Assembly: GCF_000166295.1 (NCBI RefSeq)
Contig: NC_017506.1
Coordinates: forward strand, 3,844,001 to 3,908,000
Reading direction: 5' to 3'
From: Marinobacter adhaerens HP15
GTDB lineage: Bacteria; Pseudomonadota; Gammaproteobacteria; Pseudomonadales; Oleiphilaceae
Length of the DNA stretch: 64,000 nt
Position 1 is the first letter of the stretch; every line of letters begins with the position of its first letter. A program made the position numbers and the translations under genes. Of the stretch, positions 1-64,000 are shown piece after piece. Under the pieces are notes generated by a model. It did not search any database, had not been told where the DNA came from, and saw only the letters and a program-made list of their open reading frames with translations.

Positions 1-816
1 CCGCTCCGGCTGAAGGGCCGCACCCAGGCGCTCCAGATCAAAGGCGGCCAGAGCTTCATCCAGCAATTCGTACCGGATTCCAGCCTCGACAAAGGCGCTC
101 AGTGCCTGTGGATAAATCTCAGCCAGTGGCAGACTGATAGGCAGGCCAAGGGCAGCGGCATTCTCCAGGCGAAGTTGCTCCAGGAGCAGGCGCGCAGTGA
201 CCGCGCTGTAGTCCGGCTCCCGCTCAATCCGGCTGCGGGCCGTCATGATCAAGGCCGACAGCACGTCTTCCTCGGCGATGCCGTCGTACAGGTTGGTCAG
301 GGCATCGTCCACCAGGGAATCACCGTCAATGCCCTCCAGCCCTGTGGCGGCCTGTTCCACCTGCAGTTTCATCAGGCCCAGATCCAGCGGAGCAATCTCG
401 CCACTGGTCTTTTTCACCGTCAGATGGGGGTGCGCCTCAACCGGCGCATGGCGGGCGCGCTCGCGGGCATGCTCTTCCCGATACAGGACGTAGGCGCGGG
501 CCACCTTCTGTTCTTCGGCCCGCATCAGGGCCAGTTCCACCTGATCCTGGATGTCTTCGATATGCACCTTGCCACCGGCCTTCAGGCGACGGCCAATCGC
601 CTGGATAACCTGGTCGGTCACCCGGTGTACCGCGTCATTGATACGCGCGGAACCGGCGGCGGTGTCGCCCTCAACTGCGAGGAAGGCTTTGGTTACGGCG
701 ATGCTGATCTTCGAGGGGTCGAAGCCCACAAGCGTGCCGTTGCGCTTGATGACCTGAAGGGATTCGGTGTCCGTGTGCGAGGTTGGCCGGGGTTCGGCCA
801 GGGCTGAGGCAGACAT
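1..816 (-). CDS. nrdA: Ribonucleoside-diphosphate reductase class Ia, alpha subunit (5' part; runs off the window)
   Basis: The minus strand is open from an ATG at 816 to the window edge (272 codons). The translation begins MSASALAEPRPTSHTDTESL and continues with ATP-cone sequence (LQVIKRNGTLVGFDPSKISIA, about residues 21-110). A second cone-like unit follows (HLTVKKTSGEIAPLDLGLMK onward). Tandem N-terminal ATP cones are typical of the long Pseudomonas-type NrdA of about 960 residues. The protein reduces ribonucleotides to deoxyribonucleotides with an NrdB partner in the cytoplasm; catalytic residues lie outside the window. The start is supported by AGGAG upstream of the ATG. A cobalamin riboswitch and NrdR-like boxes precede the gene, which suggests repression when B12, or dNTPs, are abundant. 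The family call is firm; the class is inferred from the cones and the B12 control. Confidence 0.9.
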   Translation of the reverse strand, partial: MSASALAEPRPTSHTDTESLQVIKRNGTLVGFDPSKISIAVTKAFLAVEGDTAAGSARINDAVHRVTDQVIQAIGRRLKAGGKVHIEDIQDQVELALMRAEEQKVARAYVLYREEHARERARHAPVEAHPHLTVKKTSGEIAPLDLGLMKLQVEQAATGLEGIDGDSLVDDALTNLYDGIAEEDVLSALIMTARSRIEREPDYSAVTARLLLEQLRLENAAALGLPISLPLAEIYPQALSAFVEAGIRYELLDEALAAFDLERLGAALQPER

Positions 817-937
817 GCAGTGTTCTCCTGAATACGCGTTGAGTTCCTTTCACCATCGCGTACGCAGGGGCACACCTCGCCATGGGAATGGCTGGGCATA
901 ACCGGTCTGCTCACCCTGGGTCGCGAAGGTGCAGTTG

Positions 938-953
938 GGAGCCGTAAGGCTCC
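938..953 (-). promoter_or_regulatory. Hairpin between riboswitch and nrdA (candidate expression platform)
   Basis: A perfect 6-bp stem (GGAGCC / GGCTCC) with a four-base loop lies just 3' of the cobalamin aptamer on the minus strand. No U-tract follows, so if it controls nrdA it is more likely to act on translation or folding than as a classical intrinsic terminator. It lies about 120 nt from the nrdA start codon, so the real sequestering element may be elsewhere in the leader. Confidence 0.35.
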
Positions 954-954
954 T

Positions 955-1130
955 TCATCCCTGGCAGGTCTTCGGACTCAGGGGCGTGAATCGATAGATT
1001 CGGCCTCGTGTGGCGACTTCCCGGCTTTCGCCAGTGTCTTGATGCCACGCTTGTTCCCCAATACCGCTGCGCGTCAGTTCCGGAGTCTCACCGGATTCCC
1101 GATACCAGAATGGCTGAGATGATCACACGT
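955..1130 (-). promoter_or_regulatory. Cobalamin (B12) riboswitch upstream of nrdA
   Basis: On the minus strand the conserved pieces of the B12 aptamer occur in order. These are GGGAATCCGGTGAGACTCCG followed by GAACTGACGCGCA, then the CACTGGCGAAAGCCGGGAAG segment, then the B12-box AGTCCGAAGACCTGCC. This matches the classical cobalamin riboswitch family. The 3' end (about 958) lies about 140 nt upstream of the nrdA ATG in the same orientation. B12 riboswitches ahead of B12-independent enzymes normally shut the gene when cobalamin is available, so a B12-dependent class II reductase would be expected elsewhere in the genome. The 5' boundary is approximate. Confidence 0.92.
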
Positions 1131-1153
1131 TGACCGAGTTGGTTACGCACTGA

Positions 1154-1201
1154 TCACTACATCTGGTATTTGACCAAGGATAGAAACACTATATACACGA
1201 T
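1154..1201. promoter_or_regulatory. Pair of NrdR-box-like sites in the nrdA promoter
   Basis: Two sequences resemble the NrdR consensus acaCwAtATaTwGtgt. Box A at 1154-1169 (TCACTACATCTGGTAT) matches 11 of 16 positions including the core C, A, AT, T and G. Box B at 1186-1201 (ACACTATATACACGAT) matches 12 of 16. They are offset by exactly 32 bp, about three helical turns, which is the usual arrangement for paired NrdR boxes. They lie upstream of the riboswitch, where the nrdA promoter must be. Match counts were made by eye. Confidence 0.6.
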
Positions 1202-1224
1202 ATTCGGAAGGGACAACCTGAAGC

Positions 1225-1252
1225 AATAAAAAAGGCCCCGGAGAGGGGGCCA
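1225..1252 (-). terminator. Rho-independent terminator after fmdB
   Basis: On the minus strand, GGCCCC...GGGGCC forms a strong GC stem with a short loop and is followed directly by TTTTTTATT. It sits 28 bases past the fmdB stop codon and separates the amidase operon from the nrdA leader that follows in the same direction. Confidence 0.9.
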
Positions 1253-1279
1253 AACACGTGACAGTTTCAACTCAGCCAA

Positions 1280-1633
1280 TCAGTGGCTGATCATCCAGGG
1301 CCGCATGGAGGGAAACATCTTCTTCCCGTCAGCGGTGTAGAACAGCATGGACTTTCCGGGTTTCGGGGAGCCGCAGCCGCAGGCGCGACTGTGCTCCTTA
1401 TCATTCGCCCTTCGGTCTGCGGTGGAAAACACCGGCTCATGCCGGGACCGCTCGTTCCGGTCCTCGGCCGCCCTTTTGGCCGGGTCCATGGCGGCAATGT
1501 GGGATGGCAACACGATCACCCGCGGCGACATTGCCTTACAGGTAGGGCATTGCGCCGGCTTGGCCGCATCCTCCATGGTGGCCAGTGTGTGAAAGAGGCC
1601 ATGTTCACGGCACTTGTAGTCATACACGGGCAT
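1280..1633 (-). CDS. fmdB: FmdB-family zinc-ribbon protein of the amidase operon
   Basis: This 117-residue protein starts MPVYDYKCREHG and carries a small zinc ribbon: C8 with a following H, then CPTC at about residues 29-32. This is the FmdB (CxxC_CxxC_SSSS) family, named from the formamidase cluster of Methylophilus. The C-terminal half adds further cysteines (CGCGSPKPGK). Its biochemical role is not well established; regulatory or metal-delivery roles have been suggested. It begins 5 nt after the fmdA stop behind AAGGAG, so it is the last gene of the operon and is followed by a clear terminator. The family call is good; function is inferred from position. Confidence 0.8.
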   Translation of the reverse strand: MPVYDYKCREHGLFHTLATMEDAAKPAQCPTCKAMSPRVIVLPSHIAAMDPAKRAAEDRNERSRHEPVFSTADRRANDKEHSRACGCGSPKPGKSMLFYTADGKKMFPSMRPWMISH

Positions 1634-1638
1634 GGCGA

Positions 1639-2871
1639 TTACTCCTTATCTTTCGACAGCGGTACGTCCATGCCCCCGCTGACTTTCTTCTGCGGACCAT
1701 CGGCGGACGGGTTAATGTCGAAGTCGAAGATGCCCGTCGGCAACCAGAGCGTGGCGCAGGCGTTCGGGATATCCACCACGCCGCTGATGTGGCCTTCCAC
1801 CGGCGCACAACCCAGAATCGCGTAGGCCTGAGCCTTGGTGTAGCCGAACTTGGTCATGTATTCGATGGCGTTCAGACACGCCTGACGATAGGCCACGTGC
1901 ACGTCCAGGTAATGCTGGCCGCCGTCTTCGTCTACGGAGATGCCTTCAAAGATCACATAGTCGTCGTAACGGGGCTTGATCGGGCTGGGCTTGAACACCG
2001 GATTCTTGATGCCGTACTTCTTCACGCCGTCCTTGATCAGGTTTACCCGCAGGTGAATCCAGCCGGCCATTTCGATGGCGCCACAGAACGTGATTTCACC
2101 GTCGCCCTGGCTGAAGTGAAGGTCGCCTACGGAGAGGCCGGCCCCGTCCACGTACACCGGGAAATACACCTTGGAGCCACGGGACAGATCCTTGATGTCA
2201 CAGTTGCCACCGTGTTCCCGTGGCGGCACGGTACGGGCGGCTTCGGCGCCAGCAGCTTTGGCCGCGTCACCGGTCATCTGGCCCATATGGGCGGTCTCAC
2301 CATTGGGCAGTGTTGCCAGTTCCGGCACACGCTCCGGATCGGTCGCAACCAGTCCGGCCTCACGCTTGTTCCAGGTGTCCAGCAATTCTTTGGAGGGCAG
2401 GCAGCCGATCAGCCCCGGGTGAATCAGGCCGGCAAATTCCACGTTGGGAATGTGGCGGGATTTGGTGAACATGCCGTTGAAGTCCCAGATGGATTTCTGG
2501 GCCTCCGGGAAGTGTTCGGTCAGGAAGCCACCGCCGTTCTGCTTGGAAAAGAACCCGTTAAAGCCCCACTGGCTTTCTTCGAAGGTGCCGATGTCGAGGA
2601 TGTCGACTTCCAGCAGGTCGCCCGGCTCAGCGCCCTCGACCCCGATCGGTCCCGACAGGAAGTGAACCTGGCTGAGATCAACATCGCGCACGTCGTCGGC
2701 GCTGTCGTCGTTCTTGATCTGGCCGCCGGTCCAGTCATAGCACTCGACGATGAAATCGTCGCCCGGCTTGACGGTGGCCACCAGCGGAATATCCGGGTGC
2801 CAGCGGTTGTGGATTTTGTCGTTCTCATAGGCCGACTTGTTCAGATCGATCTTGATAATGGTTTCAGCCAT
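1639..2871 (-). CDS. fmdA: Formamidase (acetamidase/formamidase family)
   Basis: The 410-residue protein aligns by recognition with FmdA-type formamidases, which hydrolyse formamide (and less well other short amides) to ammonia and the acid in the cytoplasm. Visible family features are GLIHPGLIGCLPS, REHGGNCDIKDL, the histidine/glutamine-rich stretch GDLHFSQGDGEI and the segment AYAILGCAPVEGHISGVVDIPN. The length is the family's usual one. The start is supported by AAGGAG before the ATG. It lies 101 nt downstream of amiB, and its upstream region carries a 41-bp block shared with the urtA promoter, so it may have its own regulated promoter within the urt-ami array. The array thus encodes two unrelated amidases, this one and AmiE. 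Confidence 0.93.
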   Translation of the reverse strand: MAETIIKIDLNKSAYENDKIHNRWHPDIPLVATVKPGDDFIVECYDWTGGQIKNDDSADDVRDVDLSQVHFLSGPIGVEGAEPGDLLEVDILDIGTFEESQWGFNGFFSKQNGGGFLTEHFPEAQKSIWDFNGMFTKSRHIPNVEFAGLIHPGLIGCLPSKELLDTWNKREAGLVATDPERVPELATLPNGETAHMGQMTGDAAKAAGAEAARTVPPREHGGNCDIKDLSRGSKVYFPVYVDGAGLSVGDLHFSQGDGEITFCGAIEMAGWIHLRVNLIKDGVKKYGIKNPVFKPSPIKPRYDDYVIFEGISVDEDGGQHYLDVHVAYRQACLNAIEYMTKFGYTKAQAYAILGCAPVEGHISGVVDIPNACATLWLPTGIFDFDINPSADGPQKKVSGGMDVPLSKDKE

Positions 2872-2945
2872 AGCGGGCGCTCCTTGGTGTTGGCTTGCAC
2901 GATTAGGTAACGGCTTTACTATCCGAAATCCCGTCCCTGTGAGGT

Positions 2946-2986
2946 ATTCGCGAAATGCCCCCGGTGCCTACGTCATTCGACGTATT
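2946..2986 (-). promoter_or_regulatory. Candidate amide/urea regulon operator upstream of fmdA
   Basis: This 41-bp block is 30/41 identical, with no gaps, to 10156-10196 upstream of urtA. It has two parts with the same spacing in both copies: an inverted repeat ACGTC-N4-GACGT (2970-2986 region) and ATTCGCGAAATGCCCC (2946-2961). It straddles the 3' end of amiB and lies about 75-115 bp upstream of the fmdA ATG. The neighbouring LuxR-type response regulator is the obvious candidate binder; this is inference. Confidence 0.55.
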
Positions 2987-4016
2987 GGTGCACCGTGACC
3001 GTCCTGCCCTGCAGGCCGGCTTCAAACCGGCGGCAGTCCGGATACGCCAGCAACGCCCGGGCAACGGCGGGTTCCAGCCGCTGGCGAAAAGCCCGCAGCA
3101 GTTCCCGGGCGCCATAGCGAGCGTCGTAGCCACGGCACAGCTCTTCTCGCAGCTCAGGCGCCAGCGACAGCTCGGCGTGCTTTTTGGACAACCGGCGATT
3201 GAGGCCCGCCAGCTCAATGTCCAGCAGGGCTTCCAGCCAGTTGTCGGTAAGTCGGTTGAAGGTGAGGATCTGATCAATCCGGTTGAGGAACTCCGGATCG
3301 AAATACCGGCGCAGAGCGGTGTCGCGAATGGCCTCGCCGTTGCCGGCTGATAAACCGAGCCAGCGGCGCCAGCCCCGCTTGTAGCTCTGCTCATGCGTCT
3401 CCGCCTCCAGCGCACCGGCGTTGCTGGTCATGAAGATCAGGGTGTTGCGGAAGTCGATCTCCCGGTTACCGGAGGGAAACACCAGCCGACCGGTGTCCAG
3501 CACGTTCAGCAGCGTGCGCACCACTTCCTTGCTGGCTTTCTCGATTTCATCAAACAACACAATTCCGGGTTTGCTGAACGAGCCCTGTACCTTGTCCAGA
3601 TCGAACAGGCTGTGGCCCTCCTTGCTGCCCACGTAGCCCGGCGGTGCACCGGTCAGGGCTGCGGCGTAATGCTCCTGGGCCAGGGTGTTCATGTCGATAC
3701 GGCACAGCCCATCGCGATTGCCGTGGATGGCTTCGGCAATGAGGCGCACGGTTTCGGTTTTGCCCACGCCGGTAGGACCCAGGAACAGGTGCACCGCCAG
3801 CGGCCGGTTGTCCTCGCCGATATCGGCTTTCACCCGCACCAGCATGGATTCCATGGCGGCCAGGGCCTCATCCTGGCCGACGATATTTTCCCGCAGTCTG
3901 GCCATCACGGCCTCGGGCTCGAAGCGGAACCGGGAAGCACGAACCGGGCCTGAGGCGGCCCGGTTCTTTTCAATGGTTTCCCGATTGGCTTCCAGCCGTT
4001 CGTTGATAAACGGCAT
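2973..4016 (-). CDS. amiB: AAA+ ATPase, AmiB-like partner of aliphatic amidase
   Basis: A 347-residue ClpA/ClpB-type AAA+ protein with a single AAA module. It shows Walker A GPTGVGKT (80-87), an aromatic pore loop GAPPGYVG (123-130), Walker B VLFDEIEK (153-160), a sensor segment IFMTSNAG and a C-terminal D2-small domain (YDARYGARELLRAF). It lacks the N domain and first AAA module of full-length ClpB. In Pseudomonas aeruginosa, amiB directly follows amiE and encodes a ClpA-like ATPase; here it also follows amiE, 15 nt after its stop and behind GGGAGG. A chaperone role in AmiE assembly or activity is the inferred function. No amiC, amiR or amiS is present nearby. Confidence 0.85.
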   Translation of the reverse strand: MPFINERLEANRETIEKNRAASGPVRASRFRFEPEAVMARLRENIVGQDEALAAMESMLVRVKADIGEDNRPLAVHLFLGPTGVGKTETVRLIAEAIHGNRDGLCRIDMNTLAQEHYAAALTGAPPGYVGSKEGHSLFDLDKVQGSFSKPGIVLFDEIEKASKEVVRTLLNVLDTGRLVFPSGNREIDFRNTLIFMTSNAGALEAETHEQSYKRGWRRWLGLSAGNGEAIRDTALRRYFDPEFLNRIDQILTFNRLTDNWLEALLDIELAGLNRRLSKKHAELSLAPELREELCRGYDARYGARELLRAFRQRLEPAVARALLAYPDCRRFEAGLQGRTVTVHQYVE

Positions 4017-4031
4017 GAACGCCTCCCGGGC

Positions 4032-5078
4032 TTAGGCCCCTGCGGATTTTTCCTTGCCGTCGAACGGCAGCTCGCCCACCGGGCACTCGGCGGTACCTAC
4101 CGTCTTCCGGGTCATGGCCTCCACATTTTCCTGCGCCTTCTGGGCATCCATCACCCAGGTACGGTAGAACTCGAACGGACAGTCGGCCACGCCCTTGTCG
4201 CCGTCCCCGGAGGCATGCACTCCGGTGTAGCCCCGGTGCAGCAGCTTGAACAGGTGATTCTGGGACTGGTCGTTCGCACGGGCATCACGGATCTGGCTTA
4301 CGGACAGCTGGGCATACTGAATGCCCATGTCTTCCTCACCGCATTCCCCGAGGGTACGGCCATCGAAGCCGATGATCGCGGAGTGGCCGAAGTAGGAATA
4401 CACGCCGTCAAATCCGGCGGCGTTGGCCACCGCAACGTAACAGTTGTTGGCCCAGGCCATGCTCTTGGCCATCATCACCTGCTGTTCCTTGGCCGGGTAC
4501 ATGTAGCCCTGACAGCGAACAATCAACTCCGCCCCCTTCATGGCGCAATCACGCCAGATCTCGGGATAGTTGCCGTCGTCGCAGATGATCAGGCTGATCT
4601 TCATGCCCTTTGGACCCTCGGTGACGTAGGTAGTGTCACCCGGATACCATCCCTCGATCGGACACCAGGGGATACACTTGCGGTATTTCTGGACGACCTC
4701 ACCCTCGTTGTTGATCAGAACCAGGGTGTTGTATGGCGCCTTGTTGGGGTGATCCTCGTGTCGTTCTCCGGTCAGCGAAAACACGCCCCAGGTGTTCGCC
4801 TCACGACAGGCGGCGGAGAAGATGGCCGTTTCGTCACCGGGCACGGTGGCCGCGGTTTCCATCATTTCCTCGTTGTCGTACATGATGCCCATGGTGCTGT
4901 ATTCCGGGAACACCACCAGGTCCATGCCCGGCAGGCCGACTTTCATACCCTTGATCATGTCAGCGATGTTGCGGGCGTTGTCCAACACCTCGGCTTTGGT
5001 ATGCAGCCGCGGCATCTTGTAGTTCACCACCGCCACGCCGACGGTATCGTTGCTGCTGGAAATATCACCGTGTCTCAT
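4032..5078 (-). CDS. amiE: Aliphatic amidase (nitrilase superfamily)
   Basis: The 348-residue protein begins [20 protein letters not shown] like P. aeruginosa AmiE. The catalytic triad of the nitrilase superfamily is at the expected positions: Glu59 (FPEY), Lys134 (YRKCIPW) and Cys166 ([10 protein letters not shown]). AmiE hydrolyses short aliphatic amides such as acetamide and propionamide to the acid and ammonia as a cytoplasmic homohexamer. The start is backed by GAGGAG. The gene follows urtE by 14 nt and precedes amiB by 15 nt, so import of an amide or urea-like substrate and its hydrolysis are encoded together. The classical AmiC/AmiR antitermination pair is absent; control probably passes through the kinase/regulator pair at 10.4-14.6 kb (inference). 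Confidence 0.97.
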
Positions 5079-5092
5079 CGTTCTGCTCCTCG

Positions 5093-5782
5093 TTAAACCG
5101 CCAGATAGCTCGCAATCTTGTCCTGATCCGCTTCTTCGCGGCTCTCTTCGTGCACAATCGCGCCCTTTTCAATCACCAGGATCCGGTCTGCCGCATCCAT
5201 CACGAAGCTCAGAACCTGCTCCGACACCACAATCGACAGGCCCCGCTCATCCCGGATGCGCCGAAGGGTCTGCGCAATTTCCTTGATAATGTTGGGCTGG
5301 ATACCTTCCGTGGGTTCGTCAAGCAGCAGCACCTTGGGCCGGGTGGCCAGTGCCCGGGCAATAGCCAGCTGTTGTTGCTGACCGCCGGAAAGGTTGCCAC
5401 CACGCCGGTTCTGCATTTCCTTCAGTACCGGGAACATCTCGTAGAGGTCCTCGGGTACCTTCTTCTCACCAACAGCGGCCAGGCCGGTCTCGATATTCTC
5501 CCGTACCGTCAGTGTCGGAAAGATCATCCGCCCCTGCGGCACGAAACCGATTCCGGCGCGCACTCGCTGGAAGCTCTTCAGGCCGGAAAGGTCGTTCCCA
5601 TCCAGGCTGACCTCACCGCCTCGCGTGGGGGTCATGCCCACCAGGGATTTCATCAGCGTGGTCTTGCCCATGCCGTTTCGCCCCACCACGGCGACAATTT
5701 CGTTCTTTGCCACGTCGAGGTTGAGGTCATCGATGATGGTGCTTTGGCCGTAGGCCACCGAATGATGTTTGATGCTCAGCAT
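5093..5782 (-). CDS. urtE: Urea/short-amide ABC transporter ATP-binding protein UrtE
   Basis: A 229-residue ABC ATPase of the LivF/UrtE type with Walker A GRNGMGKT (34-41), signature LSGGQ (131-135) and Walker B VLLLDEP (151-157). With UrtD it powers import of substrate delivered by UrtA through the UrtBC permease in the inner membrane. It lies 2 nt from urtD and 14 nt ahead of amiE. Urt systems carry urea in cyanobacteria and many proteobacteria. Linkage to two amidases and no urease in this window suggests that short amides may be the real or additional substrates here. Confidence 0.93.
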
Positions 5783-5784
5783 GA

Positions 5785-6543
5785 TCAGTGCCCCAGGTAG
5801 ACTTCGATGACTTTCGGGTCCGATTTCACGTGCTCGATGGACCCTTCGGAAAGAACTTTGCCCTGATGCATGACCGTGACCCGGTCAGCGATATCACCGA
5901 CAAACTGCATGTCGTGCTCGATCACCAGCACCGTATGGTCCCGGGTAATCACCCTCAGCAGCTCGGCGGTTTTCTTGCGCTCGGTGACGGACATCCCGGC
6001 CACCGGCTCATCCAGCATCAGTAGGTCCGGTTTCTGGATCAGCAGCATGCCGATCTCCAGCCACTGCTTCTGGCCATGGCTCAACGAGGCAGCCGGCTCA
6101 TTCAGGGCCTCGGTCAGGAAGATGGTTTCAGCCACTTCCTCCACAGCACTGATCACCTCCGCGTCGCGCTTGAATCCCAGGGCGCCCATCACGCTGTGTC
6201 CCTTCGGGTAGGACACTTCAAGGTTTTCAAAGACGGTCAGGTCCTCGAACACAGACGGGGTCTGGAACTTCCGGCCCACACCCGAGTGAACAATCTGGTG
6301 CTCCTTGAGCTTGGTCAGCTCCTTACCGTCAAACTTGATGGAGCCGGACGTGGCCTTGGTCTTGCCGCAGATCAGGTCCAGAACCGTGGTTTTACCGGCA
6401 CCGTTGGGGCCGATGATGACCCGAATTTCCTTGGGATCCAGGTAGAAGGACAGGTCATCCACGGCCTTGAAGCCATCGAATGACACGGTCAGGCCTTCGA
6501 CCGCCAGCAGGAAATCCCCACTTTTGCTTTTGGCTGCACTCAT
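5785..6543 (-). CDS. urtD: Urea/short-amide ABC transporter ATP-binding protein UrtD
   Basis: This LivG/UrtD-type ABC ATPase (252 residues from the ATG) has Walker A GPNGAGKT (45-52), a signature written LSHGQKQWLEIG in place of LSGGQ, and Walker B LLMLDEPVAGM. LSHGQKQW is normal for UrtD. The ATG at 6543 overlaps the urtC stop by one base (TGATG). An in-frame GTG immediately upstream is an alternative start, with GGAG spaced acceptably for either. Tight coupling to urtC and urtE supports membership in one transporter complex. Confidence 0.92.
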   Translation of the reverse strand: MSAAKSKSGDFLLAVEGLTVSFDGFKAVDDLSFYLDPKEIRVIIGPNGAGKTTVLDLICGKTKATSGSIKFDGKELTKLKEHQIVHSGVGRKFQTPSVFEDLTVFENLEVSYPKGHSVMGALGFKRDAEVISAVEEVAETIFLTEALNEPAASLSHGQKQWLEIGMLLIQKPDLLMLDEPVAGMSVTERKKTAELLRVITRDHTVLVIEHDMQFVGDIADRVTVMHQGKVLSEGSIEHVKSDPKVIEVYLGH

Positions 6544-7751
6544 CACGATTTCTCCGGGCTGTAGGAATCGATCATCGGATCGTAATCAGGAGTCTTCTCA
6601 GCGGTCGGCTTCGGCTCTGCGGCTTTTTCCGCGGGCTTGGCCTCCAGCTGTGCACCCTTGTTGCGCTTGAAGATCTTGTCTTCCAGGGGCATGACGTAGG
6701 TCTGATACAGGCCGGCCAGACCGTTCGGGAAGGCCAGTACGACACCGATAAACAACGCACCCATGGCAAACGGCCAGAGTTCCGGGAAGGATTCCGAGAA
6801 GCCACTCTTGGCGGCATTCACCAGCAAGGCACCGTAGACCGCGCCGAGGATGGACAACCGGCCACCCAAGGCACAGAAGATGACCATCTCGATGGAAGCG
6901 ACGATGCCGATGAACGACGGCGACATGAAGCCGACAATCAGGGTGAACATGGCACCACCGACGCCGGCAAAAGCCGCCGCCAGGCAGAACACGAAGATCT
7001 TGAAGGCGGCAACGTCATAGCCGGAAAAACGCACTCGGTTTTCCTGGGCGTTCATGGCTACCAGGATGCGGCCCAGCTTCCGGTTCTGGACAAGGCGCGC
7101 CACAAACAGGCAGAGGAACAGCATGCCAACACAGACAAAGTACAGGATGGTCCGGGCTTCATCGGTGCGGATGTCCCAGCCGTTCAGCGTCTGCAGATCG
7201 GTAATGCCGTTCACACCGCCGGTATAGCCCTGCTGTCCGATAATCAGGATCGTCAGGATTGCGGCGATGGCCTGGGTGATGATGGCGAAGTACACGCCCC
7301 CCACCCGCCGGGTGAACATGGCGAAGCCGATAACGAACGCCAGCAGAACCGGCACACCGATCACCGCCAGCAGGGTGAAGGAGAAGCTGTGGAACGGTTC
7401 CCAGAACCAGGGCAGCTCGGTGAGCTGGTTCCAGTCCATGAAATCCGGGATGCCGGGGGTGGACTGGATGGCGGTGGCCTCCGGAGTGGAAGCCTCCAGC
7501 TTCAGGAACATGGCCATGCAGTAGCCGCCAAGACCAAAGAACACACCCTGGCCCAGGCTGAGAATGCCGGCCTTGCCCCAGCACATCACCAGGCCAATGG
7601 CGACAAAGGCGTATGTCAGGTACTTGCCCACCATGTTCAGGCGGAATGGGTCCAGCGCCAGTGGCAAAAGCACCACCAACAACACGGCCAGTGCGACGTA
7701 ATACAGTCCCTCGCGGGTGGCAAACCATTTCAATGGGGATGAACTCTTCAT
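6543..7751 (-). CDS. urtC: Urea/short-amide ABC transporter permease UrtC
   Basis: A 402-residue LivM-type inner-membrane permease with many hydrophobic segments, the typical AFVAIGLVMCWGKAGILSLG region early and GVGGAMFTLIVGFMSPSFIG in the second half. The last roughly 50 residues are a charged, Lys/Glu/Pro-rich tail (AQLEAKPAEKAAEPKPTAEK) that is probably cytoplasmic. It forms the transmembrane pore with UrtB. The start is supported by AGGAG; it follows urtB by 9 nt and overlaps urtD by one base. Confidence 0.93.
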   Translation of the reverse strand: MKSSSPLKWFATREGLYYVALAVLLVVLLPLALDPFRLNMVGKYLTYAFVAIGLVMCWGKAGILSLGQGVFFGLGGYCMAMFLKLEASTPEATAIQSTPGIPDFMDWNQLTELPWFWEPFHSFSFTLLAVIGVPVLLAFVIGFAMFTRRVGGVYFAIITQAIAAILTILIIGQQGYTGGVNGITDLQTLNGWDIRTDEARTILYFVCVGMLFLCLFVARLVQNRKLGRILVAMNAQENRVRFSGYDVAAFKIFVFCLAAAFAGVGGAMFTLIVGFMSPSFIGIVASIEMVIFCALGGRLSILGAVYGALLVNAAKSGFSESFPELWPFAMGALFIGVVLAFPNGLAGLYQTYVMPLEDKIFKRNKGAQLEAKPAEKAAEPKPTAEKTPDYDPMIDSYSPEKS

Positions 7752-7760
7752 GACAATCTC

Positions 7761-8687
7761 CTAGCGACGGACCTTGAGGGCCATGAGTCCTTCTGGACGC
7801 AGCATCAGGATGCCGACGACAACCAGCAGGGTGAGCACCTTGGCCATGGAACCACTGAGGAAGAACTCCATGGTGGACTGGGCCTGGGATATACCGAAGG
7901 CGGACACAATGGTGCCGATCAGGCTCTGGGCACCGCCAAACACCACCACCAGGAAGGTGTCTACGATATAAGCCTGGCCAGAGGACGGACCGGTGGAACC
8001 GATCATGGTGAAGGCAGCACCCGCGACGCCGGCGATGCCACACCCGAGGGCAAAGGTGGCTCGGTCGATACCGGCACTGTTGATACCAACGGCTTCAGCC
8101 ATGGGGCGATTCTGAACCACCGCCCGCACTTTCTTGCCATAGCCGGATCGGTACATCAGGAAATACACGCCCACGGCAATGGACAGCGCGATGATCATCA
8201 CGAACAGGCCGTTGATGGGCAGCTCCACCAGGTCAGTCACCTGGATCGCCCCCATCATCCACTCGGGCAGGTCCACGCCCACTTCCCGGGCGCCAAAGAT
8301 GGATCGGTAAGCCTGCTGCATGATCAGGCTCAGACCCCAGGTGGCCAGAAGGGTATCCAGTGGTCGGTGATAGAGTCGCCGTATCATGAGCCATTCGACG
8401 AATGCCCCCAGGGCAGCACAAATCAGGAAAGCCAGAACCATGGCGACGAAGAAATAGCCGCCGAACAGGCTCGGCAGATAGGACTGGAAAAAGCCGGATG
8501 TCAGGTAGGTGGTGTAGGCGCCGAGGATCATGAACTCCCCGTGGGCCATATTGATCACCCCCATCTGACCAAAGATGATGGCCAGGCCCAACGCCATCAG
8601 TACGAATACTGAAAACAGGGAGAGCCCGGCAAACCCCTGCATGGCAAATATCGACATCAATTCACTGCTGGTGTAGCCATCAAACAT
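7761..8687 (-). CDS. urtB: Urea/short-amide ABC transporter permease UrtB
   Basis: A 308-residue LivH-type permease, hydrophobic throughout, with the family segment GLAIIFGQMGVINMAHGEF near the N-terminus and ALGCGIAGVAGAAF later. It pairs with UrtC to form the import channel. The start codon has GGGAG nearby. It is separated from urtA by 99 nt that contain a strong hairpin, consistent with higher expression of the binding protein than of the membrane components. Confidence 0.93.
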   Translation of the reverse strand: MFDGYTSSELMSIFAMQGFAGLSLFSVFVLMALGLAIIFGQMGVINMAHGEFMILGAYTTYLTSGFFQSYLPSLFGGYFFVAMVLAFLICAALGAFVEWLMIRRLYHRPLDTLLATWGLSLIMQQAYRSIFGAREVGVDLPEWMMGAIQVTDLVELPINGLFVMIIALSIAVGVYFLMYRSGYGKKVRAVVQNRPMAEAVGINSAGIDRATFALGCGIAGVAGAAFTMIGSTGPSSGQAYIVDTFLVVVFGGAQSLIGTIVSAFGISQAQSTMEFFLSGSMAKVLTLLVVVGILMLRPEGLMALKVRR

Positions 8688-8755
8688 GACCCTTACTCCC
8701 CTTTAGACCAACTTACCCTTCAAACCCTTAATCTCGTTTTGCAGAGGCAACGGAT

Positions 8756-8777
8756 GCTGGCGCCCGGGGGCGCCAGC
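8756..8777 (-). other. Strong intercistronic hairpin between urtA and urtB
   Basis: A perfect 9-bp GC-rich stem (GCTGGCGCC / GGCGCCAGC) with a four-base loop lies 9 nt past the urtA stop. No U-tract follows on the minus strand, so it is probably an mRNA-stabilising or partial-attenuation element that keeps the binding-protein message more abundant than the permease part. This layout is common after binding-protein genes in ABC operons. Confidence 0.65.
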
Positions 8778-8786
8778 AGTCCGGGC

Positions 8787-10058
8787 TTATTGGTAGCCTT
8801 CCGGGAACGGGTCCGGTTCCATCAGTTCTTCGGTCTCGTAGACAACCTTGTACTGGCCGTCAGGTTGAGCCTGGCCGATGCGGGTCTTGGACCACAGGTG
8901 ATGGTTTTCGTGGATGCGCACGTAACCCTCTGGCGCTTTCGTGAACTCGATGCCTGCGAACTCTTCACGGATCTTGTCGATGTCGAATGAGCCGGCTTTT
9001 TCAACCGCCGCTTTCCACAGCCATGGGCCGAGATAAGCCGCCTGGGTCACGTCACCGATGACCATGTCATCGCCGTAGGCTTCCTTGAAGGCCGCAACAA
9101 ATTCCTTGTTGTTGGGGTTATCGAGGCTCTGGAAATACTTCATGGAGGCGTAGATGCCGTCCACGTTCTCACCGCCGATACCGCGGATCTCGTCCTCGGT
9201 CACGGAGATGGTCAGCAGAAGGGGCTTCTCATCGGTGAAATCGATACCGGCCGCTTTCATCTGCTTGTAGAAGGCCACGTTGGAGCCACCGACAACCGAG
9301 GCAAAGATGACGTCTGGCTTACGCAGCTTGATCTTGTTGATCACCGAGTTGAACTGGGTGTGACCCAGCGGATAGTACTCCTCGCCAGAGACCTTGAGGC
9401 CCAGCTTGTCCTCGATGTGCTTGCGGGCGATCTTGTTCGAAGTACGGGGCCAGATGTAGTCCGATCCGAGCAGATAGAAGCTTTTGGCACCCTTGGTTTC
9501 TGCGGCCCAGTCGATACTGGCAAGGATCTGCTGGGTCGCTTCCTGGCCGGTGTAGACCACGTTGGGCGACTGCTCAAGACCCTCGTAGAAGGTGGGATAA
9601 TAGAGCATGCCGTTGTATTGCTCGATAACCGGGAGAACGGCCTTGCGGGAAGCCGAGGTCCAGGCGCCGAAGATCGCAGCAACGTTGTCCTGGCGCAGTA
9701 GCTTCCGGGATTTTTCAGCGAAGGTCGGCCAGTCACTGGCGCCGTCTTCCTGAACGAATTCAATCTGGCGGCCCAGGACACCACCGGAGGCGTTGATCTG
9801 GTCAATAGCCAGCTTTTCCGCCTGAACCGAGCCAATCTCACTGATCGCCATTGTGCCGGTGATGGAGTGCAGAATGCCGACCGTAACAGTGTCATCCGTC
9901 ACCGCCAGACCAGTCGTGTTGACCTCTGCTGTGGCCGGCACTGCCGCCTGTGCCGACGTCGCAAGCATGACGGAAGCCGCCAGCGTCATCAGGCTCTTTT
10001 TCAGCCCCAGTCCCTTACCGAACGACCGCCCGTTGGCGGCTTGATCTGTCGTATCCAT
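8787..10058 (-). CDS. urtA: Urea/short-amide ABC transporter substrate-binding protein UrtA
   Basis: A periplasmic binding protein of the Leu/Ile/Val type (423 residues). The ATG at 10058 was chosen because GAGGAATCACC precedes it and the protein then starts with a twin-basic leader (GLGLKKSLMTLAASVMLATS, cleavage after AQA). Upstream in-frame codons lack such support. Family features are VGILHSITGTMAISE, LDQ-like INASGGVLGRQIEFV, GAWTSASRKAVLPV and LFYPTFYEG-like MLYYPTFYEG, all typical of UrtA rather than LivJ. It captures urea or short amides and delivers them to UrtBC. The first gene of the urt-ami array, it is divergent from the kinase gene, with the shared 41-bp block in the gap. Confidence 0.93.
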   Translation of the reverse strand: MDTTDQAANGRSFGKGLGLKKSLMTLAASVMLATSAQAAVPATAEVNTTGLAVTDDTVTVGILHSITGTMAISEIGSVQAEKLAIDQINASGGVLGRQIEFVQEDGASDWPTFAEKSRKLLRQDNVAAIFGAWTSASRKAVLPVIEQYNGMLYYPTFYEGLEQSPNVVYTGQEATQQILASIDWAAETKGAKSFYLLGSDYIWPRTSNKIARKHIEDKLGLKVSGEEYYPLGHTQFNSVINKIKLRKPDVIFASVVGGSNVAFYKQMKAAGIDFTDEKPLLLTISVTEDEIRGIGGENVDGIYASMKYFQSLDNPNNKEFVAAFKEAYGDDMVIGDVTQAAYLGPWLWKAAVEKAGSFDIDKIREEFAGIEFTKAPEGYVRIHENHHLWSKTRIGQAQPDGQYKVVYETEELMEPDPFPEGYQ

Positions 10059-10136
10059 GGTGATTCCTCGCAGTTTTTGAAGTCCGGATCCGCGCTTCCC
10101 TTCGAAAGCACAGTGCCCACGAGAATCATTCTGCTC

Positions 10137-10154
10137 GGCACCCGTACAGGTGCC
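10137..10154. other. Inverted repeat in the urtA leader/promoter
   Basis: GGCACC-CGTACA-GGTGCC is a perfect 6-bp inverted repeat between urtA and the shared 41-bp block. It could be an operator half-site pair or a 5'-leader hairpin. No copy was seen near fmdA. Confidence 0.35.
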
Positions 10155-10155
10155 C

Positions 10156-10196
10156 ATTCGGCAATCGCCCCAGCGCGCTACGTCATTTGACGCATT
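10156..10196 (-). promoter_or_regulatory. Candidate amide/urea regulon operator upstream of urtA
   Basis: This is the second copy of the 41-bp block found upstream of fmdA. It contains the inverted repeat TACGTC-N4-GACGCA (10179-10194) and, at identical spacing, ATTCGGCAATCGCCCC (10156-10171). It lies about 100-140 bp upstream of the urtA start, inside the 297-bp divergent gap, so a bound regulator could also affect the kinase gene. Confidence 0.55.
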
Positions 10197-10263
10197 CCTG
10201 TAACCAACAGGACAGGCTAAAAACGCAGGCATGCAGAAGAAGAACATCCCTGCACCGGTCTAT

Positions 10264-10280
10264 GGCACGGATATTGTTCC
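10264..10280 (+). promoter_or_regulatory. Weak sigma54-like promoter candidate ahead of the kinase gene
   Basis: ATGGCACGGATATTGTT carries the GG of a -24 element and, at the correct 10-base spacing, GT in place of the usual GC of the -12 element. It lies about 80 bp upstream of the kinase ATG on the plus strand. Nitrogen genes often use sigma54, but the missing GC keeps this uncertain. Confidence 0.25.
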
Positions 10281-10355
10281 GGCTTTCTCATCCGGTGCAT
10301 TTCAGCTTGAAGCTGCACTAACGCGGGGCACTCAAACACCAAAGGCAAGGCAGTC

Positions 10356-13300
10356 ATGGCGGCAAGACAGAATATTTTTCGGGTTCGGCGCAGCTACAAC
10401 CAGTGGGTAGCCAACCAGACCCTGGAAGACTATGCGCTTCGCTTTACCGCCAAGAGTGCCCGGCGCTGGTCCGCGGCTCGGGTAAGCAACACAGCCCTGG
10501 GCGCCATCTCCTTTCTGGCGCTGGAAGCCATCGGCGGCTCCATTACCCTCCACTACGGATTCGACAATGCGGTCGCCGCGATACTGGCCGTCAGTCTGGT
10601 GATCTTCCTCACCGCCATCCCGATCAGTTACTACGCGGCCCGTTATGGCGTCGACATTGACCTGCTGACTCGCGGTGCCGGCTTTGGCTATATAGGCTCC
10701 ACCATCACCTCGCTGATCTACGCCTCGTTCACGTTTATCTTTTTCGCCATCGAGGCCGCCATCATGGCCATGGCGCTGGAAATGCTGTTCGGGGTTCCCC
10801 TGGTTCTCGGCTACCTGATCTGTGCCGTGGTCATCATTCCACTGGTCATACATGGCATCACCACGATCAGCCGATTCCAGGTCTGGACCCAGCCAGCCTT
10901 CATCTTTCTCCAACTGGTGCCCTTTGTTTTCATTGTTTACGCGGATGCCTCTTCCGTCAGCGACTGGACACAGTTCGAGGGGCTTAACCCGGTTGATTCG
11001 GGTGGCTTCAGCATCGTTATGTTCGGGGCTGCGGCGGCTGTCGTGTTCTCATTGATTGCCCAGATCGGCGAGCAGGTGGATTTCCTGCGCTTCATTCCAG
11101 AACCCCGCAATGCCCGGGAAAAGCGACGTTGGTGGGCCGCCGCTATGGCAGGCGGACCTGGCTGGATTGTGATCGGCATGTTGAAAATCCTGGCGGGCTC
11201 CTTTCTTGCGGTTCTTGCCCTGAAACAGGGCGTTACCGCCTCGGAGGCGGCTGATCCAACCCAGATGTATCTGATCGCCTTCAATTACATTACCCATTCG
11301 CCCGAGATCTCCCTGGCGATGGCGGGCATTTTCGTCATTCTTTGCCAGCTCAAGATCAACGTTACCAATGCCTATGCCGGCTCCATCGCCTGGTCCAACT
11401 TCTTCTCGCGACTCACCCACAGCCACCCCGGGCGAGTTGTCTGGCTGTTTTTCAACGTCGCCATTGCCCTTCTGGTGATGGAACTGGGTGTTTACCGGGC
11501 GCTGGAGGAAACCCTGGGTTTCTACGGCATCGTCGCCATTGCCTGGGTTGGTTCGCTGGTGGCGGATCTGGTGATCAACAAACCACTGGGGCTCAGTCCC
11601 GCACACATTGAGTTCAAACGTGCCCACCTGTACGACATCAACCCGGTCGGGGTTGGTGCCATGCTGACGGCCTCTGTAGTAGGCATCATCTGCCACACCG
11701 GCATACTGGGCGTCTATCCGGAGGCTCTATCCCATTTTATCGCCATGGGAGTCGCGCTGATCATGGCGCCTCTGATCGCCTGGAAAACCGGTGGCCGTTT
11801 CTACACAGCACGGCCATTCGTCCCCATCGCTACTGACCATCAGCTCGTGCAATGCACGATTTGTGAACATCACTTCGAGCCGGAAGATCTCACCCATTGT
11901 CCCGCGTATGACGGCACCATCTGTTCACTGTGCTGTTCGCTCGATGCCCGTTGCGCAGACGCCTGCAAACCGGGGGCCGGATATCAGGAACAGCTCAATC
12001 AGTTTCTCGGGAGCCTGATGCCAAAACCGGTGTTGGCCGGTCTGCGCTCAAGGCTCGGGCATTTTCTGAGCCTGCTGGTGCTCATCAACGGCCTTTCCGG
12101 CCTGCTGCTGTCCCTGATCTATTTCAAGACGCCGGTCGCTTCACCTGCGGAAGGCCTTCTTTTATCGGTAACCCTGTGGAAGGTGTTCTTCATTCTGGTG
12201 ATCGTGACCGGTGTGATCTGCTGGCTGTTCGTGCTCGCCCATGAAAGCCGGGTAGTCGCCGAGGAAGAGTCCCGACGCCAGAACCGCCTCCTGATGGAAG
12301 AGATCGTCGCCCACGAACGGACCGACCAGGCTCTTCAGCAGGCAAAGGAACAGGCGGAGGCCGCCAACGGGGCGAAAAGTCGCTACTTGACGGGGATCAG
12401 TCACGAACTCCGTTCCCCACTCAATGCCATCCTCGGTTATGCCCAGTTGATGGAAAACGACGAGACCATCCCTTCCCACCGCAAGGAAGCCCTCGGCGTG
12501 ATACGCCGAAGCGGTGAGTACCTCGCCGATCTGATCGAGGGGCTGCTGGATATTTCCAAAATTGAAGCCGGCCGGCTGGACCTGCACCGCGATCAGGTCA
12601 GGATTGGGCTGCTGATGGAGCAACTGGTGACCATGTTCCGCCTGCAGGCAGAAGATAAAGGCCTGGCCTTCGATTACCACTGCCCCAACCCGCTTCCGGA
12701 AATGGTCACCACCGACGAGAAGCGGCTGCGCCAGATTCTGATCAACCTTCTCTCCAACGCCATTAAATACACGGATCGGGGAGGCGTCTCCCTGACCCTG
12801 CGTTATCGCAGTCAGGTCGCCGAGTTCACCGTACGCGATACCGGGGAAGGCATAGCCCCTGAGAATGTGGAACGCATCTTCCGACCCTTCGAACGTATCC
12901 GGACACCGGGGCAAAGCCGGGCCGGCACAGGTCTGGGTCTGACCATTACCCGCCTGCTCACGGAAATCATGGGTGGCGATATCTCGCTGGAAAGCGTACC
13001 GGGCCAGGGTAGTGTCTTCCGGGTCAGTCTGATGCTATCAAGCCTGCATTCTTCGACACCCCGCTCGATATCAATGCCGGCCAAGCGCATCTACGGTTAC
13101 CACGGTTCGCGGCGAAAGGTACTGCTGGTGGATGACGATGTGTCCCATCGCCAGGTCATGCGGGCCATGCTCTCGCCACTGGGCTTTGAAATCGTCGATC
13201 TTGGCAATGCTCTGCAGGTTTTGGCAACCGTTGAGGCGGAACGCCCTGACCTTGTGCTTCTCGACGTGTCCATGCCGGGCCAAAGCGGCTGGGAAGTCCT

Positions 13301-13739
13301 GGCAATGCTACGACAGCACAAGCACACCATGCCTGTCGTGATGGTCTCTGCCGACGCTAACGAGGGCCACCACGCCGCAGACTCACCGCGTCTGCACGAT
13401 GGCTACATCATCAAACCGGTTCGGCTGAACCTGTTGCTCGACACCATTGCCAGCGTGCTGGATCTCAATTGGCGATTCGATAAGAGCCCGGATCCCATGG
13501 CGGCTATTCCAGCACCCGACCATGGCGTTTTGCCTTTACCCAAAATGGAGCATCGCCTGGCTCTGGCCACTCTGGCCCGGATCGGACACCGGAAAGGCCT
13601 GCTTGAGGCATTGCATGACCTGAAACACAGCGGCGAGGCGGCCGAACCCTTTGCGATTGAGCTCACCAGACTCACCAATGATTTCCAGTTTGAGAAAATT
13701 CTTGAACTACTCGAGGTAGCCGAACATGAAGCTTCATAA
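10356..13739 (+). CDS. Hybrid sensor histidine kinase with NCS1-type transporter input domain
   Basis: A 1127-residue fusion. Residues 1-490 form a polytopic NCS1 (cytosine/purine/allantoin permease) domain (SYNQWVANQTLEDYALRF, LLTRGAGFGYIGS, YAGSIAWSNFFSRL). Residues 500-537 form a segment with eight cysteines (C500, 503, 515, 523, 526, 527, 533, 537). Two more membrane segments (about 568-590 and 602-626) and a coiled region follow. The kinase has the phospho-accepting His683 (ISHELRSPLN), N797/N801, D828 (DTGEGI) and GTGLGL. A receiver domain has Asp970. The architecture parallels CbrA-type transporter kinases, but with an NCS1 domain. The gene is divergent from urtA and overlaps the response regulator by 14 nt, so the likely ligand is urea, an amide or a related nitrogen compound; this is inference. 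Confidence 0.88.
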   Translation: MAARQNIFRVRRSYNQWVANQTLEDYALRFTAKSARRWSAARVSNTALGAISFLALEAIGGSITLHYGFDNAVAAILAVSLVIFLTAIPISYYAARYGVDIDLLTRGAGFGYIGSTITSLIYASFTFIFFAIEAAIMAMALEMLFGVPLVLGYLICAVVIIPLVIHGITTISRFQVWTQPAFIFLQLVPFVFIVYADASSVSDWTQFEGLNPVDSGGFSIVMFGAAAAVVFSLIAQIGEQVDFLRFIPEPRNAREKRRWWAAAMAGGPGWIVIGMLKILAGSFLAVLALKQGVTASEAADPTQMYLIAFNYITHSPEISLAMAGIFVILCQLKINVTNAYAGSIAWSNFFSRLTHSHPGRVVWLFFNVAIALLVMELGVYRALEETLGFYGIVAIAWVGSLVADLVINKPLGLSPAHIEFKRAHLYDINPVGVGAMLTASVVGIICHTGILGVYPEALSHFIAMGVALIMAPLIAWKTGGRFYTARPFVPIATDHQLVQCTICEHHFEPEDLTHCPAYDGTICSLCCSLDARCADACKPGAGYQEQLNQFLGSLMPKPVLAGLRSRLGHFLSLLVLINGLSGLLLSLIYFKTPVASPAEGLLLSVTLWKVFFILVIVTGVICWLFVLAHESRVVAEEESRRQNRLLMEEIVAHERTDQALQQAKEQAEAANGAKSRYLTGISHELRSPLNAILGYAQLMENDETIPSHRKEALGVIRRSGEYLADLIEGLLDISKIEAGRLDLHRDQVRIGLLMEQLVTMFRLQAEDKGLAFDYHCPNPLPEMVTTDEKRLRQILINLLSNAIKYTDRGGVSLTLRYRSQVAEFTVRDTGEGIAPENVERIFRPFERIRTPGQSRAGTGLGLTITRLLTEIMGGDISLESVPGQGSVFRVSLMLSSLHSSTPRSISMPAKRIYGYHGSRRKVLLVDDDVSHRQVMRAMLSPLGFEIVDLGNALQVLATVEAERPDLVLLDVSMPGQSGWEVLAMLRQHKHTMPVVMVSADANEGHHAADSPRLHDGYIIKPVRLNLLLDTIASVLDLNWRFDKSPDPMAAIPAPDHGVLPLPKMEHRLALATLARIGHRKGLLEALHDLKHSGEAAEPFAIELTRLTNDFQFEKILELLEVAEHEAS

Positions 13740-14631
13740 TGACCGGAAGACTGTCGTGATGGTCGTAGATGACGCAGTCGACTCCATTCGAATGATCAAC
13801 GATGCCATGGAAGAGGCAGGTATGACGGTGCTCGTTGCTCTGGAAGGAAACCAGGCGCTTACGATCAGCCAGAATATCACCCCGGATGTGGTGTTGATGG
13901 ACGCTTTGATGCCCCATATGGACGGCTTTGAAACCTGTCGTCGATTGAAAGAGAACCCTGCGTTCGCCGATATTCCTATCATCTTCATGACCGGTCTAAG
14001 CGATACCGAGCACGTTGTTATGGGGCTCAACGCCGGTGGTGTGGATTACGTGACCAAACCGATTAACACCACCGAACTCCTGGCCAGAATGGATGTACAC
14101 CTGACGAACGCCCGCATGACCCGCAGTGCTCGTAGCGCCCTGGATACGGCCGGTCAGAACCTGTTTGCGGTGGATCACGAGGCAAACTTGCTCTGGGGCA
14201 CGCCACAGGTTTGCCAGTACCTGCCCGACGCAGCACACCCCGAATTCCCCGAGGTACGCGCCAGACTGGAGGAATGGCTGGGCCACCGTCCCGAGCCGGG
14301 CCACAGCATGCCAGTCGAAATCATGGGCATCGACAGAACGGTAGAGTTTCTTGCCCTTGTGGATAACCGGGAATACCTGCTGCGGCTGAAAACACCACAG
14401 AACCAGAACAGCGCAACAGCAGCCCTGCGGCAACGGTTCGAGCTGACACTGAGAGAATCCGACGTGTTACTCTGGATCGCGAACGGCAAGACCAACCGGG
14501 AGATAGGCCAGATCCTGGATATGAGTCCCCGAACCGTTAACAAACACCTGGAGCAGGTATTCCGGAAACTGGGCGTAGAAAACCGGACGGCGGCCGCAGC
14601 CAGTGCAATCCGCTTGCTGGCAATCCAGTAA
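13726..14631 (+). CDS. LuxR/NarL-type response regulator paired with the NCS1 kinase
   Basis: A 301-residue regulator. The receiver domain (residues 8-125) has acidic VDD at 14-16, phospho-acceptor Asp59 (VLMDALMP) and the conserved lysine in VTKPIN. A middle linker of about 100 residues (130-230) has no recognised domain. The C-terminal LuxR-type helix-turn-helix (235-301) includes LTLRESDVLLWIANGKTNRE and SPRTVNKHLEQVFRKLGVEN. Translation is coupled: the ATG lies inside the last codons of the kinase, behind GAGG. It is the natural candidate to bind the inverted repeat upstream of urtA and fmdA (inference). Confidence 0.9.
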   Translation: MKLHNDRKTVVMVVDDAVDSIRMINDAMEEAGMTVLVALEGNQALTISQNITPDVVLMDALMPHMDGFETCRRLKENPAFADIPIIFMTGLSDTEHVVMGLNAGGVDYVTKPINTTELLARMDVHLTNARMTRSARSALDTAGQNLFAVDHEANLLWGTPQVCQYLPDAAHPEFPEVRARLEEWLGHRPEPGHSMPVEIMGIDRTVEFLALVDNREYLLRLKTPQNQNSATAALRQRFELTLRESDVLLWIANGKTNREIGQILDMSPRTVNKHLEQVFRKLGVENRTAAAASAIRLLAIQ

Positions 14632-14700
14632 TGGCCTCGGGCACTTTTGCTCATAGCGTCTGTCCATCGGGGTACTGTGAACCTGAAAGCGAGAAGCGCG

Positions 14701-15426
14701 ATGAGAAAGACTGCCACATTTTTATCAGTGCTGGTTCTGATGGGCCTGTCAGGGCTCTTGTTGGCACAGACACCATCCCCGCTCACACCTTTCTCGGAAA
14801 TGCAGTCCCTGAATGATGGCTGGGAGCCTCTGGAATTCCCCAAGATAGATCAGCTCAGCCGCTATGAACTGACAACCGAAGACGGTCAGCAGGTCGTGCG
14901 GGCGACCACGGACGGCGGTGCGTCGGGACTGATCGCACGGGTCAGGCTGGAGCCAACCGATTCGCTGATTCTGCAATGGCGCTGGAAGGTCTCGAATGTC
15001 TTCGAAAACGGGGATGCCCGGGAAAAGTCCGGGGACGATTACCCGGCCAGAATCTATGTGGCGTTCGAGTTCCAGCCCGAGAAGGCGGGGTTTTTCGAGC
15101 GCGCCAAACGCAAGACCGTCGAGGTGTTATTCGGTGAGTCCCTGCCGGGCAATGCCCTCAACTACATCTGGGCCAATACTCTCCCGAAGGGCGAGATTGT
15201 GCCCAACCCGTACACCGAGAAAACCATGATGATTGCCGTGAATTCCGGATCAGAACAGGTCGGCGAATGGGTCACGGTGGAGCGGGATATCATGGCCGAC
15301 TATCGGGAAGCGTTTGGCGAGGAACCACCACCGGTGGTGGGTATTGCCATCATGTCGGATTCGGACAACACCGGTGAGAAGGCCACGGCCTGGTATGGGG
15401 ACATCCTTCTGAACCCGGGTTCCTGA
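14701..15426 (+). CDS. DUF3047 family exported protein
   Basis: A 241-residue protein with an N-terminal signal peptide (MRKTATFLSVLVLMGLSGLL, cleavage near LAQTP). The ATG at 14701 is used because it begins the signal peptide; an in-frame ATG 54 nt earlier would put a polar extension in front. The body carries DUF3047 features: LILQWRWKVSNVFENGD, DDYPARIYVAFEF, ALNYIWANTLPKG and VGIAIMSDSDNTGE. The fold is probably a beta-sandwich and the function is unknown. It follows the response regulator by 69 nt on the same strand, with no terminator visible between, and converges on the next gene with a 13-nt gap. Confidence 0.8.
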   Translation: MRKTATFLSVLVLMGLSGLLLAQTPSPLTPFSEMQSLNDGWEPLEFPKIDQLSRYELTTEDGQQVVRATTDGGASGLIARVRLEPTDSLILQWRWKVSNVFENGDAREKSGDDYPARIYVAFEFQPEKAGFFERAKRKTVEVLFGESLPGNALNYIWANTLPKGEIVPNPYTEKTMMIAVNSGSEQVGEWVTVERDIMADYREAFGEEPPPVVGIAIMSDSDNTGEKATAWYGDILLNPGS

Positions 15427-15439
15427 GCCCTGAACACTA

Positions 15440-16279
15440 CTAACGGTATTGCTCGGGAAATCCGGGGATCACAAAGCTTTCTCCAAGGTTTCGTATCGGC
15501 GGCACTTCACCCTTTTCAGCCAGACGGATGTAGGCATCATCGAACTCTTCCCGCAGGATCGCTGCCCGGGGATTGGCCAGCGAGAACAGCCAGGTCAGAT
15601 TCCTCAAACGGATCGCCGATTCACGGATTTTCTCGTCTTTGGGCATGGTCAGGGTTTCCACAACCGGATCCCGATGGCCAAACAGGTAATGGCCTCGGCC
15701 AAGCTTGAGCATTTCCAGAGCAGCCCGATAGTTTGGAGCCTGGGTGACGTCAATCGAACCTTCCGCCTCCAGCCAGTACAAGAGCCCTCCATAGGTGTAC
15801 CCGCCTATCGTGATGACGGTCTTGCCCTGCAGTTGATCAAAATGTGTAAGTGGTTCGGTTCCCTCCAGATACCAGGCACTGAGCTGGGTCGCGAGGGGAG
15901 TGACCCAGGTCTCCAGAACTTCACCGTTAAGGGCGGGAACGTTGGCCGAACCTGGCCAAACGTCAATTCTACCGTTGCGCAGATACAGGTATACCCGGCT
16001 GATGGGCAAGAAGAGAAATTCCGGCTCGTAACCCGCTTCCACAGCGATCTTCCGGGTAAGCTCTATAAAGCTGCCAGCAGGGCGGCCATCGCTGGCCTGA
16101 TAGGTAATGGGGGGAAACTCCACATAGGCAATGCGAAGCGATCTGTTATCCGAGGTCTCTGCCAGCACAGAAACCGGTTTGAGAACAACGAGAGCAACTA
16201 TCAAAGAGGCTCCGAAGAAAAGACGGCAGCACTTCGGCCATCTCCCAGTCGTACCCCAAAACCAACTCGCCATAACCAC
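15440..16279 (-). CDS. Periplasmic solute-binding family 3-like protein
   Basis: A 279-residue protein with an N-terminal hydrophobic export signal (about residues 18-40, ending VLAETSD). It then shows a SBP_bac_3-type domain (LRIAYVEFPPITYQASDGRP, GSFIELTRKIAVEAGYEPEF). No permease or ATPase gene adjoins it, so it may be a stand-alone binding or sensory protein; similar orphan proteins occur widely in marine gammaproteobacteria. It lies downstream of the response-regulator operon on the same strand, separated by a long hairpin. The substrate cannot be read from the sequence. Confidence 0.75.
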   Translation of the reverse strand: MVMASWFWGTTGRWPKCCRLFFGASLIVALVVLKPVSVLAETSDNRSLRIAYVEFPPITYQASDGRPAGSFIELTRKIAVEAGYEPEFLFLPISRVYLYLRNGRIDVWPGSANVPALNGEVLETWVTPLATQLSAWYLEGTEPLTHFDQLQGKTVITIGGYTYGGLLYWLEAEGSIDVTQAPNYRAALEMLKLGRGHYLFGHRDPVVETLTMPKDEKIRESAIRLRNLTWLFSLANPRAAILREEFDDAYIRLAEKGEVPPIRNLGESFVIPGFPEQYR

Positions 16280-16312
16280 CAGTTCTTATCAGCGTTTTTC
16301 TAGAGGTTATCA

Positions 16313-16349
16313 GAATTGCGGAGAGTTGCACTGACAGCCTCCGCAATTC
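16313..16349. other. Long perfect inverted repeat between two minus-strand genes
   Basis: GAATTGCGGAG and CTCCGCAATTC form a perfect 11-bp stem around a 15-base loop, in the 99-nt gap between the REC gene (ends 16379) and the binding-protein gene (starts 16279). No U-tract follows on either strand. It may be a processing or rho-assisted end signal, or an operator for the downstream gene. Confidence 0.5.
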
Positions 16350-16378
16350 CAGGAATATGTAAGAAGAGAGTTGGCCAC

Positions 16379-16915
16379 TCAGTGAGACAGGTCAATATAA
16401 CCGTCTTCATCCAACTCAACCCTGGAGATACCTGGGGTCTCCTGTTCCAAACGAATGAGTTCCTGCACTCTGGGATCAACACGTTTTCCGGGCGCGGCAG
16501 GCATGCGGGGGTTGCGGGCAATGTCAGACCCATCGTGCTCTGCTTGAAGGGCATGGAAGACGGTGAACATCAGCTCATCGTCGCTCCAGGGCTTTTCTAT
16601 AAACCTGTGAATACCCGCATCATTAATTGCCTGAATCAAGCCTCCTCGTTCCGCGTGAGCTGATAATAAGATTCTCGCTGCGCCTGGAGCCAAGGGCCGA
16701 CTCCTGGCAAGAAACTCAATCCCTGAAAGCTGGGGCATGCGAAGGTCGGAAATGATGATGTCCGGATTAAGCGTTCGTAAGTCCTCCAAACAGCGTTGCG
16801 GATCTGTATAGGTCAATACCTCTACCCCGAGACGCTGCAGACAACGTCTCAGTGCCCGGCATATGGCAGGCTCATCATCCACGCAGACGATGCGATGCCC
16901 CTGATTCGTGGTCAT
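16379..16915 (-). CDS. Single-domain response regulator (REC)
   Basis: A 178-residue protein. The receiver domain (about 7-125) has acidic VDDE at 12-15, phospho-acceptor Asp57 (IIISDLRMPQLSG) and the conserved lysine in IEKPW. The remaining 50 residues have no recognised output domain, so it may act through protein contacts. Its ATG overlaps the stop of the upstream HD-GYP-like gene (ATGA, 16912-16915), so it is the last gene of the operon that starts at 20999. The FxxKPW ending matches regulators that accompany HD-GYP proteins. Confidence 0.88.
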   Translation of the reverse strand: MTTNQGHRIVCVDDEPAICRALRRCLQRLGVEVLTYTDPQRCLEDLRTLNPDIIISDLRMPQLSGIEFLARSRPLAPGAARILLSAHAERGGLIQAINDAGIHRFIEKPWSDDELMFTVFHALQAEHDGSDIARNPRMPAAPGKRVDPRVQELIRLEQETPGISRVELDEDGYIDLSH

Positions 16916-18228
16916 GCGTTTTCCTCCACAGCCGGTTCGATAATATGGATAGGCGTTCTCAGGTTGTCTTCAGCCCCGAGACGCCTCAGTCGTTCGACCA
17001 TCGTTCGGGTAAGCACGCCACCCCGGCTGATCAACAGGATCCCCCTGTCTGTGACCAGATCCCGGTTCAAGACCATTCCCGGCGCCAGATCCCGATAGCT
17101 TACAATGCGCTCCATCGGCGCAAGAGATGACACGTCGAGGGTGTACTGCGTTTGGGCGATCGCCTCAACAACGACAGGGTCGTATCTGCTGCCCGCATTC
17201 TTTCGCAGATGATTCAATGCGTCTTCCGAGCTCAATGGAGTGGCTCGCATATACTCCGTCTGAATCCCGATAAACTCCTTGCAGGCAAACAGAATTCGGG
17301 ATCCGAGCGGAATTTTTTGCGCCATCAGCCGGTCTGGATAGCCGGAGCCATCGAAATGCTCATTCTGGTGGCGAATCAACTGCGCAGCCTTCTCCAGCGC
17401 TTTAATACTTGTCAGTGACAACTCCCCGATCACCGGGTACTGGCGGTACTCCTCAAGGTCACGTCCGGTCAGCCTGATCTCCGAACGGCCCAGCACATCA
17501 TCCGGCAGGGTCAGTTTTCCTAGCTCATGCAAAAGCGCCGCATAGAAAACATGCTTTCTCTCGGAGTTGTCCAACTGCAGTTGCTCACATACTCGGGCAC
17601 ACAGATCAGCAACCAGCTGGGACTGTCCTTTAATCAGGTGCTCACGTTGGCTGATGAAGTACGAGAAGGTTTTCACAAACGCGTCGTAGCTGGTCTCCAG
17701 CTGGCGCATGGCCCGACGAAGCATTTTCGTTCGTGCCAGTACCCGGTCCTCCAATTCCGCATTCAGGCGTTTCAAAGACTCAGCCTGCTCCCTCGTGGTT
17801 ATCATCAGACGCTGATTGTCCCTCTCGAGCCTCACTACCCTGAGACCATCTTTCAGGGCATCAATAAATTTTTCATCGTCCCATGGCTTGTGGATAAACC
17901 GACTGATTCCACCATCGTTTAGCGCACTGACTGTCGATTCAAGATCAGACTGGCCGGTCAGGAGATAACGGACGGTGTCGGGATACTGTTGTTTTACCTG
18001 GGCAAGGAACTCATGGCCGGACATCTCGGGCATGCGCATGTCCGATACCACCAGGTCTACGGTTTCACGCTTCATGATTTCCAGAGCTTCGGCGCCACTA
18101 CTGGCAAACAGACACTGGAAGCTCTGTTTGCGGGTCAACCGCTTCAATGAGTTGAGTATTGGCTGTTCATCGTCAACAAACAAAACTCTGCCAGCGTCCC
18201 AGGGCTCTTGATTAGAAGTCAGATCCAT
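16912..18228 (-). CDS. Response regulator with degenerate HD-GYP output domain
   Basis: A 438-residue protein: receiver domain (14-125) with phospho-acceptor Asp63 and Lys114, a coiled linker (130-185), then an HD-GYP-type domain (185-370). The HD pair is written H234-E235 (LLHELGKL) instead of HD, and the next conserved histidine motif reads YRQYP. HFDGSGYPD (291-299) is kept, but the later metal-binding DxxDA region is replaced (FACKEFIGIQ). Canonical HD-GYP proteins hydrolyse cyclic di-GMP; here several metal ligands are missing, so the domain may be inactive or only a binding module. It sits 62 nt after the kinase gene and overlaps the next REC gene by 4 nt. Confidence 0.87.
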   Translation of the reverse strand: MDLTSNQEPWDAGRVLFVDDEQPILNSLKRLTRKQSFQCLFASSGAEALEIMKRETVDLVVSDMRMPEMSGHEFLAQVKQQYPDTVRYLLTGQSDLESTVSALNDGGISRFIHKPWDDEKFIDALKDGLRVVRLERDNQRLMITTREQAESLKRLNAELEDRVLARTKMLRRAMRQLETSYDAFVKTFSYFISQREHLIKGQSQLVADLCARVCEQLQLDNSERKHVFYAALLHELGKLTLPDDVLGRSEIRLTGRDLEEYRQYPVIGELSLTSIKALEKAAQLIRHQNEHFDGSGYPDRLMAQKIPLGSRILFACKEFIGIQTEYMRATPLSSEDALNHLRKNAGSRYDPVVVEAIAQTQYTLDVSSLAPMERIVSYRDLAPGMVLNRDLVTDRGILLISRGGVLTRTMVERLRRLGAEDNLRTPIHIIEPAVEENA

Positions 18229-18290
18229 CTTGATTCTCCCACTGATTAATGTTGAAAGCGGCGCTCTCCGGCTGCAATGACAACTAGGCT

Positions 18291-20348
18291 CTATGCACTC
18301 ATCGCCGTTTGAACAACCAGCTCCTGCTGCCTCGGCAGCTCAATGCAAAACTCGGTGCCTGTTCCTTCTTCACTGACCACCTCGATTTTCCCACCGTGTC
18401 GATTCGCGATGATGTCGTAGGCGATGTTCATACCAAGACCGGTGCCCTCACCCACTTTTTTGGTGGTAAAGAACGGATCGAAGATTCGGCCGATGTGCTG
18501 TTTGGCAATACCACAGCCGTTGTCCGAAACCTTGACGCAGACACTCTCGGGAGTATCAGTAACGATGATTGTTATCAGGCCCTTCCGTTCGGCTTTCTTG
18601 ATAGCGTGGACGGCGTTGATCACAAGATTGGAAATGACCTGCGAGAAAGGCCCGGGCAACAGGTCTATCTCGAGCCCTTTTGGACACACCAACTCAACCT
18701 GACTTGTGTATTTGGTCTCGTTCTTGAGCAGGTTGAGCGTTTTCTCGATAAGTTTGCGAAGATTTTGGTGCTCGAACGTATCTCCCGAGTTATCTGCCCG
18801 GGAAAAATCCTTGAGGTTCTGGATGATTTCCTTCACCCGCGCACCGCCTTCCACGCAGTCCTCGATCAGTGAGGGCAGATCGTCCCTTATAAACTCATAA
18901 TCGTACTGCTCCAGAGCCTCACTAAGCCTGCCTGCATATAGCGAAACCGTTTCGATCTCCCCGGAACTCAGCCATCCGCGGGACTGCTCAATGATCGCGA
19001 TGAGATCATTGATGTACTCGTTCAGGCGGTTGATATTGCTGAGAATGAACCCGAGTGGGTTGTTGATCTCATGGGCAACGCCGGCTGCAAGGTGACCGAT
19101 AGAGGCCAGCTTTTCCTGTTGCGTCATCATGACCTGGGTCCGTTTAAGCTGGTCCAGGGACTGCGAGAGTGCCTGGTTCGCCTGGTAGAGCTCATTCTGC
19201 TTTTCAATAAGTTCTGCCTGTGCCAGCCGTTCCTTGCTCAGCGCCCGCATCAGTGATTCTTTGGAATTCTCCAGATCCAGGGTCCGCTCGGTGATTTTTC
19301 TCTCGAGCAGACGCCGACTCGAGCTGACCGATTCGGTCATATACCTTGCGATCAGCAACACGATAATCATCAGAACGAACGAGAGCACCACGATGCCCCA
19401 TTTCGAGAAGGTGAAACTGCTCTCCAGTTCTGACATCAGGCGGTTTCTGAGCAACTGCAGCTCTGCAGTTCTATCGCTCAGTTGAGTTTCAATAGAGGCG
19501 ACATAGTCCAGACTCAGCAGAATCAACTCCCGAGTCTGGCCTTCAGCCTGCACCCGTTGTTGATGCAGCTGATAAAGCTTGCCGCTCGAGGTGATCAGGC
19601 TTCTGAGGTCCTCGAAAAGAGGCGCAATAACGTTATCAAGAACCCCCGGAAAAACCTGGTCCACCGAAACCCGGTTACGTTGTATCCATAAAAAGGAGTC
19701 GTTTACCGACTTGTTAAGGCTAGCCAGGGCGGCCTTTATTTCATCGGTATTTTCGGCTCCGTCAAGACTGCCGAGGCTCTGGTAACCCAGCTGCAGCACC
19801 GCGTCTGCCTGATTGGCTGCGCCGGAGATAAGGCCAGCCGCATCCCGGGATGCTTCCGTCGGCATGGCGTTTATTAAATCGATCAAGCTCTGACCGAAGC
19901 GATCCAGTGCTAGGGTCACGTCATCCTGCTTTGATCGAACGCGCTCTCTCACCTCTTCAAGTTTCTGCAAAGCTGTTACGGTCGATCTGAAGACCTGTGC
20001 CGCCCGGCTCCCAAGACGCTCGTCGAACACTACGTCCCGGTTGCGTTCGATCAGTTCTCCTGCCTTCCGGGCCAGGGAAACGGGATCATCCCGTGGTTCT
20101 CTGGTTCCCTCTGAAAAGGCACGGACCTCCAGAATGCTGAGCGACTGTTTTGCAAGCATCAGATCCAGCTTGGCTGACTGGAGAGAAACCAGGTCCGGAA
20201 CAACCTCCCGATGAATCACTCGGCTATCCTCTTCCACCACTCCAATCAGGTACATCGCAGCAAAAAACAGCACCAGGATCGTTGCAGAGATAAGACCAAG
20301 ACTTATGACGATGCGTCTGGTGTACTTTCCTGGATTGGCTCTAGGCAT
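18291..20348 (-). CDS. Membrane sensor histidine kinase
   Basis: A 685-residue kinase. Transmembrane helices at about 11-37 and 316-336 flank a large, mostly helical periplasmic sensor (38-315). A coiled coil (345-410) leads into the dimerisation domain with His426 (LAAGVAHEINNPLGF). The ATPase domain keeps NLVINAVHAI, DNGCGI, FDPFFTTK and GEGTGLGMNI. AHEINNPLG kinases of this class often have distant partner regulators; here two REC proteins follow directly. The start overlaps the STAS gene by 8 nt, so translation is probably coupled. The signal it senses is unknown. Confidence 0.9.
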   Translation of the reverse strand: MPRANPGKYTRRIVISLGLISATILVLFFAAMYLIGVVEEDSRVIHREVVPDLVSLQSAKLDLMLAKQSLSILEVRAFSEGTREPRDDPVSLARKAGELIERNRDVVFDERLGSRAAQVFRSTVTALQKLEEVRERVRSKQDDVTLALDRFGQSLIDLINAMPTEASRDAAGLISGAANQADAVLQLGYQSLGSLDGAENTDEIKAALASLNKSVNDSFLWIQRNRVSVDQVFPGVLDNVIAPLFEDLRSLITSSGKLYQLHQQRVQAEGQTRELILLSLDYVASIETQLSDRTAELQLLRNRLMSELESSFTFSKWGIVVLSFVLMIIVLLIARYMTESVSSSRRLLERKITERTLDLENSKESLMRALSKERLAQAELIEKQNELYQANQALSQSLDQLKRTQVMMTQQEKLASIGHLAAGVAHEINNPLGFILSNINRLNEYINDLIAIIEQSRGWLSSGEIETVSLYAGRLSEALEQYDYEFIRDDLPSLIEDCVEGGARVKEIIQNLKDFSRADNSGDTFEHQNLRKLIEKTLNLLKNETKYTSQVELVCPKGLEIDLLPGPFSQVISNLVINAVHAIKKAERKGLITIIVTDTPESVCVKVSDNGCGIAKQHIGRIFDPFFTTKKVGEGTGLGMNIAYDIIANRHGGKIEVVSEEGTGTEFCIELPRQQELVVQTAMSA

Positions 20349-20646
20349 TGGAGGGACTTAGACCCGAATAGACCTGATCTCGTTCCAAAACCCGGATGAT
20401 TCGACTGAACTGGCACGGCGTGTTCAGAAAAAAGAGCGCAAAACCCGAACCTACAACCCGGTTACGAACAGCCAGTAAGCAATCCAGCCCCGCCTGATCG
20501 ATCTCTGTAACCTCCCGAAGATCGAAAAACCAGTCACACGATACGGGCGTTTCGTAGAGAAAGGTCTGAAGGAGTTTGCCGGTTGAAAGCGCATTCAGCC
20601 GGGAAGGTAGCCGCCAGACATCATCCTCTCTAGCCAAGGGAGTCAT
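20341..20646 (-). CDS. STAS-domain protein
   Basis: A 101-residue protein consisting of one STAS domain (RLPSRLNALSTGKLLQ, CDWFFDLREVTEIDQAGLDC, FFLNTPCQFSRIIRVL). In phosphorylatable STAS proteins the loop after the conserved Asp reads DSSG or similar; here it is DQAG, so the usual serine is absent and control by serine phosphorylation is unlikely. It overlaps the upstream small membrane-protein gene by 4 nt (ATGA) and the downstream kinase by 8 nt. Such proteins act by binding partners, so a regulatory role in this kinase pathway is inferred. Confidence 0.82.
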   Translation of the reverse strand: MTPLAREDDVWRLPSRLNALSTGKLLQTFLYETPVSCDWFFDLREVTEIDQAGLDCLLAVRNRVVGSGFALFFLNTPCQFSRIIRVLERDQVYSGLSPSNA

Positions 20647-20999
20647 GGCTCCAACCTGCTTTTCGGCTCGGTTCGGGCGTTGAAAACCAGAGAACCCTCT
20701 GCCCCTTTAGCAGTCGTAGCCAGTTGTTCAAGCATGCGTGACTGGTAGAGCGCGTAACTTCTCAGCGCAGCCAACGCTGCGTTTACCTGGCAGAATCGTT
20801 GGCAACAAAACCAGAAACCGACGCCCGCGGAACTGAGAGACAGGAGCAACAACAACAGGCTGCCATTCGTGCCGAACATAACAGCCGCGCAAACGTGACT
20901 GATCGAAAAAGACAGAAGAAGGGAGAATTCGAGGAGTAATTTTTTACTCGAGGAAGGTATGCCACGTGCCGCCACTCCGCAGAGCCATATTTTCGCCAT
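20643..20999 (-). CDS. Small membrane protein of the STAS/kinase operon
   Basis: A 118-residue protein of no recognised family. Two adjacent hydrophobic stretches (about 22-46 and 48-66) suggest two membrane helices, followed by a cysteine-containing segment (CCQRFCQ) and a soluble C-terminal tail. The start is uncertain: the ATG at 20999 has no clear ribosome-binding site and lies only 2 nt from a perfect CRP-type palindrome. A GTG at codon 9 is another option. The 4-nt overlap with the STAS gene supports its reality and membership in the five-gene operon. Function unknown. Confidence 0.62.
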   Translation of the reverse strand: MAKIWLCGVAARGIPSSSKKLLLEFSLLLSFSISHVCAAVMFGTNGSLLLLLLSLSSAGVGFWFCCQRFCQVNAALAALRSYALYQSRMLEQLATTAKGAEGSLVFNARTEPKSRLEP

Positions 21000-21001
21000 T
21001 T

Positions 21002-21017
21002 TGTGACGCAGATCACA
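21002..21017. promoter_or_regulatory. Perfect CRP/Vfr-type binding site
   Basis: TGTGACGCAGATCACA is an exact TGTGA-N6-TCACA palindrome, the CRP/Vfr consensus. It sits immediately upstream of the first gene of the STAS/kinase operon. If transcription starts upstream in the 21018-21126 gap, this position would favour repression; otherwise the annotated start may be too early. Confidence 0.7.
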
Positions 21018-21126
21018 GTATTTGGCTAAATTAGCGCAGCGTACATAACCATTAACAGCCAGCTAGCGTAGCTTTTTGTATGTATTAATTAACGACACGT
21101 TTCCTTTTCATTCTGCAATGTGAAAT

Positions 21127-21156
21127 AAAGAAAAACGCACCCGAAAGGGGTGCGTC
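21127..21156 (-). terminator. Rho-independent terminator after nhaB
   Basis: On the minus strand ACGCACCCC-TTTC-GGGTGCGT forms a stable stem followed by TTTTTC. It lies 40-70 nt past the nhaB stop and separates nhaB from the STAS/kinase operon that follows. Confidence 0.88.
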
Positions 21157-21196
21157 GCTTATGGACAGTGGATTTGCTCAGGCTAACGGAATCGTC

Positions 21197-22702
21197 TCAG
21201 ATGTAATTCATAACCATATACAGCCCCACTCCCCCCATGACGAGCATATATGGGAAAGCCATCACCACCATCTTTCCGTAAGACAGTCGTACCAAAGGCG
21301 CGATGGCAGAGGTAAGCAAGAAAAGGAAAGCCGCTTGGCCATTCGGGGTCGCCACACTGGGAAGGTTGGTACCGGTGTTGATGGCAACTGCCAACTTCTG
21401 GAAATGCTCGTAGCTGATGGCCCCTGCATCCAGAGCCTGTTTGACTTCGCTGATATACACAGTCGCTACGAAGACGTTATCGCTGATCATTGAGAGCACG
21501 CCGTTGGCAATGAAGAACATGCCAGGCTGACGGGCTTCCGGAAGCGACAGCACGTAATCAATAATCGGCTTGAACAGGTGCTGTTCGTGGATCACCGCAA
21601 CCACCGCGAAAAACACCACCAGCAGCGAGGTAAACGGCAGAGATTCCTGGAAGGCCTTGCCAATCTGGTGCTCATCGGTAACGCCGGTAAAGGAGGTAAT
21701 CAGGATGATGACAAGCAGGCCAATCAGGCCGACCTCGGCGAGATGGAAAGCCAGACCCACCACCAGGATCGCGGCGGCAACGGCCTGTACCCAGAGCGCG
21801 GCCTGATCAGCCTTGGTACGTTTGGTCCGCTCGTTCTCCGCAAACTCTTCCAGCACCTGACGCACAGGTTTGGGCAAGCGCCCGCCGTAGCCGAACCAAC
21901 GCAGCTTCTCCAGGGCCCAGCAGGTAAATAATCCAGCCGCCAATACCGGCAAACTCACTGGCGCCATATGCAGGAAGAAACCGGCAAAGTCCCAACCCAC
22001 GACTTTGGCAATCAACAGATTCTGAGGCTCACCGACCATGGTGGCAACGCCGCCCAATGCGGTACCGATAGCACCATGCATCAAAAGGCTGCGCAAGAAC
22101 GCCCGGAAATTTTCCAGATCTTCACGGTGCAGCTCGATTACTTCGTCATCGCTGCCCGCGTTGTGGTCCTTGTGCTGGTAGCCCTTGCCGGAGGCCACCT
22201 TGTGGTAAACCGCGTAAAACCCGACCGCCACGCTGATAATAACCGCGGTAACCGTCAGGGCATCGAGGAAGGCCGAAAGCAGTGCTGCTGCGCTACAGAA
22301 CAGCAACGATAACGCCGACTTGGAACGCACACCCACCAGAATCTGGGTGAATGTCACCAGTAGCAGTTCCTTCATGAAGTAGATGCCCGCCACCATGAAC
22401 ATCAGTAGCAATATCACCGGGAAGTTGGTGAGCACTTCCAGATACACTGCATCCGGCGTGGTCAGGCCAATCAGCAATGCCTCTACCGCCAGCAGGCCAC
22501 CCGGCAGAAGCGGGTAACATTTCAGGGCCATGGCAAGAGTAAAAATAAACTCTGCGATCAGAAGCCAGCCGGCTGTTCCGGGCCCCAACGTCCACATGAC
22601 AATCGGGTTGGCGACAAGAAACAGCAGGATCACCTGCTTGTACCAGACGGGCGCCTTGCCAAGGAAATTGTGAGTAAAGCCGGAGATAACAGTAGTGGGC
22701 AT
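21197..22702 (-). CDS. nhaB: Na+/H+ antiporter NhaB
   Basis: A 501-residue polytopic inner-membrane protein recognised as NhaB by [20 protein letters not shown] at the N-terminus, [40 protein letters not shown] and [20 protein letters not shown]. It exports Na+ in exchange for protons, fitting a saline habitat. The ATG at 22702 was chosen because it gives the usual NhaB length of about 500; an upstream in-frame start would add 31 unrelated residues. The 256-nt gap on its 5' side (22703-22958) holds no clear promoter or gene that I can support. Confidence 0.95.
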
Positions 22703-22958
22703 TGCAGGTGTCTTCTGAAAAAAACGGATTATGGGTATTGTGTGGCAGAAAGAGCCAGATCTTCCTTGATATTTACGTACCAGGCTATGCTCCAAAGGTA
22801 CGTGTTCCGACCCAACTTAGTCTCGATTGCAAAAAAGGGGGATCTGAAAGGCCCAACCGCAACGGCATTATTTGTAGAATTACAGACAATGCGTGATATC
22901 AGCGCCGTTATCTTAACCGATTACTGACCACAGTGCGGTGGATGTCAGGAAAAAATGA

Positions 22959-23720
22959 TCAAAAGTCGCGCTTTTCCGCTAACTTTTTCTGCAACAATCG
23001 ATTGAGCTCTTCCAGGTTCCTGATTCTCAGATCAGAACGTGAATGTTCCCACTGGTTGCGCTCATTTAAGAGATCAATCTGCCGAGCCAGTTCGCCCACC
23101 TCATCGTGACCCGCATCATTGATTTTCTGAGCCCTGCCGCCGGAACTGGCTCGCTCCACGACTTCTGTCATCTTCTTCAACCGTCTCACAAGGTAGTAGC
23201 CAGCAGCGATCGAGAACAACGCAGCCATGAGTACCTCCAAAGCGGCGATCACCAGACTCCTGTGTCTGAGGTTCAGAATGTTTTCTTTTTGGCTCCGAAG
23301 GTCAAGGCCAATTTCTATCTTGCCGTAGTGTATACCGGCTTTCACTATATAAGCCTGAGCCATAAAAAGGTTAGGCAAGTCTCCCGCGTCAAATGATCCC
23401 TTGAAGTCCCGTGTCAGGTGCTGGGGATTGCCTGCCTCGGCCAACAAGTGGCCTTCATAATCCACCACTCTCGCGAATGAGGTTCCAGGGGTCTTTGCGA
23501 CTTCATCCACAAAGGACTGCAGTGATGCCAGGTCCAGAGAGAGAACATCATCGGCAGCCGTGGCCGCGAAAACCCGTGCGATGGACTGGGCCCGACGTTC
23601 CACTTCGTCCCGGGTGGATTGATCAATAAAGTGAAATACTGAATACAGCAGCAACATCAGCATCCCCACCTCAATAAGGCCGATGCCGAGAACGGCCTGT
23701 GTTCGGAGCGAAATCTTCAC
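22959..23720 (-). CDS. Membrane sensor protein with HAMP domain but no output domain
   Basis: A 253-residue protein: membrane helix at 10-32, a periplasmic domain (33-152) resembling a single-Cache-like sensor (SFARVVDYEGHLLAEAGNP), a second helix (156-178), a HAMP domain (178-232) and a C-terminal coiled coil ending NRLLQKKLAEKRDF. There is no kinase, GGDEF, EAL or methyl-accepting domain, and no continuing frame beyond the stop, so it seems complete. It overlaps the upstream PhnD-like gene by 4 nt and is last in the operon. It may pass a signal to the EAL protein encoded two genes upstream (inference). Confidence 0.8.
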   Translation of the reverse strand: MKISLRTQAVLGIGLIEVGMLMLLLYSVFHFIDQSTRDEVERRAQSIARVFAATAADDVLSLDLASLQSFVDEVAKTPGTSFARVVDYEGHLLAEAGNPQHLTRDFKGSFDAGDLPNLFMAQAYIVKAGIHYGKIEIGLDLRSQKENILNLRHRSLVIAALEVLMAALFSIAAGYYLVRRLKKMTEVVERASSGGRAQKINDAGHDEVGELARQIDLLNERNQWEHSRSDLRIRNLEELNRLLQKKLAEKRDF

Positions 23721-24568
23721 GGGGTTGCTTCGGCCTCTATGAAATCGAGCCCCAGTCGGCGCACGTCATCCCAGTCACTGTCGCTAGCGCTCACAAGCGC
23801 CTTTAAAGTGACGCCACCCAACAGGCCCTGGCCCTCTTCTGTCTCGGACAGACTTACGAGTATGTCAGCGATCTTTTCCTTGTCGCCTTCAGAAAGGTCT
23901 GGGTGAACGGCAAATGCGTGGGGCGTATAGCCGGGCGACCGCCACAGGACCCGTGCGCCCTCAAGCCCCGACTCCAAGGCTGAGGAAAACGTGCGCTCAA
24001 TGCCGCCACCCGCCTTTACGAAGCCTCTTGCTACACTGAGATATACCGAATCGTGAGAGGACACGTATTTCGGCGTGTAGGAAACCCCCAGTCTCTCCAG
24101 CTCGGCCCGAACCAGAATGGTAGCGGCAAAAGCGGTCGGGGCAGGAAACGCCAGGGTCTCACCCTCCAGATCAGAGAGTTGGGTCGCAGTATCGTTTTCT
24201 CTCACAACCACGATTCCGCGTATCTGTTTTCCCTGCTCCCGCGCAATGGCCCGATACCCTGGCACCTTGCTGAATTCCACATAGTGGTAGGGGTTCATGT
24301 AGGCAATGTCATATTGGCCTGCAAGAACCCGCTGCTCGAACGTGGGAATATCCGGTGCCGTCATAAAGCGGACGGGGCGTCCCAACTGCTCGGAGAGATA
24401 GCTCATCAGCGGTGTCCACTTCTCAGCGAGGCGACTTGAAGACTGTTGTGGGACAATGCCGAACGTCAGCGGTTCAGGCTGTGGGTAGACTAACAACGGC
24501 CAGATCAGAAGCGCGACCAGTAGATGACCTTTGAATACGTTCATTACGTTGGGGCTCCGCCAATTCAT
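23717..24568 (-). CDS. PhnD-like periplasmic phosphate/phosphonate-type binding protein
   Basis: A 283-residue exported protein with a signal peptide (GHLLVALLIWPLLVYPQPEP). A PhnD/SsuA-fold domain follows, shown by LTFGIVPQQSSSRLAEKWTP, YDIAYMNPYHYVEF, LAFPAPTAFAATILVRAEL and VWRSPGYTPHAF-like VLWRSPGYTPHAF. No ABC permease or ATPase is nearby; it lies between an EAL gene and a HAMP-sensor gene, overlapping both by 4 nt. Such an arrangement suggests a binding protein that informs a membrane signalling protein rather than transport. The ATG at 24568 overlaps the upstream stop; ATG 24544 is an alternative. Confidence 0.83.
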   Translation of the reverse strand: MNWRSPNVMNVFKGHLLVALLIWPLLVYPQPEPLTFGIVPQQSSSRLAEKWTPLMSYLSEQLGRPVRFMTAPDIPTFEQRVLAGQYDIAYMNPYHYVEFSKVPGYRAIAREQGKQIRGIVVVRENDTATQLSDLEGETLAFPAPTAFAATILVRAELERLGVSYTPKYVSSHDSVYLSVARGFVKAGGGIERTFSSALESGLEGARVLWRSPGYTPHAFAVHPDLSEGDKEKIADILVSLSETEEGQGLLGGVTLKALVSASDSDWDDVRRLGLDFIEAEATP

Positions 24569-26502
24569 ACAGCGCTGACCGAAAGCTGCCGGGTTGTGGG
24601 GTAACGGGAGGCAGAATCCATCAAAACCGCCATAAACTCATTGAACGGCATAGGTTTGTGAGCAAAGTAGCCCTGGATCAATACATCGCCCAGCTTCTCG
24701 ATAAGATCCCACTGAGCCTGATTTTCAACACCCTCAATCACGGTTTTCATATAGACCTGCTCTGCCATCGCAACGATGGAGCCCAGAAACCGCAGTTTGT
24801 CTTCACTGTGCTCAACACCATTCACAAAACAGCGATCAACTTTGAGTCGATCGACCTTGAGCTCCCGCACGTATTCCAGTGAGGAATGGCCAGTGCCAAA
24901 ATCGTCCAGAGCGAACGTCACGCCGAGAGTATGTAATTCGTTGATCAGTTCATTGATTCGCTCAAAATCCAGTGCCGCGTTGTCCTCGGTAATTTCCATG
25001 CAGAGTGCGCTGGCAGGAATTCCTTCGTTGACTAATAGTCCCTGCACATCGGAAACCAGGCTATCACTGAGCATCGCCGGATTGAGGTTGATTGAAAGAC
25101 TGCCCCGGAATCCAAGATCCCGGTAAAGCTGGCTCGTTTCTTTGGCAACCTGTCGAAACAGCCATTTGCCAAGATCCGCTCCGAGTCCATGCCTTTCGGA
25201 TAGATCCACCACAACATTCGGGGGAACGAAGCCCAGTACTCGGTCCCGGCAGCGCAACAGTACCTCGGCCCCGATAATAAAATTTTTGTTCCCGGCATTT
25301 ACGATGGGCTGATAGACAACACTCAGGGAGAGCGAGCTGGGCTCACCGCTCAAGAAACGAACCAGTCCATTCAGGATAATCCGCTCATCCCGCAAACGCT
25401 TCTCAAGATTTTCATTGCTTATGTAAAGCTGCTCGCGTTCCATCTGAGCCATCGCAAGTGCGCGATAGGCCTCTTGATAACGGACACCCCACGCTGGCGA
25501 CTGATCCTTGCCGGCCACGGTCACGCCAAAGACGCCCTGGATCGGAATAACGGTTTCAAAGATTCGCCACTCGAATGTTGTTGCTTCAATAAAACGGGCA
25601 GCCAGGCTCTCGGAGCTCTCATTTTTGTGGTTTTTCACAAGGAGCAGGAATTCACCTTGTGAGATCTGGATCAATTCATCACCGCCGCCCAAACCCTTTG
25701 CCAGCTTTCTCGCGAAAGCCTGCACCACCTCGTTTGCGGTCTCGTTGCCATACTCAGCGATAACCAGGCCCAGATCGCGGATCTGGCAGACAATGACGTT
25801 TTTTCTAGGATCGACAGAGTTAATGGTCTGGAGATAGTTGCTATTCGGAAGCCCGGTCAGCGGATCTGTCCGGGACTGGCGACGGATATGGGTTAGCGCA
25901 AAGGCCAGATACATGAAAACCACGACCAAAGCGCCGAGCGTAAGCACGCGAAGGTTAGCCAGCCGGTCTCTGGATGCTTCCATGCCAGTCATCAGCTGAC
26001 TCGCTTCTTCGCCAACAAAATTGTCAGCGAGCAGAAGCTGGATGTCTTTTCGCTGCTGCTCCCAGGTGGTAGCCAACTCAGACCAATCGGGCTTTGCTGA
26101 TTTCAGAAGCCCCTTTATCTGCGGCTCCAAGCCCTTGAGATCGGAAAACAGATTTTTAATTCTTCTGAGGTTGTCCTGATGCTGTCGCGTTGGCATAGAC
26201 TCCGCGCTGTTCAGCAGATAGTCGTAGCGACTCCAGAGCACATCGAAACGAAGCATGAACTCTTCCGGATCGCCTACACCTTTTGCCATCAAAGCTACTT
26301 CACGATCAAAAGCGCCGGCTTCATTACTCATTCTCGCCAGGTTCCAGGAAGCCATTTTCAGGGCACTCAAAGAGACCGACTGCAATTTTCTGTCCTGGAC
26401 ATAGGTATAGAAACTTGCAGACAACAGAACGCCGATGACGATGAACAGGAAGATCACCGTCGCGCGGGAAAAAAGGCGCTGTTGAATGGAACCAGGCTTC
26501 AT
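24565..26502 (-). CDS. Membrane GGDEF (degenerate)-EAL protein, probable cyclic di-GMP phosphodiesterase
   Basis: A 645-residue protein. Membrane helices (14-34, 185-205) flank a helical periplasmic sensor. The GGDEF domain (210-360) has SQGEF (281-285) in place of GGDEF, so it should not make cyclic di-GMP. The EAL domain (385-630) reads EVL at 413-415 but keeps the catalytic set: Glu413, Asn472 (INLNP), Glu503 (MEITED), Asp533-Asp534 (LDDFGTG), Lys554 and Glu590 (EGVENQ). Phosphodiesterase activity is therefore plausible. The gene lies 2 nt after a SUOX-like gene and overlaps the PhnD-like gene, pointing to one signalling complex. Confidence 0.88.
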   Translation of the reverse strand: MKPGSIQQRLFSRATVIFLFIVIGVLLSASFYTYVQDRKLQSVSLSALKMASWNLARMSNEAGAFDREVALMAKGVGDPEEFMLRFDVLWSRYDYLLNSAESMPTRQHQDNLRRIKNLFSDLKGLEPQIKGLLKSAKPDWSELATTWEQQRKDIQLLLADNFVGEEASQLMTGMEASRDRLANLRVLTLGALVVVFMYLAFALTHIRRQSRTDPLTGLPNSNYLQTINSVDPRKNVIVCQIRDLGLVIAEYGNETANEVVQAFARKLAKGLGGGDELIQISQGEFLLLVKNHKNESSESLAARFIEATTFEWRIFETVIPIQGVFGVTVAGKDQSPAWGVRYQEAYRALAMAQMEREQLYISNENLEKRLRDERIILNGLVRFLSGEPSSLSLSVVYQPIVNAGNKNFIIGAEVLLRCRDRVLGFVPPNVVVDLSERHGLGADLGKWLFRQVAKETSQLYRDLGFRGSLSINLNPAMLSDSLVSDVQGLLVNEGIPASALCMEITEDNAALDFERINELINELHTLGVTFALDDFGTGHSSLEYVRELKVDRLKVDRCFVNGVEHSEDKLRFLGSIVAMAEQVYMKTVIEGVENQAQWDLIEKLGDVLIQGYFAHKPMPFNEFMAVLMDSASRYPTTRQLSVSAV

Positions 26503-26504
26503 AA

Positions 26505-26975
26505 TCAGTCGAGAACGATGGCTTCAAGCTGCCAGATCATGAAACGATGGAATTCCTGTTCATCCAGCTCAGGACGATCGGACAATGGCAACATAAGCCA
26601 GAACGGACCGCGATCTCGCACAGACATGGGCTGAGAATCCATGCGCGTTGCAACAATTGGATCCATAGCGAGCAACTCCCTCAAATTGCCGTCTACCCGA
26701 TAGTCGTTGAGCGCACGCAGAACAATGCGGATATCTCCCGAAAGATCAAAAGTCTCCAGAACGCGGCTCAACGAGGGCCCGGTAAATTCAGCACTACCCT
26801 CGAAGTAGGGACTGGTCGTCACGATCCGGGTCTGAGGAAAGGTTTCCAGCTCGCTGCGATCCAGAACCAGCTTCTCATCGCCACTGGTTATCGTTAACGT
26901 GGGCGCAGCCTGAAGCGACGTGGCAACAAGCAAGGTAGCGAACAGGGCCAACAGAGAAGTGATGAATTTCACCAT
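26505..26975 (-). CDS. Exported SUOX-like (molybdopterin-domain) protein lacking cysteine
   Basis: From the ATG at 26975 (preferred because the signal peptide MVKFITSLLALFATLLVATS begins there) the protein has 156 residues. The body resembles small oxidoreductase molybdopterin-binding (SUOX-fold) proteins: LTITSGDEKLVLDRSELETF, FTGPSLSRVLETFDLSGD, LRALNDYRVDGNLRELLAMD, RDRGPFWLMLPLSDRP. The whole translation contains no cysteine, so the usual molybdenum-binding cysteine is missing and enzymatic activity is doubtful. It heads a four-gene operon with an EAL protein, a PhnD-like protein and a HAMP protein, so a periplasmic sensory or scaffold role is inferred. Confidence 0.78.
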   Translation of the reverse strand: MVKFITSLLALFATLLVATSLQAAPTLTITSGDEKLVLDRSELETFPQTRIVTTSPYFEGSAEFTGPSLSRVLETFDLSGDIRIVLRALNDYRVDGNLRELLAMDPIVATRMDSQPMSVRDRGPFWLMLPLSDRPELDEQEFHRFMIWQLEAIVLD

Positions 26976-27186
26976 GGAATCGTTCTCATTAATGCGTTTA
27001 AGTGAAAAGCGCATAATGATAGATCAGAACGAACAAACCACGTGAAGGGGCATTTGTTACCTTGTGAAACTGAATTTTGAAACCTTGAAAAACTGACAGG
27101 ACGTCAGGAAATTTTATTTATTAAACAGTCTCTTAAAGGCTATAGAGTGGGCGTCAGCGTCGGTAAGTAATTGCCGATATCAAGAC

Positions 27187-27212
27187 TGCCGGGCACACTC
27201 CCTGTGCCGGCA
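27187..27212 (-). terminator. Possible terminator hairpin after the siderophore receptor gene
   Basis: TGCCGG-CACA / TGTG-CCGGCA forms a stem with one bulged base, 9-34 nt past the receptor stop. The following minus-strand bases (GTCTTGATATC) are only moderately T-rich. The rest of the 27015-27220 gap shows no other feature I can support. Confidence 0.4.
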
Positions 27213-27220
27213 GGCCAACA

Positions 27221-29374
27221 TCAGAAGCGGTATGCCACTGAACCGGTCACTTCACGACGGGTGCCATACGTACCGGAGCTGTCGAAAGCCGTTGCTACAT
27301 ACTGTTCGTCCAGCAGGTTCTGAGCATGCAGCCCCAGCGACACCTGGCCAATGTCGTAGGTAATCGCAGCATCCACCAGGGTGACATCCGGTACTTCCAG
27401 GGCAGAATTATCCGCATTGAACGCCGCGCCAAAACTCTCGCCGATGTAACGCACACCGGCGCCCAGACCCAGGCCATGCAGCACGCCACCCCGGAAATTG
27501 TATTTACCCCACAGCGCCGCTTCATGCTCCGGGGTGTATTCCAGCGGCTCGCCCTCTTCCACCGGGTTGCTGGCTTTGGTGATCTCGGCATCGGTATAGC
27601 TATAGCTGGCGATCACATCCAGAGCATGGAACAGACGGGTGCGCGCTTCCATCTCAAGGCCCTGTGAGTTGGCCTCGCCCTTCTGCTCATTGGCGAAGGT
27701 CGATGGGTTGGTGGTCAGGTAGTCTTCCCGGGTCAGGTCGAACCAGGCCAGTGTCACCAGCGTGTCCGTATTGGGCTGGTATTTTACGCCCACCTCATAT
27801 TGGTGTGCGGTTTCGGGCTCGAACGGGTTGCCGGCCGCATCGATACTTGTGGTGGGGAGAAACGACTCCATGTAGCTCACATAAGGGGCAAAGCCATTCG
27901 CAAACTGGTAACCGGCACCGGCACGACCAGTGAAGGCCTCGTCTTCCCGGCTAGCTGTGGCGCCGGTGAGATTATTGATTGTCTCGGAACGGGCCACGTC
28001 ATACCGGCCGCCAAGGGAAACCGTCCAACGGTCTACCCGGATCTGATCCTGGAGGTAAATGCCGGTCTGTTTGAGTTGTCCGTCCTCGTCTTTAAACAAT
28101 GGGGCATCAGGGACAGGCGCCCCATAGACAGGATCATAGATGTCCAGGTTACTGGCGGCCCCAAAGAACTGCCGGGATGACACATCGATATCCTGATGGT
28201 CGAGGCCGACCAAAACGGTATGTTCTGCCGAGCCCGTCTGGGCAGTCAACTGCAGCTGGTTATCCATGGCCAGTCCGTCAATGCGACCGAAACTGTCGAA
28301 GCGTGACCGGGTAATGGTTCTCTGATCCGCCAGCAAGCCGGTGGTGTAGATGGTCTGGTCGTCAACATCGTTACGGTAGTCCCGGACATTCTGACGCAGA
28401 ACTATCTGGTCATTGATGCGGTGCTCAAACTCGTAACCAATGGCACTCTCGCGACGCTCATAGGCATCGTACCCTGGCTCGCCGGTAAACCGGTTGTCAG
28501 GAATCGGGCCATTCGGATTTGGCTCCAACGTGCCCTGCAACGGGTAACGTTGAGATGGCTGGGTATCGTCGTACTGCCAGTGCGCCAATACCGTCAGTCG
28601 GGTGGCGTCCGTGGGCTGCCAGGTCAGGCTGGGGGCCAGGTACTTTCGGTCGTCGTTGACGAAATCCACCTGGGTTTCGCTGTCGCGAACCAGGCCTACC
28701 AGGCGAACCGCGAGGGTATCACTGTCATTCACCGCCCCACTGATATCAAACTGACCCTGGACCAGATCGTTGGTACCAGCCTCAACGCGCACTTCTCGAC
28801 GGGTGTCGAAAGTAGGACGTTTGGACACATAGTTCACCAACCCACCCGGGCCCGCTTGTCCGTACAGAACGGAAGAAGGCCCCTTGAGCACATCAATGCG
28901 CTCGGCGCCATAGGGCTCCAGGCTGTAACCGGCGGCAAAGCCGGGGTTCGCCAGTTTCAGGTTGTCACGAAACAAGCCACTGGTGGCCACATCGAAGCCG
29001 CGTATTCTCAGAAACGTGGTGCGCGGCTCGAAACCAAAGGTCTCGCCTCGGGCGCCGGCTGTATAACGCAGAACTTCGCCCAGGTTGGCCGCGTTCTGGT
29101 CCTCGATCTGATCCGCTGTGACTGTGGAAATGGACTGGGGCGTTTCAACCACGTTGGTGGTTGTTTTCGTGCCGGTAACGGTCGCCTCTGCGGTGTAGCC
29201 ATCACTCGGTGCGGTGCCGCTCGGTTCGGCGGCATCTGCCGATACTTCAATGGCATCCAGCTCGGTAATATTCGCTTCCTGCGCGTACACTATCGGGCTT
29301 GCCAGAACCCCGGCTATGGCCACGGCCACGCCGGACGGGAGTAAGTACTGGCGATTATCACGTAACGAATTCAT
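27221..29374 (-). CDS. TonB-dependent siderophore receptor
   Basis: A 717-residue outer-membrane receptor of the FhuA/FoxA/FpvA type. It has a signal peptide (cleavage after VYAQ), a TonB-box-like stretch before ELDAIEVSAD, and a plug domain (about 70-190: VVETPQSISTVTADQIEDQN, RIRGFDV, GAERIDVLKGPSSVLYGQAG, PGGLVNYVSKRP). A beta-barrel follows, ending in aromatic SVAYRF as required for outer-membrane insertion. It imports a ferric siderophore with TonB-ExbBD energy; the ligand cannot be named, though hydroxamates are usual for this subgroup. A Fur-like site lies 37-55 nt upstream and a PchR-like regulator gene precedes it. Confidence 0.92.
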   Translation of the reverse strand: MNSLRDNRQYLLPSGVAVAIAGVLASPIVYAQEANITELDAIEVSADAAEPSGTAPSDGYTAEATVTGTKTTTNVVETPQSISTVTADQIEDQNAANLGEVLRYTAGARGETFGFEPRTTFLRIRGFDVATSGLFRDNLKLANPGFAAGYSLEPYGAERIDVLKGPSSVLYGQAGPGGLVNYVSKRPTFDTRREVRVEAGTNDLVQGQFDISGAVNDSDTLAVRLVGLVRDSETQVDFVNDDRKYLAPSLTWQPTDATRLTVLAHWQYDDTQPSQRYPLQGTLEPNPNGPIPDNRFTGEPGYDAYERRESAIGYEFEHRINDQIVLRQNVRDYRNDVDDQTIYTTGLLADQRTITRSRFDSFGRIDGLAMDNQLQLTAQTGSAEHTVLVGLDHQDIDVSSRQFFGAASNLDIYDPVYGAPVPDAPLFKDEDGQLKQTGIYLQDQIRVDRWTVSLGGRYDVARSETINNLTGATASREDEAFTGRAGAGYQFANGFAPYVSYMESFLPTTSIDAAGNPFEPETAHQYEVGVKYQPNTDTLVTLAWFDLTREDYLTTNPSTFANEQKGEANSQGLEMEARTRLFHALDVIASYSYTDAEITKASNPVEEGEPLEYTPEHEAALWGKYNFRGGVLHGLGLGAGVRYIGESFGAAFNADNSALEVPDVTLVDAAITYDIGQVSLGLHAQNLLDEQYVATAFDSSGTYGTRREVTGSVAYRF

Positions 29375-29410
29375 TGATCAGCTCCAAACAACGCGCTTTA
29401 CAAGTTTAAG

Positions 29411-29429
29411 TGTAATGCGAATTATTGTC
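29411..29429. promoter_or_regulatory. Fur-box-like site upstream of the siderophore receptor
   Basis: The minus-strand 19-mer GACAATAATTCGCATTACA matches 12 of 19 positions of the Fur consensus GATAATGATAATCATTATC. It sits 37 nt upstream of the receptor ATG in the 106-nt gap after the AraC gene, so the receptor may have its own iron-regulated promoter. Confidence 0.45.
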
Positions 29430-29480
29430 GTTTAGACCCGAGCTTTGGTATTCCAGAAGCCAAAAAACCTGTGCGCAATG

Positions 29481-30440
29481 CTATTTCTTGTGATTGGCCG
29501 CCCGTTGTCGGGGAGAAAAGCCGAACTCTCGGCGAAACGCCGTCGAAAAATTGGTCGCGTGGGTGTAACCCACCCTGTTCGCGCTCTGTTCAACACTGAA
29601 GCCTTGCTCCAGATAATGTTTTGCCAACCGAAGTCGGCATTTTCTGAGATAGTCGAACACCGGCACGCCGTACATCGCCCGGAATTTCGCTCGCAAGCCG
29701 CTTGGGCTCATGGCAGCCATCTGTGCGAGGTCCTTTAGGGTGTGGTCATGGTCCGGGGTGAACTCCAGATGCTGCCTTACGAGCTCAAGTCGCTGACGTT
29801 GCTGGACCGGAACCACCGGAGCATCCGGGGATTCATGCTCGTCGCCTGCCAGACCCAATCCGGCAAGCTGCAGCGCGAGGCCCTCCAAAACCAGGCTTTT
29901 CTGGGCGACGGTCATCGTGAGGCGTGCATGGGTCCGCAGCAACTCCTCGAACGGGTGGGGCACACTCCATTGACGCAGGGGAACCCTGGGAAGAATGGTC
30001 AGGTCTTGTAAGCTGGAGGAGACGTGGCCCAATGTTGCGCCGCGTGGGTCGAAAGCGAGTGCCACAATTTGCAGATGCTCTTGCTCAGGCTGGTGCGCCC
30101 GTAACGGATAGTCCGGGTGCAGCTGCATGCTGACAGCATTACCCGGTGACAGAACGTGTTCGACCGACCCGAGGGTAAGCTCAACGGTGCCATCCAGAAC
30201 GACCAGCACAAGCAACGGCGCATGACCAGAAGAGACTGATTCATACGCCTGGAGCACCTGAAGCGAAGAAAACGTAAACCGAAAACCCGAAGCCAGGCTG
30301 TACTCGGCAATCTCACCCCGGGCAACGATACGGTCATCACTTCCGGTGTCGCCCTGGATGGCCGGAAACCGAAATTCTATGTCGTAAAGCTGCCCGAAAC
30401 GTTCGAAATCTGCCTGACTGAATGTGTGCAACCTGCCCAC
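29481..30440 (-). CDS. AraC-family (PchR-like) transcriptional regulator
   Basis: A regulator of about 320 residues with an N-terminal ligand-binding half (LLVLVVLDGTVELTLGSVEH) and a C-terminal double helix-turn-helix typical of AraC/PchR: LKDLAQMAAMSPSGLRAKFR, YLRKCRLRLAKHYLEQGFSV, ANRVGYTHATNFSTAFRREF. PchR-type proteins sense a ferric siderophore and activate its receptor gene, which here is immediately downstream. I favour the GTG at 30440 because GGATAGG lies six bases upstream; an in-frame TTG at 30455 is the other candidate. It lies 55 nt or less after the small protein gene, so the three genes probably form one Fur-controlled operon. Confidence 0.87.
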   Translation of the reverse strand: MGRLHTFSQADFERFGQLYDIEFRFPAIQGDTGSDDRIVARGEIAEYSLASGFRFTFSSLQVLQAYESVSSGHAPLLVLVVLDGTVELTLGSVEHVLSPGNAVSMQLHPDYPLRAHQPEQEHLQIVALAFDPRGATLGHVSSSLQDLTILPRVPLRQWSVPHPFEELLRTHARLTMTVAQKSLVLEGLALQLAGLGLAGDEHESPDAPVVPVQQRQRLELVRQHLEFTPDHDHTLKDLAQMAAMSPSGLRAKFRAMYGVPVFDYLRKCRLRLAKHYLEQGFSVEQSANRVGYTHATNFSTAFRREFGFSPRQRAANHKK

Positions 30441-30495
30441 TCCACGCCTATCCAACCTGGTCTGCTAACTGTGCCTCTGTTGTCCGGTTACGAGG

Positions 30496-30966
30496 TCAAT
30501 GGAGCGTCCGTACCATAGTTGCCCGTTTTGGTGGAACGAAAGGTAAGGAGGGCCAGTTCAGGTAGTCAGCAAAAAAGTCTGCGTGCCGTGAAGGATCTAT
30601 AAGCACAGAAACGCAGTCGTGGATATCACAGCAACCGTCGATGGGGGCGGCATGGTCCGGGTGCTGAAGGCTCTCCAGTGCCCGGAGAATCACCGCGTCC
30701 ATACCGGCCCGCTCACCGCGATCGGAAAGGGCCCGGGAGACCAGTATGGCTGAGAGAGTCAGTTCGATGTGCATGCAGGATTCATCCCGCGGCCCGTGCA
30801 GGCAAGCAAGATCGAAGGCGCTGCCAGCCAGCGAGATAACATCCCGCCACTGCCCCTGCTCACTGCAGTCGTGGGCATTCTCCATCCAGAACAGCCACAG
30901 GTCTTTGCGTTCTTCCAGCGGCAGGTCCGCGAACTGTTGGCGGTGATTGGGACACAGAAATTCCAT
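30496..30966 (-). CDS. Small Fur-controlled protein of unknown function
   Basis: A 156-residue soluble protein with no signal peptide or membrane helix and no family I recognise. Notable features are an N-terminal CPNH (C5, H8) and a cysteine/histidine-rich segment GCCDIHDC near residue 113, which could bind metal or be redox-active; the rest looks helical (WLFWMENAHDCSEQGQWRDV). ATG 30966 is chosen because GGAG lies six bases upstream; a GTG one codon earlier is also possible. A near-perfect Fur palindrome lies directly upstream and iron-uptake genes directly downstream, so a role in iron homeostasis is inferred. Confidence 0.75.
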   Translation of the reverse strand: MEFLCPNHRQQFADLPLEERKDLWLFWMENAHDCSEQGQWRDVISLAGSAFDLACLHGPRDESCMHIELTLSAILVSRALSDRGERAGMDAVILRALESLQHPDHAAPIDGCCDIHDCVSVLIDPSRHADFFADYLNWPSLPFVPPKRATMVRTLH

Positions 30967-30983
30967 CACGTTCTCCTTGTTTA

Positions 30984-31018
30984 TTCACGATAATGATAAT
31001 AGTTATCATTATCGTGAA
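30984..31018. promoter_or_regulatory. Near-perfect Fur box palindrome
   Basis: TTCACGATAATGATAA and its exact reverse complement flank a 3-base centre (16-bp arms). It contains GATAATGATAA and TTATCATTATC, the Fur hexamer arrays. It begins 18 nt upstream of the small protein ATG and should make the three-gene iron operon strongly iron-repressed. Confidence 0.92.
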
Positions 31019-31067
31019 ATACAAGAAAACGTTTATTCTGTGATCAAGGCCTTGCTGGCCTGCGGGG

Positions 31068-32900
31068 CTACTCTACAGTGACGCTCTTGGCAAGGTTCCG
31101 CGGCTGGTCCACATCGGTACCCTTCAACACGGCCACATGGTAGGACAGCAACTGCAGTGGCACCGTGTACACGATCGGCGCGGTAATCGGATGCACGGAC
31201 GGAATCTGCATCACGTGCAGGCCCTCTTCCGCTTTGACGTCGGCCTTTTTATCAGCAAATACAAACAGTTCACCGCCGCGGGCCCGGACCTCTTCCAGGT
31301 TGGATTTCAGCTTCTCAACCAGGTCGTTGTTGGGAGCGACAGTGACCACTGGCATTTCGCTGTCGACCAGGGCCAGGGGGCCGTGCTTGAGCTCGCCGGC
31401 AGGATAGGCCTCGGCGTGGATGTAGGAGATTTCCTTGAGCTTGAGGGCACCTTCAAGAGCCACCGGGAACTGGGAACCGCGGCCCAGGAACAGGCTGTGG
31501 TTCTTATCCATGAATGCCTTGGACATTTCGGCGATCTCGCCATCGAGGGCCAGCACATCGCTGACCTGGCCAGGCACGAGGTGGAGAGCCTCGACGATTT
31601 CAGCTTCCTGCTCCTCGGGCAGCCCATTATGACGGGCCAGGGCCAGGGTAAAGATCAGCAATGCCGTGAGCTGGGTGGTGAACGCCTTGGTGGAGGCCAC
31701 GCCGATTTCCGGTCCGGCCTGGGTCATGATCACCAGATCGGATTCCCGCACGAGGGAACTACCCGGCACGTTACAGATGGCCAATGCTGCCCGGAAACCT
31801 GCTTTTTTCGCCTGACGCAGGGCCGCCAGGGTATCGGCGGTTTCGCCGGACTGGGAAATACAGAGGAACAGGGTGTCCTGCTGGATCACGTGTTTGCGAT
31901 AGCGGAATTCGGAAGCCACCTCGACGGAACAGGCAACGCCCGCCAGCTCCTCAATCCAGTAACGGGCCACCATACCGGCATGGTAACTGGTGCCACAGGC
32001 AATGATCTGGACATGACGAACGTTCTCCAGAAGGTTGGCGGCCTCGGTCCCGAGGGCCTGTTCCAGTACCCGGGTCCTGGTGACCCGGCCTTCCATGGTT
32101 GCCTTGATCACCTTCGGCTGCTCGTAGATTTCCTTGAGCATGAAGTGGCGATACTCGCCCTTGTCGGCCGAATCAGCGCCGTGCTCGAAGCGTGTTACTT
32201 CCCGCTCGACGGCCTTGCCATCGCGGTCGAGAATGGCAATGCCGTCCTTTCGGATATCGGCGATATCGCCTTCTTCCAGGAACATGAACCGGTCGGTCAC
32301 TGGCAGCAGCGCCAGCTGGTCAGACGCGATGAAGTTTTCGCCAATACCCACACCAATGACCAGGGGGCTGCCCTCACGGCATACCACGAGGTGCTCCGGT
32401 TCGTCGGCGTGTACCACCGCCAGGGCATAGGCTCCGCGCAAACGGGCGATCGCCGAACGCACGGAATCATGGAGATTACCCAGGGTGCGGTAGTGTTTCT
32501 CGATCAGGTGCGCGACAACTTCGGTATCGGTCTGGGACGTAAACTCGAAACCGTCAGCACGCAATTCCTCACGCAGCTCCTGATAGTTTTCGATGATCCC
32601 GTTGTGGACAATAGCCAGCCGGTCGCCGGACATGTGCGGATGGGCGTTGATCTGAGAGGGCTCGCCGTGGGTTGCCCAGCGGGTATGAGCAATGCCCAGG
32701 TGGCCTGCCAGGGGATTAGCTTCCATAGCTTCCGCCAGGGCGGCTACCTTGCCCACTTCACGGGCGCGCTGGACACTGTGGTCGCCACCGATGACGGCCA
32801 TACCGGCCGAATCATATCCCCGGTATTCCAGACGGCGCAGACCCTCAAGAAGGATACCCTGAACGTCCCTTTCCGAAACCGCGCCTACAATTCCACACAT
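31068..32900 (-). CDS. glmS: Glutamine-fructose-6-phosphate aminotransferase (isomerizing)
   Basis: A 610-residue enzyme that makes glucosamine-6-phosphate from fructose-6-phosphate and glutamine, the first step of UDP-GlcNAc synthesis. The N-terminal catalytic Cys2 (MCGIVGAV) and the glutaminase motifs [17 protein letters not shown] and HNGIIENY are present. The two SIS domains follow ([38 protein letters not shown]), and the C-terminus ends [11 protein letters not shown] as usual. Length is standard. It follows glmU by 30 nt; the glmU-glmS pair downstream of the ATP synthase operon is the normal gammaproteobacterial order. No glmS-type ribozyme is visible in the short leader. Confidence 0.98.
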
Positions 32901-32930
32901 GCTGTTCTACCTGTCTGTTGATCGTTTGTA

Positions 32931-34295
32931 TCAGTGTTTCTTCGGCTTTTCCCAACCGGCGATATTGCGCTGCCTGCCCCTTGCGACGGCCAGTTCGTGG
33001 TCGGCAACGTCGCGAGTTATGGTCGATCCTGCGCCAATGGTGGCCTCGGCCGCAACGGTAACCGGGGCGACCAGCGAACAATTAGAACCTACGAAAACAC
33101 CATCGCCAATAACAGTCTGATACTTGTTTGCGCCATCGTAATTGCAGGTTATGGTTCCAGCCCCCACGTTGACTCTCGCGCCCAGGGTGGCATCACCGAC
33201 GTAACTCAGGTGGTTGATCTTGCTTCCCTCGCCGACGGTGGCTTTTTTGAGTTCAACAAAGTTGCCAACTTTTGTATTGGCACCCAAGTAATTGCCGGGC
33301 CGGAAACGCGCGTATGGACCAATCTGCCCATTCTCTCCAATTTTCGAACTCTCGATCACACTGTAAGCCTTGATCTCAGTTCCGTCACCCACTTCTGTAT
33401 CCTTAACAATACAGCCCGGCCCTATTCGGACATTGTTACCAATTTTCACCTCGCCCTCGAACACCACGTTGATATCGATGAAAACATCGGTACCAACCTG
33501 CAAACTACCACGCACATCCACTCGCTCCGGATCGGCGAGCGTAGCGCCGGCCAGCATCAAACGTTCGGCCTGATGACGTTGAAACCAGCGTTCTAGTTCC
33601 GCGAGTTGGACTCGGTTATTGACGCCCTGGACTTCAAACAAGTCTTGGGGCTGGTTCACGACAACATCAACCTCATCACCTGCCGCCAAAGAGATGATAT
33701 CCGTCAGGTAGTACTCGCCCTGTGCATTGTCGTTTGATAGCTGTGGTACCCAGGCTTTCAGGTGGGAAGCCATGACACCCATAATGCCTGTATTCACCTC
33801 CCGAATACCCTTCTGCTCGGTACTGGCGTCCTTTTGCTCAACAATTGATGTGACTCTGCCACGATCATCGCGAACGATTCGTCCGTACCCTGTGGGATCG
33901 TCCATCGTGACTGTTAACAGGCCGAGACTGTCCGCATCGACGTGACTCACCAGTGTCGCCAGAGTTGGCTCCTGAATCAGCGGAACATCACCGTAGAGAA
34001 CAAGAACCCTTGCATCGTCCGGCAGGTAATCCAAAACCTGGGCAACCGCATGCCCGGTTCCAAGACGCTCTGTCTGTTCAACCCAATGGATGCCATCATC
34101 CTCAATGAGCTCTTGCACCTGGTACGCACCATGACCAATCACGGTGTGAATCTTTTCGGCTCTCAGCTGATGTGCCGTGTTGATCACGTGCTGCAACATC
34201 GGCCTTCCCGCAAGGCTATGCAATACCTTCGGCATCGCCGAGTTCATACGAGAACCCTGGCCAGCGGCCAGAATGACAACGTGTAGCGGACTCAT
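32931..34295 (-). CDS. glmU: Bifunctional GlcNAc-1-P uridyltransferase / GlcN-1-P acetyltransferase
   Basis: A 454-residue bifunctional enzyme. The N-terminal pyrophosphorylase domain starts with the nucleotide-binding LAAGQGSRMNSAMPKVLH and has GTGHAVAQ and YGDVPLI. The C-terminal acetyltransferase is a left-handed beta-helix of hexapeptide repeats (about 250-440, for example IGPYARFRPGNYLGANTKVG, VGDATLGARVNVGAGTITCN). It acetylates GlcN-1-P and makes UDP-GlcNAc for peptidoglycan and LPS. It lies 145 nt downstream of atpC with a terminator between, so it probably has its own promoter. Confidence 0.97.
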   Translation of the reverse strand: MSPLHVVILAAGQGSRMNSAMPKVLHSLAGRPMLQHVINTAHQLRAEKIHTVIGHGAYQVQELIEDDGIHWVEQTERLGTGHAVAQVLDYLPDDARVLVLYGDVPLIQEPTLATLVSHVDADSLGLLTVTMDDPTGYGRIVRDDRGRVTSIVEQKDASTEQKGIREVNTGIMGVMASHLKAWVPQLSNDNAQGEYYLTDIISLAAGDEVDVVVNQPQDLFEVQGVNNRVQLAELERWFQRHQAERLMLAGATLADPERVDVRGSLQVGTDVFIDINVVFEGEVKIGNNVRIGPGCIVKDTEVGDGTEIKAYSVIESSKIGENGQIGPYARFRPGNYLGANTKVGNFVELKKATVGEGSKINHLSYVGDATLGARVNVGAGTITCNYDGANKYQTVIGDGVFVGSNCSLVAPVTVAAEATIGAGSTITRDVADHELAVARGRQRNIAGWEKPKKH

Positions 34296-34335
34296 GAAGG
34301 GTCAGGCTCCCTGTGGTTTGATCTGTATCTTCATT

Positions 34336-34363
34336 AAACAAAAAACCGCACCCCTTGGGCCGG
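34336..34363 (-). terminator. Terminator region after the ATP synthase operon
   Basis: On the minus strand CCG-G-CCC-AAG-GGG-TG-CGG forms an imperfect stem directly followed by TTTTTTGTTT. Two further perfect hairpins lie between it and atpC: GCCGC stem at 34391-34409 and CAACGC-CAA-GCGTTG mirrored at 34369-34383. Together they make a robust stop zone in the 145-nt atpC-glmU gap. Confidence 0.6.
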
Positions 34364-34440
34364 AGGCACAACGCTTGGCGTTGGTCTTCCAGCCGCTCAG
34401 GATGCGGCTTCGGTGTTCGGCAAACCCGAAACGGAAATGC

Positions 34441-34863
34441 TTAGCGCATTTTGTTACGCAGCTGCTGGATGGTACGAAGCTGGGCAACAGCCTCGGCCAG
34501 CTCTGCAGCGGCACGGGAGTACTCGAATTCACCAGTCTTGTTGGCAAGTGCTTTCTCGGCTTCTTTCTGAGCTTCGAGCGCGGCTGCTTCGTCCACATCC
34601 TTTGCACGAACCGCGGTATCCGCCAACAAAGTCACCAGATTGGGCTGGACTTCCAGATACCCGCCGGACACGTAAAGAATTTCTTCCTCACCGCCCTGCT
34701 TGATAATCCGAATAGGGCCCGGCTTCAGCTGGGTCAGCAGCGGGGTGTGACCCGGGGCAATACCCAGGTCACCTTCAGAGCCCGCTGCGATCAGCATTTC
34801 CACCAATCCGGAATAGATCTTTGTTTCGGCACTTACCACATCACAATGCACGGTCATACCCAT
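34441..34863 (-). CDS. atpC: ATP synthase epsilon subunit
   Basis: A 140-residue F1 epsilon subunit with an N-terminal beta-sandwich ([60 protein letters not shown]) and a C-terminal helical hairpin ([20 protein letters not shown]). It joins gamma to the c-ring and can inhibit ATP hydrolysis. It is last in the atpIBEFHAGDC operon, 47 nt after atpD, and is followed by tandem hairpins and a terminator. Confidence 0.97.
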
Positions 34864-34910
34864 GTCAGTTGCCTCTTTGATCGATCCGGAAACAAATGCG
34901 TCGGCTCAGA

Positions 34911-37224
<2,314 letters not shown>

Positions 37225-37268
37225 AACTCACTGCCTTCTCAAGTTAGACACTCGTTGCTACGAAAAGC

Positions 37269-37292
37269 GGCCCGCGACAATCGCCGCAGGCC
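37269..37292 (-). other. Terminator-like hairpin between atpA and atpG
   Basis: On the minus strand GGCCTGCG-N8-CGCGGGCC forms an 8-bp stem (one G-T pair) followed by GCTTTTCG. It lies 8-31 nt past the atpA stop, inside the operon. Partial termination or 3'-end protection here could raise alpha-proximal message over gamma message. Confidence 0.6.
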
Positions 37293-37299
37293 CGTTTTC

Positions 37300-38844
37300 T
37301 TACCAGCTCTGAGTGGTCTTGAATTTCTCAAGTGCAGCTTTGAGGCCGGCAGCGATTTCGTCGTTGTAATCGCCTTTCTCGTTGATCTTGTCGAGGAGGT
37401 CTTTCTGCTCGGAGCGCATCCAGTCGAGCATCTGCGCTTCAAACTTCACTACCTTGTCGACATCAACGTCGTCCAGGAAGCCTTCGTTGGCTGCGAACAG
37501 AACCGTACCCATTTCAGCCACAGACATCGGGCTGTACTGGTTCTGCTTCATGAGTTCCGTTACACGCTGACCGTGCTCAAGCTGCTGACGGGTTGCTTCG
37601 TCGAGGTCGGAAGCAAACTGTGCGAAAGCGGCCAGTTCACGATACTGGGCCAGAGCCAGACGGATGTTACCGCCGAGCTTCTTCATGATCTTGGTCTGGG
37701 CCGAACCACCTACCCGGGATACGGAGATACCGGCGTTCATCGCCGGACGGATACCGGAGTTGAACAGGTTGGTTTCCAGGAAGATCTGACCGTCGGTAAT
37801 GGAGATTACGTTGGTCGGTACGAACGCGGATACGTCACCAGCCTGGGTTTCAATGATCGGCAGAGCGGTCAAGGAACCGGTCTGGCCTTTCACTTCACCG
37901 TTGGTCAGCTGCTCAACGTAGTCAGCGTTAACACGGGACGCACGCTCCAGCAGACGGGAGTGCAGGTAGAATACGTCACCCGGGTATGCTTCACGGCCCG
38001 GCGGACGACGCAGCAGCAGGGAGATCTGGCGGTAAGCCACAGCCTGCTTGGACAGATCATCATAGATGATCAGGGCGTCTTCACCACGGTCACGGAAGTA
38101 TTCACCCATGGAGGTACCGGAGTACGGAGCCAGGAACTGCATCGCTGCAGGATCGGCGGCACCGGCGGCAACCACGATGGTGTGATCCATGGCACCGTGC
38201 TCTTCCAGCTTGCGCACAACGGCCGCAATGGAAGACTGCTTCTGACCGACGGCAACGTAGATACACTTGATGCCGGTGTCTTTCTGGTTAATGATCGCGT
38301 CGATGGCGACAGCGGTCTTACCGATCTGACGGTCACCGATGATCAGCTCACGCTGGCCGCGACCGATCGGCACCATGGTGTCGATTGCCTTCAGACCAGT
38401 CTGAACCGGCTCATCAACGGACTGACGAGCGATAACACCCGGTGCAACCTTTTCAACCGGAGAGGTCAGGTCGGTACCGAGGTCGCCCTTGCCGTCGATG
38501 GGGTTACCCAGAGCGTCGACCACACGGCCCATCAGTTCCGGACCAACCGGTACTTCCAGGATGCGGCCGGTGCAACGAACTTTCTGGCCTTCGGCCAGAT
38601 CTTCGTAGTCACCCAGCACAACCGCACCAACGGAATCACGCTCCAGGTTCAGAGCCATGCCGAACGTGCCGTTGGCAAATTCAATCATCTCGCCGTACAT
38701 AACGTCGGCCAGACCGTGGATCAGCACGATACCGTCGGATACCGACAGGATCGTACCTTCGTTCTTTGCTTCGGAAGAGATGTCGAGTTTCTCGATTCTC
38801 TTCTTGATGATGTCACTGATCTCGGATGGATTCAGTTGCTGCAT
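37300..38844 (-). CDS. atpA: ATP synthase alpha subunit
   Basis: A 514-residue non-catalytic nucleotide-binding F1 subunit, of standard length. It has P-loop GDRQIGKT (most relatives read GDRQTGKT; the Ile is at a variable P-loop position), [20 protein letters not shown], the arginine-finger region [16 protein letters not shown], and the C-terminal KFKTTQSW. It forms the alpha3beta3 head with AtpD. It lies 28 nt downstream of atpH. Confidence 0.98.
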
Positions 38845-38872
38845 GCCAATATCCTCAAACCTTGTGCTGAAA

Positions 38873-39409
38873 TCAGGAGCCCAGAGCGTCGGCCAGCTTG
38901 GTCAGCTTTCCGCGTACAGATGCGTCAATGACCAGATCGCCGGTGCGAATAATCACGCCGCCAATCAGAGACTTGTCCAATGACGCTGCGAGTGACACTT
39001 GCCGCTCGAGTTTCTTCGAAAGTGCCTGGGCGAGCTTCTGTTGCTGTTCGTCCGTCAGCTCGAAAGCCGCGGTAACTTCGATATCAACAGTGCGCTCCAG
39101 ATCAGCCCGGTACGTGTTGAAGAGCGCTGCAATCTCAGGAAGAAGAGTCAGCCGGCGGTTTTCAGCCAGTACTGCGAAAAAGTTGCGGACCTGATCGGTG
39201 ACGCCATCTTCAGCGACCTCCAGAATCAGTTCAGCCTTCTTCTGCTCTTCCAGACCCGGATTCGCGAGAAGCTGTCGAATGTCTTTGTTCGCGGTGACCT
39301 GCCCGGCGATCGTCAGCACCTTGGACCACTCAGCCAGCTGTTCATGCTCCTGAGCGGCACTAAATGCTGCCTTTGCGTAGGGACGGGCCAGCGTTCTCAG
39401 TTCTGCCAT
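38873..39409 (-). CDS. atpH: ATP synthase delta subunit
   Basis: A 178-residue F1 delta (OSCP-like) subunit: N-terminal helical domain ([22 protein letters not shown]) and the conserved C-terminal signature [23 protein letters not shown]. It links the peripheral stalk b subunits to the alpha3beta3 head. It lies 15 nt after atpF in the usual order. Confidence 0.97.
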
Positions 39410-39424
39410 GATGAACCTCGTCGT

Positions 39425-39895
39425 TTAAAGTTCTGCCGCCAGTTTTTCCAACATCTCGTTGTGCTTGGAGGCATCGACAGAGGTTTCCAGGATCTTCTCG
39501 GCACCGGCAACGGCAATGCTGGCAATTTCTGCACGCAAAGCGTCACGAGCCTGATTCCGCTCCTGTTCAATTTCGGCCTTGGCCTGCTCAATCAGCTTCT
39601 GGCCTTCCTTGCGGGCGTCATCCTTGGATGCTTCCACAATCTGAGCCGCGCGCTTGTTGGCCTGTTCAATCAGACCAGCAGCTTGCTGCTTGGCTTCACG
39701 CAGTTCCTGAGCTGACTTTTCCTGAGCCAGTTCCAGATCGCGCGCAGCGCGGTCTGAGGCAGCCAGTCCGTCAGCGATCTTCTTTTGACGCTCCTGCAGT
39801 GCGGCCATGATTGGCGGCCACACGTACTTCATGCAGAAGACGACAAAGATAAAGAACGCGATGGCTTGACCAATCATCGTCAAATTAATGTTCAC
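39425..39895 (-). CDS. atpF: ATP synthase b subunit
   Basis: A 156-residue b subunit with one N-terminal membrane helix ([20 protein letters not shown]) and a long charged coiled coil forming the peripheral stalk ([20 protein letters not shown] and following). Length matches E. coli AtpF (156). It follows atpE by 69 nt; the gap contains a perfect GC hairpin. Confidence 0.97.
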
Positions 39896-39933
39896 GTCTT
39901 CACCTCTCGCCTGTTTTGTTAAGAATCATCTGA

Positions 39934-39950
39934 CCGGGGCAAAACCCCGG
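39934..39950 (-). other. Intercistronic hairpin downstream of atpE
   Basis: CCGGGG-TTTTG-CCCCGG is a perfect 6-bp GC stem in the atpE-atpF gap with no U-tract after it. AtpE is needed in about ten copies per enzyme, so a 3' stabilising hairpin that protects the atpE message is a reasonable inferred role. Confidence 0.6.
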
Positions 39951-39964
39951 CTCTGGCGACTCGA

Positions 39965-40237
<273 letters not shown>

Positions 40238-40297
40238 TCAGTTAGGTTTTTCAGTTTAAGGGTTTAGGGTTTAGAACTACGGCTTAATGGTGTCCGA

Positions 40298-41588
<1,291 letters not shown>

Positions 41589-41665
41589 GTTCGTTCCGGA
41601 AGTACGGTGCTTTTCGGTCGATGTCGTTTAAAAAGTAAGCAAATACACCGACACGAGCGCCGCAG

Positions 41666-41694
41666 ATTATATGTGTTCAATGTGCACGAATCAA
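41666..41694 (-). promoter_or_regulatory. Sigma70 promoter of the ATP synthase operon
   Basis: On the minus strand TTGATT (41694-41689), a 17-bp spacer and a perfect TATAAT (41671-41666) form a strong promoter. Transcription should start near 41658, giving a leader of about 70 nt before atpI. The upstream part of the 272-nt gap (41830-41843) also holds a short GGGTCG/CGACCC hairpin after parB without a U-tract. Confidence 0.85.
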
Positions 41695-41860
41695 CAAAAC
41701 CGGGAACCGGCTGATCCGTCAAAAGCGGCGTAATAACTGGGTTTTGGCAAATTTCGTCACAAATAGACGGCCGTTCAGTTTTTCACCACTACATGTTGTG
41801 TACATAACCAGATACGAACTTTCGTAGGGGGGTCGGACGACCCACAAAACCCCGACGATT

Positions 41861-42748
41861 TTATTTGATGTGTCCCAGGATGCCGTCGAGTTCGTCGAGG
41901 GAACTGTACTCGATCACCAGCTTGCCTTTGCCACGCTGGCCATGATCGATCGACACTCGTGCACCCAATCGCTCCGCCAGATCATCCTGGAGCGCGCGAA
42001 TGTTGGGGTCCACCACTCCCTTTTTCCGGGATTTGCTGTCCGGTGTTTCCTGTTGCACCCGTCGTACGAGGGCTTCAGTCTGGCGAACCGACAGGGATTT
42101 GGCCACCACCTGTTTGGCCACCTGCATCTGCAGTTCCGGCGCCAGGGTCAGCATTGCCCGGCCATGGCCCATTTCCAGATCGCCATGCTCGAGCATAATA
42201 CGAACGTCTTCGGACAAACCGATCAGTCGAAGCAGGTTGGTAATAGTCGTACGGGATTTGCCCACGGCTTCGGCCACCTGAGCCTGAGTCAGGCCAAACT
42301 CGTCCTGCAGGCGCTGAAGAGCGAAAGCTTCTTCAATAGGATTGAGGTTCTCACGCTGGATGTTCTCGATCAGCGCCATGGCGATGGCGGCTTCATCGGG
42401 GACATCCCGGATGATGGCAGGGATGCTGTCCAGGCCGGCCATCTGGGTAGCCCGCCAGCGGCGCTCACCGGCGATCAGCTCGTAACGGCCTTCAGCGATG
42501 GGACGAACCACCACCGGCTGCATCACGCCTTGTTGGCGGATGGAATCCGCCAGTTCCTGCAGGGCGGCGGGGTCCATGTCGCGCCGGGGCTGGTACCGGC
42601 CGCGCTGGATCAGATCAATGGGAACTTCGCGGAGCTCACCGTCGTGGTCTTTCAGCTCCTGGTCAAGATTGACCTTGGAGCCCGCCAGCAGGGCGCCCAG
42701 TCCGCGTTCACCCAAACCTCGTTTCTTCGCCGCCATGGTGTCAGTCAT
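41861..42748 (-). CDS. parB: Chromosome partitioning protein ParB
   Basis: A 295-residue ParB/Spo0J protein. It has the CTP-binding ParB/Srx domain (IQRGRYQPRRDMDP, ELIAGERRWRATQMAGL, MALIENIQRENLNPIEEA). A helix-turn-helix for parS binding follows (GLTQAQVAEAVGKSRTTITN), then a C-terminal dimerisation domain. It spreads on parS near the origin and works with ParA in chromosome segregation. It lies 48 nt downstream of parA. I found no exact parS 16-mer in this window. Confidence 0.97.
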   Translation of the reverse strand: MTDTMAAKKRGLGERGLGALLAGSKVNLDQELKDHDGELREVPIDLIQRGRYQPRRDMDPAALQELADSIRQQGVMQPVVVRPIAEGRYELIAGERRWRATQMAGLDSIPAIIRDVPDEAAIAMALIENIQRENLNPIEEAFALQRLQDEFGLTQAQVAEAVGKSRTTITNLLRLIGLSEDVRIMLEHGDLEMGHGRAMLTLAPELQMQVAKQVVAKSLSVRQTEALVRRVQQETPDSKSRKKGVVDPNIRALQDDLAERLGARVSIDHGQRGKGKLVIEYSSLDELDGILGHIK

Positions 42749-42796
42749 TCTTCCCGTTGAATATCGTTGTGCTTAAGTGAGTGACAGGGCGGTATG

Positions 42797-43591
42797 TTAC
42801 ACCGCAACCGGCGCGGATGTCTTTTTTGAACCGTGGCGGCGTACCATTTCGCCGGCCAGGGCCAGGTAGGCGATCGCACCCTTGGAGGCGCGGTCGTATT
42901 TCAGGGCCGGAACCCCATAGCTGGGGGCTTCGGCCAGACGGACATTGCGGGGAATCACTGCACGATACACCTTGTCGCCAAAGTACTCGCTCAGCTGGCC
43001 GGAAACGTCCAGGGTAAGGCTGTTGCGAGGGTCGTACATGGTACGCAGAATGCCTTCCACCTGCAGATTTGGATTGACCGTTTCCTGAATCTGCTCAACG
43101 GTGTTCATCAGCGCGGCCAATCCTTCCAATGCATAGTACTCGCATTGCATGGGAATCAGCACAGAGTCTGCCGCCGAGAGGGCATTCACCGTCAACAGGC
43201 TGAGCGATGGTGGACAATCGATGAGGATGTAATCGTAATTATCACGAACGGTGTTCAACGCCAGTCTCAGGCGGTGTTCGCGACCAATTTCGTTCATCAG
43301 TTCCACTTCGGCCGCCGTCAGGTCACCGTTGGCCGGAAGGATATCGAAGCCGGAAGCCTCGGCGGGAATGATCACCTCGGCGGCACTGGCGCGCTTGGTC
43401 AGCATGTCGTAGCCAGACAGTTCCAGGGCGTTTTTATCCACACCACTGCCCATGGTGGCGTTGCCCTGGGGATCCATATCCACCAGCAGCACCCGACGCT
43501 TGGTGGCGGCCAGGGAGGCAGCAAGGTTGACGCAGGTGGTGGTTTTGCCCACACCGCCTTTCTGATTGGTCACTGCAATCACGCGCGCCAT
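42797..43591 (-). CDS. parA: Chromosome partitioning ATPase ParA (Soj)
   Basis: A 264-residue ParA/MinD-type ATPase with deviant Walker A KGGVGKTT (11-18), the DMDPQGNAT motif and LIDCPPSLSLLTVNAL. It lacks an N-terminal DNA-binding extension, as usual for chromosomal ParA. It drives ParB-parS complexes over the nucleoid. It lies 50 nt after rsmG and directly ahead of parB in the typical origin-side order. Confidence 0.97.
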   Translation of the reverse strand: MARVIAVTNQKGGVGKTTTCVNLAASLAATKRRVLLVDMDPQGNATMGSGVDKNALELSGYDMLTKRASAAEVIIPAEASGFDILPANGDLTAAEVELMNEIGREHRLRLALNTVRDNYDYILIDCPPSLSLLTVNALSAADSVLIPMQCEYYALEGLAALMNTVEQIQETVNPNLQVEGILRTMYDPRNSLTLDVSGQLSEYFGDKVYRAVIPRNVRLAEAPSYGVPALKYDRASKGAIAYLALAGEMVRRHGSKKTSAPVAV

Positions 43592-43641
43592 GTCCTGCCT
43601 CCTTGTTTATGGGTTACCGGTTCAGAAATTGGACTGCCAAA

Positions 43642-44286
43642 CTACCGGGAATTCACGGTCCGGGCGATCACCAGCAGGTGGCGGTCGCCATCGGCGCCCG
43701 GTACGTCCAGGGAATGGCTGGATGTTACCTGCCAGCCAGCCGGAAGGGCAGACACTTCATCATCCGGAAACTGACCTTTCATGGCAAGGAACTCACCCTC
43801 ATTTGCCAACAGATCGCCGCACCAGCTCACCAGATTCTCGAGCGCGGTAAAGGCTCGGCTACTGATCTGGCTGAAGGGTTCCGGAGGATTGCAATCTTCC
43901 GCGCGCCCGTGAACAACCTCGACATTTTTCAGGCCGAGCTCCAGCACACACTGGTTGAGAAAGCGGGTCTTCTTGCCGTTGCTGTCGAGCAGGGTAAAGC
44001 GTTTTTCGGGCAGGGCGATCGCCAGGGGAATACCGGGCAGGCCGCCGCCGGCGCCCACATCCAGAAGATGGTCCGTCGTTACCCACGGCAGAATGCTCAG
44101 GCTGTCGAGCAGTTGCCGGGACACCATCACACGCTCATCACGCACAGCCGTGAGGTTGTAAGCCCGGTTCCACTTGTTAAGCAGGCCTAGAAAAGCCAGC
44201 AGCTTTTCCTGCCGATCCTCATCCAGGGACAGGCCCATCGTGGCCAGTCCATCCCGGAGCTGGCCGTGCCAGAGTGACTTGGTCAT
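43642..44286 (-). CDS. rsmG: 16S rRNA (guanine527-N7)-methyltransferase
   Basis: A 214-residue Rossmann-fold methyltransferase. The SAM-binding motif is LLDVGAGGGLPGIPLAIALP, preceded by WNRAYNLTAVRDERVMVSRQ, which is characteristic of RsmG/GidB. It methylates G527 of 16S rRNA; loss gives low-level streptomycin resistance in other bacteria. It lies 9 nt downstream of mnmG and upstream of parA. Confidence 0.96.
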   Translation of the reverse strand: MTKSLWHGQLRDGLATMGLSLDEDRQEKLLAFLGLLNKWNRAYNLTAVRDERVMVSRQLLDSLSILPWVTTDHLLDVGAGGGLPGIPLAIALPEKRFTLLDSNGKKTRFLNQCVLELGLKNVEVVHGRAEDCNPPEPFSQISSRAFTALENLVSWCGDLLANEGEFLAMKGQFPDDEVSALPAGWQVTSSHSLDVPGADGDRHLLVIARTVNSR

Positions 44287-44295
44287 GGGCGCGGA

Positions 44296-46182
44296 TCAGG
44301 CCGACTGTTTGCGCAGCAGGTCGCGCTTTTTCAGGTGCACCAGGATCTGGCTCACCGCCGCCGGGGTCACACCCTGGATACGTGAGGCCTGAGCCACGGT
44401 TTCCGGCCGCACGGTCTTGAGCTTTTGCTTGATCTCGTTGGACAGGCCGCCGATGACGTCATAATCCAGATCCACCGGCAGGGCGGTGTTCTCGTTTTTA
44501 CGGAGCCGCTCGATCTCGTCCGTCTGACGGGAAATATAACCCTCGTACTTGATCTCGATTTCCACCTGATCGGCGACCACCGGATCTTCGGCTTTCTCGG
44601 CACCGATCTCGGCAATGTGGCTGTAGACAATCTCGGGCCGGCGCAGCAGCTCTGCCAGGGACTGATCACGGGTCATCGGCTGCTTGAGAAAGCCGTTGGC
44701 GCGCTCACCGGCCTCGGTATTCGGGTGAATCCGGGTGGCCTCGAGGCGGCTACGCTCGGTGGCGATCGCTTCGCGCTTGTCATTGAACTTCTGCCAGCGC
44801 TCATCATTAACCAGGCCGAGCTTGCGACCGGTTTCAGTCAGACGCAGATCGGCGTTGTCCTCGCGCAGGATCAGGCGATACTCGGCGCGGCTGGTAAACA
44901 TGCGATAGGGCTCGGACGTGCCCATGGTGATCAAGTCATCCACCAGCACACCCAGGTAAGCCTCGTCCCGACGCGGGTACCACTCGTCTTTTTCCTGCGA
45001 CCGCAGGGCAGCGTTGATCCCGGCCAGCAGGCCCTGGGCGCCCGCTTCTTCATAGCCGGTGGTGCCGTTGATCTGGCCGGCAAAATACAGGCCCTGGATA
45101 AACTTGGTTTCCAGGGTATGGCGCAGGTCCTGCGGATTCAGGTAGTCGTATTCGATGGCGTAACCCGGCCGGGTGATATGGGCATTTTCAAAACCGGGAA
45201 TCGAACGCACCGCCGCCAACTGGATATCAAACGGCAGGCTGGTGGAAATCCCGTTCGGGTAGAGCTCGTTGGTGGTCAGGCCTTCCGGTTCTACAAAGAT
45301 CTGGTGTGAATCCTTGTCGGCAAAGCGGTTTACCTTATCCTCAATCGACGGGCAGTAGCGGGGGCCCACACCTTCGATGCTGCCGGCAAACATCGGCGAA
45401 CGGTCGAAACCGCTGCGGATAATATCGTGGGTCTGTTCGGTAGTCCGGGTCACGTAGCAGCACACCTGTTCCGGGTGCTGGCTACGGCTGCCGATAAAGG
45501 ACATCACCGGGGTGGGGTCGTCCCCCCACTGCTCCTGCATTACCGAGAAATCCACAGACCGGGCGTCGATGCGAGGCGGCGTGCCGGTTTTAAGGCGACC
45601 AACGTTGAACGGAAGTTCCCGCAAGCGCTGTGCCAGGGCATTGGCCGGCGCATCACCGGCACGGCCGCCGGCATGGTGCTGCATACCAATGTGAATAACG
45701 CCGCCCAGGAAAGTACCGGTGGTAAGCACCACGGTCCTGGCGTTGAAGCGAATACCGGTCTGGGTCACGACACCGGTCACCTGGTCGTTTTCCACAATCA
45801 GATCGTCCGCCGCCTGCTGGAACAGTGTCAGGTTCGGCTGGCTTTCCAGGGTATGGCGGATGGCGGCCTTGTAAAGCACACGGTCAGCCTGGGCACGGGT
45901 GGCGCGCACGGCCGGTCCCTTGCGACTGTTAAGGACCCGGAACTGGATGCCAGCCTTGTCCGTGGCCTCGGCCATGGCACCACCAAGCGCATCGATTTCT
46001 TTTACCAGATGGCTTTTACCAATACCGCCGATGGCCGGGTTGCAGGACATCTGGCCCAAGGTCTCAATGTTGTGGGTCAGCAGCAGGGTCTGGGAACCCA
46101 TGCGCGCAGCCGCCAGCGCGGCCTCGGTACCGGCATGGCCACCACCAATGACAATGACATCGAAACGGGTCGGAAAATCCAC
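44296..46182 (-). CDS. mnmG: tRNA uridine-5-carboxymethylaminomethyl modification enzyme MnmG
   Basis: A 628-residue FAD protein (GidA): dinucleotide-binding [20 protein letters not shown], the second signature [13 protein letters not shown], catalytic-region [11 protein letters not shown], and the C-terminal MnmE-binding helical domain. With MnmE it modifies the wobble uridine of several tRNAs. The start codon is GTG behind GAGG. In many gammaproteobacteria mnmE and mnmG are adjacent; here about 11 kb separates them. Confidence 0.97.
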
Positions 46183-46409
46183 AGCTCACCTCGGAAATCG
46201 GGGGATAAAATCGGGCGGCGAGTATAACGCTTCACCCGGGAAATTGCAGTCAGGATGTGCAAATTTTAACCAGAGACGAACCACGTTGAAAGCGGCAGTG
46301 GCCTGGTCAGGGCTCAAAGGGGACTTTTCCGAGCGTTAAATGGATAGTGGAAAACCGAAACATACGGCTTTTCATGGGTTTGGATCACTCTTCTCAGAAA
46401 AGTTTTCAA

Positions 46410-46535
46410 GAAAGTTATCCACATGCAAGACTACTTATTAATCACCCTAAAAAACACCTAAGCTATTGTTTTATTTAATTTTACAGAAAGTAATCCAGAG
46501 GCTTTCCGTAGGTTGTCCAACTAATTATCCACAGA
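46410..46535. other. Origin-like AT-rich segment with two perfect DnaA boxes upstream of mnmG
   Basis: Two exact TTATCCACA boxes in the same orientation (46415-46423 and 46525-46533) flank an AT-rich tract (about 46430-46495, CTTATTAATC... and GTTTTATTTAATTTTACAG). They lie in the 338-nt gap beside mnmG (gidA), the neighbour of oriC in E. coli; the second box is inside the 3' end of the MFS gene. It could be a second DnaA-dependent element in addition to the dnaA-side origin, or a DnaA-titrating/regulatory site. The rest of the gap (46183-46400) carries only the mnmG leader. Confidence 0.55.
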
Positions 46536-47819
46536 ACTGCGGACTGTTTTTAGTCGAAGCCGCCAGACCACCAGCAACACCAACCCGTTCAGGAGCGAGA
46601 GCAGGAGGAAAAACCCCGGAATGCTTACCTCCAACACACCAAGCACCACAATTCCGGCCAGGGCACTCACCACCATGAACAACGCATTAATGACATTCAG
46701 CGCAGCAATGATACGGGCACGTTTGGTCCGTGGCGTTTCGTGCTGGATAAAGGCGTACAGAGGCACGATGAAAAGACCGCCGCAAATCCCGATACCGACC
46801 AGATCCATCAAAACCCTCAGATAGACAGGATCGGTCAACAGGGTCCACCAGGTGGAGGCCATGGGATCATCCGGCACCGCAAAATACAGGTCTATTCCGA
46901 ACAGGCTCAGCCCCAGGGCGCCCCAGGGCACGGGTGAAAGGGTAATGCGGTGTTTGGTGAGTCGCTCGCACATCATGGAGCCGATAGAAATGCCGATCGT
47001 AAACATGGCCAATAACAGGGTCACCACGGTCTCGTCACCCAAGAGGTTGGTGCGGGCAAAATTGGGAAACTGGGTCAGATAGGCGGCTCCAAGGAACCAG
47101 AACCAGGAGATGGTCAGCACCGCCAGCAACACCTGCCGGCGCTCGGCCGCCAGAGCCATCAGTCTCCAGGTTTCGAGCACCGGTCGAAAACGGACATTGA
47201 CACCGGAACCATCGGATTCGGTCACCGGAACCTGACGCGCCGCCAGATAGCCGAACACCGCCATGACAAAAACGGCAACCGCCGTCAGCCGGGCGGCCAT
47301 CTCAAAGCCCATCAAAAGCCCCGCCGCAATGGTGCCCAGAAGAATCGCCACAAACGTGCCCATACCAACCAGGCCATTGCCGCCCACCAGCTCATCGTCC
47401 GCCAACACCTGGGGCAGGATCGCGTATTTCACCGGACCGAAGAACGTGGACTGGGTACCCATCAGGAACAGCAGAACCAGCAACAACTCGTACCAGCCGA
47501 ACCACAGTCCGAATGCGGCAACGGCCATGATGACAATTTCCGCCAGCTTCACATTCCGGATAATCCGGGATTTTTCGTAGCGATCCGCCATCTCGCCGGC
47601 AATACCCGAAAACAGGAAAAACGGCAGTATGAAGAGGAAAGCGGCCAGGTTAACCACCACATTCACCGACAACCCCATCAAACCGCCGGCACTGTAGGTG
47701 ATCAGCAGCAGCAGCGCGTTCTTGAACAGATTGTCGTTGAAGGCGCCAGAGAACTGAGTCAGATAAAACGGCAGGAACCGGCGTTGGCCAAGCAAACGGA
47801 ACTGACTTTTCGATGGCAT
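46521..47819 (-). CDS. MFS transporter, LplT-like lysophospholipid transporter family
   Basis: A 432-residue major-facilitator protein with about 12 membrane segments. The N-terminal FLPFYLTQFSGAFNDNLFKN ALL, GPVKYAILPQVLADDELVGG NGLV and GMGTFVAILLGTIAAGLLMG match LplT-type proteins, which often occur fused to or beside PlsC/Aas acyltransferases. Here no acyltransferase adjoins. It may flip lysophospholipids across the inner membrane for recycling; substrate not proven. ATG 47819 is used (AGGG upstream); a TTG one codon earlier is possible. Confidence 0.82.
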   Translation of the reverse strand: MPSKSQFRLLGQRRFLPFYLTQFSGAFNDNLFKNALLLLITYSAGGLMGLSVNVVVNLAAFLFILPFFLFSGIAGEMADRYEKSRIIRNVKLAEIVIMAVAAFGLWFGWYELLLVLLFLMGTQSTFFGPVKYAILPQVLADDELVGGNGLVGMGTFVAILLGTIAAGLLMGFEMAARLTAVAVFVMAVFGYLAARQVPVTESDGSGVNVRFRPVLETWRLMALAAERRQVLLAVLTISWFWFLGAAYLTQFPNFARTNLLGDETVVTLLLAMFTIGISIGSMMCERLTKHRITLSPVPWGALGLSLFGIDLYFAVPDDPMASTWWTLLTDPVYLRVLMDLVGIGICGGLFIVPLYAFIQHETPRTKRARIIAALNVINALFMVVSALAGIVVLGVLEVSIPGFFLLLSLLNGLVLLVVWRLRLKTVRSSVDN

Positions 47820-48047
47820 CAAGAAACCCTGTTTTGGTGCGTTGCCGGCATTGCGACCGAAAATCTGCCCGGATCCGGTGCGGCAGCGTAGAAAGCGGCA
47901 ATCATGTTCATTTATTTGACGGGGTTAAGCATAGTTAAACGCTTGATTTTTGGCCGTCTGGTACGCAATTCGCTTGGTCTCCTTGTTCAGACACTATTTT
48001 ATCAGGCCAGGATGGCTGGATTATTGGCACTATAAAGGTTCCTGACC

Positions 48048-49313
48048 ATGAGCAGCGTAGTCCGACTTCCAAGGCGCATCTATCGCGGAGCCGAAATATC
48101 CAGGACTCCCAAGATCATCGACGACTATGATTTCAGTTCTGTTTACCAGCCGATCCTGAGCCCAACCCATCGAAAACTGGTTGGCTATGAGGCATTGGTC
48201 CGGGTCAGAAAGAACAATGAAAGCATCTCTCCGTTTACGCTTTTCGAACAGGCCGAAAAAAACAACCAGACACCGGAGCTGGATCGGCACCTGTTGCAGC
48301 TCCATCTGGACAACTTTGCGGCCAGCTCCCAGGCCGTCTGGCTGTTCCTGAATATCAATCCCGGTACCTGCATCCATCCGGAAGCCTCCCTGGAAAAGCT
48401 TGCTCTGCAATGCCAGCGTAGCGGAATCGATCCCGAGAAAGTGGTTCTGGAACTGGTCGAAACCGCGTCCGACAACCCGACCGCACTTCTGGAATTCATC
48501 CTCAAGGCCAAAGCACACGGCTTTCAGATCGCTATCGACGATTTCGGTATGGGCGATTCCAATTTTGAGCGCCTGTGGCGCATCAATCCGCTCATTGTGA
48601 AACTCGACCGGAGCCTATTGGTAAACGCCGAGAACAACAGTCGCGCCCGAATGCTGCTGGAGAGTCTGGTCAAGATGATCCGCGAAAGCGGCAGCCTCGT
48701 GCTTCTGGAAGGGATCGAGAACCACACCCAGGCTCACATTGCCCTGCAAACGGAGGCCGATCTTCTGCAGGGTTTCCTGTTCGCAAGGCCGTCCAACCTG
48801 AAACAACACGAGCCGGAGCTGACCGAACAGGCGTTAAAACGGATCATTGCCGATTCCAGCGAGTCATCAGCCCAGGACATACGGGATCAGGAGAGTTATT
48901 TCCGACTTCTGCGTTTCGAAATTCTCGAAGCCTGCCATTCCCTGAGCCGGGAGCTGCCGTTCAGCACCGCCTGCAACAAGCTGTTGGAAGTGGATGGCGT
49001 AAAACGCTGCTTCCTGCTCAATCCAAAGGGCATCCAGCAAGGCAACCTTGCCCGCGCCAATCCGGACATTCATCGCGGAAAGTTCAATCCGCTGTATCAT
49101 TCCGCCGGTGCTCAATGGACCCACCGGGAGTACTTCCGGAATGCCCTGGAACGGCCCCAGCACATCAGCAGCTGTCGGCCCTATGTCGGTCTGCCGGACG
49201 CAAAACGTACCGTCACCCTGTCAACAATGCTGCCGGGGCAACAGGTCTTCTGCGTCGACATACACCCGGATGAGATGTTTGGCGGCCAGCTGGAGTTCCC
49301 GGCCACCCTGTAA
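48048..49313 (+). CDS. EAL-domain protein with C-terminal Cache-like domain
   Basis: A 421-residue protein without signal or membrane helices. The EAL domain (about 28-265) keeps the catalytic set: EAL at 48-50 (GYEALVRV), LNINPGT, LELVETA, AIDDFGMGDSNFE, VKLDRSL and LEGIENHTQ, so cyclic di-GMP phosphodiesterase activity is expected. The C-terminal 130 residues (YFRLLRFEILEACHSLSREL, GAQWTHREYFRNALERPQHI, YVGLPDAKRTVTLSTMLPGQ) look like a PDC/Cache sensor half, but placed in the cytoplasm. It starts 225 nt from the divergent MFS gene with AAAGG before the ATG and converges on the RND gene. Confidence 0.86.
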   Translation: MSSVVRLPRRIYRGAEISRTPKIIDDYDFSSVYQPILSPTHRKLVGYEALVRVRKNNESISPFTLFEQAEKNNQTPELDRHLLQLHLDNFAASSQAVWLFLNINPGTCIHPEASLEKLALQCQRSGIDPEKVVLELVETASDNPTALLEFILKAKAHGFQIAIDDFGMGDSNFERLWRINPLIVKLDRSLLVNAENNSRARMLLESLVKMIRESGSLVLLEGIENHTQAHIALQTEADLLQGFLFARPSNLKQHEPELTEQALKRIIADSSESSAQDIRDQESYFRLLRFEILEACHSLSRELPFSTACNKLLEVDGVKRCFLLNPKGIQQGNLARANPDIHRGKFNPLYHSAGAQWTHREYFRNALERPQHISSCRPYVGLPDAKRTVTLSTMLPGQQVFCVDIHPDEMFGGQLEFPATL

Positions 49314-49325
49314 TCATCCGGTGAG

Positions 49326-52300
49326 TCAGAAATCGTCGGCGCGTTTCTGTGGCGCGGCGGCCAATCCCGTGCCACCCGCCTGTCCGGACGCCTGACGTTC
49401 CAGTTCTTTTTCCACCGCATTGGAAGACTTGGCAAACCGGGCCAACAGGTTGTAGAGCACCGGAATGATGAACAGGGTCAGCGTGGTGGCGAAGATCAGC
49501 CCGCCCAGAATGACCATACCAATCGCAGCCCGACTCTCGGCTCCCGCACCGGTGGCAATGACCAGTGGCACGGCACCGAAAATCGTCGATATGGTAGTCA
49601 TCAATACCGGACGGAAACGCAGACAGGCGCCTTCGAGAATCGCCTCCCGCACCTCGTAACCCTTGTCCCGGAGCTGGTTGGCGAACTCCACGATCAGTAT
49701 CCCGTTCTTGGCCATCAATCCCAGCAACATGATGATGCCGATCTGGCTATAGATGTTCAGACTGATACCCGTCCACCAGAGCGCCAGGAGAGCCCCGGTT
49801 ACCGCCAGCGGCACCGACAGCATGATAATCAACGGATGTATCCAGCTTTCAAACTGGGCTGCCAACACCAGGAACACGATGACGAAAGCCAGCGCAAAGG
49901 TAACGTAGATTGCCGCCGAGGATTCCTGGAATTCCCGGCTCAGGCCCTTGTAACTGACGCGGGCTTCCGGCGGCAGGTTATCCACAGCCAGGTTGTTCAG
50001 GTAGGTCAATGCCGAACCCAGGTCGTAACCATCCGCCAAAGACGCACTGATCACCACAGCGGGCAGGCGGTCGATGCGGCGGAGGTCCGGGTTGGCCCCG
50101 ATTTCCTGCACGGAAACCAGTGCCTGCAATGGGATCAGGTTACCGCCCTCCCGGGGCCGCAGGAAAATCTGGCCCAGGTCTTCGGGCGTTGCCCGGTTGG
50201 CGTCTTCCGCCTGAATGATTACATCGTATTCCCGGCCTCGATCGATGTAAGTGGTTACCTGCCGGGAAGCCAGCATGGTCTGCAAGGTGAGGCCCACGTC
50301 TTCCACCGTGATATCCAAATCCGCGGCCCGCTCCCGGTCGATGTTTACCCGCAGTTCCGGCCGGGTCAGCTCGAAATCGGTATCCAGGTCCTGAAGATTG
50401 GGGTTTTCCTTGGCCCGCTCCACTATCTCCTGGCTCCAGGCCTGCACCGATTCGTAGTCCGGGCCGGCCACCACAAACTCCACGGCCTGGCTGAACCCCC
50501 GCTGACCCAGACCCGGCGGGTTCACGGCCACGGTTCGAATGCCGGACACATCGGCCAACTTTTTGCGGATTTCGCTGGTCACTTCCTGCTGCTTGATCTC
50601 CCGATCTTCCCAGGGCACCAGGCCTATGATCATGAACGCGTTGTCCTCTTCATTGCGGAATCCGACGATAGCAAGCAAACGGTTGGCTATCCCCTCGTCC
50701 AGATACGGGAGCAGTGTTTCTTCCACTTGCCGAACGTAGTGGTCGGTGTATTCCACCGTTGAGCCACGGGGCGCGCTGGTGGGCATGATAATCACGGCAC
50801 GGTCTTCGGTCGGCGCCAGCTCCTGAGGCAATTTCGGATACACCACGGCGGCAATGACCAGCCCGACAAGTCCAAGGCCCAGTAACAATCCCGGCTGCCT
50901 CAGGGAAAACTCCAACAACCTGCGATAACCATTGGTCAGGCCATTCAGGACCTTTTCACTGGCGGCCCAGAGCCGATGACCTTCTGCCGATTCGGGGCTG
51001 TGCCTGAGCCACTTGGAACACAGCATCGGCGCCAGGGTCAGGGCCACGAGGCTCGAAAACACCACTGCCGCCGCCAGGGTAAAGCCGAATTCGGCAAACA
51101 ACCGGCCAATGTTGCCGCCCATGAAGGAGATGGGGACGAACACCGCCACCAGGGTCAGAGTGGTCGCAATCACGGCGAAGGCAACCTGCTTCGCGCCCCG
51201 GTAGGCGGCAAGCAACGGGGGCTCGCCCTCGTCAATCCGGCGCTGGATGTTTTCCAGCATCACGATGGCATCGTCCACCACCAGGCCGATGGCAAGAATC
51301 ACCGCCAGCAGGGTCAGTACGTTGATGGAAAAACCCAGGAAGCCCAGACCGATAAAGGCACCAATCACCGCAACCGGAATGGTCACCGCGGGAATGAGGG
51401 TCGCCCGCCAGGAGCGCAGGAACAGGAAAATAACCAGGATAACCAGTGACACCGCAATGGCGAGCGTGGTGACCACTTCCTTGATGGAAGCCCGGATGAA
51501 AATGGATTCGTCGTAGCTTTCCGCGATGGTGACTTCCGGTGGCAGTGTCTCCCGGATCTTCTCCAGCTCGGCGCGGACGGCATCGGAAACCGCAACGGTG
51601 TTGGCCTTGGACTGGCGGATAATCCCCATGCCGATGGCGGTCTGGCCATTGGCGCGCAGGCGGCTCACATCCGACTCCACACCCATCTGGACATTGGCCA
51701 CCTCGCCCAGGCGCAACAGATCATTACCATCCCGGCGAACCACAAGCTCCCGGAACTGTTCCACGTTCGACAGCCGGCCCTCGGCCCGCACGGTGAAATT
51801 CCGGGTGGACGAATCCACCGATCCTGCAGGCAGCTCCACGTTGTTGGCACGCAGGGCCCGTTCCACTTCCGCCACGGTGATATCCCGGGCCGCAAGACGT
51901 TCGCGGTCCAGCCAGACCCGGATGGCATAGCGCCGTTCGCCGCCAATACGCACGTCGGCAACACCATCGAGTACCGACAACCTGTCCGCCAGGACCCGGT
52001 CGGCAAAGTCACTCAATTCGGCACTGTCCCAGACATCACTGCGCAGGGTCACCCACATCATCGGGCGTGCATCGGAATCCGCCTTGCGCACCACCGGTGG
52101 ATCGGCTTCGTCTGGCAGCTGGTTCGCCACCCGGGACACCGCATCGCGGACATCATTGGCGGCAATATCCACATCCCGCGCCGTGGTAAATTCAATACTG
52201 GTTCGGGACTCGCCCTGCTCGGTGGATGATTCGATCGACCGAATACCCTCAATGCCACTGATGGCACCCTCGATCACCTGGGTAATCTGGGTGTCTACCA

Positions 52301-52472
52301 CCTCGGCCGCCGCGCCGGTGTAGTCGGTGGAGATGGAAACAACGGGTGGGTCAATATCCGGGTACTCGCGCACCGGCAGGCCCATCAGGGCTGCCAGACC
52401 GAACACAACGATCAGAAGACTGAGGACCGTAGCGAACACCGGCCGCTTGATGGAGACGTCAGAGAGGACCAC
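49326..52472 (-). CDS. RND-family efflux permease (HAE1-like)
   Basis: A 1048-residue inner-membrane pump of the AcrB/MdtC superfamily. It starts MVLSDVSIKRPVFATVLSLL and has the duplicated RND architecture with two large periplasmic loops. The proton-relay acidic pair lies in GLVVDDAIVMLENIQRRIDE. The closing helices include SQIGIIMLLGLMAKNGILIV EFANQLRDKG. It exports drugs or other compounds with an adaptor and an outer-membrane channel. The adaptor gene lies 3 nt upstream; no TolC-like gene is in the window. Confidence 0.93.
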   Translation of the reverse strand: MVLSDVSIKRPVFATVLSLLIVVFGLAALMGLPVREYPDIDPPVVSISTDYTGAAAEVVDTQITQVIEGAISGIEGIRSIESSTEQGESRTSIEFTTARDVDIAANDVRDAVSRVANQLPDEADPPVVRKADSDARPMMWVTLRSDVWDSAELSDFADRVLADRLSVLDGVADVRIGGERRYAIRVWLDRERLAARDITVAEVERALRANNVELPAGSVDSSTRNFTVRAEGRLSNVEQFRELVVRRDGNDLLRLGEVANVQMGVESDVSRLRANGQTAIGMGIIRQSKANTVAVSDAVRAELEKIRETLPPEVTIAESYDESIFIRASIKEVVTTLAIAVSLVILVIFLFLRSWRATLIPAVTIPVAVIGAFIGLGFLGFSINVLTLLAVILAIGLVVDDAIVMLENIQRRIDEGEPPLLAAYRGAKQVAFAVIATTLTLVAVFVPISFMGGNIGRLFAEFGFTLAAAVVFSSLVALTLAPMLCSKWLRHSPESAEGHRLWAASEKVLNGLTNGYRRLLEFSLRQPGLLLGLGLVGLVIAAVVYPKLPQELAPTEDRAVIIMPTSAPRGSTVEYTDHYVRQVEETLLPYLDEGIANRLLAIVGFRNEEDNAFMIIGLVPWEDREIKQQEVTSEIRKKLADVSGIRTVAVNPPGLGQRGFSQAVEFVVAGPDYESVQAWSQEIVERAKENPNLQDLDTDFELTRPELRVNIDRERAADLDITVEDVGLTLQTMLASRQVTTYIDRGREYDVIIQAEDANRATPEDLGQIFLRPREGGNLIPLQALVSVQEIGANPDLRRIDRLPAVVISASLADGYDLGSALTYLNNLAVDNLPPEARVSYKGLSREFQESSAAIYVTFALAFVIVFLVLAAQFESWIHPLIIMLSVPLAVTGALLALWWTGISLNIYSQIGIIMLLGLMAKNGILIVEFANQLRDKGYEVREAILEGACLRFRPVLMTTISTIFGAVPLVIATGAGAESRAAIGMVILGGLIFATTLTLFIIPVLYNLLARFAKSSNAVEKELERQASGQAGGTGLAAAPQKRADDF

Positions 52473-52475
52473 CGG

Positions 52476-53570
52476 TTACGACTCCCTGGCCGTAATAAAA
52501 CGATTCTCGGGAATGGCTTTGTCGTCTTCCAATACCCGAACCCGGTCCCCACTGCTGAGCCGGTCCTGACCGGTCACGATCACCGGGTCTTCCTGGCTCA
52601 AACCGCTCGAAACTTCCACAAAACCGGGCATGCGCGACCCCAGGCTCACCGAAACCCGCCGGGCCACACCGTCTTCAGCCACAAACACATATTGTTCATC
52701 ACCCCGGATCATCACCGCCTGCTCGGGGATTACCAGTGCCTGCCGTTGCCGGAGTGTAAGCGTCGCAGACATGAACTGTCCCGGCCGGAGCAGACCATCC
52801 GGGTTATCGATCAGTGCCCGGACAGGCAGCGAACGGCTCAACTCACTGACCCTGGAACCCAACTCCACCAGCTGACCGGAAAAGGTCTGGTCCGGATAGG
52901 CCGGCGATGCGCCCCTTACCTCTTGCCCGAGACTTACCTGCCCCAGGAAACGCTCCGGTATCGAAAAGCCCAGTTCCATACGGTCGGTGGTATCCAGGGT
53001 AGTCACCGAGGTCCCGGCAGTAATATAGGCACCGACGCTGATGTCACTCAGCCCGACCACACCGGCAAACGGCGCCTCGATCCGGTGGTTTTCCAGACGA
53101 ACTTGAGCTGACTGGCGCTGTGCCTCGGCGACATCGACTGACGTTCTCAGTTGATCCACCTGGGACTGGGAAATACTGTTGTTCGAGCGCAACCGCTGTG
53201 CCCTTTCAAGCTGTCGGCGGGCATCCGCCAGTTGCGCCTCGATCACCTGCAGGTCTGCCCAGGCCTGGCGATCATCAAGCCGCAACAGGACGTCGCCCTG
53301 CCCCACCCGGCGGCCGGTTTCCAGATTCAATTCCACCACGCGGCCACTGACTTCCGTGGTCAGTTCAACCGCGTTCAGGGCTTTGAGACTGCCAACGGCG
53401 TTGACCACATCCCGTACTGCCTCCATCTGCGGAAGCATGGTGTTAACGGCGCTGGCGGGGCGTTCTCGGCCGCTCTGGGCGGCGGTCCCATCATCGAAGT
53501 TCTGATACACAAAGGCGCCGCCGATAGCGACAGCCACCAGTACCAACGCAATCAACCACTGTTTCCACAT
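52476..53570 (-). CDS. RND efflux periplasmic adaptor subunit
   Basis: A 364-residue membrane-fusion protein: N-terminal signal anchor (WKQWLIALVLVAVAIGGAFV Y), a lipoyl/hairpin region (VELNLETGRRVGQGDVLLRL DD, then coiled coil IEAQLADARRQLERAQRLRS), and beta-barrel and membrane-proximal domains (IEAPFAGVVGLSDISVGAYI, GQEVRGASPAYPDQTFSGQL). It links the RND pump to an outer-membrane channel. It is translated just ahead of the pump gene, separated by 3 nt. Confidence 0.93.
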   Translation of the reverse strand: MWKQWLIALVLVAVAIGGAFVYQNFDDGTAAQSGRERPASAVNTMLPQMEAVRDVVNAVGSLKALNAVELTTEVSGRVVELNLETGRRVGQGDVLLRLDDRQAWADLQVIEAQLADARRQLERAQRLRSNNSISQSQVDQLRTSVDVAEAQRQSAQVRLENHRIEAPFAGVVGLSDISVGAYITAGTSVTTLDTTDRMELGFSIPERFLGQVSLGQEVRGASPAYPDQTFSGQLVELGSRVSELSRSLPVRALIDNPDGLLRPGQFMSATLTLRQRQALVIPEQAVMIRGDEQYVFVAEDGVARRVSVSLGSRMPGFVEVSSGLSQEDPVIVTGQDRLSSGDRVRVLEDDKAIPENRFITARES

Positions 53571-53608
53571 AGGATTTCCAGGTATTTCGGGGTCAGGTTA
53601 GTCGTCTG

Positions 53609-54169
53609 TTACTTTTTCTGGATGACCAGAACCACCTCGCCCACGTCGATTCCCCACTTGCTCATGGTGGTCTGATTGATCAACGTGTCGGGCGTAATCA
53701 GGTACATCCAGTCATCCATGCGTACGTCCAGGGTACCGTCGCCATAGGCCACCTGGAGCACATAATTCATGTGAATTGCATTGCCACTCCAACGCATGGT
53801 TCCGGGTTCAACCACGTCACCGGCGTCAGCATGGTAGCCGTCTTCCGCGGGAGTCAGGGTCCAGACGCGGGTCTGCACTTCGCCGTCATCGAAACGGAAC
53901 ACCTCATCCAGGGTGCCTACGCCCTCGTCATCCCATGATGCGCTGATATCCGCATCAAAGGTGCGAATCACCTCACCGGAAAAATTCTTGACCACCCCCC
54001 GGGCGGAAAGTTCGCCGGTAAAGAACTCTTCAGGGACCAGCTCTGGCGTGCGGTCGGCGTAGTCCTCGAGCGAGGGACTGGCACAGCCACTGAGCAGCAG
54101 TGCCGAAAACAATACCCAGAGTATAGGTGTCGACAGGCGTTTCGATATCTCAGTAAACAGGCTTTGCAT
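53609..54169 (-). CDS. DUF3833 family lipoprotein
   Basis: A 186-residue protein with a lipoprotein signal (LWVLFSALLLSGCASPS, lipobox Cys29). The body matches DUF3833: LVPEEFFTGELSARGVVKNF SGEVIRTFDADISASW, DEVFRFDDGEVQTRVWTLTP, YVLQVAYGDGTLDVRMDDWM YLI, with a beta-rich lipocalin-like look. It is 38 nt upstream of the adaptor gene on the same strand, so it may share the efflux transcript. Function unknown; a role in lipid or envelope handling is only suggested. Confidence 0.83.
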   Translation of the reverse strand: MQSLFTEISKRLSTPILWVLFSALLLSGCASPSLEDYADRTPELVPEEFFTGELSARGVVKNFSGEVIRTFDADISASWDDEGVGTLDEVFRFDDGEVQTRVWTLTPAEDGYHADAGDVVEPGTMRWSGNAIHMNYVLQVAYGDGTLDVRMDDWMYLITPDTLINQTTMSKWGIDVGEVVLVIQKK

Positions 54170-54416
54170 GACTTTTACACTCTCTGAACAGGAAAATGTG
54201 GGGGTCCTCGGCGCAAGGAAATACGCCGAAACCCTCTTTAGCGATCATTACCCGGAATCCACGATCTCTGCTACGTCATCTCGGCCAATTGTCCATTCTG
54301 ACAGTCTGCCCGGTGCTTTTCGTCAATGGCAGTGCCCGGGTATTGGCGTAAAACACAAGGCAACGAACGGTGGTTGCCCACCCAAGATTGTTGAGAAAGA
54401 CACAGAGGATTCCGCT

Positions 54417-56237
54417 ATGCCGGTTTACAAAGCACCCCTGCGCGACATGAAATTCCTGCTGAACGAGGTGTTCGATTACCCGGGTCATTACGCCACCCTG
54501 ACCAGCGGTGAAAACGCCACGCCCGATATCGTGGACGCGATACTCGGCGAATGCGGAAAGTTTTGTGAAGAGGTGCTGAGCCCACTTTACCTCTCTGGCG
54601 ACGAAGAAGGCTGCAAACTGGACAACGGTGAAGTCACCACACCCGCCGGTTACCGGGACGCCTACCAGCAATACGCCATGGGGGGCTGGCAGGGACTCTC
54701 AGCGCCCGAGGAATACGGCGGCCAGGGCCTTCCCGCGTCCATGGGACTGCTGAAACAGGAAATGATGGGTACCGCCAACTGGCCTTTCTCCATGTATCCG
54801 GGGCTGTCCCTGGGGGCCATGAACACGATTTTCCTTCATGGTACGGAAGACCAGAAACAGACCTACCTTGCGCCACTGACGGAGGGCCGCTGGGCCGGCA
54901 CCATGTGCCTGACCGAACCCCAGTGTGGCACCGATCTGGGCCAGGTAAAGACCAAAGCCGAACCCCAGGCCGACGGCAGCTACCGGCTTACCGGAACCAA
55001 GATCTTCATCTCCTCTGGCGACCACGACCTGACCGAGAACATTGTCCACATTGTACTGGCCCGTCTGCCCGACGCCCCCAAGGGCACCCGGGGTATCAGC
55101 CTTTTTATCGTACCCAAGTTCCTGCCCGACAGTAACGGCGATGTCGGTGAGCGCAATGGTGTGGTCTGCGGCAGCCTGGAAAAGAAAATGGGCATCAAGG
55201 CCTCGGCCACCTGTGTACTGAATTTCGATGGCGCAACCGGTTTTCTCATTGGCCCCGAGAATGACGGCCTCAATTGCATGTTCACTTTCATGAACACCGC
55301 CCGTATCGGCACCGCCATTCAGGGCGTCGGGCCGGCGGAGCTGTCCTATCAGTGGGCGTTGGCCTATGCAAAAGATCGGCGCTCCATGCGGGCACTCTCA
55401 GGCAAGAAAGAGCCGGACCAGGTCGCCGACAGCCTGATCCATCATGCTGATGTGCGCCGGATGTTACTGACCCAGAAGGCCATCGCCGAAGGCGGTCGGG
55501 CCATGCTGTATTACGCGGCCCGCCTGGCCGACCATATGGTAGAAGGATTCACCGAAGGCGACGAGAAAAAGGCCGACAAATACGACGACAAGCTCGGCTT
55601 CCTTACACCGATACTGAAGGGCTTTCTCACCGAACTCGGTTGCGAAGCCGCCAACCTGGGGGTACAGGTCTTTGGCGGCCACGGTTACATCCGCGAACAC
55701 GGCATGGAGCAGATTGTCAGGGATACCCGCATCGCCACCCTGTACGAGGGCACTACCGGTATCCAGGCGCTGGACCTTCTGGGACGAAAAGTATTGCTGA
55801 TGACCCAGGGCGGCGCGGTGCGCGAGTTCACCCTGAACATTGCCAATTTTGCCCGTAAGCATCTCACCGATAAACGGCTACGGCCCTGGGCTCTGGAACT
55901 GCTCAAGCTGACCGGGCAATGGAATCTGCTGACCGTCCGTATCATGCTCGCGGCGCGCAAGGATCGCGATGTGGTGAGTTCCGCATCCTACGATTTTCTG
56001 ATGTATAGCGGCTACGTCACCATGGCCTATATCTGGCTGCGTCAGGCTGCGGTGGCTGTGGATAAACTCGATAACGGTGGTGAGGAATCCACCGGCTTTT
56101 ACCAGGCCAAGCTCGCCACCACCGAGTTCTATTTTGAACGTTTGCTGCCCCGGGCCCAGAGCCACGCCACCAGCATGCTCAGCCCCAGCAAAAACCTGAT
56201 GCAGCTCGACGCCGAAGATCTGGCCTTCACCGGGTAG
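54417..56237 (+). CDS. Acyl-CoA dehydrogenase (large, DmdC/AcdA-like)
   Basis: A 606-residue flavoenzyme: N-terminal helical domain, FAD-contacting MCLTEPQCGTDLGQVKTKA and TGTKIFISSGDHDLTENIVH, and the C-terminal catalytic-base segment TLYEGTTGIQALDLLGRK with HGYIREHGMEQIVRDTRIA. A further 100-residue C-terminal domain follows, as in the 590-610-residue subgroup that includes DmdC and medium/long-chain FadE-like enzymes. It oxidises an acyl-CoA to the enoyl-CoA. ATG 54417 (AGAGGA upstream) gives the family start MPVYKAPLRDMKFLLNEVFD; the open frame upstream is the intergenic region to the DUF3833 gene, in which I see no certain operator. Confidence 0.93.
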   Translation: MPVYKAPLRDMKFLLNEVFDYPGHYATLTSGENATPDIVDAILGECGKFCEEVLSPLYLSGDEEGCKLDNGEVTTPAGYRDAYQQYAMGGWQGLSAPEEYGGQGLPASMGLLKQEMMGTANWPFSMYPGLSLGAMNTIFLHGTEDQKQTYLAPLTEGRWAGTMCLTEPQCGTDLGQVKTKAEPQADGSYRLTGTKIFISSGDHDLTENIVHIVLARLPDAPKGTRGISLFIVPKFLPDSNGDVGERNGVVCGSLEKKMGIKASATCVLNFDGATGFLIGPENDGLNCMFTFMNTARIGTAIQGVGPAELSYQWALAYAKDRRSMRALSGKKEPDQVADSLIHHADVRRMLLTQKAIAEGGRAMLYYAARLADHMVEGFTEGDEKKADKYDDKLGFLTPILKGFLTELGCEAANLGVQVFGGHGYIREHGMEQIVRDTRIATLYEGTTGIQALDLLGRKVLLMTQGGAVREFTLNIANFARKHLTDKRLRPWALELLKLTGQWNLLTVRIMLAARKDRDVVSSASYDFLMYSGYVTMAYIWLRQAAVAVDKLDNGGEESTGFYQAKLATTEFYFERLLPRAQSHATSMLSPSKNLMQLDAEDLAFTG

Positions 56238-56256
56238 AGTATCCGATACACCTTAT

Positions 56257-56281
56257 CCCCGGGCCTCGGCCCGGTTTTTTT
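56257..56281 (+). terminator. Rho-independent terminator after the acyl-CoA dehydrogenase gene
   Basis: CCGGGC-CTCG-GCCCGG followed by TTTTTTT is a textbook intrinsic terminator 20-44 nt past the stop codon. Confidence 0.95.
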
Positions 56282-56330
56282 GCCCTTGAAATACGTCCGC
56301 CTGAACCCATCTACCAGGTGCATTTCCGCA

Positions 56331-56359
56331 TTGGAGTTATTAACTCACTGAATTAAATA
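56331..56359 (+). promoter_or_regulatory. ectD promoter with palindrome in the spacer
   Basis: TTGGAG (56331-56336), a 17-bp spacer and TAAATA (56354-56359) form a plausible sigma70 promoter about 45 nt upstream of ectD. The perfect palindrome GAGTTA-T-TAACTC (56334-56346) overlaps the -35 element and spacer, a usual place for a repressor site. Confidence 0.5.
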
Positions 56360-56401
56360 GAAATGTTCTGATCTCTCGAATAAAAGTAAGGAGGTTCGAA
56401 T

Positions 56402-57337
56402 ATGGAGACTCGTACTGACGACTTTTATCCCACCCGCCTGGAACGCCCCACCAAAAGCTTTGAACGACAGGATCCCGTGGTGCACAGCAGCGGCTCGGAC
56501 CGTTCCGACGGACCACTGAGTGAGACTGAGCTGGCACAGTACGAGCGCGACGGTTTTCTGGTCTTCGACAGTTTTCTCGACCAGGCCACGGTGCGCCAGT
56601 TCCGGGAGGATTTGCGGGGCTATGAGGACGATGAAAGCATTCTGCGCTCAGAAGGCACCATTACAGAACCCGGCAAGCAGGGAATCCGCTCGATTTTTGG
56701 CATTCACGAACTGTCGGACCGATTCGACCGGTTGACCCGGGATCCCAGGATTCTGGCCATGGTGCGTCAGCTTCTGGGCAGTGAAGCCTACATCCACCAG
56801 TCCCGGATCAACTTCAAACCCGGTTTCCACGGCAAGGGTTTTGACTGGCACTCGGATTTTGAAACCTGGCACGCCGAGGACGGCATGCCACGGATGCGGG
56901 CAGTCAGCTTTTCCATCGCCCTCACCGACAACACGCCTTTCAACGGCCCCCTGATGCTCATTCCCGGTTCCCACAAGACCTTTGTGCCCTGCGTTGGCCG
57001 CACACCGGAGGACAACTACCAGTCGTCGCTGAAAAAACAGGAACTGGGTGTTCCCAACAATCGGGACCTGGCAGCCATGGCGGATGACTACGGTATCAAA
57101 GCGCCAACCGGCCCTGCCGGCTCGCTGATCATCTTCGAGTGCAACACGCTCCACGCCTCCAATGCCAATATGTCGCCCTGGCCGCGCAGCAACCTGTTTT
57201 TCGTCTATAACAGTGTGGAAAACCAGCTCCAGGCCCCATTCTGCGGCAACAAACCGCGCCCGGATTTCCTGGGCAACCGCACCAGCACTGAGGCATTGAT
57301 GCCAGTTACCTCCGAGGAACGCCGGAAGACCGGTTAG
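56402..57337 (+). CDS. ectD: Ectoine hydroxylase
   Basis: A 311-residue non-heme Fe(II)/2-oxoglutarate dioxygenase of the PhyH type that converts the compatible solute ectoine to 5-hydroxyectoine. The EctD signature FDWHSDFETWHAEDGMPRMR holds iron ligands His150 and Asp152; the third ligand is His251 (NTLHASNAN). The N-terminal FYPTRLERP and IHQSRINFKPGF are also typical. The ATG has a strong AAGGAGG site. No ectABC genes are in the window, so ectD is encoded apart from ectoine synthesis or uses imported ectoine. It converges on mnmE with a 2-nt gap. Confidence 0.96.
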   Translation: METRTDDFYPTRLERPTKSFERQDPVVHSSGSDRSDGPLSETELAQYERDGFLVFDSFLDQATVRQFREDLRGYEDDESILRSEGTITEPGKQGIRSIFGIHELSDRFDRLTRDPRILAMVRQLLGSEAYIHQSRINFKPGFHGKGFDWHSDFETWHAEDGMPRMRAVSFSIALTDNTPFNGPLMLIPGSHKTFVPCVGRTPEDNYQSSLKKQELGVPNNRDLAAMADDYGIKAPTGPAGSLIIFECNTLHASNANMSPWPRSNLFFVYNSVENQLQAPFCGNKPRPDFLGNRTSTEALMPVTSEERRKTG

Positions 57338-57339
57338 CG

Positions 57340-58710
57340 CTATTTACCGATACAGAAGCTGCTGAAGATCTTGCCCAGTAACTCATCAGGCGTCAGATGC
57401 CCGGTGATCTCGCCCAGGCTATCCTGGGCGGCACGCAGGTCTTCAGCCAGAAGCTCGCCGGCACCGAAACCCTCCAGCTGGCTCTGGCCCTGGATCAGCA
57501 GGGCCTGGGCGCGCTCCAGAGCATCAAGATGGCGGCGCCGGGCGAGGAAACCACCTTCTGTGGTGCTGGCAAACCCCATGCATTGTTTGAGATGGTCCCG
57601 GAGGATCTCCAGGCCTTCCGCAGACTTTGCTGCCAAACGGATCACCGGCGCGCTCTGGTGGTCTTCGGCACTGATACCGACCGTTTCACCAGAGAGGTCC
57701 ACTTTATTCCGTATCACCGTCACCGGGGCGTTGGCCGGTAGCTGGTCGATGAAATCCGGCCAGATTTCATGGGGACTGGTCTTCTCGGTGGTAGTCGCAT
57801 CCACCATCAGAAGAATGCGATCGGCCTGACGGATTTCCTCCCAGGCCCGGGCAATACCGATCTGTTCCACTTCGTCCGGGCTGTCCCGCAGGCCGGCGGT
57901 ATCAATAATGTGCAGGGGCATCCCATCGATGTGGATATGCTCCCGCAGAACATCACGGGTTGTGCCCTCAATCGCCGTAACAATGGCCGCTTCGCGACCG
58001 GCCAGGGCATTGAGGAGACTCGACTTGCCGGCATTAGGCCTTCCGCCGATCACCACTTTCATGCCGTCACGAAGAATCGTTCCCTGCTGGGCTTCGGCCA
58101 GGATTTTCCCGAGCCGCTCCAGGAGGTTTTGAAGGTCACTGGCTACCTTGCCGTCGGCCAGGAAGTCGATTTCCTCCTCTGGAAAATCGATCGCCGCCTC
58201 CACGTAGATCCGTAGATGAGTGACCGCGTCCACCAGATCCTCGATCTGCCTGGAGAACACACCCTGCATCGAACGAACCGCGCAGCGGGCCGCCTGTTCC
58301 GAACTGCTTTCAATCAGGTCGGCAATCGCTTCGGCCTGGGCCAGGTCCAGTTTGTCGTTCAGAAACGCCCGCTCGGAAAACTCGCCGGGCCGGGCGAGCC
58401 TTGCACCCTGGCCGCACACCTCACGGAGCAGAAGATCGAGAATCACCGTACCACCGTGCCCCTGAAGCTCGAACACATCTTCGCCGGTGAACGAGTGGGG
58501 GTTGGGGAAAAACAGGCCGATGCCCTCGTCTATTAACTCGCCATGGCTGTCATGGAAGGGGCCGTAATGGGCGTATCGCGGTTTCGGCTCAAACCCCAGC
58601 ATCTTTTTTGCAATGGCGAGGGACTTGGGCCCAGAGATACGAACAATGCCAACTCCGGCCTGTCCCGGTGCGGTGGCGATGGCTGCGATGGTGTCAGAAC
58701 TCTGGCTCAT
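57340..58710 (-). CDS. mnmE: tRNA modification GTPase MnmE
   Basis: A 456-residue GTPase: N-terminal tetrahydrofolate-binding domain ([20 protein letters not shown]), central helical domain, the inserted G domain (G1 [10 protein letters not shown]2 region GTTRDVL, G3 DTAGLRDS, G4 NKVD) and the C-terminal catalytic cysteine in FCIGK. It forms the MnmEG complex for wobble-uridine modification. ATG 58710 is chosen because it gives the usual N-terminus [13 protein letters not shown]; the frame is open 44 codons further upstream. It lies after yidC with a terminator-like hairpin between. Confidence 0.97.
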
Positions 58711-58726
58711 GCTTTTTCCACAGGCT

Positions 58727-58759
58727 GAAAACAACAAAGGCTCCATACAGGAGCCTTTG
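58727..58759 (-). terminator. Terminator/attenuator hairpin between yidC and mnmE
   Basis: CAAAGGCTCC and GGAGCCTTTG form a perfect 10-bp stem around a 5-base loop, followed on the minus strand by TTGTTGTTTTC. It lies between yidC (ends 58781) and the mnmE ATG and should reduce read-through from the ribosomal rpmH promoter into mnmE. Confidence 0.75.
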
Positions 58760-58780
58760 CCGGGTCGGTTCGGGCACCGG

Positions 58781-60496
58781 TCAGTGCTTCTTGCCGGCCA
58801 TTTCTGCTTCGATCTTGCGGGTAATGTACCACTGCTGGGCAATGGACAGAATATTGTTCACCAGCCAGTACAGAACCAGACCTGCCGGGAACCACAGGAA
58901 GAAGACCGTAAAGATCAACGGCATCATCTTCATGATCTTGGCCTGCATCGGATCCGGCGGCGTCGGGTTCAGACTCATCTGAAGGAACATGCTGGCACCC
59001 ATCAGAATCGGCAGGATGAAGTACGGGTCCATGACCGACAGATCCTGAATCCACAGCATGAATGGCGCGTGGCGAAGCTGAACACTCTCGAACAGAACCC
59101 AGTACAGGGAGATGAACACCGGCATCTGCACCAGTATGGGCAGACAGCCACCCAGCGGATTGATCTTCTCCCTCTTGTACAACGCCATCATTTCCTGGGA
59201 CATGCGCTGCCGGTCGTCTCCGTACAGTTCTTTCAGCCGGGTCAGCTGGGGCGCAACGGCCCGCATCTTGGCCATGGACTTGTAGCTGGTAGCGGACAGA
59301 TGGAAAAACACCGCCTTGACCAGAACCGTCAGCAGGATGATGGACACGCCCCAGTTGCCAACCAGGCTATGAAACCAGTCCAGAATGATGAACAGCGGCA
59401 GCGAAATGAAGAACAACCAGCCGAAATCAACGGTACGGTCGAGGTTCGGAGCCATGCCTTCAAGGCGCTCAATAATCTTCGGCCCAACGTAGGCCCGGGC
59501 ACCGATCTCTGCGGTTTCGCCCGGCGCCACACTGGTAGCCGGATAAACAAAGCCCATTACATAGTTCGGGCCACGGCGCGTGGTCTGGTACTGGGCGGGA
59601 ATATCGCGCTCCGGTACCCATGCCGACAGGAAGTAGTGCTGCAGGAAGGCCAGCCAGCCGTTGGTAACCGACTGATTGATCTGGTTTTCCTGTAGGTCTC
59701 CGAAATCAAACTTCTCGTAGGGATCTTCCGGAGAGCTGATGACCAGACCCAGGAAGGCCTGGATACCCATGCTGGTCTGGGAGGTCGGGTCCGGGGACTG
59801 ATCCCGGACGATCTTGCCGGTGAAATTGGCCTGCCATTCTTCACTCGACTGGTTTTCAACCAGATATTTGACGCTAATTTCGTAGCTGTTGCGTTCAAAT
59901 TCATAACGCTTGGTGATCTGGACGCCATTATCAGAGGTGTAAGTCAGATCTACCTGAAGCTGGTTGTCGCCTTCCGCCAGTTCATAGCTTGCAGCGTCAG
60001 CACTGTAGACCGGAGCCGAACCGTTTTTGCGACTATCCGGGCCATCACGACCAATCAGCCCACTTTCCAGAACGTACAGGCGATTCTGCGTGTTGTTCAG
60101 GAGCGTCAACGGCTTTTCGCTGTTCAGGGTATCGTCGTAATCAAGCAGCCGTGCTTTTACCAGGTTACCGCTGACCCGATCGATCTGCAGATCGTAGACA
60201 TCGGTGCGAACTGTGATGAACTGATCGCTGACCGCGGTGGTGGTTTCGGTTGAGCTGATGACAGCCTGACCAGTCTCCGGAGTGGTGAACTCGCCATCAC
60301 CATCAACCTGAGCGGAGCTGTCCTCCGGAAGCACCATATTGTCGGAATTGCCCATGTTGCCAGCGGTTTGCGAAGGCTGGGATTCAGCGACCTGAGCCGT
60401 CTCGGGCGGCTGATGGTAGTCCTCATTCCAGGCAAGCACCATCAGATAACTGACAATAGCCAGGCCGGCAAATAATACGATGCGTTGAATATCCAT
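58781..60496 (-). CDS. yidC: Membrane protein insertase YidC
   Basis: A 571-residue insertase: N-terminal membrane helix ([20 protein letters not shown]), a large periplasmic beta-domain (about 60-340), then the conserved core of five helices ([26 protein letters not shown]-type [51 protein letters not shown]). It inserts proteins with or without Sec. ATG 60496 starts at the first transmembrane segment; an upstream in-frame ATG would overlap yidD. Confidence 0.97.
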
Positions 60497-60500
60497 AGAG

Positions 60501-60794
60501 TTACTGTCTGGTCTGGGTTGTTGTATGGGAGTGATCAGCGTGTACGCAGGCTGTTGCGGTTTCCGGAGCCCGGGGTTCTGCCGTTCCCGGTACAGGATCA
60601 TAACCGCCTTCCGCCCAAGGATGACACCTTAACAAACGCCGGATTGCGAGAAATAATCCTTTAAGCGCGCCATGGTGGTTAATGGCTTCAACGGCGTATT
60701 GTGAGCAGGTGGGGTAGTGGCGGCAGTGACTGGCCATCAGCGGGCTGATTGCATACTGGTAGAAGCGGATGGGCAGAAGCAGAAGCTTGCGCAT
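60501..60794 (-). CDS. yidD: Membrane protein insertion efficiency factor YidD
   Basis: A 97-residue protein: amphipathic N-terminal [19 protein letters not shown] and the conserved three-cysteine core [23 protein letters not shown] ... [17 protein letters not shown]. The C-terminus is somewhat extended ([19 protein letters not shown]). It overlaps rnpA by one base (TAATG) and ends 4 nt before yidC, consistent with a coordinated role in membrane protein insertion. Confidence 0.95.
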
Positions 60795-61201
60795 TAACCC
60801 GTTCCTCGATTGGCAGATTCCGATGGTGCTGCCCGGGATGGCTGAGATTGAGCGTACTTTTTCCTGAGACGTCGCCAGAGGTCATCCATGGATGCCCGAA
60901 CCGAGTGGTTGTCCAGGGAAACCAGCCCCTGGCGTCCCAGAATCACAAGATCCAGGCCGGGCAGGTCCGTCTGGTGACGAAAACTTTCCCTGACCTGGCG
61001 CTTTACCCGGTTTCTCTGGACTGCAAGCTTCAGGTTTTTCTTCGAGAAGATCAAACCAATCCTGGCGTGACCGAGATTATTCGGTGTAGCCAGGATCAGA
61101 AAATTCCGGTGCGGAACTTTCAGCTGCACGTCGTTGAAGACTTTGCCGTAATCAGCAGGTCGCAAGAGACGATGTGATTTCGGGAAACTCAAAGCCTTCA
61201 T
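60794..61201 (-). CDS. rnpA: Ribonuclease P protein component
   Basis: A 135-residue basic protein with the RNR signature [18 protein letters not shown] and the N-terminal [20 protein letters not shown]. It binds M1 RNA to form RNase P, which matures tRNA 5' ends. It follows rpmH by 14 nt, the near-universal rpmH-rnpA order beside oriC. Confidence 0.97.
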
Positions 61202-61215
61202 GAGGCAATCAGAGC

Positions 61216-61350
61216 TTACGCGGACAGACGTGCGCGGCCCTTGGCACGACGACGGGAAATAACCTTGCGACCGTTGGCAGTGGCCATACGGGCACGGAAA
61301 CCGTGAACGCGCTTACGCTTCAGGACGCTTGGTTGAAACGTTCTTTTCAT
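61216..61350 (-). CDS. rpmH: 50S ribosomal protein L34
   Basis: The minus strand encodes a 44-residue basic protein starting [20 protein letters not shown] and ending [10 protein letters not shown], which is unmistakably L34. Length is standard. It is first in the rpmH-rnpA-yidD-yidC-mnmE series and has its own promoter 75-105 nt upstream. Confidence 0.98.
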
Positions 61351-61424
61351 GGTGATGATCTCACAATTCGTAAGTTGGAAATTCAGTAACTGGCTGGAAA
61401 ATGAACAGCCAAAACAGGAGCGGC

Positions 61425-61453
61425 ATTCTATTCAAATACCGGGGGGAATTCAA
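61425..61453 (-). promoter_or_regulatory. Sigma70 promoter of rpmH
   Basis: On the minus strand TTGAAT (61453-61448), a 17-bp spacer and TAGAAT (61430-61425) form a good promoter, giving a leader of about 67 nt before rpmH. Confidence 0.8.
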
Positions 61454-61499
61454 TGCTTATTGCTAGGGGGTTATGCGCATGCCCGAAATTCGGAATCAG

Positions 61500-61990
61500 C
61501 CAGGTCAGCTAATAAATTCAGTAAGTCTTTTTAGAATTCTTTTAAGGATTAATTATTACTGTTATTAGTACCGCAGGTTTCTGTGGATAAGCGAAGAAAA
61601 GATCAGAAAAACAGTTCGTTGGGCGGTTTATAAGGGTATTGATAAGGCGCCCTGAGATCTGTGGACGATGGCAGGGTGAAATGTGGGTAAGTCGTTTTCG
61701 AAGGGAGGTGCAAAGTTATCCCCGGTTGCATCCCGTGGTTCCTAACAGGGTTAAACCCGGGCTGTACACACAGGGCTGTGGGTAACTTTCATTGTAGGAA
61801 TTTTCTGTACACAAGGTTGTAGGTAAGTTCGTAAAAAATTGAAATATAAAGAAATAAATTTCCACAGGCTGTTCATGAACTGGCTTTAGCCCTTTCACTG
61901 GAGGGCCGGTCGGGTTAGAATTCGGGGTCATCTCACAGGACAGGAAGTCCCTTGTCCGTTCAGAGACATTTCAGGGTTATCGGGAGCAGG
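61500..61990. other. oriC: Chromosomal replication origin region (oriC, dnaA side)
   Basis: The 645-nt rpmH-dnaA gap holds a cluster of DnaA-box-like 9-mers: TGTGGATAA exact at 61582-61590; TGTGGGTAA (one mismatch) at 61682-61690 and 61777-61785; weaker ones at 61660, 61716, 61818 and 61858. AT-rich stretches at 61508-61570 and 61826-61862 could be unwinding elements. This is the normal origin position in Pseudomonas-type chromosomes. The dnaA leader occupies the right end. Confidence 0.88.
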
Positions 61991-61995
61991 CTGTC

Positions 61996-63450
61996 GTGCC
62001 AAACAGTATGTGGCATCAATGTCTTGAAGTACTCCGGGACGAGTTTCCCGCACAACAGTTCAATACCTGGCTCAGGCCCCTGCAGTCCGATCACCGGGAG
62101 GGGCAGCTGATGCTGTTCGCCCCAAACCGTTTTGTCATGGATTGGGTAAACGAAAAGTACCTGCGACGTATCGAAGAGGTGCTTAAGGATCTGAACGGTG
62201 GGCAGGCGCCCCGGGTCAATATGAAAGTGGGTTCTGCACCCCGTGAAGGCGAACCGGTCAAACGGTCGGAAGCACCTGCCCGCGTCAACGGTCAGGTTCA
62301 GGAAGAGGCCGGCAGCCGGGTAACCGAAGAAGAAAAAGGCGTGGCCGCCACCGTTGCATCCACACCATCCGTGCGCCCGAAGAGTGACACCCAGCGGCGT
62401 CCGGTTCAGGTTGAAGGTGACATCAAACACCAAAGCTTCCTCAACGAGGGGTTCACCTTCGAAACCTTTGTGGAAGGCAAATCCAACCAGCTGGCCCGTG
62501 CCGCATCCATGCAGGTGGCCGAGAATCCGGGTGGAGCCTACAACCCTCTGTTTTTGTATGGCGGTGTTGGTCTTGGTAAAACACACCTTATGCATGCGAT
62601 CGGAAACGAAATTGTCCGTCGTAACCCCAAGGCGAAGGTGGCCTATCTCCGTTCGGAGCGTTTTGTTGCCGATATGGTGAAGGCATTGCAGCTCAACGCC
62701 ATCAACGAGTTCAAGCGCTATTACCGTTCAGTGGACGCGCTGTTGATTGATGATATCCAGTTCTTCGCCCGCAAGGAGCGTTCCCAGGAAGAGTTCTTTC
62801 ATACCTTTAATGCGTTGTTGGAAGGCGGGCAGCAGGTAATTGTTACCTGCGATCGGTTTCCGAAAGAAATTGTGGATATGGAAGAGCGACTCAAATCGCG
62901 GTTTGGCTGGGGCCTGACGGTGATGGTAGAGCCGCCGGAACTGGAAACGCGGGTTGCCATTTTGATGAAAAAGGCTGATCAGGCCAACGTGAAGCTCAGC
63001 AGCGAAGCGGCCTTTTTTATTGCCCAGAAGATTCGTTCAAACGTTCGGGAGCTCGAAGGCGCGCTTCGTCTGGTGATAGCGAATGCTCACTTCACTGGCT
63101 CTGAAATCACGCCTCCGTTTATCCGGGAGAGCCTGAAAGACCTGTTGGCGCTGCACGAGAAACAGGTGAGCATCGACAACATTCAGCGCACGGTGGCGGA
63201 ATATTACAAGATCAAGGTGGCCGACCTTCTCTCCAAGCGCCGGACTCGAACGGTGACCCGGCCAAGACAGGTCGCCATGGCGTTGTCGAAGGAGCTGACC
63301 AATCACAGCTTGCCGGAGATTGGTGATGCCTTTGGCGGGCGTGACCACACCACCGTATTGCATGCGTGCAAGAAAATCGTGGAGTTGCAGGAGACTGATC
63401 CGGGCATCCGCGAGGATTATCAGAATTTTATGAGACTGCTGACCACCTGA
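61996..63450 (+). CDS. dnaA: Chromosomal replication initiator protein DnaA
   Basis: A 484-residue initiator with all four domains: N-terminal oligomerisation ([20 protein letters not shown]), a variable linker (75-145), AAA+ ATPase (Walker A GGVGLGKT at 189-196, then [10 protein letters not shown]) and the DNA-binding domain with [15 protein letters not shown]. It binds DnaA boxes and opens oriC. The GTG at 61996 is preferred because GGAG lies nine bases upstream; ATG 62008 (MWHQC) is an alternative. Confidence 0.98.
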
Positions 63451-63505
63451 TGCCGGGCGTTGGCGAACAACATTCACCCTTCCAACATAAAGAAAGCTGA
63501 GTGCC

Positions 63506-64000
63506 ATGAAACTGACGATCAGCCGTGAATCCCTGCTTACCCCGCTGCAAAGCATTGCTGGCGTGGTGGAAAAGAAACAGACCATGCCCGTGCTCTCCAA
63601 CGTCTTGCTGGTGGCCGAGGACAATACCCTGACCCTGACCGGTACCAATATGGAAGTGGAACTGGTGGCGCGGGTAACACCGGTGCATGTAGATCAGCCC
63701 GGCCGGATTACCGTTCCGGCCCGCAAGCTGTCCGATATCTCCCGGGCCCTTGGTGACGAGGCGCCGATGGAGCTGTCGCTTGAAGGCGATCGGTTGCACC
63801 TGCGGTGTGGCGCCAGCCACTTTACCCTGTCGACCCTGCCGGCGGAGCACTTTCCGAACGTGGAAGACGAAGACGAGAGCTTCCGTCTGGAATTGCCCCA
63901 GAAAGAACTCGGCCGAATGCTTGATGCCACGGCGTTCGCCATGGCTCAGCAGGACGTGCGCTACTACCTGAATGGACTGTTGCTGGAAGTGGACAAGGAC
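63506..64000 (+). CDS. dnaN: DNA polymerase III beta subunit (5' part; runs off the window)
   Basis: The first 165 codons of the sliding clamp: MKLTISRESLLTPLQSIAGV VEKKQTMPVLSNVLL, GTNMEVELVARV, GRITVPARKLSDISRALGDE and an intact frame to the window end. It follows dnaA by 55 nt in the standard dnaA-dnaN order. The clamp tethers polymerase III to DNA. Confidence 0.97.
   Translation, partial: MKLTISRESLLTPLQSIAGVVEKKQTMPVLSNVLLVAEDNTLTLTGTNMEVELVARVTPVHVDQPGRITVPARKLSDISRALGDEAPMELSLEGDRLHLRCGASHFTLSTLPAEHFPNVEDEDESFRLELPQKELGRMLDATAFAMAQQDVRYYLNGLLLEVDKD

Follow-up and report, generated by a model that had tools for sequence, protein, structure and literature searches.

In Marinobacter adhaerens HP15, urtA and fmdA, two genes for the use of small organic nitrogen compounds, are each preceded by a similar 41-bp block. 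Do the two promoters share an operator, and if so, which regulator binds it? The initial annotation had proposed the block as an operator of an amide/urea regulon and the neighbouring LuxR-type regulator as its binder. We examined these proposals in the window (the whole stretch of 64,000 nucleotides analysed), in the 4.65-Mb genome and in related genomes. The relevant features, by window position, are as follows; operators and promoters are predictions.

1639..2871, minus strand: fmdA, formamidase
2918..2923, minus strand: -10-like box GATAGT of the inferred fmdA promoter, 22 bp past the block
2947..2962, minus strand: O2, putative weak proximal operator of fmdA, GGGGGCATTTCGCGAA, matching 7 of 14 positions of the 7-2-7 consensus, 22 bp from O1 between centres
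2969..2984, minus strand: O1, putative strong distal operator of fmdA, TACGTCG-AA-TGACGTA in gene sense, sharing 12 nt with the AAA-ATPase gene at that gene's 3' end
2973..4016, minus strand: AAA-ATPase of the ClpA/B type (amiB in the initial annotation)
4032..5078, minus strand: amiE, aliphatic amidase
5093..8687, minus strand: urtE, urtD, urtC and urtB, ABC transporter genes, named from position and synteny
8787..10058, minus strand: urtA, urea/short-chain amide binding protein
10128..10133, minus strand: -10-like box CAGAAT of the inferred urtA promoter
10157..10172, minus strand: O2, putative operator of urtA, TGGGGCGATTGCCGAA, matching 8 of 14 positions of the 7-2-7 consensus
10179..10194, minus strand: O1, putative operator of urtABCDE-amiE-AAA gene, TGCGTCA-AA-TGACGTA in gene sense
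10263..10278, plus strand: sigma-54-type promoter signature ahead of the kinase gene, TGGCACGGATATTGTT, 11 of 12 positions, with GT as GC element
10356..13739, plus strand: hybrid sensor kinase with a predicted NCS1-like (CodB/Mhp1) transporter domain, Cys-rich linker, HisKA, HATPase_c and receiver
13726..14631, plus strand: LuxR/NarL-type response regulator, receiver and GerE domains, helix residue N272, proposed binder of O1 and O2

The repeated block and its core palindrome

Positions 2946-2986 and 10156-10196 are identical at 30 of 41 bases without gaps, exactly as first counted by eye. This is the best same-strand pair of 41-mers in positions 1-15000 of the window (the runner-up has 28), and in a comparison restricted to the regions upstream of fmdA and urtA, 60 mononucleotide shuffles reached 25 at most. 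The inverted repeat ACGTC-N4-GACGy recognized earlier is present in both copies, but it is incomplete, being the inner part of a 16-mer 7-2-7 inverted repeat, TACGTCA-NN-TGACGTA, which forms the exact core. On the plus strand the copy at 2969-2984 reads TACGTCATTCGACGTA; the copy at 10179-10194 reads TACGTCATTTGACGCA. Both O1 sites consist of two inverted 7-bp half-sites with a 2-bp gap, centred about 105 bp upstream of the fmdA ATG (2871) and lying about 128 bp upstream of the urtA ATG (10058), respectively.

Within the genome the 16-mer occurs at exactly two places with at most one mismatch, and at this threshold there is no third site that would widen the regulon. Three further places have two mismatches: L005 within an ORF (1331-1915) read as lptC, L003 within two ORFs (212 and 249 aa) that overlap, and L004, which is covered by short overlapping ORFs only (93 and 107 aa) and is therefore kept as a possible site. 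The composite block matched three times at up to three mismatches, the third time within an ORF and without the left half-site. No site with at most two mismatches lies within 10 kb of the urease gene (C1:3011146); the nearest of the matches listed has three mismatches and is 9.6 kb away.

Conservation in related genomes

Loss of the block in relatives had been set beforehand as a possible refutation of the operator reading; the block is kept, so that reading stands. Among 151 genomes of the family, O1 is present in 56 of the 57 that encode the adjacent LuxR-type regulator (E ≤ 1e-40) and in 7 of the 94 that do not, as well as in all 55 with the N-terminal domain of the kinase. The TACG-type 7-2-7 palindrome was found in the gap between urtA and the kinase gene at 72 of 75 loci in a first set and 31 of 37 in a second, against shuffle means of 0.27 and 0.2 (maximum 2). 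With the sets pooled and duplicates removed, it is present at 100 of 109 distinct loci where urtA adjoins the kinase; at distinct kinase loci without adjacent urtA a recognizable palindrome precedes the kinase in only 4 of 15. Distinct counts take once the three loci common to both sets (L170 = L047, L172 = L065 and L175 = L089), and locus counts leave out L055, whose contig ends before the regulator, and L198 and L199, where no regulator was found; seven of the 57 kinase matches, including those of the HP15 genome itself and G028, were not taken as regions. These counts are not independent, because many loci belong to close relatives.

The fmdA copy follows the gene layout. Among 103 distinct loci, it occurs wherever the AAA gene lies upstream (34/34), in two of three loci with amiE upstream, in nine of 11 with urtE 101-450 bp away and in two of eight with urtE farther off; it is absent where urtE lies within 100 bp (0/47). 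Eighteen site places are remote from any kinase gene. Among the 16 whose surroundings were examined, seven precede amide/urea genes and nine have no such gene within the stretches inspected (3 to 12 kb).

Co-occurrence by itself is weak evidence, because the kinase, regulator, urt and fmdA genes are mostly inherited as one block. The cases that separate the site from this block are few: G021 and G027 have urtA and fmdA and neither regulator nor site, G134 has a regulator relic and no site, and G096 keeps the fmdA site with a truncated regulator.

Could the resemblance arise by chance, or could the AAA gene impose it through its own coding sequence? The initial annotation had correctly placed one copy over the end of that gene: the fmdA copy covers its final 12 bases, including the stop codon (2973-2975). 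Moreover, 30 of 41 matches spotted by eye are only modestly unusual across 64 kb, as the pair scoring 28 within 15 kb illustrates. However, fmdA is also preceded by the site at loci that lack the AAA gene or in which that gene stops well short of the site (L029, L038-L040), so coding constraint, as already argued in the initial annotation, does not suffice. The site also precedes urtA and accompanies fmdA or amiE genes that are distant from the kinase gene (L203, L215), and a control search with the reversed pattern found 22 strand matches, spread over 19 of the 151 genomes, against 63 genomes with sites. We give this explanation practically no weight. Conservation, co-occurrence, position and the copies at other amide/urea genes instead support an operator of an amide/urea regulon.

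A second, weaker site in each promoter

The initial annotation also described a second part of the block, ATTC..GCCCC, at a fixed offset from the inverted repeat. This part is indeed shared, but the second half of the block is most likely a degenerate 7-2-7 site, O2, centred 22 bp from O1, rather than a motif of its own, and each promoter would therefore carry a tandem operator. Similarity to the 7-2-7 consensus peaks at one offset in urtA promoters (n = 46; 6.3 of 14 positions, shuffled 3.42) and at the same offset in fmdA promoters (n = 30; 5.7 of 14, shuffled 3.44). A near-canonical second copy exists at four loci from three genera of one family. The alternative of an independent element in this half, placed 28 bp away from the centre of the palindrome, was dropped once the offset peak emerged.

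It is conceivable that O1 is the sole operator and that the second half reflects core-promoter constraint on a -35 element or the site of another factor. O2 in the window matches only 7 (fmdA) and 8 (urtA) of 14 positions and spans the region where a -35 element would fall, and inspection by eye revealed no obvious second copy in Bradyrhizobium-type promoters. Nevertheless, the single offset is identical in the two promoter sets and the similarity there is far above that of shuffles, while L186-L189 and L159 have recognizable second palindromes at the O2 place. We thus regard a lone O1 as unlikely, though a serious contender, and retain the tandem arrangement.

The candidate regulator

The product of 13726-14631 matches the Pfam families Response_reg (91 bits, cut-off 30.2) and GerE (66.4 bits, cut-off 23.5). 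Agreement between co-occurrence, position, the far copies at amide/urea genes and covariation supports this LuxR-type regulator as the candidate binder of the operator. Position 272 of the recognition helix, N in HP15 and D or T elsewhere, changes along with the half-site: at distinct loci with a site, TACGT accompanies N in 68 of 71 cases, and TACGC accompanies D in 26 of 28 and T in all four. The exceptions are three N-type loci with TACGC and two D-type loci with TACGT. The change occurred in only about two lineages, too few events for an independent-pairs test of the covariation to reach significance.

The operator might instead belong to a different regulator, either another LuxR/NarL-type protein or a nitrogen regulator, with the adjacent one acting elsewhere. 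Eleven further GerE-domain matches exist in the genome (12 in all), and G061, which lacks a regulator of the adjacent type, has a perfect palindrome upstream of a MalT-like LuxR gene. On the other hand, the TVNKH recognition helix is found only in the adjacent regulator, the site tracks that regulator across the family genomes (56/57 vs 7/94), and helix and operator shift together in the D and T lineages. A different binder thus appears improbable, and the adjacent regulator is preferred.

The sensor kinase and its promoter

Residues 1-670 of the kinase match no Pfam family at E ≤ 0.001, and hence not SLC5 (SSF), and a sequence search of the PDB with the sensor domain found nothing. Only a fold search gave matches: the model of the domain (mean pLDDT 75) is closest to CodB and Mhp1 of the NCS1 type, with TM scores to target of 0.68-0.78, above the SLC5-type structures. 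The membrane domain is accordingly predicted to have an NCS1 transporter fold. This suggests that a nucleobase-type transporter fold has perhaps been turned into a receptor, like the SLC5 folds in CbrA and CrbS. The linker in the place of STAC has no Pfam match, although the library may hold no STAC model; it is Cys-rich, with cysteines 500, 503, 515, 523, 526, 527, 533 and 537 invariant in 36 sequences.

The sigma-54-type consensus, TGGCACG-N4-TTGCW, contains GG and GC elements; our scan insisted on the first base of the latter (G) and left the second (C) free, and the match in the window reads GT. Signatures of at least 10 of 12 positions precede the kinase gene in its own sense at 73 of 124 distinct loci, compared with 3 of 124 on the opposite strand and 5 of 635 shuffles; for non-redundant loci (n = 63) the figures are 29 vs 3. 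This suggests that the kinase-regulator operon may be expressed mainly under nitrogen limitation. Upstream of urtA, one of 109 loci scores at least 10 (shuffled, 2) and the best score in the window is 8, and sigma-54 control of urtA itself was rejected.

Upstream of fmdA, sigma-54-like matches were seen at 12 of 106 loci (three duplicates included; shuffles, 0). NtrC-like sites are mildly enriched near the kinase gene (16 of 127 at a score of at least 11, duplicates included; shuffles, 0); in the window they overlap or follow the promoter, and we therefore make no claim for them.

Comparison with known systems

The NarL heptamer consensus is TACYYMT. The O1 sites of the window are not NarL's own, fitting it at 10 and 9 of 14 positions and having G as the fourth base.

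NarL, a response regulator of the family to which the HP15 protein belongs, likewise uses 7-bp inverted elements with a 2-bp gap, in tandem at E. coli ogt, where tandem 7-2-7 sites activate from -44.5 and -77.5 and a single site from -67.5 (PMC7419079). The tandem spacing at ogt is 33 bp, as against 22 bp here, and the genes served are a nitrate-responsive set rather than amide/urea genes (PMC7419079). CrbS/CrbR of Gammaproteobacteria (the ACTU motif) also pairs a LuxR-type regulator with a hybrid kinase that carries a transporter-like domain in the membrane, and an imperfect inverted repeat common to several utilization genes lies just upstream of the RpoD promoter; however, CrbS has an SLC5 symporter domain and STAC instead of an NCS1-like domain and Cys-rich linker, and the system serves acetate use through one repeat, not amide/urea targets through a tandem (PMC5715377). 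RpuS/RpuR of Sinorhizobium shares the transporter-fused kinase and a LuxR-type activator of a transport operon with a conserved promoter motif, but differs in its imperfect direct repeat, SLC5/STAC kinase and pyruvate as substrate (PMC9100948). Ectopseudomonas guguanensis G3 has a second urtABCDE operon with a kinase and LuxR regulator, apparently the same neighbourhood, with fmdA adjoining to judge by locus-tag number; the account, in the part available, is a gene list giving no operator, regulon or sensing mechanism (PMC13296017). Among the open-licence literature matches listed, judged mostly by title and the start of the abstract, there is no account of this operator.

A model for amide and urea control

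Judged from sequence comparisons, the two blocks are very probably tandem operators through which the 13726-14631 regulator would switch on the genes for amide/urea import and breakdown. Computation shows that the sites are conserved, establishes their geometry, their co-occurrence and covariation with the regulator and their presence at further amide genes; binding, activation, the promoter start, the ligand and nitrogen gating are inferred. The hybrid kinase, encoded divergently, probably uses its membrane domain to detect urea or a short-chain amide outside the cell, and phosphate would pass from the kinase to the NarL/LuxR-type regulator. One dimer may then bind the strong palindrome O1 and a second the weak O2, which follows at a distance of 22 bp on about the same helix face. 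Together they would bring RNA polymerase to a sigma-70-type promoter, the -10-like box of which is found after another 22 bp. This would centre O1 at -65.5 and O2 at -43.5, as counted from the inferred -10 box rather than a mapped start. One tandem would drive urtABCDE-amiE and the AAA gene and the other fmdA, and we propose that amide/urea import and amide hydrolysis therefore rise together.

The direction of control is read from site positions and precedents, and the regulator could conceivably repress through these sites. This is quite improbable: the inferred centres lie upstream of the promoter, near activating NarL positions, and CrbR and RpuR, which offer the closest precedents with transporter-type kinases, both activate. 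We retain activation.

We also lean, if only a little, towards a broader view, in which an NCS1-fold hybrid kinase, a LuxR-type regulator and a tandem 7-2-7 operator of 22-bp spacing would form an undescribed, sigma-54-gated amide/urea sensing module across Pseudomonadota, its half-site retuned at least twice together with the helix residue (N to D or T). The analysis names a specific candidate regulator together with its operator, and predicts a small regulon made up of urtABCDE-amiE-AAA and fmdA, with extra copies in relatives; this bears on how Marinobacter and many further Pseudomonadota take up and degrade small organic nitrogen compounds. The natural N/D/T helix series, in which the operators vary to match, lends itself to studies of LuxR-type specificity.

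The repeated block and its gene neighbourhood

Positions are those of the window.

Features of the amide/urea region
Minus strand: urtA and urtB–E
Minus strand: amiE, aliphatic amidase (NCBIfam match above cut-off)
Minus strand: AAA-ATPase of the ClpA/B type
Minus strand: fmdA, formamidase (match above cut-off)
2969–2984: 16-bp inverted repeat, core of the block ahead of fmdA
10179–10194: 16-bp inverted repeat, core of the block ahead of urtA
10356–13739, plus strand: hybrid sensor kinase, divergent from urtA
13726–14631, plus strand: response regulator (receiver and GerE domains), divergent from urtA

The initial annotation reported 30 identical bases between 41-base blocks ahead of fmdA and urtA, and an ungapped recount with a shuffle control confirms it. 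The two blocks form the top same-strand pair of 41-mers in positions 1–15000; the best match between the two upstream regions is 30, and mononucleotide shuffles (n = 60) reach at most 25. The core consists of two 7-base half-sites separated by 2 bases (7-2-7) and reads, in the gene sense, TACGTCG-AA-TGACGTA at fmdA and TGCGTCA-AA-TGACGTA at urtA. With at most one mismatch it occurs at exactly two places in the genome, and three further places appear at two mismatches. The operator sequence ahead of fmdA also spells the final codons of the AAA-ATPase (HQYVE stop; 2973–2990, minus strand), and the overlapping DNA site may fix the C-terminus of this protein in near relatives.

In Marinobacter flavimaris, kinase residues 1–600 are 100% identical to those of the window (locus L011). 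A cobalamin riboswitch aptamer (946–1124, minus strand; 80.6 bits, gathering score 31.5) apparently lies upstream of a minus-strand gene whose sequence continues past the window's left edge.

Conservation of the predicted operator

The block had been expected to recur in relatives, and the site (at most one mismatch) is present in 63 of the 151 family genomes; a control scan with the reversed pattern found 22 strand matches, spread over 19 of the 151. The kinase N-domain (E ≤ 1e-60) is found in 55 genomes, all 55 of which carry the site, and 45 of them have at least two sites no more than 15 kb from it. The same 15-kb limit around the kinase takes in 98 of the 116 distinct site places. The regulator (E ≤ 1e-40) is present in 57 genomes, 56 with the site, and seven of the 94 regulator-less genomes have one.

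As urtA (55 genomes), fmdA (56) and the kinase mostly travel together, few genomes separate gene from regulator. Likewise, in a phylum sample of 398 genomes, urtA (E ≤ 1e-120) occurs in 38, all with the kinase. Genomes G021 and G027 have urtA and fmdA and lack both regulator and site; G134 retains a regulator relic (residues 41–300) and no site. In G096, the sensor domain and urtA have been lost but regulator residues 68–301 and the fmdA site persist. Its regulator remnant is in frame with the C-terminal part of the kinase (open frame of 561 amino acids, L209 6743–8401); a deletion appears to have joined that part to the regulator from residue 68 onward, possibly yielding a naturally occurring two-component system in a single protein.

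Two more distant sets were examined: the top 80 of 550 relatives from named genomes, and 50 of the 57 kinase matches of the phylum sample, with the regulator found in 79/80 and 48/50, respectively. Where urtA is adjacent, the gap between it and the kinase contains a TACG-type 7-2-7 palindrome in 72/75 and 31/37 loci (shuffled gaps: means 0.27 and 0.2, maximum 2); where it is not, in 1/4 and 3/11. The union, with the three loci common to both sets counted once, gives 100/109 distinct loci with adjacent urtA and 4/15 without, counts that are not independent, many loci being close relatives. The palindrome is a real, conserved element and very probably an operator.

Promoter anatomy and a probable second operator

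Many promoters carry GGGG(C/T)-N-ATT-N2-CGAAT 3′ of the palindrome (gene sense), followed 22 bp further on by a −10-like box (CAGAAT, TAGATT, GATAGT or GATACT). Scoring each offset for likeness to TACGTCA-NN-TGACGTA revealed a single peak, 6 bases past the palindrome: 6.3/14 vs 3.42 in shuffles (s.d. of mean 0.24) for 46 non-redundant urtA promoters, and 5.7/14 vs 3.44 (0.29) for 30 fmdA promoters. No comparable peak was found upstream of the palindrome. At the same offset, loci L186–L189 carry TACGTCATCCTGCGTA or TACGTCATGCTGCGTA, and L159 carries TGCGTGCTTTTGCGCA. On the basis of the peak and these copies, the block's second half is most likely another, weaker operator at a distance of 22 bp from the strong one. 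Of the two-part block initially proposed, the inverted repeat is real but has the 7-2-7 form, and the other part is best read as this weak operator. Given the inferred start, the operator centres would lie at −65.5 and −43.5 at both promoters.

The proposed arrangement resembles activation by NarL from 7-2-7 sites: at ogt, Escherichia coli NarL uses such sites centred at −44.5 and −77.5, and a site at −67.5 likewise supports activation (PMC7419079). In the urtA–kinase gap of L061, a second operator-like stretch lies close upstream of TACGTCATTCGACGTA, with a spacing unlike the Marinobacter tandem.

The predicted binder

The adjacent regulator, which the initial annotation had named as a natural binder, is most likely the protein that binds the operator. 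Its recognition helix is SPRTVNKHLEQ, and TVNKH is found in this regulator only among the 12 GerE matches in the genome. Solved structures matching the regulator domain include NarL (1je8). In NarL, the equivalent of position 272 presumably contacts DNA; a literature search found no paper on DNA contact by that position.

Residue–operator covariation at position 272 (124 distinct loci)
N: TACGT half-sites in 68/71 loci with site; 15 loci without site
D: TACGC in 26/28 loci with site; 3 without
T: TACGC in 4/4 loci with site; 1 without
K: one locus, TACGC
H: one locus, without site

The residue changes three times on the kinase tree and the independent-pairs test yields two pairs, so that the covariation is suggestive and not significant.

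The fmdA copy and sites distant from the kinase

Among 103 distinct loci, the fmdA site is present in 34/34 with the AAA-ATPase gene directly upstream, 2/3 with amiE, 9/11 with urtE 101–450 bp away, 2/8 with urtE beyond 450 bp and 0/47 with urtE within 100 bp. The site therefore appears where fmdA plausibly needs a promoter of its own.

Seven of the 18 site places distant from the kinase lie ahead of amide/urea genes: fmdA (L203, 27 kb from the urtA site, and L209 in G096), amiE–AAA-ATPase (L215), urtA-like transporters (L200 and L212) and an amidase-like gene with two sites (L201). For nine, the examined stretches contain no amide/urea gene, and L202 among these nine lies inside a long open reading frame; the other two (G116 and G037) were outside that survey. 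A perfect palindrome, TACGTCA-AT-TGACGTA, lies upstream of a gene for a MalT-like LuxR regulator (L204 6224–6239), in a genome (G061) in which the counterpart of the 13726–14631 regulator was not found.

The sensor kinase and its putative promoter

The membrane part of the kinase (660 residues) matches no Pfam family. Its AlphaFold2 model (36 sequences, mean pLDDT 75) is closest in fold to CodB (TM to target 0.77–0.78) and Mhp1 (0.68–0.71), suggesting a resemblance to NCS1 transporters, not to SLC5 as in CrbS/CbrA. In the Cys-rich linker to the kinase, eight cysteines (residues 500–537) are invariant in the 36 sequences; this stretch (residues 500–538; 11853–11969) has no Pfam match above cut-off and is perhaps a metal-binding relay.

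Ahead of the kinase, TGGCACGGATATTGTT (10263–10278) agrees at 11 of 12 positions with a sigma-54 promoter consensus, although its final GC element reads GT. Scores of at least 10 occur in the kinase sense in 73/124 distinct loci, on the opposite strand in 3/124 and in shuffles in 5/635 (29 vs 3 for 63 non-redundant loci). Upstream of fmdA, sigma-54-like matches of at least 10/12 are seen in 12/106 loci (3 duplicates included) and in no shuffle; some lineages may use another kind of promoter there, or the signal may belong to the coding sequence that lies upstream.

Comparison with known systems

The proposed wiring of a transporter-fold kinase to a LuxR-type regulator resembles that of CrbS/CrbR (PMC5715377) and of RpuS/RpuR from Sinorhizobium (PMC9100948); by its predicted fold, the present kinase would fall outside the SLC5/STAC family. 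A 2026 genome paper (PMC13296017) gives, in the portion seen, a gene list with an apparently equivalent neighbourhood, and the operator is not described in that portion. In the simplest reading, the kinase and regulator would be made under nitrogen limitation, and would then respond to an amide signal and act on the urt and fmdA operators.
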